Source: Ethanoligenens harbinense YUAN-3 (lineage in GTDB: Bacteria; Bacillota; Clostridia; Oscillospirales; Ethanoligenentaceae). From it: 64,000 nucleotides of DNA. The notes beneath the pieces were generated by a model. The model had not been told where the DNA came from, did not search any database, and worked only from the letters and a program-made list of their open reading frames with translations. The translations under genes were made by a program, and so were the position numbers. This document shows, piece after piece, positions 1 to 64,000 of the stretch. Each line of letters starts with the position of its first letter. Position 1 is the first letter of the stretch. Where the stretch lies: positions 581,501 to 645,500 of the forward strand of contig NC_014828.1 in assembly GCF_000178115.2 (NCBI RefSeq), in the 5' to 3' direction.

Positions 1-1
1 T

Positions 2-3000
2 TATTGGGAAGGCTGGAAATATATCAGTATTCCGATTGACACATCTGCACATCCCGGGCCAATTAAGCTGCAGGACAATGGGTATGCCATTGATCTTATT
101 TCATTGAAATCAGGTACAACCGGCGGCGGCCCAATGACCAAAGGCAGCATTTATTTTGATAATTTCCGATTTGTTTATGGCACAGCTAATGATGATTTGT
201 ATGCACCTATCATTGATTCAGTGAACGTGGATGGTAAAGCATACAACTCTTCTTCTGTCAATATTTCTGCGAACATCCACGACGACACATCAGACAAATA
301 CATGAGTGGAATTAACTGGGACAGAGTACGTGTTTTGGTTGATGGAAAAGACTATACCTCTGATAAACAACACTTCTCATATGACAAAGATGGTATTGTG
401 TATCTTTCCGGCTACCAGTGGTCGGACGGCACGCACAAAGTCACGGTAGATATCCAGGATAATTTCGGGAATGAAACAACCAAGGATGTCTATTTCACCG
501 TGAATACAGGCAATGGCTCAAAACTCAGCTTGGAGCCGCAGGCGAACAGCGTGCAGCTGGGCGGCACCGGCGGTCTGGTTTTGAAGGCGGACGATATGTC
601 CACGGTGACCGGTGCCACGGCAACGGTCACTATCGGAAAGGGTTATCCCGTCACCAGCGTAGATTTTGCGCAGAGCGCCGCACAGAGCACCTATCAGTAC
701 GATGCTTCAACCGGCAATCTGACATTGAATATCCAGAACCGTGGCGCGGCCCAGAGTGCGGGCACACTGGCAACCATTCATGTTTCCGCGCCGAATACGG
801 TTGCTCAGGGCAGCAGCATCGCATACAGCGCGTCCGGTGCATTCACACTGACATCGCAGACATCAACCAGCTTTATTTCCTCGTTCTCCGCATCCGGCTC
901 GCTGTCCGTAGCCGCGGGGCTGAATATCACTGTCGGCCAGATGGTGGTCGGCTCACCGGGCACAATGACCGTAACGACAGCGGACGGCAAGGCTGCCGCA
1001 GGCGCGGATGTTACGTTTCTTTCCGCCGACGGAACAAAAACGGATCTTGGCACGACGGGTGCCGACGGAACGCTGCAATCGACTGTGCCGACGCAGACGG
1101 CACAAAAATTCACCCTTTGGGCTTCGCTCGGTGACGCATACAGCTTTGATACATCGGGCCAGTCATACAATCCTCAGTTGAGTGCGACACCGCAAAACCT
1201 GCTTGCCGGCTCGACGCAGGACGCTTCCACGGAAAAGACCTTTACCTGGATGACCAACCCGCTGCAAGGTGAAAACAAAGCCGTCATGCAGATTGCGCTC
1301 CAATCTGATTACGAGAAAAACGGAGAAAGCGCATTCAAGCATTATACCGGTACACGGCAGCTGATCACCTACTCCTCGGACAGCAGCGCGGTGGAGCTCA
1401 GCTCCGTGACGGCAACGGGGCTTTCGGCCGGAACTACTTATTCATACCGGGTGGGCGACGGAACCAACTGGTCGGATGTGCGCAGCTTTACAACGCTGAA
1501 AGCCGACGACGACCGGCTAACATTCAATGTGTTCGGCGACACACAGGTGACCAATACAAGCGGGCTGAGCGATTTCAGCACATTTCTTTCGCAGATTGAA
1601 AGCGCCGCTACAAAACCCGCGTTTTCCATCCATGTCGGCGACTTTACCGACGACCAGACAAACTTCAGTGAGATGAACATGACCGCCAACATGTTCAGCC
1701 AGCACGCGGCATTCGATTCGCTTGATGCCATCCATGTATTGGGCAACCACGAATATATGGGAGACGACGGGACAAAATCCGCAGCCATTTTGGGGCTGGC
1801 CGACAGCAATGGGCCGGATTGTGACAAAACCGGAACCTACTCGGTGGATTACGGAAACATGCACATTGCCGTGCTGGGCTGGACAGACAACGCAAGCGAC
1901 ATGGCAAAAAAGATGGACTGGCTGCGTCAGGACATGAAATCCACCAACAAGACATGGAAAATCATCGCCACGCACCAGCCGACCTATAATAAGAACCCGG
2001 ATGACAGCAGTACGCTTTTTTACGACACGCTGCCTCAGGTTTGCGACGAATTAGGCATCGACATCGTTTTCAGCGGGCATGACCATTCTTACGGCCGCAC
2101 CTATCCGATTTACAACAAAACGGCCGTGACCACCGACCCGACAAATTGCAACAGCGGCACGGTTTACATTTCCGCCGGCCACACGGGCGATAAAACCTAT
2201 GATATCAATCCGGTGTACCCGGATGCGTTCGCCAAGGTGCAGGCGGAAGCCAATAAAGACGACAAGGTTTATCTGACCTGCACCGTCAACAGCAATAAAA
2301 TGAACATAAAAGTAACGGATTCGGAGAACGGTGCCACCAGTGATGATGTAACGCTGACAGCACACAAAGCGGATAAGACCGCCCTTCAAAGTGGAATCAC
2401 CACCGCCAAAGCCCTGCTTGCCGGCGCGCAAACAGGAGACGGAAAAAACGAATATCCGCAAAGCGCGGTGAATGGCCTTTCTTCCGCCATCATCGCCGCC
2501 CAAACCGTAAACACCGACGACGACGCAACGCCGGAAGAAGTGTGCGCTGCCATTTCATCGCTGGGCGCGGCAGTCAATACGTTTAAGAGCAACGTGGTCA
2601 CGGTGGATGAGACGGCGCTGGACACACTGGTTGATACCGCGGGGCAGATTTCAGACAGCAATTCGTATACAGTTGCAAGCTGGGATACATTCCAATCCGC
2701 ACTGCAGGCCGCAAAGGGTGTGCAACAGGAACTTAACCCAACACAACAGGAAATCGACAGCGCGTATAATGTGCTTGACGCGGCCCAAAAGGGGCTGGCT
2801 TCGAGCGGTGATCCCACATCTTTAAATGTGGAGATTGCATTGACAGGTGCTTATCAGCAAAGCGATTACACGGCGGATTCATGGTCCGGGTTGCAAAAGG
2901 CGCTGGAATCGGCTCAAAGCGCGATTTCCGCCCGCAGTGGCCAAACGACACTGGACGCTGCGCTGGTTGCGCTCAAAAAGGCGGTGAACACTTTGGCGGA

Positions 3001-3598
3001 AACCGGCACCAAACGGGATACGGGCACCGGCGTGACACTCACCGTACCGGAAGGCACGCTGCCCGTGGGTTCCAGCATGCATGTCAGTCAGATTCAGAGC
3101 GGCAAGGATTACCATACCGCCGCGTATGCAGTGCGGGATGTTAGCAGCAAATTTGTGCTCTATGATATCTCTGTTCTGCTGCAAAACGGCACGGTATGGG
3201 AACCGTCCTCCAATATATCCATACAGATTTCGCTGCCCATCCCCGCGGGATATGACACAAGCCGCCTGGCTGTGTATTACATTGACGACAATGGCAACAA
3301 GGAGATGCAGAAGGGGCATGTCGAGAACGGATATTATGTTTTTATGGCGCAGCATTTGAGCCGGTATTTGTTGGCGGAGGTAAATAACACATCGTCCGAG
3401 GAAACATCTTCCGATAATAATTCCACCGGTTCCACAAGCAGTTCGTCCACTTCCACAAGCAGCGCGTCCACGTCTTCGGCGGCAAGCGCGTCAAACCCGG
3501 ATACCGGAAGCAGCTCGGTTCCGACTGCGGTTGGCGTGTTGGCTTTGGTACTGGGCACCGGCGTGTTCCTGCTCAAGACGGGCAAAAAGAAAAAATAA
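2..3598 (+). CDS. Wall-anchored metallophosphoesterase, 5' end outside window
   Basis: The frame is open from base 2, so the first internal start (TTG at 104) is not the real start; at least 1198 residues are visible. In order: a beta-rich region, a cohesin-like segment (about nt 510-900), a fibronectin-like purple-acid-phosphatase N-domain (nt 1200-1500), then a calcineurin-like phosphoesterase (nt 1520-2300) with the family metal motifs FGDTQ, HVGDFTDD, LGNHEY, ATHQP and SGHDHSYGR. Three FIVAR-like helical repeats follow (nt 2350-3000), then a beta domain, a Ser/Thr-rich stalk, NPDTG as a sortase signal, a hydrophobic segment and KTGKKKK. It should act outside the cell, covalently wall-linked. 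The substrate is unknown; upstream domains are cut off. Confidence 0.9.
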   Translation, partial: YWEGWKYISIPIDTSAHPGPIKLQDNGYAIDLISLKSGTTGGGPMTKGSIYFDNFRFVYGTANDDLYAPIIDSVNVDGKAYNSSSVNISANIHDDTSDKYMSGINWDRVRVLVDGKDYTSDKQHFSYDKDGIVYLSGYQWSDGTHKVTVDIQDNFGNETTKDVYFTVNTGNGSKLSLEPQANSVQLGGTGGLVLKADDMSTVTGATATVTIGKGYPVTSVDFAQSAAQSTYQYDASTGNLTLNIQNRGAAQSAGTLATIHVSAPNTVAQGSSIAYSASGAFTLTSQTSTSFISSFSASGSLSVAAGLNITVGQMVVGSPGTMTVTTADGKAAAGADVTFLSADGTKTDLGTTGADGTLQSTVPTQTAQKFTLWASLGDAYSFDTSGQSYNPQLSATPQNLLAGSTQDASTEKTFTWMTNPLQGENKAVMQIALQSDYEKNGESAFKHYTGTRQLITYSSDSSAVELSSVTATGLSAGTTYSYRVGDGTNWSDVRSFTTLKADDDRLTFNVFGDTQVTNTSGLSDFSTFLSQIESAATKPAFSIHVGDFTDDQTNFSEMNMTANMFSQHAAFDSLDAIHVLGNHEYMGDDGTKSAAILGLADSNGPDCDKTGTYSVDYGNMHIAVLGWTDNASDMAKKMDWLRQDMKSTNKTWKIIATHQPTYNKNPDDSSTLFYDTLPQVCDELGIDIVFSGHDHSYGRTYPIYNKTAVTTDPTNCNSGTVYISAGHTGDKTYDINPVYPDAFAKVQAEANKDDKVYLTCTVNSNKMNIKVTDSENGATSDDVTLTAHKADKTALQSGITTAKALLAGAQTGDGKNEYPQSAVNGLSSAIIAAQTVNTDDDATPEEVCAAISSLGAAVNTFKSNVVTVDETALDTLVDTAGQISDSNSYTVASWDTFQSALQAAKGVQQELNPTQQEIDSAYNVLDAAQKGLASSGDPTSLNVEIALTGAYQQSDYTADSWSGLQKALESAQSAISARSGQTTLDAALVALKKAVNTLAETGTKRDTGTGVTLTVPEGTLPVGSSMHVSQIQSGKDYHTAAYAVRDVSSKFVLYDISVLLQNGTVWEPSSNISIQISLPIPAGYDTSRLAVYYIDDNGNKEMQKGHVENGYYVFMAQHLSRYLLAEVNNTSSEETSSDNNSTGSTSSSSTSTSSASTSSAASASNPDTGSSSVPTAVGVLALVLGTGVFLLKTGKKKK

Positions 3599-3632
3599 TA
3601 CGAGCCAGATACGGTTGTCTTTTCGGCAATAG

Positions 3633-3659
3633 GAACCCCCCGGCAAAACCGGGGGGTTC
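3633..3659 (+). terminator. Rho-independent terminator of the phosphoesterase gene
   Basis: Perfect 11-bp inverted repeat GAACCCCCCGG / CCGGGGGGTTC with a 5-base loop, followed by TTC. It lies 35 bp after the stop codon at 3598. Confidence 0.8.
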
Positions 3660-3807
3660 TTCATAGACGGGTAACCCTATATTACTAGCCACGCGTCACG
3701 TCGCAAATGGGGGTGTAGTTTATTTCGGCTGATGAGGGATGTTTTTTCTTCTGAACATGTATGACAAGTGCTATCGTTGAGAAAATATAGAGGAAAGGCG
3801 GTGAGAT

Positions 3808-3981
3808 ATGATGGAAGCACCCTCTATGAAAGTGAAATGTGGAGTAGAGAATTGTCATTATAACCGGCAGAATATGTGCCATGCGAATAATCTGGAAGTC
3901 AACACAATGAGCGACAAAGTTTCGGCCAGCACCAGCGATGAAACCTGTTGCAGCACTTTTGTGGATCATTCGACAAAATAA
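3808..3981 (+). CDS. DUF1540 cysteine-rich mini-protein
   Basis: A 57-residue protein preceded by AAAGGCGGTG. It has the DUF1540 pattern: CGVENCHYN, then MCHANNLEV, then a C-terminal CC pair in ETCCSTF. Four to five conserved Cys suggest metal (probably zinc) binding; the family has no established function and is common in Clostridia. The gene stands alone between two terminator-like hairpins. ATG at 3811 is an equally possible start. The identification rests on the spacing of Cys, Asn and Tyr residues read directly from the translation. Confidence 0.8.
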   Translation: MMEAPSMKVKCGVENCHYNRQNMCHANNLEVNTMSDKVSASTSDETCCSTFVDHSTK

Positions 3982-4025
3982 CAGCCTAAACCCAAAAGGT
4001 TATGCCGGGGCATATCACCTTTAAC

Positions 4026-4063
4026 ACGCCCTGTCTATCGGTTTCCGCCGGTTGGCAGGGCGT
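4026..4063 (+). terminator. Terminator-like hairpin after the DUF1540 gene
   Basis: ACGCCCTG at 4026-4033 pairs with CAGGGCGT at 4056-4063, with a partly self-complementary interior. Only a weak T-rich tail (ATTCGTTTG) follows, so its efficiency is uncertain. Confidence 0.5.
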
Positions 4064-4141
4064 ATTCGTTTGCGTATTTACAAATTTGTAACAGTTGTGC
4101 CGCCCGATCATGTTATGCTGATGATAACTGGAGGCGAGCAT

Positions 4142-4282
4142 ATGGTTTTGCTTGGAATATTTGTCTATTTCATCTTTGCGATTTTGGGTATACTGCTGTA
4201 CTTCAATGGGAAAGACGTACCTTCGGATTTGCCTAAATCCGATACACCAGATATAGCAGCCACGGAGAAAATCAACCGTTGA
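4142..4282 (+). CDS. Small single-pass membrane protein, function unknown
   Basis: A 46-residue protein starting at the ATG that follows GGAGGCG (4130-4136). The open frame extends upstream to 4052, but the ribosome binding site fixes the shorter start. Residues 1-20 form one hydrophobic membrane segment (VLLGIFVYFIFAILGILLYF); the rest is a short polar tail rich in Asp, Pro and Lys. No family is recognised. It sits about 145 bp before the exported protein and ABC genes and may be cotranscribed with them. Confidence 0.5.
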   Translation: MVLLGIFVYFIFAILGILLYFNGKDVPSDLPKSDTPDIAATEKINR

Positions 4283-4428
4283 CCGATGCCTTGACCATAC
4301 GTATTCCCCAAAGATCCACTAATGGCGTTCTAATCTTGGCGGATTATAATTGTGCTGAAAACGGAACCGGTAGGATGTGGCTTTTACAGCGGAAACAAGC
4401 CTTTTGTTTTGTCGGGAAAGGAGCTATT

Positions 4429-5322
4429 ATGAAAAAGGGACATATTGCCATCTTGTCAGCGGCAGCAATTCTTGCGGGCGCCATGCTTATTCCGCCTGTC
4501 CAGGCGGCAACGATATCGGCGCTATCCGTCTTCCGGGTTTCCGACACGAAAACCATTACGATATCCATGACGGATATTCAGGCACTTTCGGCAAAGATAA
4601 AGCAACCGGGAGAAAATAAAACCAAATCGGCTGCGCAATCGGATGCAATTTCACAGCAGTTGGACGCTTATGCGAAATCGGAAGTACAACCGCTTGGCAG
4701 CACAAAAGAATTTCATGCGTTCTCTATATATCTGCCTGAGGGTGAGGCTTTGGGAACCCCGAAGCTCTACTCGATCAGCTCCCAGACCAAAACGGTCACG
4801 CTGGATACTCAAAAGCTGAATGCCGAGCTGGCAAAGGCCGGCGCCTCGCCGCTGAGCGAAACATATAACGGAACAAAAATCAGCATCGTTACACCACCTG
4901 CGGCGATCGCGGCCTATGCCGACGCAACCCTGTTGGAAACACAGGGAGCCTATATCGACGCACCCGCCAAAGAGGTAGACGCCCTGTGGAGCAGCCTGAC
5001 GAGCGCTACCGCCATCCCGGCTGATCTGCGCTCTCAGCTTGCAGCGATTGACCCCACCTCCCGCGATGTGTATCTGCCGGTGATTGAAGGGCTGGGCCGT
5101 CAGACGGATATCGGTGTCACGACCGGCTATCTCTATTCCGCAAAGGATCTGGCGCAGCTTTCCTCCGCAATTCCGAATTTCCCGGCTGCGGAGACGTTAT
5201 CCAAACTGCAAAGCGACAACACAACGGTTCTGATCTGGACGAAAAACGGTATCCTGTATGCTTTGGCTGGCAAAAAATCGGACAGCGCGTTGACACAGAT
5301 CGCAAGGAGCATCCATTCATGA
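4429..5322 (+). CDS. Exported protein of unknown function, ABC-linked
   Basis: 297 residues from the ATG at 4429, preceded by GGAAAGGAG; the open frame runs further upstream but only this start has a ribosome site and yields a signal peptide (residues 1-26: Lys-Lys, hydrophobic core, AxA-like VQAA). The mature part is a mixed Ala/Ser/Thr-rich fold with no cysteine lipobox and no motif I recognise. Its stop overlaps the start of the ABC ATPase gene (ATGA), so the product probably works with, or is exported by, that transporter. No function is assigned. Confidence 0.75.
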   Translation: MKKGHIAILSAAAILAGAMLIPPVQAATISALSVFRVSDTKTITISMTDIQALSAKIKQPGENKTKSAAQSDAISQQLDAYAKSEVQPLGSTKEFHAFSIYLPEGEALGTPKLYSISSQTKTVTLDTQKLNAELAKAGASPLSETYNGTKISIVTPPAAIAAYADATLLETQGAYIDAPAKEVDALWSSLTSATAIPADLRSQLAAIDPTSRDVYLPVIEGLGRQTDIGVTTGYLYSAKDLAQLSSAIPNFPAAETLSKLQSDNTTVLIWTKNGILYALAGKKSDSALTQIARSIHS

Positions 5323-6230
5323 TCATTGAGGCGGTAAATCTGTCCAAAAAATATCAAAACAAGCTTGTGGTCGACTCTGTCAGTTTTTCCGTTGAAAAAG
5401 GGCAGGTCTACGGTTTTTTGGGCCCGAATGGAGCCGGGAAAAGCACGTGCATCAAGATGCTGATGGGACTGGTTTTTCCTACTTCCGGGAAAGGACAGGT
5501 GCTCGGCAAACCCCTCGGTGATGTATCGGCTCGCATGAAACTCGGGTATTTGCCGGAGCTGTTTCGATACCAGGAATGGATGACCGGCGAGGATCTGCTT
5601 GATTTTCATTCCAGCTTGTTCCGGCTCAAGCCAGACCGGCAGCGCAACGCCGGCGTGCTCAGGCGCGTCGGCCTGTTGGGGCAGGAAAAGTATAAAGTGG
5701 GTAGCTACTCAAAAGGTATGCAGCAGCGTATCGGGCTTGCCTGCGCGCTGCTGCCCAACCCAGAACTTCTCTTTCTGGACGAGCCCACCTCCGCGCTGGA
5801 TCCAATCGGGCGAAAAGAGGTTCGCAATATCATTCTGGATCTGCAAAAAGAAGGCACAACCGTTTTTTTAAATAGTCACCTGCTTAGCGAGGTGGAGGCG
5901 GTCAGCGATTATATCACCATCATCAACAAAGGTTCCGTTGTGAGATCCGGAGCGATCCATGACCTTCTGATGAAACAAATCAACTTGAAAGTGACGTGCT
6001 CCCCCATCGCCGAGGAGCTGTTTTCAAACTTGAAACAGCACTTTGATGCGGAACTGAAGCCCCAAGGTCCAGATGGCACCCTTTATTTCAGGCTTACCAA
6101 CACCGATTCTGTCCATGAAATCGCTTCCTTTCTGATTTCACAGGGGCTGGAGTTGTATGAGCTTACTCCCCAGCACGAAACCCTGGAAAGTCTGTTTTTA
6201 AATGCGGTTGGGGAGGGAAGCGCAACATGA
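5319..6230 (+). CDS. ABC transporter ATP-binding protein (ABC-2 type exporter)
   Basis: 303 residues. Walker A GPNGAGKST at residues 35-43, signature YSKGMQQR near 130, Walker B LLFLDEPTSALDP near 150, and a switch His in LNSHLLSEVE. The C-terminal 80 residues form the extra domain seen in NatA/BcrA-like ATPases. The start overlaps the upstream stop and the stop overlaps the permease start (ATGA both times), so these genes are translationally coupled. Substrate unknown. The family normally drives export of peptides, lipids or drugs. Confidence 0.9.
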   Translation: MIIEAVNLSKKYQNKLVVDSVSFSVEKGQVYGFLGPNGAGKSTCIKMLMGLVFPTSGKGQVLGKPLGDVSARMKLGYLPELFRYQEWMTGEDLLDFHSSLFRLKPDRQRNAGVLRRVGLLGQEKYKVGSYSKGMQQRIGLACALLPNPELLFLDEPTSALDPIGRKEVRNIILDLQKEGTTVFLNSHLLSEVEAVSDYITIINKGSVVRSGAIHDLLMKQINLKVTCSPIAEELFSNLKQHFDAELKPQGPDGTLYFRLTNTDSVHEIASFLISQGLELYELTPQHETLESLFLNAVGEGSAT

Positions 6231-7081
6231 AATCGATCATGACCGTTACGCTGAAAGAGGCTATCCGCAAGAAAACCTTTCTGGTCATGGGCATCATCAC
6301 GGTTTTATATCTGATTTTCTGGGTCGCAATCCTGAACTATTTTCAGAATGCGCATTTAAGTAGCCGGAGCGTGGATTTTAAACCGCTCGCCTCCATCATG
6401 CTGACACAAACGGTTTTGCAGTTTTCCTCCATGATTATGTGCTTGCTCACGATTGTTCTGGGAGCCGGTGCCGTTTCATCCGAGTTGGAAACAGGAATGA
6501 TCCATGCCATGTTATCCAGGCCGTTGGGGCGTGCGGAATATATCCTGGGGAAATTTTTCGGGCTGGCTATTCTCATATCTGCCTATGCGACTGGACTGAT
6601 GGCGGCAATTCTGATTATTGGTCGGGCGTATTCGCTGGACACCATCATTGCGCTTTCGTTTCCGCAGATCGTACAAAGTTGGTTGATTTATATTTGCGTT
6701 CCACTGGCGGTATTATGCGTAACACTTTATGGCTCTATTTCGCTAAAAACCGTGCCGAACGGGTTGCTCATGATTTTCGTTTATATTCTCGGGAATATTG
6801 GCGGCATAGTGGAAATGATCGGGAATTACATCAATAGCAAAGTAATCAACAGCGTCGGGATTCTGATCAGTTTGATTTCTCCGTTTCACACATTATATGC
6901 GTCAGCAGAACGGGTTTTGCTGCCCTCATCGGGAATTGCCGGTGAACTGGTGCGCGGCGCAGGCGGACTGACCGGCAGCGGGCAACCTGCCTCGGTTGTT
7001 ATGTACCTTTATATTGCATTCTACGCCATTGGCTTTTTACTCATTTCGATTAGGAAGTTTAGAAAACTTGACATTACTTGA
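6227..7081 (+). CDS. ABC-2 type transporter permease
   Basis: 284 residues with about six hydrophobic segments: an N-terminal helix near residue 20, then helices near 65, 110, 150, 185 and 265, and a short cytoplasmic end (RKFRKLDIT). Glu and Gly positions around 'SSELETGMIHAMLSRPLGR' match the ABC-2 permease cytoplasmic loop. It is coupled to the ATPase by a 4-bp overlap and forms the membrane partner of that protein. Confidence 0.88.
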   Translation: MKSIMTVTLKEAIRKKTFLVMGIITVLYLIFWVAILNYFQNAHLSSRSVDFKPLASIMLTQTVLQFSSMIMCLLTIVLGAGAVSSELETGMIHAMLSRPLGRAEYILGKFFGLAILISAYATGLMAAILIIGRAYSLDTIIALSFPQIVQSWLIYICVPLAVLCVTLYGSISLKTVPNGLLMIFVYILGNIGGIVEMIGNYINSKVINSVGILISLISPFHTLYASAERVLLPSSGIAGELVRGAGGLTGSGQPASVVMYLYIAFYAIGFLLISIRKFRKLDIT

Positions 7082-7219
7082 ATGGTTCTGACCCAAAGCG
7101 GACGTATACTACGATCTACCGTGAAATGGATGCTCACAGAAAATGAAAACCCACACGGAAAGACCCGTCAGCAGCCGAAATGTCCATATGGTCGGGGTTG
7201 ATCGAGGGGGTGTGGAAAG

Positions 7220-7262
7220 CACCGCTCACGGCGCCAACCAGGCAGACTGTGGGCGGTGTTTT
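7220..7262 (+). terminator. Probable terminator of the ABC operon
   Basis: CACCGCTCAC (7220-7229) pairs imperfectly with GTGGGCGGTG (7249-7258) and is followed directly by TTTT. It lies 140 bp after the permease stop. Confidence 0.5.
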
Positions 7263-7818
7263 GTCATAATGAGATGCAAACGTTCCTAATTGTTATGTCG
7301 TTTTAGAAGCGGGCGTCTGTCAAAACAAACGCGCGAAACCCCATGTTATCCTTTGCTGATAAAAAATATCCGTTGCTGATAGGATGTGAAGAGCAAAACA
7401 TCTCCCCCCTGATATCTCTTGAAGGGAATGGTGGTTTGGAAGGCCATAGAACAGTATACATTTATTGCATGCACATAAAAAAAGAAGCAGCCATTGAAGT
7501 CGCAGGATTTGAATATAGAACCGATTGCTTTCTTGCAGGTTTTGCTATATGCAACGAGCAAAATTGCCGCAATGAGAGCTGCAACTTATGGCATTTCCGC
7601 ACGTCGACTAAGAAAGGTACGCACAATTCTCTTGATCCCGAATTAAAATTGAAATGAATATAACAGAACATCCAATCAGGCCGGAATTGCATTCCCGCGC
7701 GGATCGTACCAATCACCCACTGTACCTAAAAAACATAGTACGGGATCGTTGCGATTTGCCGGATTACGGACCCGTTCTCCGGATTCGGGAAATACTCCAA
7801 ACAGAACCACGATGCAAT

Positions 7819-7854
7819 ATGCCCTCTACCGGCAATCAAGCCGGTAGAGGGCAT
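7819..7854 (-). terminator. Strong hairpin 3' of the Ser/Thr/His-rich gene
   Basis: A perfect 15-bp inverted repeat (ATGCCCTCTACCGGC and its complement) with a 6-base loop. It sits 22 bp beyond the stop of the minus-strand gene at 7877. Neither side has a clean T-run, so it could serve both strands or protect the transcript end. Confidence 0.6.
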
Positions 7855-7876
7855 ACAATTTTGCGGCGTATGTCGA

Positions 7877-8161
7877 TTACGCTAAAATAGAGAAAGCTGC
7901 GGAAGCGCTTGTGGCGCTGGGTGTTGTATCATTCGTGCCAGTAGAAGTCGTGCTGACTGCGGAAGATGCCAGGCTATCGGTTAAGGCATCGGAAAAAGAA
8001 GTGGATGTGGCTCCCTGCGTGGGATCTGTGCTTTGGGTGGAACTCGTGTAGTGGTGATGGTGGCCGCCGTGTCTATGGACAGCCTGCGTGGATGAGGTCG
8101 TGCTGCTGGTGGCTTGCGTTGAAGCATATGGATTGTTGGAAACCCCACTGATTGCGCTCAT
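7877..8161 (-). CDS. Ser/Thr-rich low-complexity protein with a His cluster
   Basis: 94 residues, ATG preceded by GAAAGGA at good spacing. More than half of the residues are Ser, Thr or Ala. The middle holds HRHGGHHHHY, which could bind metal. There is no signal peptide, membrane segment or known domain; the protein is probably disordered. The ribosome site, the strong downstream hairpin and isolation from other genes support it as real. The opposite strand is also open for about 60 codons but lacks a ribosome site. Confidence 0.55.
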   Translation of the reverse strand: MSAISGVSNNPYASTQATSSTTSSTQAVHRHGGHHHHYTSSTQSTDPTQGATSTSFSDALTDSLASSAVSTTSTGTNDTTPSATSASAAFSILA

Positions 8162-8705
8162 GATAGTTCCTTTCTGCTGCGTTTGTACGTCTACCGCTAT
8201 TTTATTGCATTGGCAGAGAGAAGTCTTACAATGCGTGGGAAGATTCTGTAAAAAATCAATGAATAAACCATGAACGGAAAAGTCGGTTCATCTGCGGGAC
8301 CCGGTTACAGAAAGCAACCGGATCCCGTTTCTCATCTTGTGGGTATCGAAGGGAACCCTATCGACACCAAACGGATTGGAAGCACCCGTCAAACTATTGC
8401 CTGTTCGGAATCAATCTCATTGGCAACGGATACCTGGCGGTGTACTTTAAAGTGAAAGGCGATATTTTTTGTAAGTGCATGGTTTGCCCGGCATCCCGAA
8501 CCGGCGTGGAAGCTGGCGATGGCCGGTCCATATATGGGACTTGTCGGTGAAGTATTTTCATAACCGCATGTAGGTGTGATTGGTTGCATTTTTTTTTGAT
8601 AAATGTTTTAATGGGAGCAGAACTTCTATCAATCCTATAAAAACACGGGCCATATCGGTCAATATATAGGGGGATAGCAGGAATGTGCGGTAGGAGATGG
8701 GGAAA
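8162..8705. other. Intergenic region upstream of the DeoR gene
   Basis: About 540 bp. A terminator-like inverted repeat lies at 8295-8327 (CGGGACCCGGTT with AACCGGATCCCG, one mismatch) followed by TTTCTC. The open frames here lack ribosome sites and motifs. No consensus promoter for the regulator was identified with confidence. Confidence 0.45.
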
Positions 8706-9479
8706 ATGGTGCAAGAACGTTTAGAAAAAATCAAAGCATTGCTTTCTGCCAACGGTATGGTAAAAGCCAATGAGCTGACGCGCCAACTGGGTGTTTCCAT
8801 CGAAACGGTGCGCAGGGATCTGGAGTTTTTAGAAAAATGCGGATTGCTCAAGCGGGTCTACGGCGGCGGAATTGCCAACAATACCCGTGGAATTGAGCGC
8901 AATTATAGCAGCAGGGAATGTCTGCATATGGACGAAAAGCGCGCAATTGCAAAAAAAACCGCCTCGCTGGTGAACGATGGCGACGCATTGGTCATGGATC
9001 TTGGCACCACCACGCTGGAAGTGGCCAAATGCCTGGCGGATAAAAATGAGCTGACCATCCTGACGAATTCCCTGCCGGTGGGTATGGAGATGGTGAAAAA
9101 CAGGAGCTGCCATGTCTATATGCTGGGCGGGGAGCTACGTGACGGCGATTTTTCCACTTCCGGCCTGCTTGCGACCAGCGGCCTTTCCAATTTTCGTGTG
9201 GATAAAGCCATCTTTGGGGCCAGCGGCGTTTCACCGAAAAACGGCGTGACCGATTATCATGTGGAGGAGGCCAATGTCCGCCGCAGGATGATGGAGATTG
9301 CAGATAAAGTGATTCTTTGTACCGATTCCAGCAAATTTGCGATCAGCGCTTTTGTGCATGTGTGTGATGTGACCGATATCGACGTGATTGTAACGGATTC
9401 CGGTGTTTCGCAGCAGATGGTCGATGCGTTTGACGGACTTGCGGTGGAACTCAGCATCGCGCAGGTGACGGATTTGTGA
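8706..9479 (+). CDS. DeoR-family transcriptional regulator
   Basis: 257 residues from the ATG at 8706; AGGAG at 8692-8696 gives it 9-base spacing, while the in-frame ATG at 8697 would be too close. Residues 1-55 form the DeoR winged helix (ANELTRQLGVSIETVRRDLEFLEKCGLLKRVYGG). The remainder is the DeoR C-terminal sugar-phosphate sensor with DLGTTTLEVAKCL and TNSLPVGMEM. Such proteins usually repress a neighbouring catabolic operon and respond to a phosphorylated metabolite. The next operon, 170 bp downstream on the same strand, handles phosphoesters, so it is the likely target. Confidence 0.88.
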   Translation: MVQERLEKIKALLSANGMVKANELTRQLGVSIETVRRDLEFLEKCGLLKRVYGGGIANNTRGIERNYSSRECLHMDEKRAIAKKTASLVNDGDALVMDLGTTTLEVAKCLADKNELTILTNSLPVGMEMVKNRSCHVYMLGGELRDGDFSTSGLLATSGLSNFRVDKAIFGASGVSPKNGVTDYHVEEANVRRRMMEIADKVILCTDSSKFAISAFVHVCDVTDIDVIVTDSGVSQQMVDAFDGLAVELSIAQVTDL

Positions 9480-9539
9480 TGTTTTGCAGGCATGTTGACT
9501 GGTTGTGTGGATTTTTGGCAATGTAATTACATGATTATT

Positions 9540-9592
9540 ACAATATCTTTACAATATCTTGATGGTTCCGCTGTCGAAAAAAGAGCTATAAT
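9540..9592 (+). promoter_or_regulatory. Tandem repeat and -10 element before the importer operon
   Basis: ACAATATCTT occurs twice at 9540-9549 and 9551-9560, an 11-bp period that places both copies on one DNA face. TATAAT follows at 9587-9592. No good -35 is present at 16-18 bp, which fits an activator-dependent or repressed promoter. The repeat is a candidate site for the DeoR protein encoded just upstream. Confidence 0.4.
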
Positions 9593-9646
9593 GCAGTTGT
9601 GCAAAAGGGAATAAACCACAAAACGACAGACGGAGGAATCGCATCC

Positions 9647-10780
9647 ATGAAAATGAAAAAGCAAAAGGCTGCGGCTCTGCTGATGGCGCTTGTGCTTGCC
9701 AGCGGTGCGCTGGCCGGCTGCAAAACCAGCACTACAGGCGCCGCCTCCACAGCCAGCGGCAGCACAAACGATCTCAACAGCATGAGTTTGGCGCAGATCA
9801 CGGCCGAAGCCAAAAAGGAAGGCTCCCTGCAGTCGGTGGGTATGCCGGACGACTGGGCCAACTGGGGCGACACGTGGACGCAGTATACCGCCAAATACGG
9901 CATCAAGCATCAGGATACCGACATGTCTTCCGCTGAGGAACTGGCTATTTTCCAATCGGAGAAAAACAATCCCACCAAGGATATTGGTGACGTGGGGCAG
10001 TCATTTGGCCCGCTCGCGGTACAGAAAGATCTTGTGCAGGCTTATAAGACACCGTATTGGAACGATATCCCCAGCTGGGCGAAGGACAAAGACGGCAAAT
10101 GGATCGTGGGCTATTACGGCACCATTTCGTTCATGACCAACACCGATTCTGTTAAGAACCCGCCGAAATCTTGGAGCGATATCCTCAATGGCAACTACAA
10201 AGTCTGTGTCGGCGACGTGACCAAAGCCAATCAGTCACAGAACGCCGTGCTGGCGGCAGCCATTGCCATGGGCGGCAGCGAGAAGAATATCCAGCCGGGC
10301 ATCGATTTCTTCGCGAAACTGGCTGCGCAGGGTCGGCTTGATATGGGTGACAGCTCCATGACCCGCCTGGAAAAGGGCGACGTGCAGGTCGTGATCCTCT
10401 GGGATTACCTGAGCCTGGGCTACCGCGACAAGGTCAAGCAGAGCGGCAGCACGGTCAATTACGACGTGACCGTTCCGACCGACGGTTCCGTGGAAGGCGG
10501 TTATGCGGAGGTCATCAACAAATACGCACCGCATCCGGCGGCCGCGGCACTGGCCAGGGACTACATCCTTTCCGATCAGGGCCAGATCAACCTCGCCAAA
10601 GGCTATGCCCGCCCCATCCGCAGCGATGTGAAGCTGCCCGCCGATGTCAAAGCCAAGCTGCTGCCCGATTCCGAATACAAGAAGGCGCGGCCGGTCAAAG
10701 ATTTTGATGCGTGGGACAAGACGGCTGAGCAACTGCCCGAGATGTGGCAGGAACAGGTTCTCTCCAAGCAGAAAAGCTGA
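9647..10780 (+). CDS. ABC transporter substrate-binding lipoprotein
   Basis: 377 residues; GGAGG at 9632-9636 sets the ATG at 9647. The lipobox LAGC is at residues 22-25, so the mature protein is lipid-anchored at Cys25. The fold pattern is that of the iron/spermidine/2-aminoethylphosphonate binding class (GDVGQSFGPLAVQKDLV, YYGTISFMTNTDSV, PPKSWSDIL, GDVQVVILWDYLSLGY). It heads an operon with two permeases, an ATPase, a phosphodiesterase-like enzyme and a HAD phosphatase, so a phosphonate or phosphoester ligand is inferred. A terminator-like hairpin follows at once. Confidence 0.85.
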   Translation: MKMKKQKAAALLMALVLASGALAGCKTSTTGAASTASGSTNDLNSMSLAQITAEAKKEGSLQSVGMPDDWANWGDTWTQYTAKYGIKHQDTDMSSAEELAIFQSEKNNPTKDIGDVGQSFGPLAVQKDLVQAYKTPYWNDIPSWAKDKDGKWIVGYYGTISFMTNTDSVKNPPKSWSDILNGNYKVCVGDVTKANQSQNAVLAAAIAMGGSEKNIQPGIDFFAKLAAQGRLDMGDSSMTRLEKGDVQVVILWDYLSLGYRDKVKQSGSTVNYDVTVPTDGSVEGGYAEVINKYAPHPAAAALARDYILSDQGQINLAKGYARPIRSDVKLPADVKAKLLPDSEYKKARPVKDFDAWDKTAEQLPEMWQEQVLSKQKS

Positions 10781-10804
10781 AATTTAAAGAATATCTCTTC
10801 GGAT

Positions 10805-10842
10805 GCGCATATGGGTTTGCCGCCCATATGCGCGGTTTTTTG
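10805..10842 (+). terminator. Intra-operon attenuator after the binding-protein gene
   Basis: Perfect 11-bp stem GCGCATATGGG / CCCATATGCGC with a 7-base loop, followed by GG and TTTTTT. It separates the binding protein from the rest of the operon and would give more binding protein than membrane components. Confidence 0.75.
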
Positions 10843-10855
10843 AAAGGATTTCGAT

Positions 10856-11668
10856 ATGGGGAAAGTGATCTTTGTCGTATTGGACGGCCTGAATCTGGCA
10901 GCGAGCCGCCATATGGGATTCATGGAGCATCTGGCCGAAACAGGTGTGGCGCAGAAATGCACGGTCCGGGCGGAGCTGCCCACCCTTTCGCGCCCGCTTT
11001 ACGAGGTGCTGCTTACCGGAGTGCCTGTTTTTGAACATGAGGTGTTCAGCAACAGTATCTGCCGCCTGTCAAAAGAGCAGCACGTGTTCTCGCTGGCGCG
11101 GGCTGCCGGGCGCACTACGGCGGCGGCGGCCTACTATTGGATGAGCGAACTTTATAACCGGGCGCCGTTTGCGCCAGCCGATCGCTTTCAACTGGATGTG
11201 GATCGCCCCATTCAGCACGGTATTTTTTATTTTGAAGACAGCTACCCCGACTCGCACCTGTTCTGCGACGCGGAATTTCTCCGCCTGGCATACCGACCGG
11301 ATTTTTTGCTTGTGCATTCCATGAACGTAGATGACGCCGGGCACAAATACGGCGGTGACAGTGCGGAATATGCCGCCGCCGCTGCAAAAGCGGACGGTAT
11401 TCTGGCGCATGTGATCAAAGACTGGCTGGCAGACGGGTACGCCGTGGTCGTCACGGCCGACCACGGCATGAATGCTTCCCGTTTCCACAACGGCACAAGT
11501 GATGAGGAGCGGCTGGTGCCGCTGTATATCGCGGGCGTACCGGTGGCAGGCGAAGATGCGGCGTGCATGCAGCAACTGGCGGTAGCGCCGCTATTGTGCG
11601 AGCTGTTGGGCGTGCCAAAAAGCAGCAAAATGCTGCGGCAAGGTCCGTTCACGATCCGGGAAAGTTGA
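10856..11668 (+). CDS. Type I phosphodiesterase / alkaline phosphatase superfamily enzyme
   Basis: 270 residues, cytoplasmic (no signal peptide). Alkaline-phosphatase superfamily metal site: D10 in VVLDG, probable nucleophile T43 in LPTLSRP, D159/H163 in NVDDAGHKYG, and D202/H203 in TADHGMN. This set matches nucleotide pyrophosphatase and phosphonoacetate-hydrolase-like proteins. Lying inside an ABC importer operon, it probably cleaves the imported phosphodiester or phosphonate, leaving an alcohol phosphate or phosphate. The exact substrate cannot be read from the sequence. Confidence 0.82.
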   Translation: MGKVIFVVLDGLNLAASRHMGFMEHLAETGVAQKCTVRAELPTLSRPLYEVLLTGVPVFEHEVFSNSICRLSKEQHVFSLARAAGRTTAAAAYYWMSELYNRAPFAPADRFQLDVDRPIQHGIFYFEDSYPDSHLFCDAEFLRLAYRPDFLLVHSMNVDDAGHKYGGDSAEYAAAAAKADGILAHVIKDWLADGYAVVVTADHGMNASRFHNGTSDEERLVPLYIAGVPVAGEDAACMQQLAVAPLLCELLGVPKSSKMLRQGPFTIRES

Positions 11669-11673
11669 GTGCT

Positions 11674-12528
11674 ATGAAAAAGATAGGGAAGTGTCTTCTG
11701 CCGCTGCTCCCGTTCCTGCTGTTGGTTTTTCTGTTTGAATTGCTCCCCATCGTGATGATGGCTGTTACCAGCTTCCAGTCGCAGACGACGGGCGGGTTCA
11801 CCCTGTTGAATTACTGGAATATTTTTACCAAGCGGTATTACTGGGAAGCGATTATCAACAGCGTATCCATTTCGGTTTTTTCTTCACTGGTGGGCATCGG
11901 GGTCGCGTTTCTCGGGGGAATGGCGCTGCAGAACGTGTCCGGCCGTACAAAGAATGCGTTCAGCACTTTGCTCAACATCACGTCAAATTTTGCCGGGATC
12001 CCGCTGGCTATCGCCTATGTGGTGTTGTTGGGCAACACAGGCATTCTGGTGCTGTTGGGCAAAACGTGCGGCTGGCAGTGGCTGGCCGGTTTTAACTTGT
12101 ACAGCATCAATGGGCTGGGGCTCATCTATATTTATTTTCAGATTCCGGTTTCCACGCTGCTGCTCATGCCGGCTTTTGCGGGCATCCGCGGCGAGTGGAT
12201 GGAATCTGCCGAACTGCTGCATGCCTCTAGGTGGCGTTTTTGGTTCCACGTGGGGTTGCCGGTGATGCTGCCCAGTCTGGTGGGGACATTCTGCTTCCTG
12301 TTTGCCAACTCGATGGCGGCCTACGCGTCGGCTTACGCGCTCATGGGGAGCAACTTCTCCCTGATGACGACGCTGATCTCCAGCATGATTTCCGGCGACG
12401 TTTTCCCGCAGTATGGGCTGAGCTCCGCACTGTCGGTCGTCATGATCGTGCTGGTGGGCGCGGCGATCCTCATCAGCCACTGGCTTTCTAACCGCGACGG
12501 AAAAGGGGAGGGCGCACATGAGGCGTAA
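11674..12528 (+). CDS. ABC importer permease 1
   Basis: 284 residues from the ATG at 11674, five bases after the previous stop; the longer open frame upstream overlaps the enzyme gene and is rejected. Six hydrophobic segments, with the EAA-type cytoplasmic loop ESAELLHASRWRFWFHVGLP that contacts the ATPase. It overlaps the next permease by 11 bp. Type I importer permease of the Fe/polyamine/phosphonate class. Confidence 0.85.
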   Translation: MKKIGKCLLPLLPFLLLVFLFELLPIVMMAVTSFQSQTTGGFTLLNYWNIFTKRYYWEAIINSVSISVFSSLVGIGVAFLGGMALQNVSGRTKNAFSTLLNITSNFAGIPLAIAYVVLLGNTGILVLLGKTCGWQWLAGFNLYSINGLGLIYIYFQIPVSTLLLMPAFAGIRGEWMESAELLHASRWRFWFHVGLPVMLPSLVGTFCFLFANSMAAYASAYALMGSNFSLMTTLISSMISGDVFPQYGLSSALSVVMIVLVGAAILISHWLSNRDGKGEGAHEA

Positions 12529-13297
12529 ACCGGTCGTTTCCATCATCATCCTGTGTGTCATCGGCGTGTTTCTCGTCGTCCCGCTGATCGCGATGATCGG
12601 GTATTCTTTTTTTGATGATCGCGGGTTCACCCTGCAATTTTATCAGAGCTTTCTGGGCATGGCTGATTTTCTGCCCATGCTGGCCAACTCGATCTGGCTG
12701 TCCGCCGTTTCGGTGCTGCTTTGCATGGTGATTCTGCTGTTGGCCCTGTTTGCCGTTTTGGTATATGCGCCGGGGCTGGAAAAATACCTGCAAATCCTCT
12801 GCATGGTGCCGTATTCCATCCAGGGCGTTATTCTGGCCACCAGCCTGTTGACACTGTATGCCAATGCGGACGGATTTTTCTCCAACCGGGTGCTGCTGTT
12901 GGTGCTTGCGTATTGTATTGTGATTCTGCCATATATGTACCAGGGGATGCGCAACAGCCTGCATACCATCGCCGTGCGGCAGATTCTGGAGAGCGCGGAG
13001 ATACTGGGCGCGGGCAAACTCTATACGTTCTGGTTCATCATTGTGCCGAACATTCTGTCGGGCATCACGGTCTCCATCCTGCTTTCCACTGGCATCGTGT
13101 TCGGCGATTTTGCCGTTATCAACCTGTTGGCCAGTAGTTATATTGAGACAATGATGATGTATATGGCCAGGGCGCGCAGCCTTTCCGGCCACCAAACCAG
13201 CGCGGTTGTCATCGTTTTCTTTGCAGTGATGGGCCTTCTGGCTGCGGGAATGCTCGCGTTTGCCGGACGCAAACAGGTGAAAAAAGAAAAAGGCTGA
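12518..13297 (+). CDS. ABC importer permease 2
   Basis: 259 residues with six predicted membrane helices and the EAA loop ESAEILGAGKLYTFWFIIVP near residue 160. It pairs with permease 1 to form the heterodimeric channel. The C-terminus is a short lysine-rich tail. Start overlaps the preceding gene, so the two are translationally coupled. Confidence 0.86.
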   Translation: MRRKPVVSIIILCVIGVFLVVPLIAMIGYSFFDDRGFTLQFYQSFLGMADFLPMLANSIWLSAVSVLLCMVILLLALFAVLVYAPGLEKYLQILCMVPYSIQGVILATSLLTLYANADGFFSNRVLLLVLAYCIVILPYMYQGMRNSLHTIAVRQILESAEILGAGKLYTFWFIIVPNILSGITVSILLSTGIVFGDFAVINLLASSYIETMMMYMARARSLSGHQTSAVVIVFFAVMGLLAAGMLAFAGRKQVKKEKG

Positions 13298-13325
13298 TAC
13301 GGAAAACTTCGGGCGGGAGGACGCT

Positions 13326-14336
13326 ATGAGTTATATTGCGCTGGAATCGATCGAAAAACGATTTGGTAAACAGCATGTGCTGAAAAACATCCATCTGGAA
13401 CTGGGAAAAGGGGAGTTTGCATCGCTGCTGGGGCCGTCGGGCTGCGGCAAAAGCACGTTGCTGCGCTGTATCGCCGGGCTGGAAACAGTTACGTCCGGTA
13501 GCATCTGCATCGACGGTATAGACGTGACCGGCCGCTCACCAAAAGAGCGCGCGGTCGGCATGGTGTTCCAGCAATACAGTCTTTTCCCCAATATGACAGT
13601 GGAGCAAAACATTGGGTTCGGGCTGAAGATGATGCATGTGCCTAAACAGGAGATACGTGAGCGAGTGCGGGCGATGCTTGATACCGTGGCGCTTACGGGC
13701 AGTGAGAAGAAAAAACCGGCGCAGCTGTCGGGCGGTATGCAACAGCGTGTAGCGCTTGCCCGTGCGCTTATCACCAGGCCCAAGGTGCTGCTGCTGGACG
13801 AACCGCTCAGTGCCATCGACGCCAAGCTGCGCAAGGATCTGCAGACGGAGATCCGGCGCATCCAGAAAGAAACCAATATCACCACGGTCTTTGTCACACA
13901 CGACCAAAGTGAAGCGATGCTGATGTCCGACACCATCCACATCATGCACGAGGGTGTGATCGAGCAGTCCGGCTGCCCAAGCGACATTTATGTCGCGCCC
14001 AAAACGCCGTTTGCCGCCGGATTTATCGGCAACTACAATCTGCTGAGCGCCGCCGCATTTCAAAAACTGACTGCCGCAGAGATCGAAGGAGAAAACGTGG
14101 CCATTCGGCCGGAGGTCATCGGCATCTCGAAAGAAAAGCCGGATTGCGACGAGGATACGATTTGTGCGCAGGGCGTGGTGGTGGAGTCGCTTCTGCATGG
14201 GAATATCTTGTCTTATCAAGTGCGGTGCGGCGACTGCATCCTGAAAACGGATGTGCTCTACCGCACGGTGGACCGTTTTGAAAACAACGCACCGGTCTGG
14301 CTTTGTTTCAGCGGGAAGGACTTTGTGGCGCTTTGA
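13326..14336 (+). CDS. ABC importer ATP-binding protein
   Basis: 336 residues after GGGAGGACGCT. Walker A GPSGCGKST near residue 38, Q-loop in VFQQYSLFPNM, signature LSGGMQQRVALARAL, Walker B LLLDEPLSAID, and a switch His in VTHDQSEAM. The last 110 residues form a TOBE-like regulatory domain (NVAIRPEVIGI). This is the MalK/PotA/FbpC/PhnT-type layout and energises the two permeases upstream. Confidence 0.9.
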   Translation: MSYIALESIEKRFGKQHVLKNIHLELGKGEFASLLGPSGCGKSTLLRCIAGLETVTSGSICIDGIDVTGRSPKERAVGMVFQQYSLFPNMTVEQNIGFGLKMMHVPKQEIRERVRAMLDTVALTGSEKKKPAQLSGGMQQRVALARALITRPKVLLLDEPLSAIDAKLRKDLQTEIRRIQKETNITTVFVTHDQSEAMLMSDTIHIMHEGVIEQSGCPSDIYVAPKTPFAAGFIGNYNLLSAAAFQKLTAAEIEGENVAIRPEVIGISKEKPDCDEDTICAQGVVVESLLHGNILSYQVRCGDCILKTDVLYRTVDRFENNAPVWLCFSGKDFVAL

Positions 14337-14365
14337 ACGGATTTTTGTTTTTCGGGGTTGTGTGA

Positions 14366-15091
14366 ATGAAAGAAGAAATCAAAGGCGTGCTGTTCGATAA
14401 GGATGGCACACTGTTGGACGCGGACAGCTTGTGGGTGCCGGTGGGCGAAGATGTGGCCGATGCGGTCGTGCAGCGTGGAGGGATGGGCAGCGAGGGTCGC
14501 GCGGTCGTTCTGGAAAGAATCGGGGTATCCGGCGGCAGGATTATCCCCAACAGCCCGCTGGCCAGCGGCACCACGCGGGATGTCGCGCAGGCGGCCTGCA
14601 TGGTGCTGCGGGAGCGGCGGATTCCCTGTGCGGTGGACGCACTTTCCCGCGAGCTGCACGCGGTCATCGTGGAATCGGTGCCGCGACACGCGCAGCATAT
14701 CCGTCCACTTGGCGACCTGCAGCGGCTGTTTTTGTTTTTGAAGCGGCGCGGCATAAAGATCGGACTGGCCACTTCTGATCTGTATGAAACGGCGGTGATC
14801 TGCCTGACCAAACTGCATGTGTTGGAGTTTTTTGATTTTGTGGGTGCGGACACGGGTAGCGAACGTCCCAAACCCGCGCCCGATCTGCTCAACCGTTTTT
14901 GCAGTACCTGCGGCCTGCGTGCGGAAGAGGTGGCGATGGTCGGTGATTCCCGGGTGGACATGCAGATGGCCAAAGACGGAGGCGCCGGCCTGGCGGTGGT
15001 GATCGGCGAGCGGGATATGGAGAACGCCGATTATCGTATCACCACGCTGGACGATCTGGTGGTGGAAAACGAGCGTTTGCTCTGGGCATAG
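14366..15091 (+). CDS. HAD-family phosphatase, last gene of the importer operon
   Basis: 241 residues. HAD motif I DKDGT with D11 and D13, motif II Ser/Thr in LATSDLYE, Lys of motif III in RPKPAP, and motif IV GDSRVDMQMAKDGG. The alpha-helical cap between motifs I and II places it with phosphoglycolate-phosphatase-like or phosphonoacetaldehyde-hydrolase-like enzymes; the cap Lys typical of the latter is not evident. It follows the ATPase by 29 bp and probably removes phosphate from the product of the phosphodiesterase-like enzyme. Confidence 0.83.
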   Translation: MKEEIKGVLFDKDGTLLDADSLWVPVGEDVADAVVQRGGMGSEGRAVVLERIGVSGGRIIPNSPLASGTTRDVAQAACMVLRERRIPCAVDALSRELHAVIVESVPRHAQHIRPLGDLQRLFLFLKRRGIKIGLATSDLYETAVICLTKLHVLEFFDFVGADTGSERPKPAPDLLNRFCSTCGLRAEEVAMVGDSRVDMQMAKDGGAGLAVVIGERDMENADYRITTLDDLVVENERLLWA

Positions 15092-15167
15092 GCCCGGGCC
15101 AATGTGCAAAAACCGGCGGTGCCGGATATACTAAATGGCTGCCGTATAATCAGCTCAAAGATAACCA

Positions 15168-15218
15168 AAGCAAACCGCCTGGGTAAGCCGCTTGTGGCAA
15201 GCCCAGGCGGTTTGCTTT
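15168..15218 (+). terminator. Terminator of the phosphoester importer operon
   Basis: AAGCAAACCGCCTGGG at 15168-15183 pairs with CCCAGGCGGTTTGCTTT at 15202-15218, a perfect stem of about 16 bp with an 18-base loop, 77 bp after the HAD stop. Confidence 0.75.
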
Positions 15219-15853
15219 ATGCAGGCAGTCTTGTTTTGGCGAGGCTGTTCACAAAAAGCCTGCCCGACGGCCGTCTTGAGATAAAGCAAACGATTAACCG
15301 ACCGCATGATCGTAATGCCGACCATATCGGAATAAAGAATTTGCGGCATCGAAGTCCTATGGATATACCGGAAGCCGAACCGATCCTCACACAGACAGAT
15401 TTTGCAGAAAATTGCCCGCTATATAACAAAGGGCCGGGCGCGCCGCCTGTGAAAAACGCCGTGGGTGATGTAAGGACCTTATAGCCCGCCATCCTCTCAA
15501 GATCAGCGGAAAAGATGGACGGCCGCGCCTGCCGGTGCCGGTATGACCGTCGGCTTTTCCAAATGGGAAAAGCCGATATTCCTCAAATACTTCGAGCGCC
15601 GGTGCGTGGTGTGATGAATACCCGTTCCGTATGGCAGAGTGGCGTAGATATACGCCGGAGACAAACTGGGGATGAAAGAACATGTTTCATGGAAAAGAAA
15701 AAAGCACTGAAATAAAAGAAAAACATCTGCCAACAAGGTTGAGGCAGATGAAATAAACGGTCCGATTCCAAGCAAAACGGAAGCATCTTATGGATTTGTA
15801 TTTCAAAACGGGTGATCTGCCGGCGTTGCTCTATGCAGCGACCGGATTGTTTT
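15219..15853. other. Intergenic region between convergent operons
   Basis: About 630 bp. It contains an 11-bp hairpin TCGGCTTTTCC / GGAAAAGCCGA at 15550-15576 and the minus-strand terminator at 15712-15750. The open frame 15104-15484 contains the upstream terminator and has no ribosome site, so no gene is called. Confidence 0.5.
15712..15750 (-). terminator. Terminator of the manA-PTS operon
   Basis: Read on the minus strand, CATCTGCC pairs with GGCAGATG over an 11-base loop and is followed by TTTTTCTTTTATTT. It lies about 100 bp beyond the manA stop. Confidence 0.75.
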
Positions 15854-16828
15854 TTATAAGTGGGTCAGCAACACACGGCCGTTTCCCGTAAGCGTGTATG
15901 CACCACTGCCCGCCGGCAGGAACACGGTGTCTCCCGCATGCATTTTCAGCACATGATCCCCGTTTTTCAGAGACAACGCGCCGTCCGGGCAGGTCAGCGC
16001 TTGAAACGAGACGTCTGTTACGTCAAGTGCCGCCGTTCTTTCCACGTTAAGCAAATCAACGGTAAAATACGGGCAGGAAGCCAGTGTCTGGCGGGAATAT
16101 CCGTCCAGATGCTCTGTTTCGGATTTTGTCTCTTCTGCGACCGGGTGCAGAGAAGTAACCGCCAAAGCCTTTTCCACATGCAGTTCACGGGGCTTTCCAT
16201 CTTTTCCTATGCGCCCGTAATCATAAACACGGTAGGTCAAATTGGAACTCTGCTGAATTTCCGCAACCAGGCAGCCCTTGCCGATGGCATGGATCGTGCC
16301 GGAACGGATCATGAACACATCGCCCTTATGTACCGGCACCGTGTTCAGCACGTCCAGTAATGTGTTTTCTGCAATGCGCTTGCGGAATTCCTCGGCGGAA
16401 ATTTCTTTTTTAAAACCGTAAATGAGGGAAGCGCCCGGCACACAGTCCACCACGTACCACATCTCGGTTTTGCCGAAACCGTGCTCATATTTGAGCGCGT
16501 ATGCATCATCTGGATGTACCTGAATGGAAAGATTGTCATTCGCATCGATCAGCTTGATAAGAATCGGAAATTCTGAAAAACGCTCGCAGTTCTTGCCGAG
16601 CACCTCTTTGCCAAACAGATCGGCATAAGCGACGAATGTCTCGCCTGCATACGGGCCGTCCGCAATGGTGCTTTGCCCTGCGGGATGGCAGGACAATTCC
16701 CAGCTTTCCGCCGTCCGCGCATAGGGGGAGTCCTTGTGAAAACGGGTGGTCAGTATGTCTCCGCCCCAAATATAGTCTTTAAACGCCGGCGTCATCTTCA
16801 TGGGGTAACGAATCAATTCCTGTTTCAT
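15854..16828 (-). CDS. manA: Mannose-6-phosphate isomerase, class I
   Basis: 324 residues; ACGGAGGA selects the ATG at 16828 over one at 16846. The cupin metal site is visible in SIQVHPDDAYA, the Glu of GFGKTEMWYV and the His of IRSGTIHAIGKG, and the short type matches Bacillus-type enzymes of about 315 residues. It interconverts mannose 6-phosphate and fructose 6-phosphate. As last gene of a PTS operon it suggests that a mannose-type sugar, rather than fructose alone, may be the substrate taken up. Confidence 0.92.
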   Translation of the reverse strand: MKQELIRYPMKMTPAFKDYIWGGDILTTRFHKDSPYARTAESWELSCHPAGQSTIADGPYAGETFVAYADLFGKEVLGKNCERFSEFPILIKLIDANDNLSIQVHPDDAYALKYEHGFGKTEMWYVVDCVPGASLIYGFKKEISAEEFRKRIAENTLLDVLNTVPVHKGDVFMIRSGTIHAIGKGCLVAEIQQSSNLTYRVYDYGRIGKDGKPRELHVEKALAVTSLHPVAEETKSETEHLDGYSRQTLASCPYFTVDLLNVERTAALDVTDVSFQALTCPDGALSLKNGDHVLKMHAGDTVFLPAGSGAYTLTGNGRVLLTHL

Positions 16829-16877
16829 CCAAATCCTCCGTTTCATGTCGCAGACAAATTCGTGGAAAGAATGCCGT

Positions 16878-17135
16878 TTACAGGTTTTCTTTGCAAAAAG
16901 CCTCTATGGCGGCGCAATCCGCAGCCTCGCTTTCACCGGTTACCGTGAACGATAACACGTCGTTTTGCTTGGCACCGAGGCCCATCACGGCAAACAGCCG
17001 CTTTGCATCGGCCGTTTTGCCGTTCAGTGAGATGTTGACAGTGGAACTGCACTTTTGCGTGCATTTGGCGAGCAGACCTGCCGGTCTTGCATGCATGCCT
17101 GCGGGGTCGGTGATTGTATGGGTGAATGACAGCAT
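16878..17135 (-). CDS. HPr-family phosphocarrier without regulatory Ser46
   Basis: 85 residues. GMHARPAG carries the phosphorylatable His15. In the segment equivalent to KSIMGVMSLG it reads KRLFAVMGLG, so Ser46, the HPr-kinase target, is replaced by Arg. It can therefore pass phosphate from EI to EIIA but should not be Ser-phosphorylated or act as a CcpA co-repressor. It is 3 bp downstream of the EIIBC gene, which argues for a dedicated carrier of this PTS. Confidence 0.88.
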   Translation of the reverse strand: MLSFTHTITDPAGMHARPAGLLAKCTQKCSSTVNISLNGKTADAKRLFAVMGLGAKQNDVLSFTVTGESEAADCAAIEAFCKENL

Positions 17136-17137
17136 GT

Positions 17138-18553
17138 TTATTCTCCTTTGGCCTGAGCTTTAAAATATCTGCTTTTCAGGAAAACGGCCAGCAATGCGGC
17201 AATTACGCTTCCTGCGGCAATCGTCAGGAAAAACAGCGCGATGTTGTTCGTGGCGCCAAGGATGCCGATGATCGGTCCGCCGTGCGGCACAACGTCGGTG
17301 ATGCCAAAAAGCATGCCGACTGCACCGGCGATGCTGCTCCCGATGATGACGCTTGGCAGCGCACGTTTGGGGTCGGCAGACGCAAAGGGGATAGCCCCCT
17401 CGGTTATACCGATCAGGCCCATGAGCAGCGCCGGGATGCCTGCGGTTTGTTCGTCCTCATCGAAATATTTTTTCCCGATCAGCGTGGCAAGGCCCATCGA
17501 AAGAGGCGGAACGGGAATGGCGCACGCCACAGCCCCCATGATTTGCGGGTTGCCGGATGTGATGGAGGCTACGCCAAACAGAAACGCCACTTTGTTGATA
17601 GGACCGCCCATATCCACGCCAACCATCGCGCCAAGCAACAGGCCAAGCACGATGCTTGTGCTGGGATTGAGCGAAAGTAGTTTCAATACATGCTGAAGAG
17701 CGGTCATCAGCCAGGAAATAGGAGCGCCCAAAACCAAAATCAGGGCTGCGGAAATGATCCCGATGCCCAAAATGGGAATGACAAAAATGGGCATGATTGG
17801 CTGGATGCTTTTGGGCACCTTCCAGGAGTTGAACCATTTTACAAGGTACCCTGCCAGATAACCGACAAGGATGGCGCCTAAAAATCCCATGCCGGCGTTT
17901 GTTCCGAGGATGGTTTTATCATTTGCGACCAGGGCGCAAACCATTGCCGGAGCGAGAGCCGCACGTCCGGATATGGCAAAAGCGATAAAGCCGGCCAGGA
18001 TCGGATACATCAGGTAATTAAATGAAATACCGCCGATCGCGTTGACTTTTTGCCAGAAAGGACTGGATATGACAAGCCCGCTTGACGTCGCATGGCCTCC
18101 GAAAGCAAGCGATGTTGCGATGAACAGACCCCCGATTACTACGAACGGAATCATGTGAGAAACACCGTTCATCAGTTGCTTGATTACGGCGCTGCCGCCT
18201 GCTGCATTCGATTTCGCTGGGCTGTCTACGCTTTTTTCCGCATAAACTTTCGCTTCGGTTTCCAGGGATTTGAGAATACCCACCGGATCTTTGATAACCG
18301 GTTTGATGGGAAGTTCAAGCAGTTTCTTGCCGGCAAAACGTTCTTTCCCATCAATGGTTACATCAGCGGCTATGATGACATAATCCGCCTCCTTGATGTC
18401 GGCATCGGTCAGTTTGTTTTCCGTTCCGCTTGCGCCCTGTGTTTCAATTTTTGCATCATAGCTTAGTTCTTTGGCGGCGCGGGCCAGCTTCTCGGCCGCC
18501 ATATAGGTGTGCGCGATGCCGGTAGGACATTTTGTTACGCCGATAATTTTCAT
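17138..18553 (-). CDS. PTS fructose/mannose-type EIIBC
   Basis: 471 residues. N-terminal EIIB-Fru domain with the phosphorylation-site Cys9 in KCPTGIAHTYMAAEKL; a linker near residues 100-125; then an EIIC membrane domain of eight or more helices (VIGGLFIATSLAFGG, GFLGAILVGYLAGY, GAVACAIPVPPLSMGLATLIG). EIIA is a separate gene upstream. It transports and phosphorylates a fructose-class sugar; the manA neighbour raises mannose or a mannosyl sugar as an alternative. Confidence 0.92.
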   Translation of the reverse strand: MKIIGVTKCPTGIAHTYMAAEKLARAAKELSYDAKIETQGASGTENKLTDADIKEADYVIIAADVTIDGKERFAGKKLLELPIKPVIKDPVGILKSLETEAKVYAEKSVDSPAKSNAAGGSAVIKQLMNGVSHMIPFVVIGGLFIATSLAFGGHATSSGLVISSPFWQKVNAIGGISFNYLMYPILAGFIAFAISGRAALAPAMVCALVANDKTILGTNAGMGFLGAILVGYLAGYLVKWFNSWKVPKSIQPIMPIFVIPILGIGIISAALILVLGAPISWLMTALQHVLKLLSLNPSTSIVLGLLLGAMVGVDMGGPINKVAFLFGVASITSGNPQIMGAVACAIPVPPLSMGLATLIGKKYFDEDEQTAGIPALLMGLIGITEGAIPFASADPKRALPSVIIGSSIAGAVGMLFGITDVVPHGGPIIGILGATNNIALFFLTIAAGSVIAALLAVFLKSRYFKAQAKGE

Positions 18554-18631
18554 GAGTTACGTCCTTTCAGGTTACAGATTCAAATACACGAAACATGAGT
18601 CCATAACGTAGTGTTTCCTTGTCGTGTAAGA

Positions 18632-19093
18632 TTAGCCTTCCAATTCTTTGATCATAAAGTCATACAGATTTTGGGGGGTGGTCTCATTTACAAGTTTTTG
18701 CACAAACGTCTCATCCATCAGTTTGCGGGACAATTTCGCCAACACTTCCAGGTGAAGGTTGTTCTTGTCGCCGGAGGGCATCACAAGCGCAATGGCGACT
18801 TTGACGGGCTCGTCATCAATCGCGTCCCAATCTACGGGCTCTTTAAACCGGATAATGGCGACGAAGGGGTTTTTCAATCCGCTGATTTTTGCATGAGGAA
18901 TCGCGATTCCGCCGCCGAAGCCAGTGGAATCCACTTCTTCCCGATCCATAAAAATTTTAAGAAGGGTGTCCTCTTTCACATTCCCATATGTCGAGCAAAG
19001 TTTGCTGACGGTTTTTACCGCATCGGTTTTTGAAGTGCTGGGTACCTCCACATCAAAAAATATGGATTCGGGTTTCAGTAAATTTTCAATCAT
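18632..19093 (-). CDS. PTS fructose-type EIIA
   Basis: 153 residues, with the active-site His67 in GFGGGIAIPHAKI, the EIIA-Fru/Mtl signature. It receives phosphate from HPr and passes it to Cys9 of the EIIB domain encoded downstream in the same operon (about 80 bp away). Confidence 0.92.
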   Translation of the reverse strand: MIENLLKPESIFFDVEVPSTSKTDAVKTVSKLCSTYGNVKEDTLLKIFMDREEVDSTGFGGGIAIPHAKISGLKNPFVAIIRFKEPVDWDAIDDEPVKVAIALVMPSGDKNNLHLEVLAKLSRKLMDETFVQKLVNETTPQNLYDFMIKELEG

Positions 19094-19155
19094 GTTTCAT
19101 TTACCCTTTCAAATTTATAATCAAAAAGCTCGAATTGCATCTTGCTTTTTGTACA

Positions 19156-21090
19156 CTAATATAACAGTTTTACAAATTCGTGCAAAAATTCCGCAGGGGG
19201 GATGTCGCCAACCTCCACGAGGAAATTTTCAAATTTTGTCTGAGTCAGCAGATGGTAAAAGAGTGAAAATGTGCTTTGCGAGCTTTTTAAAAGATCCGTT
19301 GAGCAGGCAAGCATAAAGGCATACTTTACTTTTGCGTCGCCCCATTCGACTTCTTTTGTAAGTCTGGCAATACACAGCTTCGTTTTCATTACATAGTGCG
19401 GATTGCCGTGAGGAGTGGCAATGGCTTGGTAGTCGGTCGAGGAAATTTCCTCTCTTTCTAAGACACTCTGCTTGTACTGCGAGGTTACAATTTGTTCCTT
19501 TTCGAGCCTTTCTGCCATTTTGGAGATGATTTCATATTTTGTCGCAACTTCCGACAGATCCAGAACGATGGCTTCCCGTATAATTTGCTTTAAGAAATCC
19601 TTTGATTTCTTATCTTCGATGAATTCCTGAAATTGCTTCAATTCAGATTGCTTCAGCGCTGGGGAAACGTAGATGACTTTTATACCGTTTGCTTCCAGCT
19701 TCTCGGTGGTGATGATCAGATCACAGTCGATTTTACCTGCTTGATTAAATTCCTGCAGGGAAAACAGATTGGTCACATCAATTTCAGGATACAGCTTTTC
19801 CACTTTTGCGCGGATAAGATTTGCTGCGGCAACGCCATAGTGGCAAATGACGACTGCTCGGATTTTTTCATATCCCATATACATCTGCTCGATCGCGTTC
19901 TGGAAATGTATGGTGAGATAGATCAGCTCATTGTCGGTTACGCACTTTCCATATTTGCTCAGGATCATCTGCGCCATAACCGTGGCCGCTTCAAATCCAA
20001 GCGGATACTCGCCTTTCATTTCATCCCAGCCGTAGTTGTTGCCGGCATAATGATTGTCGTTGGCCGAAAGGGTTGTGTGTATGTGCAGCGCCAAACCCTC
20101 AAGCAGTTTTTCATTGCCCGAAAAGTCAAGGGATAAGTGGTTTTTTATTTGGGCAAAGGAATCCAAAATAAACGGACGCATATCATTGACAATTTCTTGG
20201 CTGTTCAGTACATGCTGCTTTTTCAGGTTGATAAGCAAATAACACAGATAGTATTTTTCGTTTTTGGGTAAAGCAAGCTGCATCGCGCGGTCTGTTTCTT
20301 CGCTGAGGCTCATATATTGGCTGAAATAGGGAAGCTGTCTCATAATCGGCACGAAATCATCACCGATTTGTGTGTTTTCGGACAAACGTCTGTTTCGCGT
20401 CACAATAAGCTGATACAGAAACATCTGCCCGATTGCTTTGTCGGTGAACAGCAGGTTTTTTAATTGTTGAATATATGCCACGATTTTTAGAGCCTTTTCA
20501 ATGTCGCCGTGCGTAAAATACCGCATGATCGGAAAATGGATATTGTTGAAATTTTCCAGGCTCTCTTCAAAATCCAGTCCCTGTACATACGGGCTTACCA
20601 GCATTACAAATATTTCACGCCGCTTAAACTGTGAAGCAATGTATCGAAAACCGTAGTGCCTTAATGACTTCACTTCACTGCTGTATGTTTTTAGCAGGTC
20701 TTTCATTTGCTTTTCGACCAGGCTTTTGCTCACATACAGTTCGTCGGCGATATCCTGGAGCGTTAAAAATCCGGTATTCAAAACAAGCATCAATAGAATG
20801 CGTTTCTTTAATGGAAACTGAAGCAGCACGCCGGCTGAATTCATCAGCCGGGGTAGACGGGCCGGTTCGTTTATTTGAATTTGATTGTTTTTTTCTAAAT
20901 CAATTAAAATGTTGTAGTGGGAAAAAAGAGGCTTTAAATTTAATAGTTCTGTTTTGACGGTTTGTGGGGAGACTTTTAGAAATTCAGAGATGTATTTTAC
21001 TGTAGTGTTTGGTGAACTGTTGAGAATATGCAGAATTTTAAATTGCCTTTCTGTAATATTAAATTTTCCAGTAAAATCCACAAAAATCAT
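19156..21090 (-). CDS. PRD-domain transcriptional activator with EIIA-like domain
   Basis: 644 residues at the given ATG; GGGGG directly abuts it, and the GTG at 21081 has better spacing from AAGGGGG. Order: N-terminal HTH (TVKYISEFLKVSPQTVKTEL), a second HTH (TLQDIADELYVSKSLVEKQM), two PRD domains (about 170-380), an EIIB-Gat-like segment (AVVICHYGVAAANLIRAKV), and a C-terminal EIIA-Fru/Mtl-like domain with His in AIATPHGNPHYV. This is the MtlR/LicR architecture, in which PTS phosphorylation controls promoter activation. It heads the operon it presumably controls. Confidence 0.88.
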   Translation of the reverse strand: MIFVDFTGKFNITERQFKILHILNSSPNTTVKYISEFLKVSPQTVKTELLNLKPLFSHYNILIDLEKNNQIQINEPARLPRLMNSAGVLLQFPLKKRILLMLVLNTGFLTLQDIADELYVSKSLVEKQMKDLLKTYSSEVKSLRHYGFRYIASQFKRREIFVMLVSPYVQGLDFEESLENFNNIHFPIMRYFTHGDIEKALKIVAYIQQLKNLLFTDKAIGQMFLYQLIVTRNRRLSENTQIGDDFVPIMRQLPYFSQYMSLSEETDRAMQLALPKNEKYYLCYLLINLKKQHVLNSQEIVNDMRPFILDSFAQIKNHLSLDFSGNEKLLEGLALHIHTTLSANDNHYAGNNYGWDEMKGEYPLGFEAATVMAQMILSKYGKCVTDNELIYLTIHFQNAIEQMYMGYEKIRAVVICHYGVAAANLIRAKVEKLYPEIDVTNLFSLQEFNQAGKIDCDLIITTEKLEANGIKVIYVSPALKQSELKQFQEFIEDKKSKDFLKQIIREAIVLDLSEVATKYEIISKMAERLEKEQIVTSQYKQSVLEREEISSTDYQAIATPHGNPHYVMKTKLCIARLTKEVEWGDAKVKYAFMLACSTDLLKSSQSTFSLFYHLLTQTKFENFLVEVGDIPPAEFLHEFVKLLY

Positions 21091-21883
21091 CCCCCTTCTC
21101 TATTTAACAATATAGCATAGCTTCCTGCTCAATAAAACACATTGTATTTTTAGAGATTGCTAAAGTAATAAGACATATAATAAAATCCTATAGTAATTGT
21201 ACAATATTTATGTGCATTTTATACAATATTAGACTTGCAGAAACTTTGCGGGAGGCGGATCGGTGCTGCAATCATCCTGTGCGCGCGGCGGTATTGGTGC
21301 ATAAGACTTGATTTTTGATAATGTCGAGGGGGAATTCTGATGGCTGTCGTGAAATCGAGCAGATTGCCAGTGGATAGCTGCAAATGAGCTGGCCTGTCCT
21401 AGCGCGGGTGCTGTCCGGGGTTACATCCTGGCAGTCGGCATCCATGTTTAATATGGCAAAGACATCTTTCGATATGTAATCTTCAATCTGTTTTTTGAGT
21501 CGTGCGGATATGGTTTTTGCGGGATCGTTATGGAAAACAAACCCGGTTCATTCTATTTCGCGTAATTTGTCGGATGGCGCGCACCGTCGATTAAGTCTTG
21601 CTGGAATATTCAGCCTTGCGTGCTGTATTTATCCACAGAAAGAGAATCCCTGTTTTGTTGAAAGCGGCTGTGACGTGATCTGGACAGGCATGGATGGAAT
21701 GGAAAGCGGCTTGTTCCAAACGGAGGGAGCAGCGCATCTATGCCCGGCTGAAGAGCAATGCCCGGGGCTCGGCCTATCCGAAGAAAAGCCTGCGGGAAAA
21801 GAACGGCTCGCAAAAGGACGGTTCTTTTCCCGCAGGCTTTTCTATTTTACCAAGATCCATTGCGACAAATTTTGAAATAGTTA
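21091..21883. other. Intergenic region between divergent operons
   Basis: About 790 bp. Near the PRD regulator there is a direct repeat TACAATATT at 21200-21208 and 21222-21230, spaced 22 bp and a candidate operator. A large hairpin sits at 21782-21842. The open frame at 21495-21875 runs into that hairpin and has no motif, so it is not called. Confidence 0.45.
21782..21842 (+). terminator. Large 22-bp inverted repeat
   Basis: AGAAAAGCCTGCGGGAAAAG and its exact complement enclose a loop of about 16 bases, and the right arm ends in TTTTCT. It precedes the promoter of the NifX/ATPase cluster and would insulate it from upstream transcription. Confidence 0.6.
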
Positions 21884-21911
21884 TTGACATATGCCCAAAA
21901 CCGGGTACAAT
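21884..21911 (+). promoter_or_regulatory. Sigma-A-type promoter of the metal-cluster operon
   Basis: TTGACA at 21884-21889 and TACAAT at 21906-21911 with a 16-bp spacer, 46 bp before the first gene. ATATGCCC occurs within the spacer and again in GGGTATATGCCC at 21924-21935, a possible operator pair. Confidence 0.65.
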
Positions 21912-21956
21912 AGAATGTGTAATGGGTATATGCCCGTAACGAAAGGGGGCCTTGCG

Positions 21957-22235
21957 ATGCCGGCGGGAAATGGAAGAGGACCTGTGGACAGCAGAAGATG
22001 CACAGGCAGGCGAATGGGCGCTTGTTCCGGAAATTCTGTGACGACACATGGCGTGCGGTACGGCTGTGGCGCCCGTCTTTCCCAAAGACTGCGGGATGGC
22101 TCATGCCGGGTTACCTCAGTCATCGACCGAGATGCGTTGGCGGCCGAAAAGGAAATTTTAGAAAACAGGCTGAGACGGATCAATCAAAGGTTACATGCGG
22201 ATTTCGGTAAATCCATGGATCGGCCGAACGACTAA
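21957..22235 (+). CDS. DUF5320-like glycine-rich small protein
   Basis: 92 residues from the ATG preceded by GAAAGGGGG. The N-terminal pattern MPAGNGRGPVDSRRCTGRRMGACSG resembles the DUF5320 consensus (MPxGDGTGPxGxGPxTGRGxGxCxG), and the C-terminus (AAEKEILENRLRRINQRL) is a short coiled coil, as usual for that family. DUF5320 genes commonly sit with NifX-like proteins and Fe-S MinD ATPases, exactly as here. Function unknown. Confidence 0.65.
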   Translation: MPAGNGRGPVDSRRCTGRRMGACSGNSVTTHGVRYGCGARLSQRLRDGSCRVTSVIDRDALAAEKEILENRLRRINQRLHADFGKSMDRPND

Positions 22236-22259
22236 AAAGTGGAAAGGCAGGTTGGCGAA

Positions 22260-22622
22260 ATGAAAATAGCAATTCCGTCAGAAGGAAAAGAACTGGGGAG
22301 CCCGGTGTGCCGGTTCTTCGGCAGGACCTCATTTTTTATAATTGCGGATACGGATACGCTGGAATTTCAGGTGCTTGATAACGATGCATCGGCCGCACAG
22401 GGTGGGGCCGGTGTAAAAGCGGCTCAGACGGTAGCTGACAGCGGTGTGCAAGCCGTTGTTACTTTCCACTGTGGCGAAAATGCAGCCGAGGTGCTAGAGG
22501 GCGCAGACATAAAGCTATACAAGGCGGTTGCGGGAACAATAGCGGAATTGATTGAAAAATATAAAAATGGCGTCCTGCAGGAGCTCACAGAGATTCATCC
22601 GGGCTATCATGACCACGGCTGA
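22260..22622 (+). CDS. NifX/NifB-C family (dinitrogenase Fe-Mo cofactor-like) protein
   Basis: 120 residues (MKIAIPSEGKELGSPVCRFFGRTSFFIIADTDT...). The ribonuclease-H-like fold pattern and the GGAGVKAAQTVADSGVQAVVT segment are those of the NifX/NafY/ORP family, which binds metal-sulfur clusters. The tail ends in HPGYHDHG, a possible metal ligand set. No nitrogenase structural genes are in the window, so a nitrogen-fixation role is not implied. Confidence 0.85.
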   Translation: MKIAIPSEGKELGSPVCRFFGRTSFFIIADTDTLEFQVLDNDASAAQGGAGVKAAQTVADSGVQAVVTFHCGENAAEVLEGADIKLYKAVAGTIAELIEKYKNGVLQELTEIHPGYHDHG

Positions 22623-22747
22623 CAGATCTCAGACTGTTTTCAGACAGGTCGAAATCTGTTGGGGAAAACCCGTTTGCGTTTGGTGGAAAGTGAACGGGGG
22701 AACGGATGGGCTGCTATGCATTTTGAAGCGGCGGAATGGGGGACTAT

Positions 22748-23587
22748 ATGAGGATTGCCGTTTTGAGCGGCAAGGGAGGAACGGGAAAGACCTTTGTTTC
22801 GAGCAATTTGGCTGCGGCCATACAAGACTTCACCTACCTTGACTGCGATGTTGAAGAACCCAACGGACATCTCTTTTTAAAACCCAAAGTTATGAATGCA
22901 TGGACGGTATCCGTCCCGGTGCCTGAATTCGATGCTGAAAAATGCAGCGGATGCCGGAAATGTGTCGAGTTTTGCAGGTATCACGCTCTTGCTTTTATAA
23001 AAGGTAAGCCACGACTTTTCCCTGAAATCTGTCATTCCTGCGGCGGCTGCAGCCTGCTGTGTCCCTCCGGGGCCATTACAGAGACGGAACGGGCCATTGG
23101 CGTTATTGAGAAGGGCAATGCGGAAGGCGTTGCGGTGTTTACCGGTACGCTGCAAAACGGCGAGGCAACCGGCGTGCCAATTATCCGCAAACTGATCCGG
23201 TCAGCGCCAACAACAGGCAACGTTATCATTGACTGTCCACCGGGAAGCGCATGCGCCGTAATGGAGAGCATCGTAAACGCGGATTACTGTTTGCTGGTGG
23301 CGGAGCCAACGCGGTTTGGGCTGCATAATCTTTCGCTTGTGACGCAGCTCGTGCAGTTGTTTCAAAAGCAGTGCGGAATTGTTGTGAATAAGGCTGTCGG
23401 GGCAGAAGACCTGATTGAACAGTTCGCATCCACTCAACACATTCCGGTGTTATGTAAAATTCCCTATGATGCGCATCTCGGTGCTCTGAATGCCGAGGGG
23501 ATGCTGGCTGTAAAAGAGGAACGCTATAAGAAACTGTTTGTGAATCTTTATCACCGTATTCTTGAAGAAGCAGGGGGCGCAGCATGA
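22748..23587 (+). CDS. MinD/Mrp-like ATPase with two 4Fe-4S clusters (first copy)
   Basis: 279 residues from the ATG at 22748. Deviant Walker A SGKGGTGKT at residues 7-15, the DCDVEEPNGHLF switch, then an inserted ferredoxin domain with two CxxCxxCxxxC motifs (CSGCRKCVEFC, CHSCGGCSLLC), then DCPPGSAC and VAEPTRFGLHN. These ATPases pair with NifX-like proteins and are thought to insert or mobilise metal-sulfur clusters. The next gene, a paralogue, overlaps it by 4 bp. Confidence 0.9.
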   Translation: MRIAVLSGKGGTGKTFVSSNLAAAIQDFTYLDCDVEEPNGHLFLKPKVMNAWTVSVPVPEFDAEKCSGCRKCVEFCRYHALAFIKGKPRLFPEICHSCGGCSLLCPSGAITETERAIGVIEKGNAEGVAVFTGTLQNGEATGVPIIRKLIRSAPTTGNVIIDCPPGSACAVMESIVNADYCLLVAEPTRFGLHNLSLVTQLVQLFQKQCGIVVNKAVGAEDLIEQFASTQHIPVLCKIPYDAHLGALNAEGMLAVKEERYKKLFVNLYHRILEEAGGAA

Positions 23588-24459
23588 GGCAGCTTGTGAT
23601 CTTGAGCGGCAAAGGCGGAACCGGAAAAACGACGATTGCTTCCTCTTTTGTTCGTCTGGCCGAGCATAAAGTTTTTGCGGACTGCGATGTGGATGCGCCG
23701 AATCTCCATCAGATCTTCGGTTTCGGAAAAGTTCCAGAGGAAAAACCGTTTTACGGGCTGAACAAAGCGGTAAAGGACGATACGGTCTGTACAAACTGCG
23801 GAAAATGTGAAGCATTATGCCGGTTTGGCGCCATTGAAAACGGGAAGGTGAATCCCTACGCATGCGAGGGCTGCGGTGTTTGCGAAGCAGTTTGTCCCGC
23901 CAAAGATCGGGAAGGAAAAGCCGCAATCCGGTTGGAGGAAAGAGAATCCGGAAAAACCATGCTCTATAACGAAAATGGCCAAGTGTTTTCCACGGCCGAA
24001 CTGTTCATGGGTAATGGCGCTTCCGGGCGGTTGGTCACGGAGGTGCGCAGAAATCTTTTTCAGGCAGCTCGGGGTGAGAAATATGCGATCCTTGACGGGT
24101 CACCCGGCATCGGATGCCCGGTTATAGCGTCGGTAACAGGTGTCAGTATGGTTTTGGTCGTTGCCGAGCCGACCGTTTCCGGCATGCATGACATGAAACG
24201 AATTGTAGAGACCGCCCGCCGGTTTGGGACAAAGATTGCTGTATGCATCAATAAGTTTGATGTGAGCAACACCAACACCAATGCCATCAAAACATTCTGC
24301 GGAGAAGAAGAAATCCCAATGATCGGCCTGATCCCGTATGACCGCGCCGTGATTACAGCGGTTAACTCCGGCAAAGCGGTTGTGGATTATGAAGACAGTA
24401 TGGCGGGCCGCGCAATCCGAAAAATCTGGGAACGCGCAAAGAAAATGCTTGTAAGTTGA
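23584..24459 (+). CDS. MinD/Mrp-like ATPase with two 4Fe-4S clusters (second copy)
   Basis: 291 residues. Walker A SGKGGTGKT near residue 7, DCDVDAPNLHQIF, ferredoxin motifs CTNCGKCEALC and CEGCGVCEAVC, then DGSPGIGCPVIAS and VAEPTVSGMHDMKR. Tandem paralogues of this kind probably form a heterodimer. The overlap with the first copy (ATGA) implies coupled translation. Confidence 0.9.
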   Translation: MRQLVILSGKGGTGKTTIASSFVRLAEHKVFADCDVDAPNLHQIFGFGKVPEEKPFYGLNKAVKDDTVCTNCGKCEALCRFGAIENGKVNPYACEGCGVCEAVCPAKDREGKAAIRLEERESGKTMLYNENGQVFSTAELFMGNGASGRLVTEVRRNLFQAARGEKYAILDGSPGIGCPVIASVTGVSMVLVVAEPTVSGMHDMKRIVETARRFGTKIAVCINKFDVSNTNTNAIKTFCGEEEIPMIGLIPYDRAVITAVNSGKAVVDYEDSMAGRAIRKIWERAKKMLVS

Positions 24460-24469
24460 GGAGACCCAT

Positions 24470-24889
24470 ATGATTACGGAAACGAAACTGATTGTCCGAT
24501 ATGCCGAGACAGATCAAATGGGTATCGTGCACCACGCGGTCTACCCGATTTGGTTTGAAGCGGCGAGGACGGATTTTTTGAAACAGGCGGGCATGTCGTA
24601 TTCTAAAATGGAGGCGGACGGTCTGCTTCTGCCCCTTGCTGAAATGCATTGCCGTTTTAAAGCGTCGGCTCATTATGAGGATGAGATCGTCGTCAAGACG
24701 GAAATTAAAAAAATGACCTATGCGAAAGTGGTTTTTGAATACAAAGTCTATAGAGAGGCTGATCGCCGGCTTCTGGTGGAAGGCGGTACGGTTCATGCTT
24801 GCACGGACAGGTCACTTAAACCAATCAATGTGGCCAAAAGCTTTCCGGAGCTTTATCAGGCAATATATACTTTATCGACGAAGGAGTAG
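24470..24889 (+). CDS. YbgC-type hotdog acyl-CoA thioesterase
   Basis: 139 residues. The 4HBT signature RYAETDQMGIVHHAVYPIWFEAARTDFL (catalytic Asp in ETDQMG) opens the protein, and the hotdog strand motif RLLVEGGTVHACTDR follows. It hydrolyses acyl-CoA thioesters. It lies 10 bp after the ATPase gene and 7 bp before a NifX-like gene; its link to metal-cluster chemistry is unclear and may be a chance insertion in the operon. Confidence 0.87.
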   Translation: MITETKLIVRYAETDQMGIVHHAVYPIWFEAARTDFLKQAGMSYSKMEADGLLLPLAEMHCRFKASAHYEDEIVVKTEIKKMTYAKVVFEYKVYREADRRLLVEGGTVHACTDRSLKPINVAKSFPELYQAIYTLSTKE

Positions 24890-24895
24890 AATAGT

Positions 24896-25264
24896 ATGAA
24901 AATTGCAGTAGCGTGTGATGGCAAAAATGTTTCCGGGCATTTTGGACATTGCGAAGGATTCGAACTGTTTACAGAAGATGGAGGTAACATTACCGAATGC
25001 AAATTCTATCAGAATCCGGGTCATAAGCCGGGTTTCCTTCCTAATTATTTAAACGATCTCGGCACCAATACCATTATTGCCGGAGGCATCGGTGGGGGCG
25101 CCATCGAAATTTTTAACGAAAAAAACATCGAAGTGATTGCGGGTGCCCGGGGCGATGCAGCAGAGGCGGTTGAACAGTATTTGAAAGGCCAGTTGAAATC
25201 GACCGGCAGCGTCTGTCACGAGCATGAGTTTGAAAGCACCTGTGAAGAACACGACCAGCATTGA
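24896..25264 (+). CDS. NifX/NifB-C family protein (second copy)
   Basis: 122 residues (MKIAVACDGKNVSGHFGHCEGFELF...). The HFGHC motif and TNTIIAGGIGGGAIEIFNEKNIEVIAGARGDAAEAVEQYLKG match the ORP/MTH1175 type. The C-terminus is rich in His, Cys and Glu (CHEHEFESTCEEHDQH), a plausible metal-handling tail. It differs from the copy at 22260, so the two may be partners rather than duplicates. Confidence 0.87.
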   Translation: MKIAVACDGKNVSGHFGHCEGFELFTEDGGNITECKFYQNPGHKPGFLPNYLNDLGTNTIIAGGIGGGAIEIFNEKNIEVIAGARGDAAEAVEQYLKGQLKSTGSVCHEHEFESTCEEHDQH

Positions 25265-25359
25265 TTTCAAATTGGCAGGGCGGGTGTTGCAGCCTGCTCT
25301 GCCAATTTGTTTTGCGGTTTTTCGTGTATGCTCATGTACTGAATGTTCCAGGAGGAGTT

Positions 25360-26205
25360 ATGCTCGACTTTCAAATTCTCACGGATAATATCGTGAACCG
25401 TCCGCATCTGCTTGCAGAGCACGGTTTGTCCTTGTGGATCAGGGATGATGATAAACAAATTCTTTTTGACACCGGCCAAACGTCGGTTTTTCTGCAAAAT
25501 GCCTTATCCCTGGGTATACCGATACAGAACGCGGATGCCATTGTATTAAGCCACGGGCATTACGATCATTGCGGTGGAGTGGTCAGCTATCCGTTTGGAG
25601 ACAGTAAAACAAAACTGTATATCGGGTCCAATGCCTTTGAAACGAAGCTTTCGGTAAAGGGCGGCGCCATCCGAAATATTGGAATACCCTGGGGACGCGC
25701 GTTTTTTGACAGAGTGGGAGATCGGATAGTTGAAATAAAAAATGGTGATGAGATATTCACTGGAATCCACGTGCTTGGGGGAATCGCCCGGTATAACGAT
25801 TATGAAAAGGTGTCCGAATGCTTTTACACGGAGAGGGACGGCCAGAAGAGCAGAGACACGATGGAGGATGAACAACTGCTGGTGATGGAAAGAAAAGACC
25901 GCTTGGCGGTCTTTTCGGGTTGCAGCCACAAAGGCGTCATCAACTGTGTGGAGCATGTGCGAACAAAATTTCCTGGAAAAAGAATACATACTCTGGTTGC
26001 GGGCATGCATTTGCAAGGCGTCAGTAAAGAAAGATTGGATGCCACCATCGAGTATTTTGTAAATTCTGAAATAGAACGCATAATACCGTTGCATTGCACG
26101 GGAATAGAACCGATCTGTGAACTGAAAAGGGCGCTGCAGGATCGGTGCCTGATTTGCGCGGTTGGCGACCGCATCGTCATAGATGAAGGAACAAGATGGG
26201 TTTGA
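25360..26205 (+). CDS. MBL-fold metallohydrolase
   Basis: 281 residues; GGAGGAG at 25351-25357 sets the ATG at 25360, so the longer frame from 25261 is not used. The beta-lactamase metal motif is HGHYDHCGG, with later ligands in SGCSHKGVIN and GMHLQG. This is the DHPPS-like MBL group often found beside NifX/MinD clusters. It ends the operon. Confidence 0.86.
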   Translation: MLDFQILTDNIVNRPHLLAEHGLSLWIRDDDKQILFDTGQTSVFLQNALSLGIPIQNADAIVLSHGHYDHCGGVVSYPFGDSKTKLYIGSNAFETKLSVKGGAIRNIGIPWGRAFFDRVGDRIVEIKNGDEIFTGIHVLGGIARYNDYEKVSECFYTERDGQKSRDTMEDEQLLVMERKDRLAVFSGCSHKGVINCVEHVRTKFPGKRIHTLVAGMHLQGVSKERLDATIEYFVNSEIERIIPLHCTGIEPICELKRALQDRCLICAVGDRIVIDEGTRWV

Positions 26206-26232
26206 TCGCAGGCATATCTGTCTGCAATCAAA

Positions 26233-26282
26233 AGACGGTCATCCACGTGCCTGTGCGCGTGGATGACCGTCTCATGTTTTTT
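26233..26282 (+). terminator. Bidirectional terminator
   Basis: AGACGGTCATCCACG pairs with CGTGGATGACCGTCT over a 10-base loop. The plus side continues CATGTTTTTTAT and the minus side TTTTGATT, so it can end both the MBL operon and the convergent aldehyde dehydrogenase transcript. Confidence 0.8.
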
Positions 26283-26382
26283 ATCCCAATACGGACTTTG
26301 CACAGCGCATGGGATCAATTCAAAAAGTCAGGATCATTCAGAACAAATGCCAATGATTTTTATATTTGATTTGCGTCTGTTA

Positions 26383-27867
26383 TCATGTTCTTTCGGGGTA
26401 CCACCCAATCGGGCCGGGTGCCAGATTGAGGTTGATCTGCTTGATTTCCTGATACTCTTCAAGACCGTGGACGCCCAGTTCACGGCCGATCCCGCTGCGT
26501 TTATAGCCTCCCCACGGCGCTTCGTTGAAGGTGGGATTATAGCAGTTGATCCAGGTGATGCCGGCGCGTATTTCCCGAATGACACGCATGGCACGTGTCA
26601 CATCGCTGGTGAACACCGCTCCCGCAAGGCCGTATTCAGTATCGTTGGCCAGAGCAATCGCTTCCGCCTCGGTTTTGAACGTCTGAACGGTCACAACAGG
26701 GCCGAAAATTTCCTCACGCACAATCTTCATATCGGATGTGCAGTCATCGAAGATTGTGGGGCGCACAAAAAAGCCGCTGGCGCATTCGCCTTCCGTATAA
26801 CGCTCACCCCCGCAGACCAGCATGGCCCCCTGCTCGACCCCGCTGTGGATATACCCCAGGACCTTTTCCATGTCTTTTTCCGTAATCAGCGGGCCGATGT
26901 CCGGGTTATCCAGCCCGTTGCCGATGGTCATGGCATTGGCACGCTCGGCCAGCCGTTTTACAAACGCATCCTTGATGGATTCTTCAATGATGATACGGGA
27001 ACCAGCGGAACAGATCTCCCCTTGGTTGAAGAAAATGGCGATCATGGCCCATTCCACCGCACCGTCCAGATCGGCGTCTGCAAAGATCACGTTCGGGGAC
27101 TTACCGCCGAGCTCCAGCCCGATCCGTTTGACATTTCCCGCCGCCGCACGCATCAGGCTCTGGCCGACCCGCGTGCTTCCGGTGAAGGCGATCATATCCA
27201 CATCGGTGTTTTGCCCCAGTTCAGCGCCCACTTCCGCATCGCCCTGCAGCAGGTTGGCGCAGCCCTTCGGCAGGCCGATTTCCTCAAAAATCTCAAAAAG
27301 CCGGATGGTGGAAAGCGGCGCCTTTGGGCTGGGCTTGAACACGACGCTGTTCCCGGCCGCCAAAGCGGGCGCAAGTTTCCAGACGGACATTAAAAACGGG
27401 TAATTCCACGGGGTGATCTGTGCACACACGCCCACCGGTTCGCGCACCGTGTAGGCGTGCATCGGCCCAAAGTTGCTGTTGACATCATATGCACCGCCGT
27501 ACGGCGCTTTGATGAGCCCGGCATAATAGCGGAACGTATGGATTCCATCGTCGATATCGCCCTCTGCTTCCCGTAGGGGCTTGCCGTTATCCATGGTGTC
27601 GAGCTTCGCCAGCTCGGCTGCGTGTTCTTCGATTTTGTCCGCGATTTTCAACAGGAGATCTCCCCGCTTCTGGGAATCCATATCTCGCCATTCCCGCGTT
27701 TCATAGAAAGATCGTTTTGCCGCCGCAATGGCTTGGCGCGTATCGTCCAGGCTACTTTCATAAACCTGGCTGAACACGTTTCCCGTAGCGGGGTTGACGA
27801 TGTCTATGACTTTGCCGGAGCTTCCTTCCACCCATTTCCCGTCGATATACATTTTTTTGACCGCCAT
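26383..27867 (-). CDS. NAD(P)-dependent aldehyde dehydrogenase, probably 4-aminobutanal dehydrogenase
   Basis: 494 residues from the ATG preceded by AAAGGTGG. ALDH hallmarks are present: TPWNYPFLMSVWKLAPALAAGN, FTGSTRVGQ, catalytic Glu in LELGGKSPN, catalytic Cys in NQGEICSAGSR, and EEIFGPVV. Closest in style to betaine/aminoaldehyde dehydrogenases. The neighbours (GABA transaminase, putrescine aminotransferase, polyamine importer) suggest oxidation of 4-aminobutanal to GABA. Substrate is inference from context. Confidence 0.88.
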   Translation of the reverse strand: MAVKKMYIDGKWVEGSSGKVIDIVNPATGNVFSQVYESSLDDTRQAIAAAKRSFYETREWRDMDSQKRGDLLLKIADKIEEHAAELAKLDTMDNGKPLREAEGDIDDGIHTFRYYAGLIKAPYGGAYDVNSNFGPMHAYTVREPVGVCAQITPWNYPFLMSVWKLAPALAAGNSVVFKPSPKAPLSTIRLFEIFEEIGLPKGCANLLQGDAEVGAELGQNTDVDMIAFTGSTRVGQSLMRAAAGNVKRIGLELGGKSPNVIFADADLDGAVEWAMIAIFFNQGEICSAGSRIIIEESIKDAFVKRLAERANAMTIGNGLDNPDIGPLITEKDMEKVLGYIHSGVEQGAMLVCGGERYTEGECASGFFVRPTIFDDCTSDMKIVREEIFGPVVTVQTFKTEAEAIALANDTEYGLAGAVFTSDVTRAMRVIREIRAGITWINCYNPTFNEAPWGGYKRSGIGRELGVHGLEEYQEIKQINLNLAPGPIGWYPERT

Positions 27868-28445
27868 ACGGACCACCTTTCTGTCGCATGCTATACGGAT
27901 TCGGGCCTGTTCGGCCGGATTTTACCTGTGAAACTTGCTTGGGCGTGTGGAAAAATTACCGTTTTGAGATCTGCGGTGCTTTATTCCAGTACCTTTTGCG
28001 AAACGAATCCCAATGGATTTCCACATTTCCGGCACCGGGCCGGAAGATCAAGGGCCTTTCATGCTAACGGTTTTCTGGAATGGGTCCCCTTGTTTTTACA
28101 CAGGATCGCATAAGACCAAAAGAGAAGGGAACCGTTTCCCGATCCTGGGTAAACGGCTCCCTTGCCTTATCATTTATCTTACACACCTAAACGCCAAAAA
28201 GCAATGCGCCACGCGTGCGAATCTTTTTCTGTTGCGGGTCATGACATGATGCGAAAGGGCGGCTTTTCTTCTCCTTTCGAATGATTTGAGATTCCGTTTT
28301 CGCTCGTTTTGCCCGTAAACGCCGCGATCTTCTGTTTCGTCCGTTCCGCCATATGGATTCGGATGCCTGTTTCCGATACGATCAGGTATGCGCCAAATCA
28401 TTTCGGACGTGGATCATATGGGAGGGTGCAGCGGGAAAACGGTGC
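27868..28445. other. Gap between aldehyde dehydrogenase and GABA transaminase genes
   Basis: About 580 bp with no supported gene. It contains a hairpin at 28125-28163 that would terminate minus-strand transcription after gabT. The aldehyde dehydrogenase may then need its own promoter, which I could not identify. No CANTATATTG box was found here. Confidence 0.45.
28117..28163 (-). terminator. Hairpin after gabT on the minus strand
   Basis: On the minus strand AAGGGAGCCGTTT pairs with AAACGGTTCCCTT (one mismatch) over a 12-base loop and is followed by CTCTTTTGG. Confidence 0.55.
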
Positions 28446-29843
28446 TTATTGACCGGCCAGGCTGGTCTGGATGGCCGATTCCAGAATAGCCAGACCGCTG
28501 TTCAGCTGAGCATCCGTTACGACAAGCGGGCACAGGAACCGCAGCACATTGGAATAGATGCCGGCCCCCTCAATGATCAGACCGTTGGCCACGGCATTTT
28601 GAATGATATCCGATACCAGCCGGGCATTCGGATGTTTGCTCGTTTTGTCCGTCACAAACTCAATGCCCATCATGCAGCCGATGCCCCGCACATCGCCGAC
28701 TTCTTCATATTTTTCTTTCCATCCGTTAAACACAGACATACAGGTATGGGAAATCTCCTGCGCGCGCTCACAAAGATGGTCACGCTCCATGATCTCGATA
28801 ACCTTCAGGGCGGAGGCACAGGCCAGTGCATTGCCGCCGTAAGTGCCGCCGATGATGCCGGGTTTGATTCCATCAAAAATTTCCGCCCGGGCCGTTACGG
28901 CGCTGAGCGGGACACCACCCGCAATGGATTTGGCGGTCGCCAGGATATCCGGCGCGCATCCGGCCTCTTCCCAGTAATTGGACACAAACATTTTCCCGGA
29001 ACGTGCAAACCCGGTTTGCACCTCATCCGCGATGAGCAGGATGCCTTTTTCATCACAGAGTTTCCGAACCGCCTGTACCCACTCGATTGGTGCGGGGATG
29101 AATCCACCCTCACCCTGCACCGGCTCGAGAACGATGGCAGCCACATATTCCGCCGGAGAGGCTTCGTCGAATGCCCGCTCAAGCCGTTCCATATAATAGG
29201 CGATGGCCTCGTCTTTGCTGTACCCCTTTGGTGCGCGGTACAGATACGGAAAATCCGCACGATACACGCCGTCCGGATAGGGCCCGATGCCGGACGAATA
29301 AACTTTCTTTGAGGTCATGGTCAGCGTCAGCAGTGTCCGCCCGTGAAAGGCACCGGAAAAAACGATGATGTTGGGCCGCTTGGTAAAGGACTTTGCGATC
29401 CGGACGGCGTTTTCGTCCGCCTCGGCTCCGGAATTGGCAAACATCGTCTTCTTTCGTGCGCCCCGGATCGGGGCGATCTCGTTCATTTTTTCAGCCAGCC
29501 GGACATAGCCCTCATGTGTCACGATGTTCATCATGGCATGGAAATATTTGCCTGCCTGCTCCTGCACGGCTTGCACAACTTCCGGCTGGCTGTAGCCGAT
29601 ATTCAGCACGCCGACGCCGCCGACCCAATCCAAAAAGATGTTTCCGTCCACATCTTCGATCATGGCCCCCTCGCCGCGCTCAATGACGCAGGGGTAAACC
29701 GTTTTGATGGCATTCGGGACCGCGGCCGAGCGTCTGGCCAAAACGGCGCTGGCTTTCGGTCCCGGCAGTTGTGTGCGGATCTGGGGCAGAGCATCCCGGA
29801 GCAGCTGCGGTTTCGCCGCAGATATTGTTTCCTTGGGCAACAT
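28446..29843 (-). CDS. gabT: 4-aminobutyrate aminotransferase (class III PLP enzyme)
   Basis: 465 residues from the ATG preceded by AAAGGGAGA. Class III motifs: the NSGAEADENAVRIAK substrate loop, FSGAFHGRTLLTLTMTSK, IVLEPVQGEGGF, LLIADEVQTGFARSGKMF, and the PLP lysine in ATAKSIAGGVPLSAV. It matches the GabT type and would convert GABA plus 2-oxoglutarate to succinate semialdehyde and glutamate. Its stop is followed by a terminator, and its start lies 38 bp after the alcohol dehydrogenase stop, so those two form one operon. Confidence 0.9.
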   Translation of the reverse strand: MLPKETISAAKPQLLRDALPQIRTQLPGPKASAVLARRSAAVPNAIKTVYPCVIERGEGAMIEDVDGNIFLDWVGGVGVLNIGYSQPEVVQAVQEQAGKYFHAMMNIVTHEGYVRLAEKMNEIAPIRGARKKTMFANSGAEADENAVRIAKSFTKRPNIIVFSGAFHGRTLLTLTMTSKKVYSSGIGPYPDGVYRADFPYLYRAPKGYSKDEAIAYYMERLERAFDEASPAEYVAAIVLEPVQGEGGFIPAPIEWVQAVRKLCDEKGILLIADEVQTGFARSGKMFVSNYWEEAGCAPDILATAKSIAGGVPLSAVTARAEIFDGIKPGIIGGTYGGNALACASALKVIEIMERDHLCERAQEISHTCMSVFNGWKEKYEEVGDVRGIGCMMGIEFVTDKTSKHPNARLVSDIIQNAVANGLIIEGAGIYSNVLRFLCPLVVTDAQLNSGLAILESAIQTSLAGQ

Positions 29844-29880
29844 AGGAGATTCTCCCTTTCCGTTTTCTTTTGTTCTTGGA

Positions 29881-31011
29881 TTACAAAGCTTTTCGATAGA
29901 TATTTCGCAGCGCTTCCCTGTCAAAGACAACCGGATGGTTGGCGATACCTGCCGCCGATACTTTCATGCAATTTTCCACCATCCAGTCGATATCACCATT
30001 CTGAATGCCCTGTTCGCCCAAATGGGTGCTCAGATGCAGCTGCGCGAGCAGATGGCGAATCTGATCTACGCAGTCGGTTTCGTTTTTTCCGCCCAGGCTT
30101 CGCGAAATCAGCGCAAATTTTTCCGGCGCGCCCGAAATCGACTCTTCATAAACGGCCGGTGTCAATGCTGCAAGTCCGCCGCCGTGAACGATGTTGTGCA
30201 GACCGCTTGCAGGGTGTTCCATGCCATGCGGCGCGGTCACGCCGGCGGTATGGATGACCATGCCGCCCAGCGTGCTGCCCCAGCTGATATGGTCCCATGC
30301 GTCCAGATCGGCCGGGTCCGTATATGCGCGGATGAGATATTTGCCCAACAGCCGGATTCCCTCCGCCGACAGAATATCTGTCATAGGCTGACCGATCCTG
30401 GAAATAAAGGCTTCCATGTTATGGCACAGCGCATCAAAGCCGACGCTGGCCAGAATATGCCGCGGCATGGTCGTCATCAATTCCGGGTCGATGATGGAAG
30501 CTTTCGGAACGATCGCGTTGCAGCGAAGGGACTTTTTGTCGTGGTTTTCGGGATTGGAGAGCACCGCAAAGCCGTTGCCTTCACTGCCCGTGCCGCAGGT
30601 GGTGGGCACCAGCACGATGGGCAGCGCCTGGTCGGAAACTTTTTTGCCGAATATGTAATCGGAGATGTCCCCTTCGTTCTTTGAGAGAAACGCGATTGCC
30701 TTTGCGGAATCCATTGCACTGCCGCCGCCGATGCCCACCACCACATCACAACCGGACGCGCGCGAAAGCGCGGCGCCCTGGCAAGCGGTGGATGTCAAAG
30801 GGTTTTGCTCGACTTTGTCGAACAAAACCGTTTCAATGCCCGCCTTTTTCAGGGAATCCGTCGCCCGATCCAGAAGCCCGGTTTTTTTTGTGCTGTTTCT
30901 TCCAGTCACAATTAAAGCCTTTTTTCCATAGAGGGAGGCTGTTTCCCCTAATCGGTTCACTTTTTCCCGTCCAAAAATCAGATTGACAGGCAGATAGTAT
31001 TGAAATTCCAA
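29881..31011 (-). CDS. Iron-containing alcohol dehydrogenase, probably 4-hydroxybutyrate dehydrogenase
   Basis: 376 residues with a TTG start after GAGGGACACGA. Group III ADH motifs: nucleotide site GIGGGSAMDSAKAIAF, PTTCGTGSE, metal-binding region with CHNMEAFISRIGQPMTDILS and HGMEHPASGLHN. It is in an operon with GABA transaminase, so reduction of succinate semialdehyde to 4-hydroxybutyrate is the likely reaction, as in GABA-fermenting clostridia. A consensus promoter carrying a regulator box lies 200 bp upstream. Confidence 0.88.
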   Translation of the reverse strand: MEFQYYLPVNLIFGREKVNRLGETASLYGKKALIVTGRNSTKKTGLLDRATDSLKKAGIETVLFDKVEQNPLTSTACQGAALSRASGCDVVVGIGGGSAMDSAKAIAFLSKNEGDISDYIFGKKVSDQALPIVLVPTTCGTGSEGNGFAVLSNPENHDKKSLRCNAIVPKASIIDPELMTTMPRHILASVGFDALCHNMEAFISRIGQPMTDILSAEGIRLLGKYLIRAYTDPADLDAWDHISWGSTLGGMVIHTAGVTAPHGMEHPASGLHNIVHGGGLAALTPAVYEESISGAPEKFALISRSLGGKNETDCVDQIRHLLAQLHLSTHLGEQGIQNGDIDWMVENCMKVSAAGIANHPVVFDREALRNIYRKAL

Positions 31012-31208
31012 TCGTGTCCCTCATTTCCTGGTTTTGTGAGTGCCGCAGTGCATCGTGCCCGGCCTTTCCCGACTGGCGGACAGAAAAAACGGGTTGTGAC
31101 GGCAAACGGGCATAAAAAAAGACACTCCCCCGTTTGGGTGGAACATCTTTGTTCTTGCGGTATTTTCACAATATAAAGCACGGTCAAACCGGTTCAATCG
31201 CTGGATTC

Positions 31209-31237
31209 ATTATATGCGATGTGCAATATATTGTCAA
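31209..31237 (-). promoter_or_regulatory. Consensus promoter of the alcohol dehydrogenase-gabT operon
   Basis: On the minus strand: TTGACA (31237-31232), exactly 17 bp, TATAAT (31214-31209). It is a perfect sigma-A match. Operator box A (31224-31233) overlaps the 3' end of the -35 and the start of the spacer, a position typical of repression. Confidence 0.8.
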
Positions 31238-31264
31238 TAATAAAATAAAAAGCACACTATATTC
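31224..31264. promoter_or_regulatory. Operator boxes A and B (CANTATATTG)
   Basis: CAATATATTG at 31224-31233 (a perfect 10-bp palindrome) and CACTATATTC at 31255-31264, 31 bp apart or about three helical turns. Both are flanked by GTG/GCA and TC/CAC extensions. They recur in front of the XRE-cupin gene, which identifies that protein as the likely ligand. Confidence 0.65.
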
Positions 31265-31266
31265 AC

Positions 31267-31818
31267 TCATTTCCATGTGAACAGCATATAGAACCGCAAT
31301 ATGCCTTTGCCGGCGTTGTAGTAGCAGTGTTCCTTGTCCGCGTCCATCCGGATCGCGTCTCCTTCGTTCAGAATATACCGTGTGCCTCCCATTTCGACGG
31401 TTAGTTGTCCGGAGAAAACAATGTTGTATTCCGTTGTTTTTTCGCCGTGTGAGCTGCAGGGGTAGCTGCCTCCCGGTTCTACCTCCACGCTGTATATTTC
31501 AAAATCCCGGTCAGGCTCATAGGGGAAATAGGCGTAATTTCGAAAGGCGTCTTTGGCCGACTTGATGGGGATCAAGGTGTCCTTTCGCATGATGTAGACC
31601 TCGTCGTGCGGGGGACCCACCAAGTCCATAAATTCCACGCGCAGCCCGCTGACGATTTTTCCCAATGTTGCGATAGTCGGGTTGGCTTCGCCGCGCTCGA
31701 TCTGCCCGAGCATGCTCTTGCTGATGCCTGTTTCAGTTGCCAGCGCATCCAGGCTTAGCTTTTTCGCCTTTCGGATTTTTTTCAGATTGATTGCGATATT
31801 TTCATTTAAATAATCCAC
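31267..31818 (-). CDS. XRE-family regulator with C-terminal cupin domain
   Basis: 183 residues with a GTG start preceded by AAGGAGGT at 8-base spacing; the open frame continues 290 bp upstream but crosses the operator boxes and has no ribosome site. Residues 10-65 form the HTH (IRKAKKLSLDALATETGISKSMLGQIERGEANPTIATLGKI); residues 105-180 form the cupin (PGGSYPCSSHGEKTTEYNIVFSGQLTVEMGG). This is the PuuR-like layout known for putrescine catabolism regulators. It probably represses itself and the downstream alcohol dehydrogenase-gabT operon. Confidence 0.88.
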   Translation of the reverse strand: MDYLNENIAINLKKIRKAKKLSLDALATETGISKSMLGQIERGEANPTIATLGKIVSGLRVEFMDLVGPPHDEVYIMRKDTLIPIKSAKDAFRNYAYFPYEPDRDFEIYSVEVEPGGSYPCSSHGEKTTEYNIVFSGQLTVEMGGTRYILNEGDAIRMDADKEHCYYNAGKGILRFYMLFTWK

Positions 31819-31838
31819 CGCAGTGTACCTCCTTAGTG

Positions 31839-31878
31839 CACTATATTGATCGACTTGTTTTAAAAACACAGTATATTG
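31839..31878. promoter_or_regulatory. Operator boxes C and D (CANTATATTG)
   Basis: CACTATATTG at 31839-31848 and CAGTATATTG at 31869-31878, 30 bp apart, in the leader and promoter region of the XRE-cupin gene. Minus-strand TATAGT (31845-31840) overlaps box C and is a possible -10. The pair mirrors boxes A and B in spacing. Confidence 0.65.
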
Positions 31879-32229
31879 CACGATCTTTGCGATCGACGAA
31901 GTGAGGGAGACAATGGCCCGCCGGCAGAAAGCGCATGCTTTCTGCGGCTGTTCTGCGACCGGGTGATTGTTTACATCATAACGTAGTTTCTTGAACACGA
32001 CAAGAAGCAAATTCCAACCGGTACTGCCAACGCTGCGGAGGCCTGTGCCGGTGAAAAAGTGGAAAAACGGTTGCAGGCAGGAGTATAGGGCATTGTAATC
32101 CGGGCGCACCGCTTGGCTCAGACAGTCGGGCAGACTGCCGCTTTACAAACCGCCGGAAGCGGTTTTTCGTGGCGGAGTGGCAGACGCTCATTAACACTCA
32201 CGGAGAGATTTTCTTGCTATCGTAATGCA

Positions 32230-32253
32230 AAACAATTATAATTATAATAGTTT
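32230..32253. promoter_or_regulatory. AT-rich 24-bp palindrome upstream of the LuxR gene
   Basis: The centre ATTATAATTATAAT is self-complementary and is flanked by AAACA and AGTTT, which pair with one mismatch per side. It lies 65 bp before the LuxR-type gene and is a candidate binding site for that protein. Confidence 0.4.
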
Positions 32254-32317
32254 GTGGCGCTCTATAATCGTAAATTGTGCGCATAAGAGATTAGACTGTA
32301 TGATTAGTTGAGGTAAA

Positions 32318-33058
32318 ATGCAAATGAAACAACTGGAAACAAACGATTGGCTTGTGTTAAACAGTATCATTTATAAAATTTATACGATGGAAGACTTTGA
32401 TGGCATGCGGAAGACCTTGCTGGAACAACTGAAAATGGTGCTTGACTTTGACAGCGCCGACTTTTTCCTGGCAAACACGGATGGAAAACCGGGCCTTATC
32501 AGGCCGGTGGCCCACAACTGCGATTGCATTTATCCGCAGACGTATGACGAACTGGATTACAGCCGCGGCATCATGTATGGCGGCAAGAGCCTGATTTACC
32601 GCGAGACCGATATCATCAGCGATGAAAAACGCATGGAGACAACCTATTATAAAAAAGTTTATATTCCCAACAACTGGCACTTTTCGTTGCAGATGATTCT
32701 CGCACGCGAAAAGGATTTTCTGGGTGTCATCACGTTTTACCGCACCATCGGCAAGGACAACTTCCACTACGACGATATTTTCCTGTTGGACATGCTGAAA
32801 GACCACCTGGCCTTTCGCCTGTATCAGGAGAGGGAGAGCAAAAGCACGGACAAGCTCACGGTGACACAAGCGGCAGAACAGTATGGGCTGACCAGACGAG
32901 AGGAAACCATTCTGGGTCTGCTGGTAGAGGGGGAGGAAAATGGTGCAATCTGTGAGAAGCTGGTTATCAGCATCAACACGCTGAAAAAGCATATGCTGAA
33001 TATTTATCGGAAGATGGGCATTAAGCATCGTGTTCAGATATTTAAAATCATTCAATAA
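32318..33058 (+). CDS. LuxR-type transcriptional regulator with GAF-like sensor
   Basis: 246 residues; GAGGT at 32310 is close to the ATG at 32318 and better placed for the in-frame ATG at 32324. Residues 15-170 resemble a GAF-like sensor (VLDFDSADFFLANTDGKPG, FLGVITFYRTIG). Residues 185-245 are the GerE/LuxR HTH (LTRREETILGLLVEGEENGAICEKLVISINTLKKHMLNIYRKMGIKHRVQIFKII). It lies between the catabolic and uptake halves of the putrescine locus and may sense availability of substrate for the transport operon. Confidence 0.83.
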   Translation: MQMKQLETNDWLVLNSIIYKIYTMEDFDGMRKTLLEQLKMVLDFDSADFFLANTDGKPGLIRPVAHNCDCIYPQTYDELDYSRGIMYGGKSLIYRETDIISDEKRMETTYYKKVYIPNNWHFSLQMILAREKDFLGVITFYRTIGKDNFHYDDIFLLDMLKDHLAFRLYQERESKSTDKLTVTQAAEQYGLTRREETILGLLVEGEENGAICEKLVISINTLKKHMLNIYRKMGIKHRVQIFKIIQ

Positions 33059-33171
33059 GATTATGAAAATGGAACTTTAGAATGGATACGGGACCCAAAA
33101 GCAGAAGAATTATCGCGCATACGATGCATTGTTTTTTGGCATCTTAGTGTGTAAGATAAGATCAAGCGAAG

Positions 33172-33208
33172 GAGCTGTTTACCCTTTCAGGGCAAGCAGC
33201 TCTTTTTT
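33172..33208 (+). terminator. Terminator between LuxR and P-II genes
   Basis: GAGCTG (33172-33177) pairs with CAGCTC (33197-33202) and an inner CCCT pairs with AGGG; TTTTTT follows. It either ends the LuxR transcript or attenuates read-through into the P-II-pot operon, whose first start is 68 bp on. Confidence 0.75.
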
Positions 33209-33275
33209 GGTTTCCTGTGGATATTTTGTGAAAACCGAAATGTACGCATGCAAGACTGCGGGAGGGTAATGGATA

Positions 33276-33626
33276 ATGAAAGAACTGGTTTTGGTCATTC
33301 GTCCGGAAATGTTGGAAGTGTTGAAATCGATTTTGGATGACGTGCATTGCGGCGGGATGACGGTTTCGAGCGTGATGGGCTGCGGCACCCAAAAGGGCGT
33401 GGTGGAAGGCGGCATCAATGAGATCAAGGGCTTTAAGATGAACATCAACTTGCTGCCCAAGATCCGTGTTGAGGTTGTGGTGGAAGACGATGTGGTGGAG
33501 GAAATCATCTCCAGTGTACGGGAGCGCATGGCGACCGGCCATGTGGGAGATGGAAAAATTTTCATCCGCAACATTGACGGCGTGGTTCGTATCCGCACGG
33601 GCGAACGCGGCGTGAAAGCGCTGTAA
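33276..33626 (+). CDS. P-II family signalling protein with atypical T-loop
   Basis: 116 residues. The core matches P-II: KELVLVIRP start, GMTVSSVMGCGTQKG, PKIRVEVVVEDDVVEEII, and the nucleotide-binding TGHVGDGKIFI. The T-loop (VVEGGINEIKGFKMNINLL) is shortened and has no Tyr at the uridylylation position, so it cannot be modified in the classical way. It lies 23 bp upstream of potA, which suggests that it gates the polyamine importer, as P-II paralogues gate their adjacent transporters. Confidence 0.88.
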   Translation: MKELVLVIRPEMLEVLKSILDDVHCGGMTVSSVMGCGTQKGVVEGGINEIKGFKMNINLLPKIRVEVVVEDDVVEEIISSVRERMATGHVGDGKIFIRNIDGVVRIRTGERGVKAL

Positions 33627-33649
33627 AATCTGGAGGGAGGTTGATCGGG

Positions 33650-34759
33650 TTGGGGAAAAACATCATGGTCCACATTCAGGATGTAAGCAAATCCTTTGGT
33701 GAGAACCGCATCGTCCGCAATCTGTCCATGGATGTATACGAAGGCGAGTTTTTGACCATTCTGGGCTCATCCGGATGCGGAAAAACCACAACGTTGCGCA
33801 TGGTGGCCGGATTTGAGCACCCCACCAGCGGCAGAATTCTGGTGCAGGGAGTGGATATCGCAGACAAGGAACCATATGAGCGGGATGTCAATACCGTTTT
33901 TCAGAGCTATGCGCTTTTCCCGCATATGAGTATTTTTGATAATGTGGCCTATGGCCTGAAAATGAAGAAAGTACCGAAAAAAGAGATCCGGGAGCGTGTG
34001 ATGAGCATGCTGGAGCTGGTGCAGCTTGACGGGTTTCAAAAACGGATGCCGTCGCAGCTTTCGGGCGGACAGAAACAGCGTGTGGCGATTGCACGCGCGC
34101 TGATCAATCATCCCAAGGTGCTTCTGCTGGATGAACCGCTGGGCGCCCTGGACCTGAAGCTGCGCAAGCAGATGCAGCTTGAACTGAAACGGCTGCAGCG
34201 CAAACTGAACATCACGTTTATCTATGTCACGCACGACCAGGAGGAAGCGCTTTCCATGAGCGATCGCATCGCGATCATGCATGATGGAGTGCTGGAACAG
34301 GTGGCCGGGCCGGAAGAGATCTATGAGGCGCCGGCTTCTAAATTCGTTGCCACCTTTATCGGGGAGACCAATCTGTTTGAAGGGGTCATCAGCAACATGG
34401 CGGACGGGAACGTTTCGGTTACCATCGAGTCGGGCCTGATTCAATGCCGCGGAGCGGGTTTTCACGAAAAAGATATCGTCGCCGTTTCGGTGCGGCCGGA
34501 GCGGATGCAGTTTTCCACCTCCAGCGTGGACGGCTTCAGTCTCGAAGGGGTTGTAAAGGAGCAGGTCTATGTTGGGTCCATCCTCAAAGCCATTGTGGTG
34601 CTGCCCAATGGGTACGAAGTCAAACTGGAGCGCCTGGCCGGGGATGCCCTGCCCATGAACGGCGCGGTTTACCTGTATTGGCGGCCGGAAGATGCGCGGC
34701 TGATCCATTTGCAGGATCAGGTGGTTTATCACGCGGTTGAGAATGTCAAGCTGGCGTAG
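33650..34759 (+). CDS. potA: Spermidine/putrescine importer ATPase
   Basis: 369 residues if the TTG at 33650 is used (9 bases after GGAGGGAGG); the TTG at 33641 abuts the ribosome site and the ATG at 33665 is further off. Walker A GSSGCGKTT, signature LSGGQKQRVAIARAL, Walker B LLLDEPLGALD, switch VTHDQEEALSMSDR, then a C-terminal TOBE-like domain (VSVRPERMQF). The PotA identity is supported by the gene order with potB and potCD. It powers polyamine uptake. Confidence 0.92.
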   Translation: MGKNIMVHIQDVSKSFGENRIVRNLSMDVYEGEFLTILGSSGCGKTTTLRMVAGFEHPTSGRILVQGVDIADKEPYERDVNTVFQSYALFPHMSIFDNVAYGLKMKKVPKKEIRERVMSMLELVQLDGFQKRMPSQLSGGQKQRVAIARALINHPKVLLLDEPLGALDLKLRKQMQLELKRLQRKLNITFIYVTHDQEEALSMSDRIAIMHDGVLEQVAGPEEIYEAPASKFVATFIGETNLFEGVISNMADGNVSVTIESGLIQCRGAGFHEKDIVAVSVRPERMQFSTSSVDGFSLEGVVKEQVYVGSILKAIVVLPNGYEVKLERLAGDALPMNGAVYLYWRPEDARLIHLQDQVVYHAVENVKLA

Positions 34760-34771
34760 GGGGGTGGAAAA

Positions 34772-35638
34772 ATGGGAAAGCCAAGCAAACGGACGGATGC
34801 GGGACAGATTGCCGTTATGGTCGGTCCGGTTACCTTGTGGCTGGCGTTTTTGGTGGCGGTTCCGCTTGTTTATGTGTTTATTATGAGTTTTTGCAGCCTA
34901 GACCAGAATTACAATGTGGTTTTCCGTTTTACACTGGAAAACTATCGGCGGCTTTTGGACTGGGACTACATACAGGTTTACGGGCAGTCTATTTTGATTG
35001 CATTTCTGGCAACCGCTATTTGCATTGTGTTGGCTTACCCGTTTGCCTTTTTGATTGCCCGGACTTTTCAGAGCAAAAAGACGACCTTATATATGATGGT
35101 GATTATTCCGTTCTGGACGAATTCCTTGATTCGCATTTACGGCTGGCGCACCTTTCTGGGCGCGAACGGGATGCTCAACAAACTGCTGATGGCGCTGCAT
35201 ATGACCGGTGGGCCGGTGCAGTTTCTGTTCACCCGCGGGGCAACGGTGCTGGGTATGGTGTATGTCCTGTTCCCGTTTATGGTACTGCCGCTGTACACGG
35301 CGATCGAAAAACTGGACCAGTCGCAGCTTGAGGCGTCGGCTGATCTTGGCGCGCGCGGAGGCTCCACATTCTGGCATGTGATTCTGCCGCAGACGACGAG
35401 CGGCGTGTTTTCGGGCTGCATCATGGTCTTTATTCCGTGTCTCGGTTATTTCTATGTATCCGATATTCTGGGCGGCGGCAACACGAACGTCATCGGCAAC
35501 CTGATTGAGCGGCAGTTCCAGAGCGGAAACAACTGGCCTTTAGGCGCGGCGCTGTCCATTATCCTGATTGCGATCACCCTGCTGCTGGTCAAGCTGTACC
35601 AGAAGTGTGGCGGCGATATGCAGAGTTTGGGGGTGTAA
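34772..35638 (+). CDS. potB: Spermidine/putrescine importer permease PotB
   Basis: 288 residues, six membrane helices, EAA loop EASADLGARGGSTFWHVILPQT near residue 188, and the conserved IPFWTNSLIRIYGWRTFLG of PotB proteins. Start 12 bp after potA and stop 4 bp before the potCD start, so the three genes form an operon. Confidence 0.92.
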   Translation: MGKPSKRTDAGQIAVMVGPVTLWLAFLVAVPLVYVFIMSFCSLDQNYNVVFRFTLENYRRLLDWDYIQVYGQSILIAFLATAICIVLAYPFAFLIARTFQSKKTTLYMMVIIPFWTNSLIRIYGWRTFLGANGMLNKLLMALHMTGGPVQFLFTRGATVLGMVYVLFPFMVLPLYTAIEKLDQSQLEASADLGARGGSTFWHVILPQTTSGVFSGCIMVFIPCLGYFYVSDILGGGNTNVIGNLIERQFQSGNNWPLGAALSIILIAITLLLVKLYQKCGGDMQSLGV

Positions 35639-35642
35639 CGAT

Positions 35643-37577
35643 ATGCACGGACAGACCAGAGAAACATTCCGGCGAAAGAGCGGTGCCGTTTATTGCGGGC
35701 TCATTTATGCGTTTCTGTTTTTGCCGATTGCCGTCATTATTATCAATTCGTTCAACGCCAACACGTTCAAGCCGTATTTCAGATGGACAGGTTTTACGTT
35801 TGACTGGTATGTGAAGCTGTTTCAAAACACGGGGCTGCTTCAATCTTTTGGAAACACCATCTTTCTGGCACTTGCCACAACCGTGCTTTCCGTGATGATC
35901 GGAACCGTGGCCGCAGTGGGGATATACAAGTTCCGGTTCCGCGGAAAAGACATCATAAACGGGCTGCTGTATATCCCGGTTGTCATTCCCGAAATCGTGC
36001 TGGGCATTGCGCTGCTCTCGCTCTTTTCCAAAGTGGGAATTCCGCTTGGCATGCTCTCGCTGCTTCTGGCCCACGTCACGTTCTGCATCCCGTATGTCAT
36101 TTTCAATGTGCGTGCGCGGCTTGATGGATACGACCGCTCCATCGAGGAAGCATCTATGGACTTGGGAGCCACGCGCCTCCATACGTTCCTGCGGATCACG
36201 TTGCCGGTCCTTGCGCCCGGAATCGGCGGAGGCGCACTGCTTGCGTTCACGCTTTCGATTGACGATGTGATCATCAGCTACTTTACCAACGGCCAGACGA
36301 TGACGTTTCCGCTGAAAGTTATGGCAAGCATCAAAAGCGGCGTCGCGCCGGATGTCAACGCGCTTTCCACTTTGATCCTGCTGGTCACAACAGGCGTTGT
36401 CGCTCTGGTGCAGACCGGCCTGCTGAAAAAGTTCGTCGGCAAGGTCGGCACCGCATTGTCGGCTCTTTTTTACATCGGGCGGGACGAGCTGGATACGAAG
36501 CAGCGCGCGGTGAGGAGAAGGCGGGGTGTCGGCACCGCGTTGGCCATTGCGATTGTGGCCGGTGTGCTGCTTTCCGTCGGTAAAAACGCCGGCACCTCCG
36601 CCGTCGGGAGGAACGGACAGCTCAATCTGTTTATCTGGACGGAATATGTGCCGGATTCGGTGATTCAGAACTTTGAAAAAGAAACCGGCATCCAGGTCAA
36701 TGTCTCCAACTATTCGTCCAATGAAGATATGCTTGCCAAGGTAAAATCGGAAAAAGCGGGGGCGTTCGACATTGTGCAGCCCACCGACTATATGGTTCAG
36801 CAGATGATCGGCCAGGGATTGCTGCAGAAACTGGATAAATCCGCGCTGACAAACATGAAAAATATCGGCAGCTCGTATCTCAACCAGTATTATGACCCAA
36901 ACAACAATTATTCCGTGCCGTATTTGGGTGGGGTGGCGGCCATTGCCGTCAATACCCAAAAAATCAAAGACCGCATCACAGGGTATGCCGATCTGTTCAA
37001 CCCGAAGTATAAAAACAGCATTGTTTCCCTGGACGATTACCGCGCCGTCATCGGCATGACCGCACGCAGCCTCGGCATGAGCATGAATGAGACAGACAGC
37101 GCAAAGCTGGATGAAATCAAAACCCAGCTCATGAAATTGAAAGGCAATATCAAACTGTATGACAGCGACAGTCCAAAATCCGCGCTGATTTCCGGCGATG
37201 CGACCCTCGGCTTCTGCTGGAATGCGGAGATCACGTTGGCCATGGAGGAAAACCCGGCGATCAAGATTGTGTTCCCCAAAGAAGGTGCCTATGTATTTGT
37301 AGACAACTGGTGCATTACCAAAGGGGCAAAGAATGTCCGGCAGGCAACGGCTTTCATCAACTACATGCTGAAAGCGGAAACAGCCAAAGAGGTGTCTGAG
37401 GAGTATCCGTATATGCAGCCGAATGCGGCGGCCGTGGAATTGTTGGGCAGTGCTTACAAAAACAATCCGGCGCGGAATGTTCCGCAGGATGTTATCAAAA
37501 AGGGGGAGCATGTCGCCAATCTGGACGTCAATACGCTGGCCCGGTATGATGCGATGTGGACGGATTTGAAAAAGTAA
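35643..37577 (+). CDS. potCD: Fused PotC permease and PotD polyamine-binding protein
   Basis: 644 residues from the ATG after TGGGGGTGTAACG. Residues 1-275 are PotC with six helices and the EAA loop EASMDLGATRLHTFLRITLP. A seventh helix near 300 (GTALAIAIVAGVLLSVG) carries the chain to the outer face. Residues 325-644 are a PotD-type binding protein (LNLFIWTEYVPDSVIQNFEKETGI, FDIVQPTDYMVQQMI, NWCITKGAKN). The binding protein is thus tethered to the channel instead of being a lipoprotein. Such fusions are known in some Firmicutes. A terminator follows at 37692. Confidence 0.93.
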   Translation: MHGQTRETFRRKSGAVYCGLIYAFLFLPIAVIIINSFNANTFKPYFRWTGFTFDWYVKLFQNTGLLQSFGNTIFLALATTVLSVMIGTVAAVGIYKFRFRGKDIINGLLYIPVVIPEIVLGIALLSLFSKVGIPLGMLSLLLAHVTFCIPYVIFNVRARLDGYDRSIEEASMDLGATRLHTFLRITLPVLAPGIGGGALLAFTLSIDDVIISYFTNGQTMTFPLKVMASIKSGVAPDVNALSTLILLVTTGVVALVQTGLLKKFVGKVGTALSALFYIGRDELDTKQRAVRRRRGVGTALAIAIVAGVLLSVGKNAGTSAVGRNGQLNLFIWTEYVPDSVIQNFEKETGIQVNVSNYSSNEDMLAKVKSEKAGAFDIVQPTDYMVQQMIGQGLLQKLDKSALTNMKNIGSSYLNQYYDPNNNYSVPYLGGVAAIAVNTQKIKDRITGYADLFNPKYKNSIVSLDDYRAVIGMTARSLGMSMNETDSAKLDEIKTQLMKLKGNIKLYDSDSPKSALISGDATLGFCWNAEITLAMEENPAIKIVFPKEGAYVFVDNWCITKGAKNVRQATAFINYMLKAETAKEVSEEYPYMQPNAAAVELLGSAYKNNPARNVPQDVIKKGEHVANLDVNTLARYDAMWTDLKK

Positions 37578-37691
37578 TGTAGCCGCCCGTGTAAAGGCCG
37601 GAAGCGGTTTCGACAGCAGCCTTCCTTCTGCCCGGCCGATGCATGGAGCGAGTCGATCATACTTAAATAGAAGACGATATATGAAAAAAAT

Positions 37692-37723
37692 AGCCGCTAT
37701 TCATTATGAATGGTGGCTTTTTT
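37692..37723 (+). terminator. Terminator of the P-II-pot operon
   Basis: AGCCGCTATTC pairs with GAATGGTGGCT (G-U pairs allowed) over a 5-base loop and is followed by TTTTTT. Confidence 0.8.
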
Positions 37724-37802
37724 AGTCTTAAAAATCATAAAATATAATCATAAAACGGTATGAATTGATAAACAGAAGTAGAAAGACGGTGCGTTTGGAG
37801 AA

Positions 37803-37831
37803 TTGAAAGCCTGTGTGGCAAAGCGTATGAT
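37803..37831 (+). promoter_or_regulatory. Promoter of the putrescine aminotransferase gene
   Basis: TTGAAA (37803-37808), 17 bp, TATGAT (37826-37831). The start point would fall near 37838, leaving a leader of about 70 nt that holds a terminator-like hairpin. Confidence 0.55.
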
Positions 37832-37848
37832 AAATATAACGCAATGAG

Positions 37849-37877
37849 GCGATGGGAAAGGGTTCCCGTCGCTTTTT
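37849..37877 (+). terminator. Leader hairpin (possible attenuator) before patA
   Basis: GCGATGGGAA pairs with TTCCCGTCGC (one G-U) over a 4-base loop and is followed by TTTTT. It lies between the predicted promoter and the ribosome site at 37896, so it would stop transcription before the gene unless relieved. Confidence 0.6.
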
Positions 37878-37908
37878 CATTTTGAAAATGAACCAGGGAG
37901 GATTTCAT

Positions 37909-39261
37909 ATGAGTTATGCAGACGTGAGCAAGGATCTGGAGCGGGTGATCGGCTACATACACGCCGACAAACTGACGGATGAAGAAAAAGAAACAATGAC
38001 AAGGGAAACGCTCCATTATTTCGATGAATATGTGAGTCCAGGCTGGCTCAAATACCGCAAATCCGTTTCCACCAATTCTGCCGTGCTGGAATGGACGGAT
38101 CGCGATTCTGTGCTTGACGGCATGAACGGTGAGGAGTTCATTGACTGTCTGGGCGGATTCGGCATCTACACCTGCGGCCACCGCAACCCTGAAATTCTCG
38201 ATACGGTGAAGGCGCAGCTGGACCATCAGGCGCTGCATTCGCAGGAACTGCTGGATCCGCTGCGCGGTTATCTGGCGAAGGCTGTGGCGGACATCACGCC
38301 CGGCGATCTGGGAAAGTGCTTCTTTACCAACGGCGGTGCCGAAGCGGTGGAGATGTCGCTGAAACTGGCACGAATCGCCACCGGCGGACGCTGGTTTGTC
38401 TCCACGGTCAGCGCGTTTCACGGCAAGAGCATGGGTGCCATCTCGGTGGGCGGCAAAAACACATTCCGCATTCCCTATACGCCGATGGTGCAGCAGGTCG
38501 TGCATGTGGAATATGGCAATGCGGAAGATACGCGCAAAGCTGTGCGCAATCTGCAGGCGGTCGGTGAAAAAGTCGCTGCCGTCATTGTGGAGCCCATTCA
38601 GGGCGAGGCGGGTGTCATTGTGCCGCCCGAAGGGTATCTGAAAGAACTGCGCGCCGTGTGTGATGAATGCGGTGTCGCACTGATTTTTGACGAGATTCAG
38701 ACCGGTATGGGGCGTACCGGCACCATGTGGCGCTGTGAAGTGGAAAACGTCACCCCCGATATCCTGATCTTTGGCAAAGCGTTCGGCGGTGGCATCATGC
38801 CGATTACCGGCCTTATCTGCCGTCCGCCCATGTGGACGCAGCAACTGATCGACAACCCGTGGCTGTTGGGCTCCCCGACCTTCGGCGGCAACCCGGTGTG
38901 CTGTTCTGCGGCTCTTGCCACCATCAAGTTTATGATCGACCATGACATCCCGGGACAGGCAAAGCGAAAAGGCGCCGTACTGAAGGCAGGGCTGCAGAAG
39001 CTGAAAGAGAAGTATCCCGCCGTCATCGTGGACGTGCGCGGCGAAGGTCTGATGCTGGCGGTCGAATTTGAGAAGAGTGAAATCGGCTACAGCATTGCAA
39101 AGGGCATGTTCGCGCGCGGTGTTCTGACAGCCGGCACGCTGAACAACAGCAAAACGGTCCGGTTTGAGCCGCCGGCCGTCATCACGGAAGAGCAGATCGA
39201 AAAGGTGCTGGCCCGCATGGATGAGGCCCTGGCCGAAACAGAACGGGAGTTTGCGCGTTAA
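37909..39261 (+). CDS. patA: Putrescine aminotransferase (class III PLP enzyme)
   Basis: 450 residues from the ATG after GGGAGGA. The sequence follows E. coli PatA (YgjG) closely: VSPGWLKYRKSVS, EFIDCLGGFGIYTCGHRNPEIL, QALHSQELLDPLRGYLAK, EPIQGEAGVIVPPEGYL, DEIQTGMGRTGTMW, PLP lysine in ILIFGKAFGGGIMPI, and AGTLNNSKTVRFEPP. It transfers an amino group from putrescine to 2-oxoglutarate, giving 4-aminobutanal. It sits directly after the polyamine importer operon but has its own promoter region. Confidence 0.92.
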   Translation: MSYADVSKDLERVIGYIHADKLTDEEKETMTRETLHYFDEYVSPGWLKYRKSVSTNSAVLEWTDRDSVLDGMNGEEFIDCLGGFGIYTCGHRNPEILDTVKAQLDHQALHSQELLDPLRGYLAKAVADITPGDLGKCFFTNGGAEAVEMSLKLARIATGGRWFVSTVSAFHGKSMGAISVGGKNTFRIPYTPMVQQVVHVEYGNAEDTRKAVRNLQAVGEKVAAVIVEPIQGEAGVIVPPEGYLKELRAVCDECGVALIFDEIQTGMGRTGTMWRCEVENVTPDILIFGKAFGGGIMPITGLICRPPMWTQQLIDNPWLLGSPTFGGNPVCCSAALATIKFMIDHDIPGQAKRKGAVLKAGLQKLKEKYPAVIVDVRGEGLMLAVEFEKSEIGYSIAKGMFARGVLTAGTLNNSKTVRFEPPAVITEEQIEKVLARMDEALAETEREFAR

Positions 39262-39484
39262 TCCGTTTGTTCATCAGCCCACCTGCGCGTTTTTAAACAG
39301 ATGGGAGATCCCGTAGCCCGCCGTATACCGCAGACATTGTCTGCAACATAAGCGGCTTGTTTGTCCCTGTTTAGATGACCGTGCAGCGGTGTCTGGCGGA
39401 CGGCTTCCGGCGGTTAGTCTTTTGCGATAGCGTGCAGCATATGGATAATAAAAACGGGATCGATGGATCAATGAGGTGATTTGT

Positions 39485-39685
39485 ATGATAGATGTTTGCA
39501 CGAACAGGCATAAGCTCTTAGCTTGTGTCAAGTGCCCCGGGTCGGTGAACTGCCCCGAATATGCCGGAAAAGCCAAAAAATACAAGCCCCAATCCCAGTC
39601 TGAGGAAAAATGGGATGTTCCTATGAAAACGGATTCGTTTTCCGAGAGACCCGGATGGGTTCCGACAGCGGTGCGCGAAGGTTGA
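39485..39685 (+). CDS. Small cysteine-containing protein, unknown
   Basis: 66 residues; GAGGTGA at 39473-39479 precedes the ATG at 39485. Four Cys lie in the first third (MIDVCTNRHKLLACVKCPGSVNCPEYAGKAKK), which may bind metal; the rest is polar. No family is recognised. It stands alone, so the ribosome site and Cys pattern are the only support. Confidence 0.45.
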   Translation: MIDVCTNRHKLLACVKCPGSVNCPEYAGKAKKYKPQSQSEEKWDVPMKTDSFSERPGWVPTAVREG

Positions 39686-39798
39686 CATTATGATATGTGG
39701 GGTCCCGTTAGTCTGTCCATCGTCATTTGGAAAGGAATCGCGGTTTTAACGGTGAAACCGAAATAGAATTTTGGGAAAGCGATGTTGTGCGCTCCCAT

Positions 39799-39851
39799 AG
39801 CCCAAAGCCCCACGGATGGCCTTGATAAAGCCATCCGTGGGGCTTTGGGCT
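39799..39851. terminator. 22-bp perfect inverted repeat
   Basis: The arms at 39799-39820 and 39830-39851 (left arm ends CCCACGGATGGC) are exact complements with a 9-base loop. No T-run follows on either strand, so it is either a strong factor-independent stop or a different structured element. It lies 120 bp before the two-component operon. Confidence 0.5.
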
Positions 39852-39977
39852 GCCCTGACGGCGGCGCGCGGTTTGAAATGTCTGCCGGTGCGTAGGAAAA
39901 TGTGATATAGTATGTCATATGAGAAGCGCCCGATCTGTTCGGGCCGGATAACCGGCATATTTAAAAAGGGGATGGCC

Positions 39978-40661
39978 ATGCAAAACCGGATTCTGATAGC
40001 AGACGATGACAGGGAAATCGTCGAGGTGATGGATGATGCACTGCGGGACGAAGGATTTGAAACCGTCCGTGCCTATAATGGAAAGCAGGTTTTGGAACAA
40101 CTGTCCGGAGAAAAACCGATTGACCTGTTTATTCTGGACATCATGATGCCGGAAATGGACGGACTGGAAACGCTTCGTCATATCAGGGAACGGACGGATG
40201 CCCCCGTGCTTATCCTCAGCGCCCGCGGCCGGGAGATAGACAAGGTGATCGGCCTGCGTGTTGGAGCGGACGACTATGTCTCAAAACCGTTTTCCGTCGA
40301 TGAGTTGATGGCCCGGGTGGGTGCGCATCTGAGGCGGGAAAACAAGCACAGACAGTCCGCGCCGGTCACCGGCATCGGCGCTCTGAAGCTCGATCCGTCC
40401 AGTTGGACGGTGGAGGTGGATGGCAAGCCGGTGGAACTGTCCGGCAAGGAATTTCAGATTTTATCGTATCTGCTGATCAACGCCGGGCAGACCGTTTCGC
40501 GCGAGCAAATCTATGCAGCTGTCTGGAAAGACGCATTCGGCGGCGATTTAAGTACCGTAACGGTCCACATCAAAAATCTGCGCGACAAACTGGGAGCGGA
40601 GGGGCGCCGCATTCGCACCGTCTGGGGCATCGGTTATCGTCTGGAGCGTGACCTCCCATGA
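39978..40661 (+). CDS. OmpR/PhoB-type response regulator
   Basis: 227 residues; AAGGGGA positions the ATG at 39978 (ATG at 39972 also possible). Receiver domain with acidic pair DDD near residues 9-11, phospho-acceptor Asp in FILDIMMPEMDG near 54, and Lys in DDYVSKPFSVDEL. A C-terminal winged helix follows (VELSGKEFQILSYLLINAGQTVSREQIYAAVW). It overlaps the kinase gene by 4 bp. Confidence 0.92.
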   Translation: MQNRILIADDDREIVEVMDDALRDEGFETVRAYNGKQVLEQLSGEKPIDLFILDIMMPEMDGLETLRHIRERTDAPVLILSARGREIDKVIGLRVGADDYVSKPFSVDELMARVGAHLRRENKHRQSAPVTGIGALKLDPSSWTVEVDGKPVELSGKEFQILSYLLINAGQTVSREQIYAAVWKDAFGGDLSTVTVHIKNLRDKLGAEGRRIRTVWGIGYRLERDLP

Positions 40662-41977
40662 AGCATTCGCTGCGGTTCCGGCTTCCCGTCCTGTTTCTGG
40701 TTTTGTTCGTTTGTTTCCTGGCCACCCTGCTGGTTAGTATCTCCGCTTTTTTCCGTGACGAAGTCCGTTTCGACATCGCACGGCAGACGCAGAGCTATCA
40801 GAACACCGTTACCGCGCTGGCCAGAGCGGCGTCGGCCTATTCCAGTGAAGACGATATCATCCGGTATCTCGCGGCCCACACGCCGGATGACCGGAAAGTT
40901 GAGCTGTATGACGACCAAAACAAGCTGCTGTGGTCAAAAGGGCAGGTGCGCGCGGTGCTCCAGATTTCCGTCGGCGACTACATCCTCTCACGTTCGGGGG
41001 CGCGCTACGGGCTGCGTGTGAGTGGAAATTATCCGGGCCGGGCGGTGCTGTTTGAAGACTATGCCTCACGCTGGCTGTGGATTATCCTGTTGTTGTTCGC
41101 GTTGCTGTTTTTGGGTATGGCGCTGGCGCTGCATTTTACGATTACGCGCCCTATCCTCGCGCTCTATCGTCGCATGGAAGCCGATCCGCTGCACAACAAG
41201 GCGCGGGCACGGTCTTGCCGGCGAGATGAGATCGGCGGGCTGGAACAGCGGTTCGACCAGATGCTTGAGCGGCTGCAGACGGAGGATCGCCAGCAGCAGA
41301 CCATGCTGGCTGCTATCTCCCACGATCTGCGCACGCCGCTGACCTCGATCCTGTCGTATACCGAGCGGCTTGCCGTGGGAAAAGTACAGGATGAACAAAA
41401 GAGGCGGCATTATTACGACGTCATCCACCGCAAGGCGCAGGATATTCAAGTGCTGATCGACCACTTTCAGGAGGCGGCGGAAGCCGGTTCGTTCGATCGC
41501 AAACTGCAACTGGAGACGGTGCCCGCCGCGGCATTCTGGAAGGCGGCGTGCGAAGCCTGCACCGAAGGATGGGACGCCGCGCAGGCCGTGCTGGAATGGA
41601 ACGGTGACGTGAATGCCTCTGCGGTTCTGCGGCTGGAGCCGCTGTCAATGCGGCGGGTGCTGGCCAATCTGCTTGAAAACGCGCGCAAGTATGGTGCCCG
41701 GCCGCTTCGGGTGCGTGTTTCGCTCACCGTCCGGGAGCACATGCTGCATCTGCGTGTGGAAAACAACGGCGCGCAGGTGCCGGAAGAGAAGCTGCCCCTG
41801 CTGTTCGACCGCTTTTACCGCGCGGAGCCTTCCCGCTCCCGTGAGCGGGGCGGCAGCGGACTAGGCCTGTTCATCTGTCGCGAGATCGTGGAGCAGCACG
41901 GAGGTTCCATCCGCGCCTATAAGCCCTGGGATATGGATTTTGGCGTTGAAATGTGCCTGCCGCTGGTGGAATCTTAA
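40658..41977 (+). CDS. Sensor histidine kinase
   Basis: 439 residues. Two membrane helices (about 8-30 and 135-158) enclose a 100-residue extracellular sensor, then a HAMP-like linker, the H-box MLAAISHDLRTPLTSILSY, N-box NLLENARKYG, and G-boxes near GGSGLGLFICREIVEQHGG. It partners the response regulator and probably controls the ABC exporter encoded next. Confidence 0.92.
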   Translation: MKHSLRFRLPVLFLVLFVCFLATLLVSISAFFRDEVRFDIARQTQSYQNTVTALARAASAYSSEDDIIRYLAAHTPDDRKVELYDDQNKLLWSKGQVRAVLQISVGDYILSRSGARYGLRVSGNYPGRAVLFEDYASRWLWIILLLFALLFLGMALALHFTITRPILALYRRMEADPLHNKARARSCRRDEIGGLEQRFDQMLERLQTEDRQQQTMLAAISHDLRTPLTSILSYTERLAVGKVQDEQKRRHYYDVIHRKAQDIQVLIDHFQEAAEAGSFDRKLQLETVPAAAFWKAACEACTEGWDAAQAVLEWNGDVNASAVLRLEPLSMRRVLANLLENARKYGARPLRVRVSLTVREHMLHLRVENNGAQVPEEKLPLLFDRFYRAEPSRSRERGGSGLGLFICREIVEQHGGSIRAYKPWDMDFGVEMCLPLVES

Positions 41978-42028
41978 GAAATCTTTATCCTTTTCGTATT
42001 TTTATTTTATGTGTTCTCTTTATGATGA

Positions 42029-42060
42029 GCAGTATCGGGAGAAATCCGATACTGCTTTTT
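42029..42060 (+). terminator. Terminator after the histidine kinase gene
   Basis: GCAGTATCGG pairs with CCGATACTGC over a 7-base loop, followed by TTTTT. It separates the two-component genes from the exporter, so the exporter may have lower or separately controlled expression. Confidence 0.8.
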
Positions 42061-42074
42061 AAGGGGGATCAGCC

Positions 42075-42782
42075 ATGTCCGAACCCATCATCCAATTTGA
42101 GCATATCACCAAACAATACCACATGGGTGAAGTCGTCATTGATGCACTGCGCGGAGTCGATTTTACGATCAACAAGGGGGAGTTCGCCATCGTGGCCGGG
42201 CCGAGCGGCGCAGGGAAAAGCACGGTTCTCAATATTCTCGGCGGGATGGATACGCCTACCGACGGCCACCTGCTGGTCGATGGGCAGGATATCAGCCGCT
42301 TTGACCGCAAACAGCTCATCGCCTATCGCCGCAAGGCCATCGGGTTTGTGTTCCAGTTCTATAATCTGGTGCCCAACCTGACGGCGCTTGAAAACGTAGA
42401 GCTTGCGGTCGAGATCTGCGACCACCCGTTTTCTCCCAGGAAAGTGCTGGAGCAGGTGGGGCTGGAAGACCGCATGCAGAACTTTCCGGCACAGCTTTCC
42501 GGCGGGCAGCAGCAACGCGTGGCCATCGCGCGGGCGCTTGCCAAAAACCCTACCCTGCTGTTGTGCGACGAGCCGACCGGCGCACTCGATTCCGGAACCG
42601 GGCGTGCGGTTTTGAAGCTGCTGCAGGACACTTGCCGCCGCACCGGGATGACGGTCGTGCTCATCACGCACAATCTGGCGATCGCACCCATGGGCGACCG
42701 GCTCATCCACATCAAAAACGGCGTGGTCGAGCGCATGGAAACCAATCCGCATCCCAAAACCGTGGATGAGATTGCGTGGTGA
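42075..42782 (+). CDS. MacB/LolD-type ABC ATPase
   Basis: 235 residues. Walker A GPSGAGKST, LolD-type QFYNLVPNLTALENVELA, signature LSGGQQQRVAIARAL, Walker B LLLCDEPTGALDSGTG, and the switch LITHNLAIAP. It is the mechanotransmission-type ATPase that works with the FtsX-like permease encoded next, not a classical transporter. Confidence 0.92.
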   Translation: MSEPIIQFEHITKQYHMGEVVIDALRGVDFTINKGEFAIVAGPSGAGKSTVLNILGGMDTPTDGHLLVDGQDISRFDRKQLIAYRRKAIGFVFQFYNLVPNLTALENVELAVEICDHPFSPRKVLEQVGLEDRMQNFPAQLSGGQQQRVAIARALAKNPTLLLCDEPTGALDSGTGRAVLKLLQDTCRRTGMTVVLITHNLAIAPMGDRLIHIKNGVVERMETNPHPKTVDEIAW

Positions 42783-42787
42783 GCCGG

Positions 42788-45700
42788 ATGCAAAAAACGA
42801 TCTTGAAAGAGACCTTCCGTGAAGTACGCCGTTCACTTGGACGGTTTCTGGCTATTCTGATCCTGATTCTGCTCGGCGTCACCTTTTTTGTAGGGTTTAA
42901 TGCCATGGGGCCGGATCTGTCCGCTTCGGCTACCCGGTATTTTGCGCAAAGCCATTTTCACAATTACCGCATTCTGTCCACCATCGGGTTTGACAATGAC
43001 GATGTGCAGGCCATTCGTTCCTTGAAGGAAACAGAAAACGCCCAGGCGTTCTACACATTGGACGCGATCGAGACTTACGGCGGCCAGAGTGGCGTGGCGC
43101 ACGTCATGTCCCTGCCGGAAAGTGTGGATACCCTCACGGTCGTGCGGGGACGGCTGCCGCAGAGCGCGGATGAATGCGTGGTGGACGAGCAGAAAAACGG
43201 CACGACGCCCCGAATCGGGCAGACCGTCACGCTCACGTCCGGCACCGATGATGATCTTTCGCAGAAGCTTCACCAGACGGCGTTTCGCGTGGTGGGAGTC
43301 GTGAACAGCCCGTCCTACCTTGCGCGCGACCGGGGCACCAGCAAAATCGGCAACGGTAAAGTGTCCGGTCTTCTGTTCGTGCAAAGCGGGGTGTTTAGCC
43401 TCCCGGCCTATACGGAGGTCGATGTCACGGCCAAAGGCATGAACGGCCTGAGCGTGTTCAGCACCCCGTATTATCAGAAAGCCGCCGAACTTGGCCACGC
43501 GCTGGAAAAGCTGGCGCCCGTGCGGACACAGGTGCGCCACGACGAACTGGTGAACGACGCCAACGCCCAGCTGGCCGACCAGCAAAACGCATATGATACG
43601 CAGAAAGCGCAGGCGGATCAGGCGCTTGCCGATGCGCAGGCACAAATCGATGGCGTGCAAAGCCGACTCGACGCGGCCCAGGTGCAGCTCACGCAGGCGG
43701 AGAAACAGGCGGACGCGCAGATGAGCGCCACACAGGCGCAGATCGACAGCGCGTCGGATCAGCTTGCGGAGAAAACCGCGGCCTATCAGCAGGGCCTCGT
43801 TGCGTACGATCAGCAGGCAGCGGCTGCACAGCCGAAAATCGACCAGGCCGAACAAGGGCTTTCCGCTCTTGCGGCCAATCTCCAGACCGTGCAGGCTCAA
43901 CAGCAGGCGCTGCAGGCCGCTCTTTCCTCCGGGCAGGCCGACGGGAGCCTGTCGGCTTCCGAGGCGCAGCAGATGAACGTGCAGCTTGCCGCGCTGCAAC
44001 AGAACATGGATGCGCTCACCCAACAGCAGAGCGCGGCGCAGGCTTCCCTAAACACCCAACAGCAGCAGCTCGCCGCTGCCAAAAGTCAGCTCGATGAGAC
44101 AAAGCGGCAGTTGGATGCTTCTTCTGCACAACTGGCAAACCAGCAAGCGGCTTTTGCCTCCGCACAGAAACAGTCGCAGGATACGTTTGCTCAAAAGCAA
44201 AAGGAACTGGACGCGCAAAAAACCACCTTGGAACAGTCCCGCCAGTCTTTCGCGGCACAGCAGGCGGATACCGACCAAAAACTTAACGACGTTGCCGCGC
44301 AGATAGCGGACGCGAAGCAACGCATCGCCGACATTGAAATGCCGCAATGGTCCGTTCTAAGCCGGGACAAGAACGCAGGTTATACCAATCTGAAAAGCAC
44401 GCTCGACCGCAATAACGGGATTTCCAGCATCCTGCCCATCCTGTTTTTCTCCATCGCGGCACTGGTCTGTCTGACCAGCATGACCCGTATGGTGGAAGAG
44501 CGGCGTACGCAGATCGGTACGCTCAAGGCGCTGGGATACGGCAATGGCTCCATCCTGTCGCAATATCTGTTTTATGCCGGTGCCGCGAGCGCCTTGGGCA
44601 GCGCGGCAGGAATCGTTTTGGGCCTGTGTTTGCTGCCAAGGATGCTGTTCCATGCCTACATGAGCATGTTCACCATGCCGGTGATGGACATTTTGGCTCA
44701 GCCCGGCATCGCGGCCGCCGCGGCAGGCATCGCCCTTTCGCTTATCTTGTTTGCTACCGCGATTACCTGCATGGGCGAACTGCGCGCGGTACCTTCCGCG
44801 CTGCTGCGCCCCGAAGCCCCGAAGGCCGGCAAACGCATCCTGCTTGAACGCATCCCGTTTATCTGGGAACACCTGTCTTTCAGCCGCAAAGTGACGGTGC
44901 GCAATCTTTTCCGCTATAAAAAGCGCTTTTGGATGACGGTGCTCGGCGTGGCCTGCTGCTGCGCGATGCTGGTTTCCGGCTTTGGCCTGTATGATTCCAT
45001 CTCCACACAGGTTTCCGCGCGCGAATTCGGCGGCATTCTGAAATACAGCCTGACCGTGCAGATGAAAGACGATGCAAGCGCTTCTCAGATCGCTGATGTG
45101 GCCGGCGCGCTGCAAAAAACATCCGGTGTCGCATCGTTGACGGAGAACACGCAGAAAACCGTCACAGCCAAAAACGGCGCGGCTTCGCAGCAATGCAGCC
45201 TGATGGTGCCGCAGCAGCCCGCCAAATTTTCAGACTACATTGCCCTGCGCTCCGTGCCGGGGGGGTTGGGTAAATCGGGCAGCCCTCTCAGCCTGACGGA
45301 CAGCGGCGTCATCATCACGCAGCAATTGGCCAAAAACCTGGGCCTGAAGCAGGGTGACACCCTGACTGTACAGGACGACGATACCCATTCCCACCGCTTC
45401 CGGGTTTCGGGTATTGCGGAAAACTATTTGATGAATGATGTGTTCATCACTCCTGCTGCTTATCAGGACGCGTACGGTAGCGCGGCCGATGTCAACCAGC
45501 TCCTCGTCAATCTGAAAGCGGGCGCGTCGCAAAACACGATTTCGGAAAACGCGATGAAGATGGACGGTGTGGCCTCCGTTTCGTTGTTGTCCGATCTCAA
45601 GCAGACGTTCAGCGATACGGTCAAAAGCCTGAACGGCATGGTGGCCATTGTGATTTTTTCCGCGCTGCTGCTGGCGGCGGTGGTGCTTTTCACACTGACC

Positions 45701-46030
45701 TCCATCAACATTGCCGAGCGCTTCCGGGAAATCGCCACCATCAAGGTATTGGGATTCTACGACAGGGAGGTGTCCGGATATGTTACGCGTGAGAGCTATA
45801 TCCTGACCCTCATCGGCATTGCGCTTGGATGTGCCGGGGGCATCGTATTGCATGCACGCATCCTTGATGCCATTTCGGTCAACAACGTTATGTTCGTGCG
45901 CTCCATTCTGCCGCAGAGTTTTCTCATCAGCGCTGCGCTGACGCTGGTATTCACCTGGTTGATCAACCTGCTTGCAATGCGCGCCATGCAGAAGATTGAT
46001 ATGGTGGAAGCGCTGAAGGGGACGGAATGA
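42788..46030 (+). CDS. Giant FtsX-like permease with extracellular coiled coil
   Basis: 1080 residues from the ATG at 42788; GTG at 42779 overlapping the upstream stop is also possible. One N-terminal helix (about 18-40), a large extracellular part whose residues 250-515 are a Gln/Ala-rich heptad coiled coil (ADQQNAYDTQKAQADQALADAQ onwards), then an FtsX helix bundle (about 545-670), a second MacB-like extracellular domain (about 720-930), and a final FtsX bundle (about 945-1075) ending DMVEALKGTE. It is two or more times longer than typical MacB. Confidence 0.88.
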   Translation: MQKTILKETFREVRRSLGRFLAILILILLGVTFFVGFNAMGPDLSASATRYFAQSHFHNYRILSTIGFDNDDVQAIRSLKETENAQAFYTLDAIETYGGQSGVAHVMSLPESVDTLTVVRGRLPQSADECVVDEQKNGTTPRIGQTVTLTSGTDDDLSQKLHQTAFRVVGVVNSPSYLARDRGTSKIGNGKVSGLLFVQSGVFSLPAYTEVDVTAKGMNGLSVFSTPYYQKAAELGHALEKLAPVRTQVRHDELVNDANAQLADQQNAYDTQKAQADQALADAQAQIDGVQSRLDAAQVQLTQAEKQADAQMSATQAQIDSASDQLAEKTAAYQQGLVAYDQQAAAAQPKIDQAEQGLSALAANLQTVQAQQQALQAALSSGQADGSLSASEAQQMNVQLAALQQNMDALTQQQSAAQASLNTQQQQLAAAKSQLDETKRQLDASSAQLANQQAAFASAQKQSQDTFAQKQKELDAQKTTLEQSRQSFAAQQADTDQKLNDVAAQIADAKQRIADIEMPQWSVLSRDKNAGYTNLKSTLDRNNGISSILPILFFSIAALVCLTSMTRMVEERRTQIGTLKALGYGNGSILSQYLFYAGAASALGSAAGIVLGLCLLPRMLFHAYMSMFTMPVMDILAQPGIAAAAAGIALSLILFATAITCMGELRAVPSALLRPEAPKAGKRILLERIPFIWEHLSFSRKVTVRNLFRYKKRFWMTVLGVACCCAMLVSGFGLYDSISTQVSAREFGGILKYSLTVQMKDDASASQIADVAGALQKTSGVASLTENTQKTVTAKNGAASQQCSLMVPQQPAKFSDYIALRSVPGGLGKSGSPLSLTDSGVIITQQLAKNLGLKQGDTLTVQDDDTHSHRFRVSGIAENYLMNDVFITPAAYQDAYGSAADVNQLLVNLKAGASQNTISENAMKMDGVASVSLLSDLKQTFSDTVKSLNGMVAIVIFSALLLAAVVLFTLTSINIAERFREIATIKVLGFYDREVSGYVTRESYILTLIGIALGCAGGIVLHARILDAISVNNVMFVRSILPQSFLISAALTLVFTWLINLLAMRAMQKIDMVEALKGTE

Positions 46031-46433
46031 TGGTTCGTATTGCCGTCAGAGCAGGGAACGTGTTTTTGAAATCAACAACGGCCGGTTTGGGTCGATTCTT
46101 TTTCCCATAAAGCAGGGAAAATGCGCTGCCAGATTTTTGCGCCCGGTTTTATACCGGGCGCTGTTTTTGTCTTCTGTTGTACATTCCGCATGTTCCGCTG
46201 AAATGGGGGATTTTGGATTGCATGTATACACGATTGCATTGCAGAGCCGATGATCTCTGAGCGGCACCCATAGCGCAAGCTGTACAAAATGCACGGCATG
46301 TTTCCCTTTTAATTCATATCATAAATTTCGCTTTCTTGGGAAAAAGTCCGTATTAATTGTTCTGTGGACACATGATACAACAATTTTGTTGGAAGTAAAT
46401 AATTTATATTTAAATTAACGGGAGGAAATACAT
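46031..46433. other. Region between exporter and glucitol genes
   Basis: About 400 bp. It holds the terminator at 46139-46168 and a CAACAA-TT-TTGTTG inverted repeat at 46378-46391 just before the glucitol operon, a candidate operator for the missing regulator. Confidence 0.45.
46139..46168 (+). terminator. Terminator of the exporter genes
   Basis: GCGCCCGGT pairs with ACCGGGCGC over a 5-base loop, followed by TGTTTTTG. Confidence 0.8.
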
Positions 46434-46631
46434 ATGTCTGAAAATTGGCTGGAACTGTCCGGGAAAACGGTTGTTGTCACCGGAGGGGCATCCGGAATCG
46501 GTAAAGCGATTGCGGCGGAGCTTGTTCGCTGCGGTGCCAATACGGTCGTCACGGATCTGGCCGTGCAGGACGGAGCGGATCAGGACGGCGCCTACTGCGT
46601 TCAGTCCGACGTGACCAAGAAAGACAGTGTG
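46434..46631 (+). pseudogene. srlD: Sorbitol-6-phosphate dehydrogenase, N-terminal fragment
   Basis: Begins normally after GGGAGGA. About 65 residues follow the short-chain dehydrogenase start: TVVVTGGASGIGKAIAAELVRCGANTVVTDL, then VQSDVTKKDSV. Homology then stops abruptly and the frame runs into the sequence of a different gene (EIIC) in another frame. The catalytic Tyr-Lys and about 190 residues are missing, so the enzyme cannot work. The most economical reading is a deletion joining srlD to srlA. Confidence 0.75.
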
Positions 46632-47001
46632 GTATGGTTTTGCCGGCGGTGGTGTTTTCATGCTATGCAATCCGGCCTCTCTTTCGCTGGGGCGTTTCTT
46701 TCCGGAATTCTACAAACCCGGTTATGTCGCTTCCGCCATGGAGTTCAACCACACCAATATAGGCCTTTTCCCGCATGTCAACCCCGGTGAATTGTTCATC
46801 TACCTGGACATTGCAAACGGCATCAAAACACTCGGACTCAATGCGACCGATCTGGCGGTGCGTTATTTCCTGGTTGGTCTGGTCTTGAACCTGATGAGCG
46901 GCTGGGTCACCGACTTCACGGTCCGCTTCGTCGAAAAACAGCAGAAGATTCGCCTGAGCAGGGAACTGGGCGTACCGAATACCGTGTTAGCCGAAGCGTA
47001 A
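46627..47001 (+). pseudogene. srlA: Glucitol PTS EIIC, C-terminal fragment
   Basis: Residues match the latter two thirds of SrlA (FMLCNPASLSLGRFFPEFYKPGYV, NIGLFPHVNPGELFIYLDIANGI, YFLVGLVLNLMSGWVTDFTVRFVEKQ). Roughly the first 70 residues are absent. The remaining open frame begins at an incidental ATG without a ribosome site at the deletion junction. Not expected to be functional. Confidence 0.8.
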
Positions 47002-47014
47002 GGTGTGAGGGAGG

Positions 47015-48059
47015 ATAAAGAAAACGGCCAACTATCGTGCGGTTAAAATTGTCAGGGGCAGCAATGGATTCGGCGGTCCGCTCATCATCCGGCCGACCAA
47101 CCAGCGTAACAAAATCGCTTATATCACAGGCGGCAGAAAACCGCCCGTGGTGGATAAACTGGAAGAACTTCTGGAACTCGAGTCCATCAATGGGTTCAAG
47201 ACCGGCATCAAGGACGATGAGATCGCGGTCATCGTGATCGACTGCGGCGGCACACTGCGCTGCGGTATCTACCCGCATCCCGACGGTCAATGTAATGCCT
47301 GTTAGGCAAAGCGGACCGCTGGCCAAATACATCACGGAGGACATCTATGTATCGGACGTGGGACCGGCGCAGGTGCTTCCGTTGGAGGGCGACGAAGCGG
47401 CGCAGGTTCCCGAGGCTGCCGCTTCTGCCACCCAGGAGCCGCCCGCCGCTCCCGCTCAGCCGGAACGGAAATATAAGTATTCGGGGGACGAGAAGATTTC
47501 CGAAACGATGAAAGATTCTCCCAACCGAAACTGGATGACGTCGACCGGCGTGGGCGTCGGTAAAGTTGTGAACGTACTGTACCAGGTGGGACGCGACGCC
47601 GTCAGCACGATGATCCATACCATCATTCCGTTCATGGCCTTTGTTGCCATGCTGATTGGTATCGTAAACGCGTCCGGTTTCGGCAACTGGTTTGCCAAGA
47701 TCATGACCGGCCTGGCGGGGAATGTCTGGGGCCTGGTGCTTTTGGGCTTTATCTGCTCGCTGCCGTTCCTTTCTCCGCTGCTGGGGCCGGGCGCCGTCAT
47801 CGGGCAGATCATCGGTACCCTGATTGGTGTGCAGATCGGCAAAGGCACCATTCCACCGCGGCTGGCGCTGCCCGCACTGTTTGCCATCGACGTGCAGGAT
47901 GGCTGCAATTTCATCCCGGTTGCCCTCGGTCTTTCGGAGGCGGAGGAGTCTACGGTGGAAGTCGGCGTGCCCGCAGTCCTTTACTCGCGCTTCCTGACCG
48001 GCGCGCCGCGTGTGCTGCTCGCATGGGTTGCAAGCTTCGGCCTTTATGCCGTCAAGTAA
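47015..48059 (+). pseudogene. srlE: Glucitol PTS EIIBC, frameshifted
   Basis: The first part (47015-47305) reads YRAVKIVRGSNGFGGPLIIRPTNQ, ITGGRKPPVVDKLEEL and [14 protein letters not shown], with the EIIB Cys, then leaves frame and stops. Homology resumes in the +1 frame ([25 protein letters not shown]) and runs to 48059 through an intact membrane domain. The break lies near 47272-47280. No ATG/GTG/TTG is found at the expected start; the codon after GGGAGG is ATA. A sequencing error could produce the frameshift, but not all the other lesions in this operon. Confidence 0.8.
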
Positions 48060-48218
48060 GAGTGCGGTGGTCCCCTTCTTCACAGGGACGGCATGTGCGC
48101 AGCAAACAGTTGCGGCATCAATCTTCGCTTGAGTCTGCTCAGCCCATATTATACATTCAGTAAAGTGCTGGATTACATATCGAAATGGAGGGAAGCGCTT
48201 TTTTGGCAGCGCGCGTAT

Positions 48219-48581
48219 ATGACTACGATTTATGAAAACATGGTTAAAAGCATGGGTGCATGCGTCAACAGCTTTCAGGACGAAGGTATGTTCATCCTTT
48301 TTGGAAATCAGGCGCCCGATACGCTGCAGGATTACTGCTATGTGATCGACGTTCTGCCAATTAACGGCAAGATCGAACCCGGGCAGGTGGCCGAGATCGA
48401 CGGAACCCGCTATATGATCACGGCGGTCGGTGAACTTGTGGAAAAGAAACTGGGCAATTTCGGGCATGTGACCTTTTCTTTTACCGGTGATACACAGGCG
48501 GAGCTGCCAGGCACTATCTATTTGGGAAAAAAGCCCGTTCCTCAACTGAATATCGGGTCCCAAATCACAATCCATTCATAA
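48219..48581 (+). CDS. srlB: Glucitol PTS EIIA
   Basis: 120 residues, intact. Matches SrlB: YENMVKSMGACVNSFQDEGMFILFGNQAPDTLQDYCYVIDV, MITAVGELVEKKLGNFGHVTFSFTG, AELPGTIYL. The phospho-acceptor His is in LGNFGHVTF. The open frame extends upstream to 48093 but similarity begins here; GGAGGGA lies about 25 bases off, so translation may be weak. It is left without working EIIB/EIIC partners. Confidence 0.8.
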   Translation: MTTIYENMVKSMGACVNSFQDEGMFILFGNQAPDTLQDYCYVIDVLPINGKIEPGQVAEIDGTRYMITAVGELVEKKLGNFGHVTFSFTGDTQAELPGTIYLGKKPVPQLNIGSQITIHS

Positions 48582-48618
48582 AAGCAGAACAAAGCGATTG
48601 ATAAAAGGAGTCATGGTC

Positions 48619-48920
48619 GTGGAGCAGTTTACCTATGTCATCAAGGACAGCGGCGGAATCCATGCCCGCCCGGCGGGCATGCTCGTGAAAAAGGCGGCGG
48701 AGTTTTCGTCCAGAGTTGTGCTGAAAAAAGGTCAAAAAGCCGCCGACATTCATCGGCTTTTTTCCATTATATCTCTGGGAGCCAACAGGGCGATACGCTT
48801 ACGATTGAAATCGAAGGCCCGGATGAAAAAACTGCGGTGGACGACTTAAAAACGTTTTTTGCATGCAGTTGTGCGGGTGCCATAGGCGGGCCGCTGGAAA
48901 GGCGGAAGGCGGACTCTTGA
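48619..48920 (+). pseudogene. HPr-family protein, frameshifted
   Basis: AAAGGAG is followed by a GTG at 8-base spacing. The first 57 codons are good HPr (EQFTYVIKDSGGIHARPAGMLVKKAAEF, phospho-His in IHARPA). After SIISLGA the frame is lost; the other frame gives QQGDTLTIEIEGPDEKTAVDDLKTFF, the expected HPr C-terminus, ending at 48920. A single-base loss near 48785-48790 explains it. As in the HPr at 16878, Ser46 is replaced by Arg (HRLFSIISLG). Confidence 0.78.
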
Positions 48921-48945
48921 CAAAGAAGACGGCCTGTTGTATTAT
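48917..48945 (+). promoter_or_regulatory. Consensus promoter of the GntR-ABC operon
   Basis: TTGACA (48917-48922), 17 bp, TATTAT (48940-48945). The -10 lies inside the left arm of the palindromic operator that follows. Confidence 0.8.
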
Positions 48946-48973
48946 TGTATGAGTTGTTTAATACAATAATACA
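48938..48973. promoter_or_regulatory. Palindromic operator of the GntR regulator
   Basis: TGTATTATTGTAT (48938-48950) and its exact complement ATACAATAATACA (48961-48973) are separated by 10 bp. The left arm covers the -10 box and the right arm lies 27 bp before the regulator start. The position indicates autorepression. Confidence 0.75.
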
Positions 48974-49000
48974 CAAGCCCGTTTACCGGAGGTGATGGGG

Positions 49001-49393
49001 TTGGATGTGGAATTCCGAGCATCTGAACCAATTTATACCCAGATCATGGATGAGATCAAGCGTCAGATCGTTTCCGGAGAGCGGGGGCCCGGCGACAAGG
49101 TGGAACCTGTGCGCGATCTCGCACGGATGCTGGGCGTTAACCCCAACACTGTGCAGCGGGCATTTTCGGAACTCGAGCGTGAGGGGCTGATGTATACGGA
49201 AAGGACCAGCGGAAGATATATCACCGCCGACCGGGAGCGGGTCAGCCGGGTGCGGGAGCAGTCGCTGATGCAGACCGTTGCGGATTTCGTGGGGCGCATG
49301 CGGCAATCCGGCCTCATGGATACGGATATCGTGGGTCTCGTGCAGCAGTACATGGATGGGGGGGCCACAAATGGATCGGATTATGGCGGATAA
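49001..49393 (+). CDS. YtrA-subfamily GntR transcriptional repressor
   Basis: 130 residues from a TTG at 49001 placed correctly after CGGAGGTGA; GTG 48992, ATG 48995 and GTG 49007 are in frame but less well spaced. The winged helix reads PIYTQIMDEIKRQIVSGERGPGDKVEPVRDLARMLGVNPNTVQRAFSELEREGLMYTERTSGRYI. The short helical C-terminus without a ligand domain is typical of YtrA. It overlaps the ABC ATPase gene and presumably represses this operon through the palindrome at 48938. Confidence 0.9.
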   Translation: MDVEFRASEPIYTQIMDEIKRQIVSGERGPGDKVEPVRDLARMLGVNPNTVQRAFSELEREGLMYTERTSGRYITADRERVSRVREQSLMQTVADFVGRMRQSGLMDTDIVGLVQQYMDGGATNGSDYGG

Positions 49394-50120
49394 CACCGGG
49401 GAAGGGGCGTCCGGCGTTCCGGGCGGCTTTCTGGAACTGCGGGGGGTCACCAAGCGGTATCCGGGAAGGGTGGCTCTGCGGGGTGCCACGTTTTCCATCC
49501 CGCGCGGGCGCATCGTGGGGCTTCTGGGACCGAACGGCGCGGGCAAAACGACGCTCATCAAAATTCTTGCCGGCATCCTGGGCGGATATGAGGGTACGGT
49601 GCGCATTGATGGGCAGGTGCCGGGCGCCTACACCAAATCCATCGTTTCCTATCTGCCCGACAGATCGTCCCTTCCTCACTGGATGCGGATCAGTGATGCC
49701 GTGGCGTTTTTTAGTGATTTTTACGCCGATTTCGACCGGGCGAAAGCCATGGAGCTGATCGGCCGCTTGAGACTCAACCCCGCGGAACGAATAGCCAAGC
49801 TTTCCAAGGGCACCTGCGAAAAAGTCCAACTGGTGCTGGCTATGTCGCGCACGGCGGGACTCTATGTGCTGGACGAGCCCATCGGCGGCGTGGACCCCGC
49901 CGCGCGGGATGTCATTATGGACACGATCCTCACGCAGTACTGTGAAAACAGTACGCTGCTGCTTTCCACTCAGATCATCGGGGATGTGGAACGCGTCTTC
50001 AACAGTGTGATCTTTCTCCGAAATGGGGAAGTGATCCTGAACGAGGAAGTCGATGCCGTGCGCGAGCGGTACAAGCGGTCTGTTGACGGTCTGTTTCGGG
50101 AGGTGTTCAAATGCTGCTGA
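49371..50120 (+). CDS. ABC transporter ATPase (YtrB-like)
   Basis: 249 residues; start overlaps the regulator stop. Walker A GPNGAGKTT, signature LSKGTCEKVQLVLAMS (degenerate relative to LSGGQ), Walker B LYVLDEPIGGVDP, and the switch Gln in LLSTQIIGDVE where His is usual. The switch change suggests slow or regulated hydrolysis. YtrA-linked ATPases often respond to cell-wall antibiotics. Confidence 0.88.
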   Translation: MDRIMADNTGEGASGVPGGFLELRGVTKRYPGRVALRGATFSIPRGRIVGLLGPNGAGKTTLIKILAGILGGYEGTVRIDGQVPGAYTKSIVSYLPDRSSLPHWMRISDAVAFFSDFYADFDRAKAMELIGRLRLNPAERIAKLSKGTCEKVQLVLAMSRTAGLYVLDEPIGGVDPAARDVIMDTILTQYCENSTLLLSTQIIGDVERVFNSVIFLRNGEVILNEEVDAVRERYKRSVDGLFREVFKCC

Positions 50121-50902
50121 AACTGCTCCGGTGGGAATTTCGTTCCACTTATAAGAAATTCGGCCTGGTGCTGGCAATTTTCGCGTTGGTCTGCATTGCA
50201 TTGCCGCTCATCCTGTTCGCGTGCAACCGGCAGGCCGCCATCATCTGTTCGCTTTTCACATTTTCGTTGGGGCTCAGCGCGTCCTGCATCATCCTCTATA
50301 TCTTCTGCATGCAGCGGTATAACAGCAATTTTTACGGCAGCGAAGGGTATCTGATGTTCACCCTGCCTGTCGAAAGCCAAACACTGTTGCTTGCCAAACT
50401 ACTGTCCGGGTTCATTTGGACATTGGCGTCCTTCGCACTGGTCGGCTGCGCCACTTATACGGCGCTCTGGATCTTCCGGTCGAACGCCGATCTCTGGCGG
50501 GTGTTTGCACCTGTGATGGATCTCTATCATTTTAACCCCGGTCTGTGGCTGCCGATGGCTCTGTTTTTGCTGCTAAGCATCCTTGACGGTCTTATGATCC
50601 TGTATTTTGCCGTGACCGTTTCCAAAATCTCCATCTGGGGCAATTGGGGCGTTGCGATGGGGCTCGTCACTTTTTTCGGCATCTGCGTTCTGCAAAGCCT
50701 GCCCACGTTTTTCCGGACGGGCCAGCTGGCGCGTATATCCACAGGCACGGCACATGCCGTGTCGAAAGCACAAACGCTGAACCTGAGTGCGTTTTATAGT
50801 TGGCAGTCCGGCTGGCCGATGATGTTGACCTACGCCGTCGTTTTGGTTGTTCTTTTTCAGCTGACGGTGCTGCTGCTAAAGAAGACGACCGCGTTGAAAT
50901 AG
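50111..50902 (+). CDS. ABC transporter permease (YtrC/D-like)
   Basis: 263 residues with six membrane segments (near 20, 55, 105, 140, 170 and 240). The motif YNSNFYGSEGYLMFTLPVESQTLLLAKLLSGFIW is typical of ABC-2 permeases of this group. It overlaps the ATPase gene by 10 bp and is its membrane partner. Confidence 0.85.
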   Translation: MLLKLLRWEFRSTYKKFGLVLAIFALVCIALPLILFACNRQAAIICSLFTFSLGLSASCIILYIFCMQRYNSNFYGSEGYLMFTLPVESQTLLLAKLLSGFIWTLASFALVGCATYTALWIFRSNADLWRVFAPVMDLYHFNPGLWLPMALFLLLSILDGLMILYFAVTVSKISIWGNWGVAMGLVTFFGICVLQSLPTFFRTGQLARISTGTAHAVSKAQTLNLSAFYSWQSGWPMMLTYAVVLVVLFQLTVLLLKKTTALK

Positions 50903-50978
50903 AAGCCGCTTTCTCTGTCGGCCCGCGCGCTGTACGGTGCGCTTATACATAACTCATAATCATCTGGAGGAATTAGCT

Positions 50979-51506
50979 ATGACAAAAGTAAAAGTGAAAC
51001 CGGGCAAATGGCTCTATCTTATCGGGGTGCTGCTGATCGTGGTCGGTATCGTGGCGGCAATCGCCACCGCCGCAAGCGCAGGCATGACAGCCATGCAGAG
51101 CGCCACAAAAGTGGAGGTTCCCGGTACAAGCACCGTGCAGGTTGAGAAAGCCGGTATGTACTCCATCGCGTTTTATCTTTCGTCCGACGGCAAACCGGTG
51201 CTCGATACGTCCCCGTACAAGAACATGACGTTTGCACTTACAGACGCCGCCGGCAACTCTGTGAAAGTCACGAGCGCGGGCAAAGTATTTTCGTTCAATG
51301 CCACCAAGACGGGCGCCTACACGTTGGTCACCGCATATCCCGCCGGCAGCGGTCCCTCCGCGACGATGATGGTCATGCCGCTTTCCGGTATCAATGGCGC
51401 GCTTATCGGCGTGCTGTTCTGGGGCTTTGTCATCGCTGGCGTGGTTCTCATCATTGTTACGGCGGTGCTGCGCAGCAAAAACCGCAAAAAGCTGTCTGTG
51501 CAATAA
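50979..51506 (+). CDS. Membrane-anchored beta-rich protein of the ABC operon
   Basis: 175 residues from the ATG after CTGGAGGA. One helix at about 11-34, an extracytoplasmic domain of roughly 90 residues with alternating hydrophobic strands (VEVPGTSTVQVEKAGMYSIAFYLSS), a second helix at about 141-166, and a short basic tail. No named domain is recognised. It lies between the two ABC modules and could be an accessory sensor or adaptor. Confidence 0.7.
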   Translation: MTKVKVKPGKWLYLIGVLLIVVGIVAAIATAASAGMTAMQSATKVEVPGTSTVQVEKAGMYSIAFYLSSDGKPVLDTSPYKNMTFALTDAAGNSVKVTSAGKVFSFNATKTGAYTLVTAYPAGSGPSATMMVMPLSGINGALIGVLFWGFVIAGVVLIIVTAVLRSKNRKKLSVQ

Positions 51507-51533
51507 GAACCATATGAAAAAGGAGGTGGCACT

Positions 51534-52460
51534 ATGCCGGAAGCGGCTTTGTTGACCAAAAACCTGAGAAAAGACATCGGTTCCAAAACCATTGTGTCGG
51601 ATATCAACCTGAACATTCATACGGGCGAGGTTTTCGGCTTTTTGGGGCCGAACGGCGCGGGCAAAACGACGACCATCCGTATGATCGTCGGCCTCAGCCG
51701 CATCACGCAGGGCGATATTTTCATCAATGGCCATTCGGTGCGCACGGCGTTCCGCGAAGCCATGTGCGACGTGGGCTGCATCGTGGAAAACCCGGAACTG
51801 TACAAGTACATGTCCGGGCTTGATAACCTGCGCATGTTTGCCCGGCTCTACGCCGGCATTACACAGGCGCGCATCGACGAGGTGGTCAAACTGGTCCATC
51901 TCGAAGACGCCATCCGCGGCAAAGTAAAGACCTATTCACTGGGCATGCGGCAACGGCTGGGCATCGCACAGGCGCTGCTCCACCGTCCGCGCCTGCTCAT
52001 TCTGGACGAGCCGACCAACGGGTTGGACCCGGCGGGCATCCGGGAAATGCGCGGGCTGTTCCGCAGCCTGGCCGAGCAGGGGACGACGGTGTTCGTTTCC
52101 AGCCATATCCTTGCCGAGATGCAGCAGATGTGCGATCGCGTAGGCATCATCCACCATGGGCGAATGGTGACGGTAAAGACGGTGGACGAACTGGTTGACA
52201 TGTCGCACAGCGGCGGCGTGCAACTGCTTGTCCGCACGGGCGACAACGGCAAGGCGCTTGCGTGCATCACGGAACTGAATATACAGGCCGGCATGGAAAA
52301 AGACGGCGTGCGCGTTTCCACCGAGCCGGCACGGGTGCCGGAGATCGTCCGCGCGCTGGTCGGCGCGCAGATCGACGTGTTTGCGCTGGATACGCAGGAG
52401 GCGCATTCGCTGGAAGACGTCTTCATCAAACTCACCGGGGAGGAACAGCAGAATGGGTAA
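51534..52460 (+). CDS. ABC transporter ATPase (BcrA-like)
   Basis: 308 residues after AAGGAGGTGG. Walker A GPNGAGKTT, signature YSLGMRQRLGIAQALL, Walker B LLILDEPTNGLDPAGIREMR, switch VSSHILAEMQQMCDR. The C-terminal domain of about 90 residues ends near LEDVFIKLTGEE, characteristic of the bacitracin/lantibiotic-exporter class. It overlaps the permease gene by 8 bp. Confidence 0.9.
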   Translation: MPEAALLTKNLRKDIGSKTIVSDINLNIHTGEVFGFLGPNGAGKTTTIRMIVGLSRITQGDIFINGHSVRTAFREAMCDVGCIVENPELYKYMSGLDNLRMFARLYAGITQARIDEVVKLVHLEDAIRGKVKTYSLGMRQRLGIAQALLHRPRLLILDEPTNGLDPAGIREMRGLFRSLAEQGTTVFVSSHILAEMQQMCDRVGIIHHGRMVTVKTVDELVDMSHSGGVQLLVRTGDNGKALACITELNIQAGMEKDGVRVSTEPARVPEIVRALVGAQIDVFALDTQEAHSLEDVFIKLTGEEQQNG

Positions 52461-53499
52461 TTTTCTTTCGCTTGTTTTCGTGGAAAACACCAAGCTGTGG
52501 AAGCGCCTCTCCACCAAAATCATGCCGCTGATCCTGATCGGGTTGATTTTTGGCCTGGCTGCCCTGATGAAGGTGCAGACCACGATGGTGGAAACCTACT
52601 CGACAAGCGGGTCCTCCGGCCAGTCGCAGACCCAACAGGCGCTGCCCGGCGGTTGGAAGGCAGCGTTGGAGGCGACGGATAAATCCCTCCAGAGCGGCAT
52701 CGACACAGCCGAGAAAAGCGATCGGCAATCGGAAAAGAACACTCTCGATCAGACAAAACGGCAGTTGGCCGAAAACAAGTATGATCTGAAAAACAATATC
52801 AAACCGGCCACGCTCAACAGCGACGGCACATTGAACACCAAAGCGGTGTCGAATTTCTGGGGGAATGTGTTCAGCGTCGGGGCCGGTTCGCTGGTCACGC
52901 TGTTTGCCATCATCGCCTGCACGGCTCTGGTCGCGGGGGAGTTCTCCGACGGCACGATGAAAACCGTAATTCCGCGCCCCTTTTCCCGCTGGCAGATTTT
53001 AACGGCCAAGCTGCTGGTGTCGGTCGGCTATACCGTCCTGCTCATGGTGCTTGCCAATCTGGTCGCGCTTGCGTCCACGGCCATCTTTTTCGGAACCGGC
53101 GGTGCGGGAGACCCGGTGCTGCTGTGGCTGGGCGGCAGCATCGTCCCCACGCCGGGCTTTGCGGCCTTCGCGCTGGTGACGCTGCTTGATCTGCTGGCCG
53201 CGCTGGTCTATTTGTTCCTGACCTTTGCACTGTCGGCGATTACCCGCTCGCGTGCGTTTGCGACGGGACTGTCCATCTTCCTGATGTTCGGCGGCAGCTT
53301 TACGCTGTTCCTTGCCTATAATTTCAATTGGGGCAAGTTTATCTTTTTCGCGGATACGGCGTTTTCCACCTTTATCCGGAACGGCGCGCCATTTTACGGC
53401 ATCACACTGGGACTGGCGCTGCTCATCTGCGGCATCTACAGCGCCGGTTTCCTCGCGGCCTCTTATATCACCTTCAACAAGCGGGATATCGCGGGCTGA
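52453..53499 (+). CDS. ABC-2 permease with charged extracellular loop
   Basis: 348 residues. After a first helix (about 15-35) comes an extracellular loop of about 100 residues with a charged helical stretch (DTAEKSDRQSEKNTLDQTKRQLAENK), then five helices. CTALVAGEFSDGTMKTVIPRPFSRWQILTAK is the conserved ABC-2 cytoplasmic element. It pairs with the BcrA-like ATPase. Confidence 0.87.
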   Translation: MGNFLSLVFVENTKLWKRLSTKIMPLILIGLIFGLAALMKVQTTMVETYSTSGSSGQSQTQQALPGGWKAALEATDKSLQSGIDTAEKSDRQSEKNTLDQTKRQLAENKYDLKNNIKPATLNSDGTLNTKAVSNFWGNVFSVGAGSLVTLFAIIACTALVAGEFSDGTMKTVIPRPFSRWQILTAKLLVSVGYTVLLMVLANLVALASTAIFFGTGGAGDPVLLWLGGSIVPTPGFAAFALVTLLDLLAALVYLFLTFALSAITRSRAFATGLSIFLMFGGSFTLFLAYNFNWGKFIFFADTAFSTFIRNGAPFYGITLGLALLICGIYSAGFLAASYITFNKRDIAG

Positions 53500-53529
53500 C
53501 GGCAGCACACCGGCGGCTCGGGCTTGCAG

Positions 53530-53585
53530 AAATATCCGCGGGGCGCGACCAAAGAAAAATGGACGGCCCGGCGGATATTTTGCAA
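53530..53585 (+). terminator. Terminator-like repeat after the ABC operon
   Basis: AAATATCCGC (53530-53539) pairs with GCGGATATTT (53571-53580) over a 31-base loop, ending TTTTGC. The large loop lowers confidence. Confidence 0.45.
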
Positions 53586-53593
53586 TATTTTGA

Positions 53594-53622
53594 TTGACAG
53601 ATTGCATCGCAGGGATTACAAT
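53594..53622 (+). promoter_or_regulatory. Promoter of the T-box-controlled gene
   Basis: TTGACA (53594-53599), 17 bp, TACAAT (53617-53622). Transcription would begin near 53629, at the base of the T-box Stem I. Confidence 0.8.
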
Positions 53623-53628
53623 ACAAAC

Positions 53629-53920
53629 AGATGTGATAAGGGAAAAGGCTTTGAAAGGGAAGAGTACGCACGTTTGCCGGCGCAGAGAAGGGATGTTTGG
53701 TGAAAATCCCTGCGGCGGCGTGTGGAAAGTAGCCCCGGAGCTGTGAACTGAACGCGCTTCGCGCAAGTAGGCTTCATCGGGTGTCCGCCGTTACAGGGAA
53801 CGCCGCATCGGCCTTGTGCCCGTGCGGGCAGAGTGTGCGTGCCTTTTCGGGCGCGCAAACATAGGTGGTACCGCGAAAGAATCAGCTTTCGTCCTATTGG
53901 TTTAGGACGAAAGCTTTTTT
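53629..53920 (+). ncRNA. T-box leader riboswitch
   Basis: Stem I elements are present: AGAGTA (specifier-loop 5' strand, 53661-53666), AGAGAAGGGA, and the distal-loop GGTGAAAATCCC. The 3' specifier strand reads GGAAAGTAG (53724-53732). The invariant T-box AGGTGGTACCGCG is at 53863-53875, followed by the terminator stem AGCTTTCGTCCTA / TAGGACGAAAGCT and TTTTTT. Uncharged tRNA binding should switch the leader to antitermination. The specifier codon is not certain: AAA (Lys) and AGT (Ser) both fit the loop. Confidence 0.93.
53884..53920 (+). terminator. T-box regulated terminator
   Basis: 13-bp perfect stem at 53884-53896 and 53903-53915 with a 6-base loop and a TTTTTT tail, 40 bp before the aminotransferase start. 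Confidence 0.9.
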
Positions 53921-53961
53921 GTTGCCTGTTTGCAGCAGCCGACCGTTTGAAAGGAGAAAAG

Positions 53962-55164
53962 ATGGAGACAGCGTTTGCGACGCGGATGCGTCATGTGAAG
54001 AAATCGTTTATCCGGGAGATTTTGAAAGTGACGGAGGACCCGTCGGTCATTTCGTTTGCGGGCGGACTTCCCAATCCGGCGTCGTTTCCCGTGGAGGCGG
54101 TGAGTCGGGCGGCGCAGGCCGTGTTGGCGGAGGACGGGGCGAGCGCCCTGCAATACAGCACGACGGAGGGCTTCCTGCCCCTGCGGGAATTTATCTGCGC
54201 GCGGTATGCCAAACGGTTTGGCCTGCATGTTTCCCCGGAGGAAATCCTTATTACAAACGGCTCCCAACAGGGGCTCGATCTCCTCGGAAAGATTTTTCTG
54301 GATGAAGGGGACGGCGTTCTGCTTGAAGCGCCCGGTTATCTGGGGGCCATTCAGGCGCTGTCGCTTTATCAGCCGCGCTTCTGCACCGTCCCGCTCCGGG
54401 AGGATGGGGTGAACATTTCCGCTCTGCGGGACACGCTGGACCGCTATGGACCCAAGCTGTTTTATGCCGTGCCGAATTTTCAGAACCCGTCCGGCCTGAC
54501 CTATACAAAAGAGAACCGGGAAGCCGCCGCGGCGCTTCTCCGCCGGCATGCCACCCTTTTTATTGAAGACGACCCTTATGGTGAACTGCGCTTTGCGGGG
54601 GAAGAGACACCGTCCATGCGGCAGTTCTTAGGCGAACAGAGCATTCTGCTCGGTTCGTTTTCCAAGATCGTCGCGCCGGCCATGCGACTGGGCTGGATCT
54701 GTGCGAAACCGGAGATCATGGAAAAACTTGTCGTTGCCAAGCAGGCCTGCGACCTGCACACCAACACATTTGCGCAGCGTGTGGTGGCCCGTTATCTGGC
54801 TGATAACGATCTGGATGCGCACATCGCTGCTATCCGGCAAATGTATAAAGAGCGCAGCGACTGCATGGCGGACGCGATTGCGCGGTATTTTCCGCCGGAG
54901 GTGCGCTGCACCCGGCCGCAGGGCGGTATGTTCATGTGGGCGGAGCTGCCGCAGGGCATGTCCTCCATGGAACTGTTCAACGAAGCGTCCGCCATGCGAG
55001 TGGCGTTCGTACCGGGGGCGCCGTTCTATGTGGACCGCACGGATGCCCCGACCTTGCGCCTGAACTATACGAATTCCGACGAGGCGGCGATTGTCGAGGG
55101 CATCCGGCGGCTGGGGCGCGCGATGGATGAAATGCTGAACGGGCGCGTTTGCTGCGCCCAATAG
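53962..55164 (+). CDS. PLP-dependent class I/II aminotransferase under T-box control
   Basis: 400 residues from the ATG after AAGGAG; the longer frame from 53833 runs through the T-box and is rejected. Features: ISFAGGLPNPASFP, TNGSQQGLDLLGKIF, the FQNPSGLTYTKENR loop, EDDPYGELRF, PLP lysine in LGSFSKIVAPAMRLGW, and RLNYTNSDE. This is the LysN / 2-aminoadipate-aminotransferase-like subgroup related to MocR C-domains. The T-box links it to the supply of one amino acid, which the specifier would identify. Confidence 0.9.
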   Translation: METAFATRMRHVKKSFIREILKVTEDPSVISFAGGLPNPASFPVEAVSRAAQAVLAEDGASALQYSTTEGFLPLREFICARYAKRFGLHVSPEEILITNGSQQGLDLLGKIFLDEGDGVLLEAPGYLGAIQALSLYQPRFCTVPLREDGVNISALRDTLDRYGPKLFYAVPNFQNPSGLTYTKENREAAAALLRRHATLFIEDDPYGELRFAGEETPSMRQFLGEQSILLGSFSKIVAPAMRLGWICAKPEIMEKLVVAKQACDLHTNTFAQRVVARYLADNDLDAHIAAIRQMYKERSDCMADAIARYFPPEVRCTRPQGGMFMWAELPQGMSSMELFNEASAMRVAFVPGAPFYVDRTDAPTLRLNYTNSDEAAIVEGIRRLGRAMDEMLNGRVCCAQ

Positions 55165-55249
55165 GCGCGGAGGTGATGGCCGGTGCTTGCAAGGCGGCGC
55201 AACGGGCTGGTATACTGGATTTACCGACAAGTGGAAAGGATATGGACGG

Positions 55250-55621
55250 ATGGACAGACAGCAGGACTACTTTGGTATCAACGTTATCCAATACTGCAAA
55301 GCGCACAATGCCTATGTGGACGAAAAGCTGGATGCCGGGGCGCACCTTGAAGAATTGCTGGAATGCCATGACCGAAAGATCCGTTGGCTGCAGCACGAGC
55401 GTTTGGTGCATCTGCTGGTTACCATATGGACGTCGCTGATCGTGCCGTTTCTCTTTTATCTGGAGCTCGCGGTCGTGTCCAATTTGTTGGTCGTGCTGCT
55501 GCTGCTCGGCTTGCTGGTGCTGTTGGGCTTTTATCTGTTCCATTACTTCCGGCTTGAAAACATGGTGCAGCACTGGTACAAAGTCTCCGATCGAATCCGC
55601 CGGAAGATGGAAAACCGATAA
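55250..55621 (+). CDS. Small two-helix membrane protein, unknown
   Basis: 123 residues; the ATG at 55250 follows AAAGGA at about 10 bases. A polar N-terminus (residues 1-50, heptad-like) precedes two adjacent hydrophobic helices (about 55-75 and 77-98) and a basic cytoplasmic tail. No family is recognised. It lies 85 bp after the aminotransferase and before a terminator, so it may share that T-box-controlled transcript. Confidence 0.65.
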   Translation: MDRQQDYFGINVIQYCKAHNAYVDEKLDAGAHLEELLECHDRKIRWLQHERLVHLLVTIWTSLIVPFLFYLELAVVSNLLVVLLLLGLLVLLGFYLFHYFRLENMVQHWYKVSDRIRRKMENR

Positions 55622-56022
55622 AGAGCCTGCTGCGGCTGCCTCGTGGTGTTCTGTACGCCGTGCCGGACTTCTCCCCAAGAACAGGCGCGGGTGGTTTGAA
55701 CTGCACAGGAAAAACGGATATGGAAAGAAAAACGCCTCCCATTGCAGGAAAGCACGACGATGGGAGGTGTTTTCTTGGCTGGAAAAAGGGAATGCCGGTT
55801 CACCGCCGGGATGCGGAGAGTTTAAAAAGCAATCTTATTGCCATTTTGGTTAAAAGTCTGTATAATAGGATTGCCGGCGTCTGCTTGTATCATTGGAAAC
55901 GGCCAATACCAAAATCAGGTATGTTTCAGTGTGCCTCGATTGAGAAACAGTATGCGGTAGAGGTGGAAACACACGGGCGGCACCGGGCATGGCCGAAGAA
56001 TATCTGAATTGTACAGGGAGAG
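55622..56022. other. Intergenic region before the TauE/SafE gene
   Basis: About 400 bp with the terminator at 55731-55775 and nothing else recognisable except a possible -10 (TATAAT at 55860-55865). Confidence 0.4.
55731..55775 (+). terminator. Terminator after the small membrane protein gene
   Basis: AACGCCTCCCAT pairs with ATGGGAGGTGTT (one G-U) over a 17-base loop, followed by TTCTT. Confidence 0.65.
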
Positions 56023-56868
56023 ATGAGCGGTTTGTTTACGATTGTAGCTTTAAAAATATTTCTCATCGCCATATGCGCGGGCTTTTTAGGCTCGCTTTTG
56101 GGGCTTGGCGGCGGCATCATCATCACGCCCGCGCTGACTCTGCTGTTTGGGATCGATATCAAATATGCGGTGGGGGCCAGCATCGTTTCAGTTATCGCCA
56201 CATCAAGCGGCGCGGCGGTCGCATATATCAAAGACAAAATCACCAATGTCCGCGTCGGGATGTTTCTGGAGATCGGCACAACGCTCGGGGCCATCACCGG
56301 CGCATTTTTAAGTGGTATCATCCACTCGCAATGGTTGTATATCATTTTTGGGCTGTTGCTGCTGTATTCATCGGTGATGATCCTCAAAAAATCGAAATCC
56401 GAACTGCCGCAACGTGTCGAGAACCACCCGGTAGCGCAAAAGCTGGCGCTGAACGGCGCGTATTATGACAAGGTGCTCGGGCGGCAGGTCGTTTACAATG
56501 TGGCCGGCGTTTACGGCGGCCTTGGCATGATGTATGTGGCCGGTGTTGTTTCCGGGCTGCTCGGCATCGGCAGCGGCATGTTCAAAGTCATGGCGATGGA
56601 TCTGTTTATGAAACTGCCGTTGAAGGTATCCAGCGCCACCAGCAATTTTATGATCGGCGTGACTGCGGCGGCCAGCGCGGGCGTGTATTTTCTGCGAGGC
56701 GACATCGACCCCAAGATCGCTGCTCCGGTGGCACTTGGCGTGCTGCTCGGGGCCACGGTCGGCACGAGGGTGATGGAAAGGCTGAGAAGCCGGACGCTGC
56801 GGTACATTTTCGCACCCGTGCTTGTGGTTGTGTCCATTCAGATGATTGTGAAGGGGGTGCGGATGTGA
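56023..56868 (+). CDS. TauE/SafE (TSUP) family permease
   Basis: 281 residues after GGGAGAG. Eight hydrophobic segments and the two TSUP repeats, with GFLGSLLGLGGGIIITPAL near residue 20 and VAGVVSGLLGIGSGMFKVMAMDL near 175. The family moves sulfite, sulfonates or other organosulfur anions. The adjoining DUF1634 gene and nearby sulfur genes support that role. It overlaps the DUF1634 gene by one base. Confidence 0.9.
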   Translation: MSGLFTIVALKIFLIAICAGFLGSLLGLGGGIIITPALTLLFGIDIKYAVGASIVSVIATSSGAAVAYIKDKITNVRVGMFLEIGTTLGAITGAFLSGIIHSQWLYIIFGLLLLYSSVMILKKSKSELPQRVENHPVAQKLALNGAYYDKVLGRQVVYNVAGVYGGLGMMYVAGVVSGLLGIGSGMFKVMAMDLFMKLPLKVSSATSNFMIGVTAAASAGVYFLRGDIDPKIAAPVALGVLLGATVGTRVMERLRSRTLRYIFAPVLVVVSIQMIVKGVRM

Positions 56869-57227
56869 TGGAGAAACGAAAGCAAAGAGACATTGAAACG
56901 ATGATCAGCCTGTCACTGAAAATCGGCGTTTTGTGCAGTGCTGCCATCATTGCGGCAGGTTTTCTGCTTTTTTTGTTCACGGGCCGCAGCGGATATGCCG
57001 GCGGCGCGTTTCCCACCGATCCGCTGTCGATCTTGCAGGGCATCGCCGCCTTTAAATCCTATGCGGTTATCCTCTCGGGGCTGTTCGTTCTGATTTTGAC
57101 GCCGGTTTTCCGGGTCGGGTTTTCCATTTTTCTCTTTTTAAAAGAAAAAGACCATGCGTTCGTCAAAATCACAGCGCTTGTGTTTGCGATTTTGATTGTC
57201 AGCTTTCTGCTTGGCGCGGTAGAATGA
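56868..57227 (+). CDS. DUF1634 membrane protein
   Basis: 119 residues with three hydrophobic helices (about 15-38, 65-87, 96-116). The pattern ISLSLKIGVLCSAAIIAAGFLLFL, LSGLFVLILTPVFRVGFSIFLFLKEKDHAFV matches DUF1634, a family that almost always follows a TSUP permease gene and is presumed to be its partner subunit. GTG at 56865 is an alternative start. Confidence 0.88.
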   Translation: MEKRKQRDIETMISLSLKIGVLCSAAIIAAGFLLFLFTGRSGYAGGAFPTDPLSILQGIAAFKSYAVILSGLFVLILTPVFRVGFSIFLFLKEKDHAFVKITALVFAILIVSFLLGAVE

Positions 57228-57252
57228 CCGCCATCGGGTCCGTTCCGACCGC

Positions 57253-58137
57253 TTATGTTCCCGCCGGGGCCGCCGCGCAAAAATCCATGAATGCGTGCAT
57301 GGGTCCGGTGAGGTATTTGTTTTTATGATGGATGATTTTAAAGGTGCGCTCAAACCGCACGGAATCAACGGTTACGACGGAAAGTAAACCGGAGGCGATT
57401 TCATTTTCCGCCGAGCGTTTGGAAATCACAGAAACCCCGAGGTTTTCGGCCACAGCCATTTTGATGGTGTCGGCGTTGTTGCAGGTCCAGGTCGCTTTCC
57501 AGGAAAGCCCGTGCGCCGTCATCACGTCCTCAAATGTTTTCCGGGTGCCGCTCCCCTTTTCCCGGATGATGAATGCCTCGTTTTCGAGTTCATGCGGCGC
57601 GATCTTGGTAAGTCTCCCAAAACGGTGCTGTTTCCCGCAGACCAGCACCAGTTCATCCTGCATAAACGGTCGGCAGACGACATCCAACGAAGTGGTTTCC
57701 CCTTCCACGAGCCCGATGTCCACGCCATCCTGCAGAATCAGTTGCTCCACCTGTCGGGTGTTGTCTTCCACAACTTCAATGCGGGTTTCCGGGTGCTGTC
57801 GCATGAAAGCGGCCGCCAGCTTTGGAAGAACGCTGGCGCCCACGGTCACGCTCGCCCCGATTCGCATGACACTGTATTCGCGCAGGGCTTTCATGTCCTT
57901 TTCGATCTCGGCGTTCATGCCGAGCATATGGCGCGCATAACTCAAGAGCTTTTCTCCGGCCCGTGTGCGATATAATTTTCTGGAAAGCCGCTCAAACAGC
58001 CGGACATCATAATAGCGCTCCAGCTCGGCGACCGCCTGGCTGACCGCAGACTGCGACATGAAAAGGGACTGGGCTGCTGCGGTCATGTTCATGGTATCAC
58101 AAACCGCGACAAAGATTTGAAAATGGCGTAAGGTCAA
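57253..58137 (-). CDS. LysR-family regulator (CysL-like)
   Basis: 294 residues with a TTG start after GGAGGA. HTH MTAAAQSLFMSQSAVSQAVAELERYYDVRLFERLSRKLYRTRAGEKLL at residues 18-64, then a substrate-binding-type sensor (VGASVLPKLAAAFMRQHPE, DIGLVEGETT, FIIREKGSGTRKTFEDVM). Closest in pattern to CysL/YeiE. It is divergent from a YeiH-type exporter gene, the usual target arrangement for this group, and convergent with the TauE/DUF1634 pair. Confidence 0.9.
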   Translation of the reverse strand: MTLRHFQIFVAVCDTMNMTAAAQSLFMSQSAVSQAVAELERYYDVRLFERLSRKLYRTRAGEKLLSYARHMLGMNAEIEKDMKALREYSVMRIGASVTVGASVLPKLAAAFMRQHPETRIEVVEDNTRQVEQLILQDGVDIGLVEGETTSLDVVCRPFMQDELVLVCGKQHRFGRLTKIAPHELENEAFIIREKGSGTRKTFEDVMTAHGLSWKATWTCNNADTIKMAVAENLGVSVISKRSAENEIASGLLSVVTVDSVRFERTFKIIHHKNKYLTGPMHAFMDFCAAAPAGT

Positions 58138-58168
58138 CAGACCGTCCTCCTCTATATATAAGGTATTC

Positions 58169-58180
58169 TTATCAAGATAA
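58169..58180. promoter_or_regulatory. Inverted repeat in the lysR-yeiH intergenic region
   Basis: TTATC-AA-GATAA lies in the 109-bp divergent region, 32 bp from the regulator start. LysR proteins bind interrupted dyads in such positions. TATACT at 58218-58223 is a possible -10 for the exporter gene. Confidence 0.4.
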
Positions 58181-58246
58181 TTAAATACTAATATTTTACT
58201 TATTGATTGTCAAGCGGTATACTATTCCCTGTAAAGGGGAAGAAGT

Positions 58247-59239
58247 ATGAAATCGGTTTTAAACAAATTGCCGGGCATCGGGCTTGCCGCTCTGCTTGCG
58301 ATACCTGCCTGGCTCATCGGCAAAGCGTTTCCCATCGTCGGCAGTCCGGTGCTGGGGATCCTGTTCGGTATGATCGTTGCGTTTTGGAGACGGCCTGCCT
58401 TTTTGGATAACGGTATCCGGTACACCGCCCAAAAACTGTTGCAGTATTCCATTATTCTGCTGGGATTCGGCATGAACCTGTTCAACATTTTCAGAGTGGG
58501 CGGGCAAACGCTCCTGCTGATGGCGTTTACGTTGACGGCCACGTTCCTTACGGCGTTTGTTGCTGGAAGACTGCTGAAATTCGGCGGAAACACGCGCACA
58601 CTCATTGGGGTCGGCACCGCCATCTGCGGCGGTTCGGCCATCGCCGCGACCGCACCGGTGATTCATGCCGAGCATGAGGAAGTGGCGCACTCCATTTCGA
58701 CCATTTTTCTGTTCAATGTGATCGCCGCGTTTCTGTTCCCGTTTCTGGGGCATGTGCTTGGCATGAGTGACCACAATTTCGGCCTCTGGGCAGGCACCGC
58801 CGTGAACGATACCTCGTCCGTGGTGGCGGCGGGCTATACGTTCAGCAATGCGGCAGGCAATCTTGCTGTTATCGTAAAGCTGACCAGAACCTTGATGATC
58901 GTTCCCGTCACGCTGGTGCTGGCAATCTATACATCGCGCCATGCTGCCGGAAAATCGAAAAACAGTTATTCCATCGTCAGGATATTCCCGTGGTTTGTGC
59001 TGGGATTTATAGCGGCGGCTATTATCAATACATTCTGCCCGCTTCCGGGCGGCGCGGGGAAAGATCTTACACAGGTGGGACAGTTCGTTATCGTGATGGC
59101 AATGGCGGCTATCGGCATGAATACCAATGTGGTGAAGCTCGTAAAAAACGGGGCGAAACCGATTTTGTTTGGTTTCATCTGCTGGGCGGCCCTGTCGCTG
59201 ACCTCCCTGGGCGTGCAATACGCATTGCTCAAAGGGTAG
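58247..59239 (+). CDS. YeiH-family putative sulfate/sulfite exporter
   Basis: 330 residues with about ten membrane helices. The family patterns GIGLAALLAIPAWLIGK, ILLGFGMNLFNIFRVGGQ, GVGTAICGGSAIAATAPVIHA and GTAVNDTSSVVAAGYTFSNAAGN are all present. UPF0324/YeiH proteins are annotated as sulfate exporters, largely through their link to CysL/YeiE regulators, which is repeated here. Confidence 0.9.
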   Translation: MKSVLNKLPGIGLAALLAIPAWLIGKAFPIVGSPVLGILFGMIVAFWRRPAFLDNGIRYTAQKLLQYSIILLGFGMNLFNIFRVGGQTLLLMAFTLTATFLTAFVAGRLLKFGGNTRTLIGVGTAICGGSAIAATAPVIHAEHEEVAHSISTIFLFNVIAAFLFPFLGHVLGMSDHNFGLWAGTAVNDTSSVVAAGYTFSNAAGNLAVIVKLTRTLMIVPVTLVLAIYTSRHAAGKSKNSYSIVRIFPWFVLGFIAAAIINTFCPLPGGAGKDLTQVGQFVIVMAMAAIGMNTNVVKLVKNGAKPILFGFICWAALSLTSLGVQYALLKG

Positions 59240-59292
59240 AGCATGCCGAGCCTGTAAGACGGAAAACCATGGCCGGAACGCCAGAATAGAAA

Positions 59293-59331
59293 AACAGCGG
59301 CAGGATACGAAGGACGTTTCCTGCCGCTGTT
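59293..59331 (-). terminator. Bidirectional terminator
   Basis: AACAGCGGCAGGA pairs exactly with TCCTGCCGCTGTT over a 13-base loop. The minus-strand side continues TTTCTATT, ending the rhodanese-thioredoxin transcript; on the plus side it follows the YeiH gene. Confidence 0.75.
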
Positions 59332-59397
59332 CTGATATAGAATTGACACACCCATTTTGCATGCCGGCCGCTAATCGCCCCGCAAGCCTGCCGAAAA

Positions 59398-59748
59398 TCA
59401 GCGCGACCGGGTGCCTCGTTCCGTCTCATATGCCCATGAGCGGATGCCGCCCATGCTGCTCACATTGGTGTAACCCATGGCGGTGAGCAGGCTGCATGCC
59501 GAGGCGGCACGCGCGCCGCTCAGGCAGTAGACGATGATCTCCATATCCTTATCGTTGGCAACTTTGGAGATCTGGGACTGCAAGCGGTCCAGCGGCACGG
59601 AAACACTGTGCGGTATATGGACCTCCGCATACTCTTCAGGTGAGCGAACATCGAGCAGAAGGATGTTCTGGCCGGAAGCAAGGCGGTTTCTTGTTTCTTG
59701 GGGAGAAATGTCCCGATAAGCCTTTTTTCCAAACAATGATCCAAACAT
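59398..59748 (-). CDS. Rhodanese-like sulfurtransferase
   Basis: 116 residues after GGGAGG. Single rhodanese domain with LLDVRSPEEYAEVHIPHSVSVPL and the active-site loop CLSGARAA, with Cys75 as the persulfide carrier. It lies 19 bp after the thioredoxin gene in the same direction, a common pairing in sulfur relay systems. Confidence 0.9.
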   Translation of the reverse strand: MFGSLFGKKAYRDISPQETRNRLASGQNILLLDVRSPEEYAEVHIPHSVSVPLDRLQSQISKVANDKDMEIIVYCLSGARAASACSLLTAMGYTNVSSMGGIRSWAYETERGTRSR

Positions 59749-59767
59749 GATGAACCTCCCTATGGTT

Positions 59768-60091
59768 TCAAACAGTTGCCAGACGGAACATGGAAAGCAG
59801 CTCGGCTTTCGAAGTCACGCCGGTCCTGCGCCCGACGACCTTGCCACCTTTAAGAAAAACAAGTGTCGGGATGCTCATAACCGAAAACTGCGCGGCAAGC
59901 TCGGGGTTTTCGTCCACGTTCAGTTTGGCGATGACCGCGGAGCCCTCGAGTTCCTCCGCAAGTTCTTCGATGATGGGGGACTGCGCCCGGCAAGGTCCGC
60001 ACCAGGATGCCCAAAAGTCGATCAGCACCGGCTTGTCGGCATTCAGGGCCGCATCTTTAAAATTACTGTTGTTTAATGTCAGAACCGACAT
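59768..60091 (-). CDS. Thioredoxin
   Basis: 107 residues. WCGPC active site at residues 30-34 within VLIDFWASWCGPCRAQSPIIEEL, cis-Pro in SIPTLVFLKGG. ATG at 60091 is the conventional start; AAAGGA is 12 bases upstream, so a GTG at 60100 is conceivable. It reduces disulfides and may recycle the adjacent rhodanese. Confidence 0.92.
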   Translation of the reverse strand: MSVLTLNNSNFKDAALNADKPVLIDFWASWCGPCRAQSPIIEELAEELEGSAVIAKLNVDENPELAAQFSVMSIPTLVFLKGGKVVGRRTGVTSKAELLSMFRLATV

Positions 60092-60339
60092 GATGATCAC
60101 CGATCCTTTCTTGATTTCGTTCTTAGTATACTGCGGGGCCTCCGGCATTTCCGTAACATGATCACCCACCCGGATTTTCCGGCAGAACAGCGGCAGAGGA
60201 AACGCAAAACGGGTTGTTCCGTCGTGCCGTACAGCTCGGTTTGCATGCCGTCGGCATCTCTGGGGGCGTCTGTTTCATACGTGCGGTCTATTGCTTTGGA
60301 GTTGATGCAAAGCGAGATTCCGTGTGGAAAGTATGAGAA

Positions 60340-60717
60340 TTAGTCTTCGCAAACAGCATCACATAAAAATTCCGTGCCTTTTGCCACACAGCCTGCACAG
60401 GGCAGTTTTTTGGCCGCCCGAATCTCTTTGCAATAGATGGAACCGGCGTTTTTTACAAAGTGCTCTTTCAGGTCGTCTATTTTGTCGGCTTTTCCGGTTG
60501 CTTCCAGGAAGACTTTGGCGGCATACATTGCCCCGCATTCCCCATTCGGTGCTCTGCCGCCGCCGTACTGGATGAACTTTTCGGGATTGATATCGCGGAT
60601 ATGGAGTTCTTCGGTGAAGGTATTTGCGACTGCTTGTGCACAATTGGATTTTTTATATCCGTCAAGACCCGCAAAATATTTCTTTGATGTTTCAACCAGC
60701 TTGCTCTTGTTATCCAT
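60340..60717 (-). CDS. C_GCAxxG_C_C family redox protein
   Basis: 125 residues from the ATG after AAGGTGACTG. The family pattern is visible: NCAQAVANTF, YGGGRAPNGECGAMYAAKVFLEATG, then CKEIRAAKKLPCAGCVAKGTEFLCDAVC. Its conserved cysteines suggest a metal or Fe-S site, but the biochemical role is not known. It is a single gene with no clear operon partner. Confidence 0.85.
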   Translation of the reverse strand: MDNKSKLVETSKKYFAGLDGYKKSNCAQAVANTFTEELHIRDINPEKFIQYGGGRAPNGECGAMYAAKVFLEATGKADKIDDLKEHFVKNAGSIYCKEIRAAKKLPCAGCVAKGTEFLCDAVCED

Positions 60718-60947
60718 AAATCCAGTCACCTTTCTTAAGCATTGTTTGTCTTTATTATAGCATGTGTTCTTCGGCGCACTGTGATATTGTTACAAATGTG
60801 TTCCGGTCTGCGCCGACGTGACTGTAAAGCACAAATACTGCTCTTGTGTCCGGATGGAAGGATGAGACGGATTCCGCTGTGATATGCATGGATGTTGCAG
60901 ATGATGCGATAAAGTATACGGCGGGCTGGCTTTCGCATGCGATGGTG

Positions 60948-61520
60948 TTACTGTTCGATTTCAAATTCCGCTTTCCATTTGTCGTTTTTCAACCAATCAT
61001 ATAATTGGCTGGATTGTATGTAATCTTCTTGTTTATTATCAACAACTTTAAGCACACCGGAAAGATAATGGCTGGTATACCCTGTCCCGTTGGATATCAG
61101 ATACCACACAGGCTGTATCGTTATGGTATGTCGGTCATATGTATTTATGTTTAAAGCAGATGGTGCAATGTTTGCGTTAAAAATGGCGTCCGGGGAGGTT
61201 TGCGACGAAGGGATGACGCCATTATAGCCTTTCGCTTGTTTCAACCAAAACGCTATTTTAGATAAAGTCGAATGTGGGGATTTGGGAATCCACAGTATGG
61301 CAGCGGCTGAATCATCCACCACATGAATGGTTTTGATATTTGAAATGCTTTCCAATTCGGTAAAAGAAGAAGATTCCATTCTACTCGGCTCGGTCTGGGT
61401 TACCTTTATGGAGCTGATGTTCTGATTCGGGTGAATTTTTTTCTCACAACCTACTGTGAAATTTAAAGATGTTGTGAAAATCAGTACCAAACAGAATGAC
61501 GCTTTCCTAGAGTTTTTCAA
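60948..61520 (-). CDS. Lipoprotein of unknown function
   Basis: 190 residues from a TTG preceded by AAGGAGG at 6 bases; the open frame continues upstream without a ribosome site. Signal peptide with lipobox TVGC (FTTSLNFTVGCEKK). The rest is a mixed alpha/beta domain with many Ser, Thr and Ile residues (IKTIHVVDDSAAAILWIP, ITIQPVWYLISNGTGY). Its composition is more AT-rich than its neighbours, which suggests recent acquisition beside the mobile-element remnants. Confidence 0.7.
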   Translation of the reverse strand: MKNSRKASFCLVLIFTTSLNFTVGCEKKIHPNQNISSIKVTQTEPSRMESSSFTELESISNIKTIHVVDDSAAAILWIPKSPHSTLSKIAFWLKQAKGYNGVIPSSQTSPDAIFNANIAPSALNINTYDRHTITIQPVWYLISNGTGYTSHYLSGVLKVVDNKQEDYIQSSQLYDWLKNDKWKAEFEIEQ

Positions 61521-61628
61521 TATGATCCTCCTTGTAACCATGAATGATGCATGTCGCCCCACGCTCTCCGTGTGGAGAGCAACTAACGCGCCTGCGTCTG
61601 AAAAGTGAACAAGATTGGTAAAATCCTT

Positions 61629-61766
61629 CTACTTGACCACCTTGGTCAGCAGTTTCTTCTGATTGCCGATACTGTAGCTTTCACCGTCCAGATTGTCATC
61701 GCGGGAAAGCCTCTCATAAAGAAATGCGGTTGTGTCGCGGGTTTTCTTTTTGCCCGACTGTTTCAT
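61629..61766 (-). pseudogene. Large serine recombinase, N-terminal fragment
   Basis: 45 residues from the ATG after AAAGGAGA: TTAFLYERLSRDDNLDGESYSIGNQKKLL is the start of the resolvase domain of Tn-type large serine recombinases, including the catalytic Ser in ESYSIGNQ. The full protein has about 500-560 residues; here it stops after 45. It is a remnant of a conjugative or mobilisable element. Confidence 0.75.
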
Positions 61767-62059
61767 AACGTTCTCCTTTCCGGCAGTCGGGCAGTATTTA
61801 CAAGAACGGTATACCACATCCGGGTGCCGTTGTCACGTCTGTGACGGAGGGGCGATACCCTCCAGGCATCCGCCTGCATGAGCTTGACGAGGATTGTGCC
61901 GATGGTTTCGTTCCCGCTTATCTGAAAAAACGGCTCGACCATAAAGGCTTTGCCGTCCACCTGATATCTGGAGGCTCTTTCAAAAGGGCTGCGCCCGTTA
62001 GTGCCGGGCGGCCCGTAGGTTCCAGCGGTAAATGTCCGGTTGATATTTGGAATAGGCAT
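61763..62059 (-). CDS. TnpW-like small mobile-element protein
   Basis: 98 residues from the ATG after AAAGGAGGGG. The central YQVDGKAFMVEPFFQISGNETIGTILVKLMQAD resembles transposon-encoded TnpW proteins, which normally precede the serine recombinase gene as here (4-bp overlap). The C-terminal 35 residues are basic and lack similarity, so the reading frame may be damaged late. Confidence 0.4.
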   Translation of the reverse strand: MPIPNINRTFTAGTYGPPGTNGRSPFERASRYQVDGKAFMVEPFFQISGNETIGTILVKLMQADAWRVSPLRHRRDNGTRMWYTVLVNTARLPERRTL

Positions 62060-62527
62060 CGTGCGTCCCCTCCTTTCGCTTTTTTCATCGGCATCACAGG
62101 AATGAGTTGGCTCCACAGGAGCAGAGCCAGCCCATGATCTCTAATGCCGATGTTCTGCCGTATTTGCCACGCTATTTCAGGTTGCGACCGGCTCAGCCGC
62201 ATCATAGCTCCGCAATACCGTGCCGTGCCTTTGCCAAAGGTCGCGCGTACCGCAGGGTTCCCCCTCAAGTCCATGGAAGTCGTGAGAAAGTACCATTGTG
62301 TCCCGCGTGTATCATCGAGCCAGGTTTGCCAAAACCGGGTGGGAAAGTGCGTGGATCGCTCCGGCCTTTACCATTGTCGCGCCGCCTTTCCTTCGCTTGT
62401 TGCTTTCGCAGCCACGAGGGGTATGTACCTGAAATGCCGTATATTCAGTTATCGAGGTTCCGGTAGAGAGGAATTAAAAAGTCTCTCTACTTATCATGGA
62501 TAGAGGCCCTATTTTGACTCTTTTTTA
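62060..62527. other. Unassigned stretch, probably degenerate mobile DNA
   Basis: Several frames are open on both strands but none has a ribosome site or recognisable motif. It lies between the recombinase remnant and the IS66 end. Confidence 0.4.
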
Positions 62528-62642
62528 GTAACCGTCAAGACCGCGCGCACCTTGTAAGCATGGTGTCGGGGAAGGTACAATGAACTTCAAAAGGGTTCAA
62601 AACATGTAATGGAGTGTTTTGGACCAAATTGGAGTGAATAAA

Positions 62643-63002
62643 ATGGATACGCAAAAAATCGCGAGGGAGTTCCGGCTATCAGAGTGGGGCGAGGCGGTAA
62701 AGGAGCGAATAGCTGGCGGGCAGAGCGTGGACGCATTTTGCGAAGAAAAAAACATCAGCAAGGCCACCTATTACTACAGGCAGAAAAAAGTACGGGAAGC
62801 TGCCTGCATGGAGCTTATGGAGAAACAAAAGCGCGGAACCGGGCTTGTGCCGGACGGCTGGACGCAGCTTACGGAAGCAAAATCTGTTACTGCCGGCGAA
62901 GGCACCCTAGACATTGAAATCGCCGGCTGCCATATCCTTGCAAATGCCCAAACCGACCTGGAATTGCTGGCGAGAGTCTGCCGCATCCTGAGATCGCTGT
63001 GA
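62643..63002 (+). CDS. tnpA: IS66 accessory protein TnpA
   Basis: 119 residues. The N-terminus holds a helix-turn-helix (WGEAVKERIAGGQSVDAFCEEKNISKATYYYRQKKV) as in IS66 TnpA, and the C-terminus has LDIEIAGCHILANAQTDLELLARVCRILRSL, the usual family ending. Its stop overlaps the tnpB start. Confidence 0.88.
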   Translation: MDTQKIAREFRLSEWGEAVKERIAGGQSVDAFCEEKNISKATYYYRQKKVREAACMELMEKQKRGTGLVPDGWTQLTEAKSVTAGEGTLDIEIAGCHILANAQTDLELLARVCRILRSL

Positions 63003-63352
63003 TGCAGTTCGGAGAAAAACCTGTGTATCTTTGCTGTGGGTGCACGGATATGAGGAAATCGATCAACGGGCTAATGACGCTTGTGCAGCACAGTTTTTCT
63101 CTCGACCCTTTTGTCGACGCGCTGTTCGTGTTCTGCAACCGAAGCCGTGACCGCCTGAAAATACTGGAGTGGGACGGCGATGGCTTTTGGCTGTATTTCA
63201 AACGGCTGGAACGCGGACATTTCCGCTGGCCGTCGTCAGACGAGGAAACCACAATGACGCTGAACAGTGAGGAACTGTCTTGTCTGATCGATGGCGCAAG
63301 GCTGGAGAAAAAGCTTCGCCGCAGCGAAGTTCTTGAACACAATATTTCGTAA
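63002..63352 (+). CDS. tnpB: IS66 accessory protein TnpB
   Basis: 116 residues. Hallmark motifs YLCCGCTDMRKSINGLMTLV, LFVFCNRSRDRLKILEWDGDGFWLYFKRLERG and FRWP match IS66 Orf2, whose usual length is about 115. GTG at 62999 is the alternative start. Confidence 0.92.
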   Translation: MQFGEKPVYLCCGCTDMRKSINGLMTLVQHSFSLDPFVDALFVFCNRSRDRLKILEWDGDGFWLYFKRLERGHFRWPSSDEETTMTLNSEELSCLIDGARLEKKLRRSEVLEHNIS

Positions 63353-63417
63353 CACATCGGGATACGAAAATGCCGTTTTTTCTTGATTCTATGCGGTTTT
63401 TCCGGTATAATTAGAGA

Positions 63418-64000
63418 ATGGAAAAACAAGAAAAAACAATTGAAATACCGCTTTCTGTTTACGAGAATTTTCTCAAACAGGCGGAGCAGATTGCCGAGCT
63501 AAAACAGCAGATTCAGTGGCTGATGGAGCAATTCCGCCTGGCCAAACGTAAGCAATTCGGCGCGTCCAGTGAACAGACGGACAACGAACAATTATGTCTG
63601 TTTAACGAAGCAGAGCAAACCGCCGATTTGACCGTGCCAGAGCCGGAAACCACCGAGGTCAAGGCGCATTACCGCAGAAAGACGCGCCTGACCACCGACA
63701 AGTTGCCGGAAGATTTACCTGTTGAGACCATTGAACACGAGCTGCCGATCGAGGCGCGTATCTGTCCGGACTGCGGTTGTCCTCTGCACAAAATGGGGGA
63801 AGACATCCGTGAGGAACTGAAAATCATCCCGGCAAAAGCCGTGATTGTACGCCATGTACGGCACGTCTATGCCTGCCGCCACTGCGAGGAGTCCTCTGAT
63901 CGTGTGCCGATTGTCAAGGCGGAGATGCCAAAACCCGTCATCAAGGGAGGGTTCGCATCACCCGAATCCGTCGCCCATATCGCCGTGCAAAAATTTGTGA
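63418..64000 (+). CDS. tnpC: IS66 transposase TnpC, 3' end outside window
   Basis: 194 residues are visible from the ATG at 63418 with no stop before the window end. N-terminal leucine-zipper-like helix (QAEQIAELKQQIQWLMEQFRLAKRKQFGASSEQ), then a Cys zinc-finger (CPDCGCPLHKMG with YACRHCEE). The DDE catalytic domain lies beyond the window. Confidence 0.9.
   Translation, partial: MEKQEKTIEIPLSVYENFLKQAEQIAELKQQIQWLMEQFRLAKRKQFGASSEQTDNEQLCLFNEAEQTADLTVPEPETTEVKAHYRRKTRLTTDKLPEDLPVETIEHELPIEARICPDCGCPLHKMGEDIREELKIIPAKAVIVRHVRHVYACRHCEESSDRVPIVKAEMPKPVIKGGFASPESVAHIAVQKFV

Follow-up and report, generated by a model that had tools for sequence, protein, structure and literature searches.

A gene cluster at positions 26383-39261 of a 64,000-nucleotide stretch of the Ethanoligenens harbinense YUAN-3 genome (hereafter the window) is probably a putrescine nitrogen-salvage module that ends in 4-hydroxybutyrate and whose transcript leaders are proposed to be under ANTAR/nitrogen control. 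A new finding is that four of its transcription units have a short leader at their start, with a hexaloop hairpin and an overlapping intrinsic terminator arranged as in ANTAR antitermination. All genes named in an earlier note on this DNA (polyamine importer, enzymes, LuxR, P-II, and XRE-cupin) were found:

26383-27876, minus strand: aldehyde dehydrogenase (ALDH) of betaine-aldehyde/aminoaldehyde type, proposed 4-aminobutanal dehydrogenase (Pfam Aldedh, 586 bits)
28446-29843, minus strand: GABA aminotransferase-like class-III transaminase (GABA-T; TIGR00700, 474 bits with 506.65 needed; GabT/PuuE are the best PDB matches)
29881-31011, minus strand: iron-containing alcohol dehydrogenase (Fe-ADH; Fe-ADH Pfam), proposed succinate semialdehyde reductase
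31267-31818, minus strand: XRE-cupin regulator of 183 aa (PuuR-like, low score)
32318-33058, plus strand: LuxR-family regulator with a GAF-like sensor domain (GerE domain)
33276-33626, plus strand: PotN-type P-II protein (best PDB match 7o4x; tree split 0.991)
33641-34759, plus strand: PotA, polyamine ABC ATPase (TIGR01187, 381.5 > 355.6)
34772-35638, plus strand: PotB permease (NF007044, 286.7 with 348 needed)
35568-37577, plus strand: PotC-PotD fusion (permease and binding protein), a 669-aa ORF with PotC and PotD matches in a single frame
37852-39261, plus strand: putrescine aminotransferase, YgjG type (NF008570, 680.1 > 612)

Three gene starts were revised. The class-III transaminase ORF (28446-29930) is too long from its TTG and likely starts at the ATG at 29843; the 280-aa XRE-cupin ORF is also too long, and a GTG after AGGAGG gives 183 aa, the length of the copies in two relatives (L022 and L028). 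Start context places the likely aminotransferase start at the ATG at 37909, and the leader at 37840-37877 would therefore be untranslated. Among the three candidate regulators that had been proposed, LuxR and XRE-cupin are DNA-binding, whereas P-II is a signalling protein.

The aminotransferase passes the curated NCBIfam cut-off for NF008570 and falls below that of TIGR03372 (499, 658.65 needed). ALDH stays below both of its NCBIfam cut-offs, betaine-aldehyde dehydrogenase (BADH; 604.4 < 668.6) and aminobutyraldehyde dehydrogenase (473.8 < 615); its closest PDB entries are Staphylococcus aureus BADH, and plant aminoaldehyde dehydrogenases rank below retinal dehydrogenases. The class-III transaminase misses the 4-aminobutyrate transaminase cut-off, with GABA transaminase models nonetheless top-ranked. 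Fe-ADH reaches no NCBIfam cut-off (4-hydroxybutyrate dehydrogenase NF058672, 190.7 < 500) and is closer to ErcA and choline dehydrogenase models. Because these three enzymes score below curated cut-offs, their proposed substrates rest on neighbourhood, including the putative specificity of Fe-ADH for succinate semialdehyde.

The neighbourhood comparison covers 72 relatives' loci (L001-L072), fetched via the aminotransferase (each ≥ 60% identical) and mostly from Clostridia. ALDH is present in at least 43 of them, PotA in at least 27, P-II in at least 26, a close LuxR in at least 24, and GABA-T in at least 15, all lower bounds because some stretches are short; ORF picking hid some L001 genes behind opposite-strand ORFs. 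The grouping of these genes is more than chance. With the window included, the LuxR cluster occurs in 46/73 loci, many members at just 25–35% identity. Agmatine deiminase (8/72) and N-carbamoylputrescine amidase (12/72) both make putrescine, and their presence in some relatives supports putrescine as the substrate. Fe-ADH accompanies GABA-T in 10/15 loci, compared with 7/57 loci without GABA-T (p 6e-5, relatedness ignored). These GABA-T-linked Fe-ADHs form two distant groups with about 26% identity, and none was seen in the other five GABA-T loci within the stretch examined. PotC and PotD are fused in the window and are separate ORFs in relatives where both were called, and ALDH and the aminotransferase, which share a strand in mapped relatives, are on opposite strands here.

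The window P-II protein has a P-II domain and its gene lies inside the pot operon. Across the relatives, 25 of the 27 PotA-bearing loci also carry P-II, as does 1 of the 45 lacking PotA. In our tree the pot-linked P-II proteins and 7o4x split from other P-II proteins (the genome's own paralogues, 7p4v, the GlnK-like protein of L135, and the P-II of L042) with a FastTree local support of 0.991. The window protein groups with the PotN subfamily, whose Lentilactobacillus hilgardii member has the PDB entry 7o4x (Iskhakova et al. 2022, cited in PMC9692440). PotN is likewise encoded within a polyamine transporter operon and falls in the same clade; here the P-II gene is combined with putrescine degradation genes and leader attenuators. 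Further marks of the subfamily are energy-state sensing and action on the transporter. The claim that no described locus unites these parts was partly wrong, as a P-II gene in a pot operon is a described arrangement and relatives retain many of the same genes.

Under the salvage reading, the Pot ABC importer would take up putrescine, probably gated by the PotN-type P-II, and the YgjG-type aminotransferase would transfer one amino group to 2-oxoglutarate, yielding 4-aminobutanal. ALDH would convert this to GABA, making NADH; GABA-T would remove the second amino group to give succinate semialdehyde; and Fe-ADH would reduce the latter to 4-hydroxybutyrate, re-oxidizing the NADH made by ALDH. The net reaction would be putrescine + 2 2-oxoglutarate + H2O → 4-hydroxybutyrate + 2 glutamate with no ATP gained, and the path would be redox-neutral if ALDH and Fe-ADH share a cofactor. 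4-Hydroxybutyrate would be a waste product in this genome, presumably excreted. For the continuous path drawn earlier, the steps from putrescine import through GABA as far as succinate semialdehyde are backed by family matches and neighbourhood; the final reduction is only plausible, given the co-occurrence of Fe-ADH and GABA-T. In Escherichia coli, the transaminase pathway of putrescine catabolism (YgjG/PatA-PatD-GabT) provides a nitrogen source. The first three reactions and the proposed use for nitrogen are the same here, whereas the proposed end is reduction to 4-hydroxybutyrate and that in E. coli is oxidation to succinate. PMC9397018 cites a ygjG reference.

Other readings of the pathway were weighed against this one. 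An energy-yielding fermentation would carry 4-hydroxybutyrate through 4-hydroxybutyryl-CoA and crotonyl-CoA to butyrate and acetate. Anaerobic GABA/putrescine fermentation is known from Clostridium aminobutyricum and Anaerovorax odorimutans, and the intermediates proposed here are identical as far as 4-hydroxybutyrate. Yet a search of the complete 3.0 Mb genome for 4-hydroxybutyrate CoA-transferase and dehydratase gave no match with either domain of 4-hydroxybutyryl-CoA dehydratase (PF03241, PF11794) or with PF13336, the CoA-transferase domain of AbfT. PF11794 is positive in 5/33 relatives' genomes (L010, L012, L020, L030, and L035), and the L020 protein, the sole positive checked, is a true dehydratase (match to 1u8v, E 6e-249); none of the positives is among the 14 of 15 GABA-T-bearing relatives that were searched, many of them drafts. 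We rejected this route, which we consider very unlikely, on the missing dehydratase match. Together with the lack of ATP conservation, redox neutrality if the cofactor is shared, the missing PF13336 match, and leaders that are common to nitrogen genes and indicate nitrogen limitation, this leaves the term fermentation in the earlier note unsupported, and nitrogen salvage fits better.

Putrescine could also serve as a nitrogen source with succinate semialdehyde oxidized to succinate, leaving Fe-ADH to act on another aldehyde or to detoxify aldehydes. The Fe-ADH score below the 4-hydroxybutyrate dehydrogenase cut-off and the five GABA-T loci without Fe-ADH in the stretch examined agree with such a route, and a second full-length ALDH elsewhere in the genome (L090) could oxidize succinate semialdehyde. 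That ALDH, however, lies far under the SSADH cut-off (323, 646 needed), two NADH would be left for disposal, and the pairing of GABA-T with two distant Fe-ADH groups speaks against this route; we judge the succinate route unlikely, with perhaps a modest chance of being correct. Choline/betaine aldehyde metabolism, with ALDH as betaine-aldehyde dehydrogenase and Fe-ADH as a GbsB-like choline dehydrogenase, would account for BADH being the top ALDH model and draws on a GbsB score of 225 for Fe-ADH (550 needed). We rejected it as highly improbable, since the partner genes (putrescine aminotransferase, pot genes, and agmatine genes in some relatives) indicate putrescine and no choline transporter or betaine gene is among the families named within the locus.

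The salvage reading extends to regulation, where expression would be set by the DNA-binding LuxR and XRE-cupin proteins plus transcription attenuation. The leaders and promoter-like sites are as follows (R1 is a model built from the leaders):

28118-28166, minus strand: ALDH leader, hexaloop GGC[AAGGGA]GCC (28155-28166) overlapping terminator (28118-28163)
28176-28204, minus strand: promoter-like site of the ALDH leader, TTGCTT-17-TAAGAT, read from sequence
31114-31154, minus strand: Fe-ADH leader, hexaloop GAAC[AAAGAT]GTTC (31141-31154) overlapping terminator (31114-31150)
31209-31237, minus strand: Fe-ADH promoter-like site TTGACA-17-TATAAT (12/12), overlapped by TGCAATATATTG
33129-33157, plus strand: P-II/pot promoter-like site TTGTTT-17-TAAGAT, read from sequence
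33165-33208, plus strand: P-II/pot leader, hexaloop AGC[GAAGGA]GCT (33165-33176) overlapping terminator (33168-33208), in the R1 training set
37803-37831, plus strand: aminotransferase promoter-like site TTGAAA-17-TATGAT (10/12)
37840-37877, plus strand: aminotransferase leader, hexaloop CGC[AATGAG]GCG (37840-37851) overlapping terminator (37846-37877), in the R1 training set

The ALDH and P-II promoter-like sites have a GTGTGTAAGATAA core in common, which we dropped as a special element: it corresponds to the −10 region, and two copies alone do not exceed chance when 2 mismatches are allowed (12/100 shuffles reach 2 copies). A riboswitch was likewise rejected, as Rfam gave no match in 27900-38000 even at E ≤ 1 and, to go by the promoter-like sites, three of the four units have leaders of insufficient length to hold an aptamer. 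Judged by the same sites, the P-II, ALDH, and aminotransferase leaders have a single hairpin right where the transcript begins, leaving no room for a first hairpin. Such a first hairpin, required in described ANTAR antitermination as part of a dual-hairpin site with a short linker, had a candidate in just 2/32 leaders and was discarded.

A scan made without the motif placed terminator leaders before 22/48 aminotransferase and 6/13 P-II genes, compared with 11/178 other ORFs of the same loci, a class that includes mechanical ORFs; none was found before the 12 relatives' ALDH genes tested. In a motif-free repeat, CRANGRNG occurred at the 5′ arm of the terminator in 45/48 module leaders and 4/12 others. 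A scan by motif and fold yielded 39 leaders and 0 matches in 1070 shuffled regions; it fixed the closing C and G and an A at loop position 2, allowed A/G at loop positions 1, 4, and 5 and C/T after the closing G, and left the other stem pairs free. Alignment A2 (35 rows) comprises 33 of these 39 plus two window leaders (ALDH and aminotransferase) added by hand, after removal of near-duplicates (L050, L057, and L016) and odd cases (L023, L034, and L028:5529). The hexaloop stem is 91% paired and its covariation is 0.632, compared with 0.255 ± 0.040 when shuffled and ≤ 0.184 when slid. Loop position 4 is G in 35/35 training rows and position 1 is A in 29/35, in a motif-picked set where A or G was permitted at both. 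When the longest-stem hexaloop was taken with no base preference, A1 and G4 each occurred in 35/45 module leaders; loop bases alone fail to discriminate, because each also occurs in 6/10 other terminators. An earlier count of G4 in 30/32 leaders was inflated by a script biased towards loops with G4 and an initial A/G.

A single ANTAR gene is present in the genome, located behind glnA, and most genomes searched also have just one. At the four promoters (P-II/pot, aminotransferase, ALDH, and Fe-ADH) the RNA could form either the hexaloop hairpin or the overlapping terminator, and the sole ANTAR protein would bind the hexaloop under nitrogen limitation, giving read-through. R1 matches the urt (E 0.15) and glnN (E 3.4) leaders of this genome, both weakly; its best new match (E 0.009) precedes a metal-uptake-like operon. 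It recovers the ALDH leader and fails to recover the Fe-ADH leader at E ≤ 10, both having been in its training set. In relatives, R1 gave 40 matches, 30 with loci examined; three glutamine synthetases and one P-II are among the 18 other matches, some of them weak. For loci outside the training set, R1 matches co-occur with an ANTAR gene (17/23 vs 0/5; p 0.005, relatedness ignored), counting matches at E ≤ 1 on either strand anywhere in the locus, entered by hand. Six loci from genomes that carry an ANTAR gene have no R1 match at E ≤ 1 (L008, L009, L013, L025, L026, and L063).

In the available text on described ANTAR antitermination systems (EutV, NasR, and AmiR; PMC3369931, PMC8934654), the hexaloop overlaps an intrinsic terminator and nitrogen genes and an ANTAR gene are involved, as here; A1 and G4 are usual in those systems. 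The present leaders differ in having one hexaloop at or near the 5′ end and a looser loop consensus; the main text of PMC3369931 mentions neither putrescine nor polyamine. Alternatively, some other factor that binds RNA or DNA (LuxR, LoaP-like, or unknown) might control the leaders as 5′ attenuators, which we hold to be a serious, if less than even, possibility. The single 5′-terminal hairpin of three transcripts, the failure of A1/G4 to separate these loops from those near other terminators, and the occurrence of leaders in L007 and L048, drafts in which no ANTAR gene was detected, would suit such a factor. Against it stand the covarying stem that overlaps the terminator, the uniform G4 of the training rows although A was permitted, the position of the sole ANTAR gene next to glnA with leaders occurring at glutamine synthetase genes, and the single hexaloop reported as the minimal ANTAR site in the available part of PMC8934654. 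The shared leader switch seems to tie the locus genes to nitrogen starvation, not to energy-yielding fermentation. More tentatively, single-hexaloop ANTAR attenuation near the transcript start may be a general nitrogen-limitation switch in Clostridia. Its regulon would then unite putrescine uptake and breakdown with urea transport, P-II, and glutamine synthetase, and the salvage route would be redox-closed and spill 4-hydroxybutyrate.

If the salvage reading is true, these bacteria draw nitrogen from putrescine and, when nitrogen is short, may release the neuroactive compound 4-hydroxybutyrate. The link between the RNA switch and polyamine use is testable, and the single ANTAR gene of most genomes searched might act as its control point. 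Targets with a single hexaloop would broaden the range of recognized ANTAR sites, and dual-hairpin searches would miss such RNAs.

As for the DNA-binding regulators, the AlphaFold model of LuxR (pLDDT 90.5) matches SdiA, CviR, and phytochromes in the PDB, and a LuxR operator sought by pattern only gave partial matches. The XRE-cupin adjoins putrescine genes as PuuR does, but by score it is not an orthologue (39 bits with the PuuR model, 211 needed). Over the whole window the XRE-type box TGCACTATATTG shows no enrichment (5 found, 4.16 expected), although 4/5 of these boxes are grouped near the XRE gene and the promoter of Fe-ADH.

The ten genes that the earlier note named all lie where it had placed them, and its observation of the locus (26383-39261) is confirmed. 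Among the enzymes and the importer, specific curated cut-offs were reached by the aminotransferase (680 > 612) and PotA (TIGR01187, 381.5 > 355.6) only. The aldehyde dehydrogenase (ALDH) scored below the BADH cut-off (604 of 668.6), GABA transaminase (GABA-T) and PotB fell below theirs (474 of 506.65 and 287 of 348, respectively), and the iron alcohol dehydrogenase (Fe-ADH) had no curated model close to its cut-off. The XRE-cupin protein is 183 aa long, not 280. PotC and PotD form a single 669-aa ORF in the window (35568-37577) and are separate ORFs in relatives where both were called; the fusion would anchor the binding protein to the membrane via PotC. A putrescine pathway is likely.

We searched relatives with the aminotransferase and obtained 75 loci, 72 of which encode it at ≥ 60% identity. 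Within the stretch of each locus covered, ALDH was present in 43/72, PotA in 27, P-II in 26, a close LuxR in 24, and GABA-T in 15; Fe-ADH of the window's type occurred in four and any Fe-ADH in 17. Two arrangements recur among the relatives.

Recurrent arrangements of the aminotransferase loci (some genes were masked in the map by opposite-strand ORFs and picked up by a separate comparison)
LuxR-PII-PotA-PotB-PotC-PotD-ALDH-aminotransferase: L006, L008, L009, L010, L064
PII-PotD-PotA-PotB-PotC-amidohydrolase-ALDH-(LuxR reversed)-aminotransferase, mostly Clostridium: L014, L016, L017, L019-L021, L024, L072

Other loci, mostly from Lachnospiraceae, carry the aminotransferase without pot genes, and aminotransferase, ALDH, GABA-T, and Fe-ADH are consecutive in two loci (L002 and L003). 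The window's degradation half is inverted and both XRE-cupin and LuxR are present, XRE-cupin being the first gene of the operon in L022 and L028; the window locus looks like a rearranged composite. Putrescine as the substrate gains independent support from agmatine deiminase (8/72) and N-carbamoylputrescine amidase (12/72) in the same stretches, the reference proteins for both scoring above cut-offs. Five loci of the Anaerotignum/Chakrabartyella group (L012, L013, L023, L026, and L027) have no close ALDH copy and encode a CoA-acylating-type aldehyde dehydrogenase (family c18), whose gene is next to that of the aminotransferase in four of these loci; this may be a variant of the pathway that runs through 4-aminobutyryl-CoA. 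A Na+/H+-antiporter-like membrane protein (family c5), possibly an alternative amine transporter, adjoins the aminotransferase in 27 loci (e.g. L033, L037, L039, L040, and L055).

The closest solved structure to the window P-II is 7o4x, PotN of Lentilactobacillus hilgardii (PMC9692440). A FastTree phylogeny groups the pot-linked P-II proteins with PotN, apart from the remaining P-II proteins of the genome and from two references (support 0.991). P-II is present in 25/27 loci with PotA versus 1/45 without, and this sole exception (L042) falls outside the PotN clade. P-II in a pot operon, as PotN, is already known. The organism's genome has ten P-II domain matches, several as adjacent NifI1/NifI2-like pairs, which suggests more than one nitrogenase-type cluster.

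The earlier note had read the locus as a fermentation ending in 4-hydroxybutyrate. The organism's genome is a single contig of 3,008,576 bases (100% complete by the tool's figure), and a profile search found no match to PF03241, PF11794, or PF13336 in it, so 4-hydroxybutyrate, if formed in this organism, is predicted to be a dead end by the dehydratase route. Five of 33 relatives' genomes were positive for PF11794 (L010, L012, L020, L030, and L035); the one positive checked, from C. chromiireducens (L020), matches dehydratase 1u8v (E 6e-249). PF11794 was not found in any GABA-T-bearing relative among the 14 of 15 covered by the search (all except L069), many of them drafts. By arithmetic on textbook reactions, which holds if ALDH and Fe-ADH share a cofactor, the four reactions would net putrescine + 2 2-oxoglutarate + H2O -> 4-hydroxybutyrate + 2 glutamate, with the Fe-ADH step consuming the NADH from the ALDH step; no step would form ATP, and ABC import would consume it. 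With neither the three profiles nor an ATP-making step, we replace fermentation by nitrogen salvage as the more probable reading. Fe-ADH was found in 10/15 loci with GABA-T versus 7/57 without (Fisher p 6e-5, relatedness ignored), and the Fe-ADHs of the loci belong to two distant groups, which together suggest that a reductase may be required beside GABA-T.

The new part of this analysis is a set of shared attenuators. Read from sequence, the intergenic DNA before P-II and ALDH carries the same promoter and terminator, and terminator leaders were then also found before the aminotransferase and Fe-ADH. We scanned the relatives' loci for terminators without any motif, using ORFs with an upstream gap of ≥ 120 bases and a credible ribosome site and counting a terminator when its 3' end was no more than 75 bases from the start. 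Terminators preceded 22/48 aminotransferase, 6/13 P-II, 7/20 c5 antiporter-like, 3/5 GABA-T, 3/11 PotD, 2/3 AguB, 1/7 PotA, and 4/32 LuxR genes, against a background of 11/178 other ORFs; none preceded ALDH (0/12), families c9 (0/5) and c12 (0/1), Fe-ADH (0/1), or PotB (0/1). In a repeat scan over a longer region, CRANGRNG occurred at the terminator 5' arm in 45/48 leaders of putrescine-module genes (module leaders) versus 4/12 others.

RNAalifold, run on 35 leaders with no structure supplied, predicted a hairpin of four pairs closing a six-base loop; the hairpin overlaps the terminator 5' arm, and its stem is 91% paired. Because the scan used to choose the alignment rows held some columns constant, the evidence is the covariation of unfixed pairs: stem covariation was 0.632 versus 0.255 ± 0.040 in 500 shuffles and ≤ 0.184 when slid, and the third pair is G-C in 19, A-U in 12, and G-U in four rows, broken in 0/35. 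Loop position 4 is G in 35/35 rows, A also being permitted by the scan. Without any loop preference, G at position 4 and A at position 1 each occurred in 35/45 module leaders versus 6/10 beside other terminators, so the loop bases on their own carry little weight.

A covariance model of the 35 leaders (R1) gave eight matches at E ≤ 10 across the organism's whole genome. Three are training leaders (P-II, ALDH, and aminotransferase); the Fe-ADH leader, also in training, was not recovered at this threshold. The best of the remaining five precedes a DUF4213/DUF364 gene.

Non-training R1 matches in the organism's genome
1105281-1105329, E 0.009: before a DUF4213/DUF364 gene and a binding protein, metal-uptake-like operon (L120, own genome)
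E 0.15: before urtABCD
E 0.47: before a CobW/ABC operon
E 2.5: looks like a gene-end terminator, the place characterised by sequence alone
E 3.4: before type III glutamine synthetase (glnN)

UrtB, UrtC, and UrtD score above curated cut-offs and UrtA below; the hexaloops of the urtA and glnN leaders are GTGC[AAGGGT]GCAC and TGCGGAAC[AAAGGC]GTTTCGCG, respectively. Searching ten relatives' genomes gave 40 matches at E ≤ 0.5 in nine of them, and the 30 with loci were classified by downstream gene. Putrescine-module genes follow ten of them, seven of which were training leaders, and c5-like antiporters follow two. Among the remaining 18, glutamine synthetase lies downstream of three (E 0.006, 0.10, and 0.42) and P-II of one (E 0.05); nine precede ABC ATPases (3), Lrp regulators (3), a family-3 binding protein, a branched-chain-type permease, or a class-III aminotransferase. 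The last five do not fit: one is at GntR, one at a family-8 solute-binding protein, and one within uxaC, and two have no usable gene.

Described targets of ANTAR-domain antiterminators consist of two stem-loops, each with a hexanucleotide loop that has A at position 1 and G at position 4; the second stem-loop overlaps a terminator. They mostly precede nitrogen genes, including those for P-II and glutamine synthesis (PMC3369931). The minimal binding motif is reported to be one hexaloop, and EutV antitermination uses both stem-loops (PMC8934654). Our leaders are alike in the hexaloop overlapping the terminator, but the defining dual hairpin is nearly always missing: a first-hairpin candidate was found in only 2/32 leaders, and the hexaloop hairpin of three window units begins about where the transcript is expected to start. 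The leaders therefore appear ANTAR-like with one defining feature absent. The organism's genome has one ANTAR-domain match, a 181-aa ORF directly 3' of type I glutamine synthetase, and ANTAR genes were present in 43/50 relatives' genomes, with two matches in five of those. Among loci outside training, R1 matched (E ≤ 1) in 17/23 with an ANTAR gene versus 0/5 without (p 0.005, relatedness ignored); over all 50 loci the figures were 37/43 versus 2/7 (p 0.004, again ignoring relatedness). Both matches without a detected ANTAR gene (L007 and L048) come from metagenome-assembled drafts.

An ANTAR target has been reported in Streptomyces agmatinase mRNA (PMC8164766), the sole ANTAR-RNA paper among the matches listed for ANTAR with polyamine or putrescine; PMC5424462 concerns NasT-type nitrate control, and the main text of PMC3369931 mentions neither putrescine nor polyamine. 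No title among the matches listed for putrescine/4-hydroxybutyrate clusters, Anaerovorax, or P-II in a pot operon describes this locus.

The predicted structure of the LuxR protein (pLDDT 90.5) resembles LuxR-type quorum regulators as well as sensors with GAF domains, so the protein probably senses a small molecule; that its ligand is putrescine or a product is a guess. XRE-cupin is PuuR-like at low score only. The box TGCAATATATTG overlaps the perfect Fe-ADH promoter-like site; boxes of this kind number four in the neighbourhood of the XRE-cupin gene and that promoter (31169-31233 and 31837-31880). Such boxes show no enrichment over the whole window; they are likely operators, as predicted from sequence.

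Elsewhere in the window, a cluster at 21891-26205 encodes two ParA/MinD-type ATPases that carry ferredoxin-like cysteines, together with two Nitro_FeMo-Co proteins, a thioesterase, and a protein of the metallo-beta-lactamase fold. A response regulator, histidine kinase, ABC ATPase, and 1084-aa FtsX-type permease (39912-46030) form, by their make-up, a peptide-sensing type module, and a T-box leader (118 bits) lies at 53642-53899.
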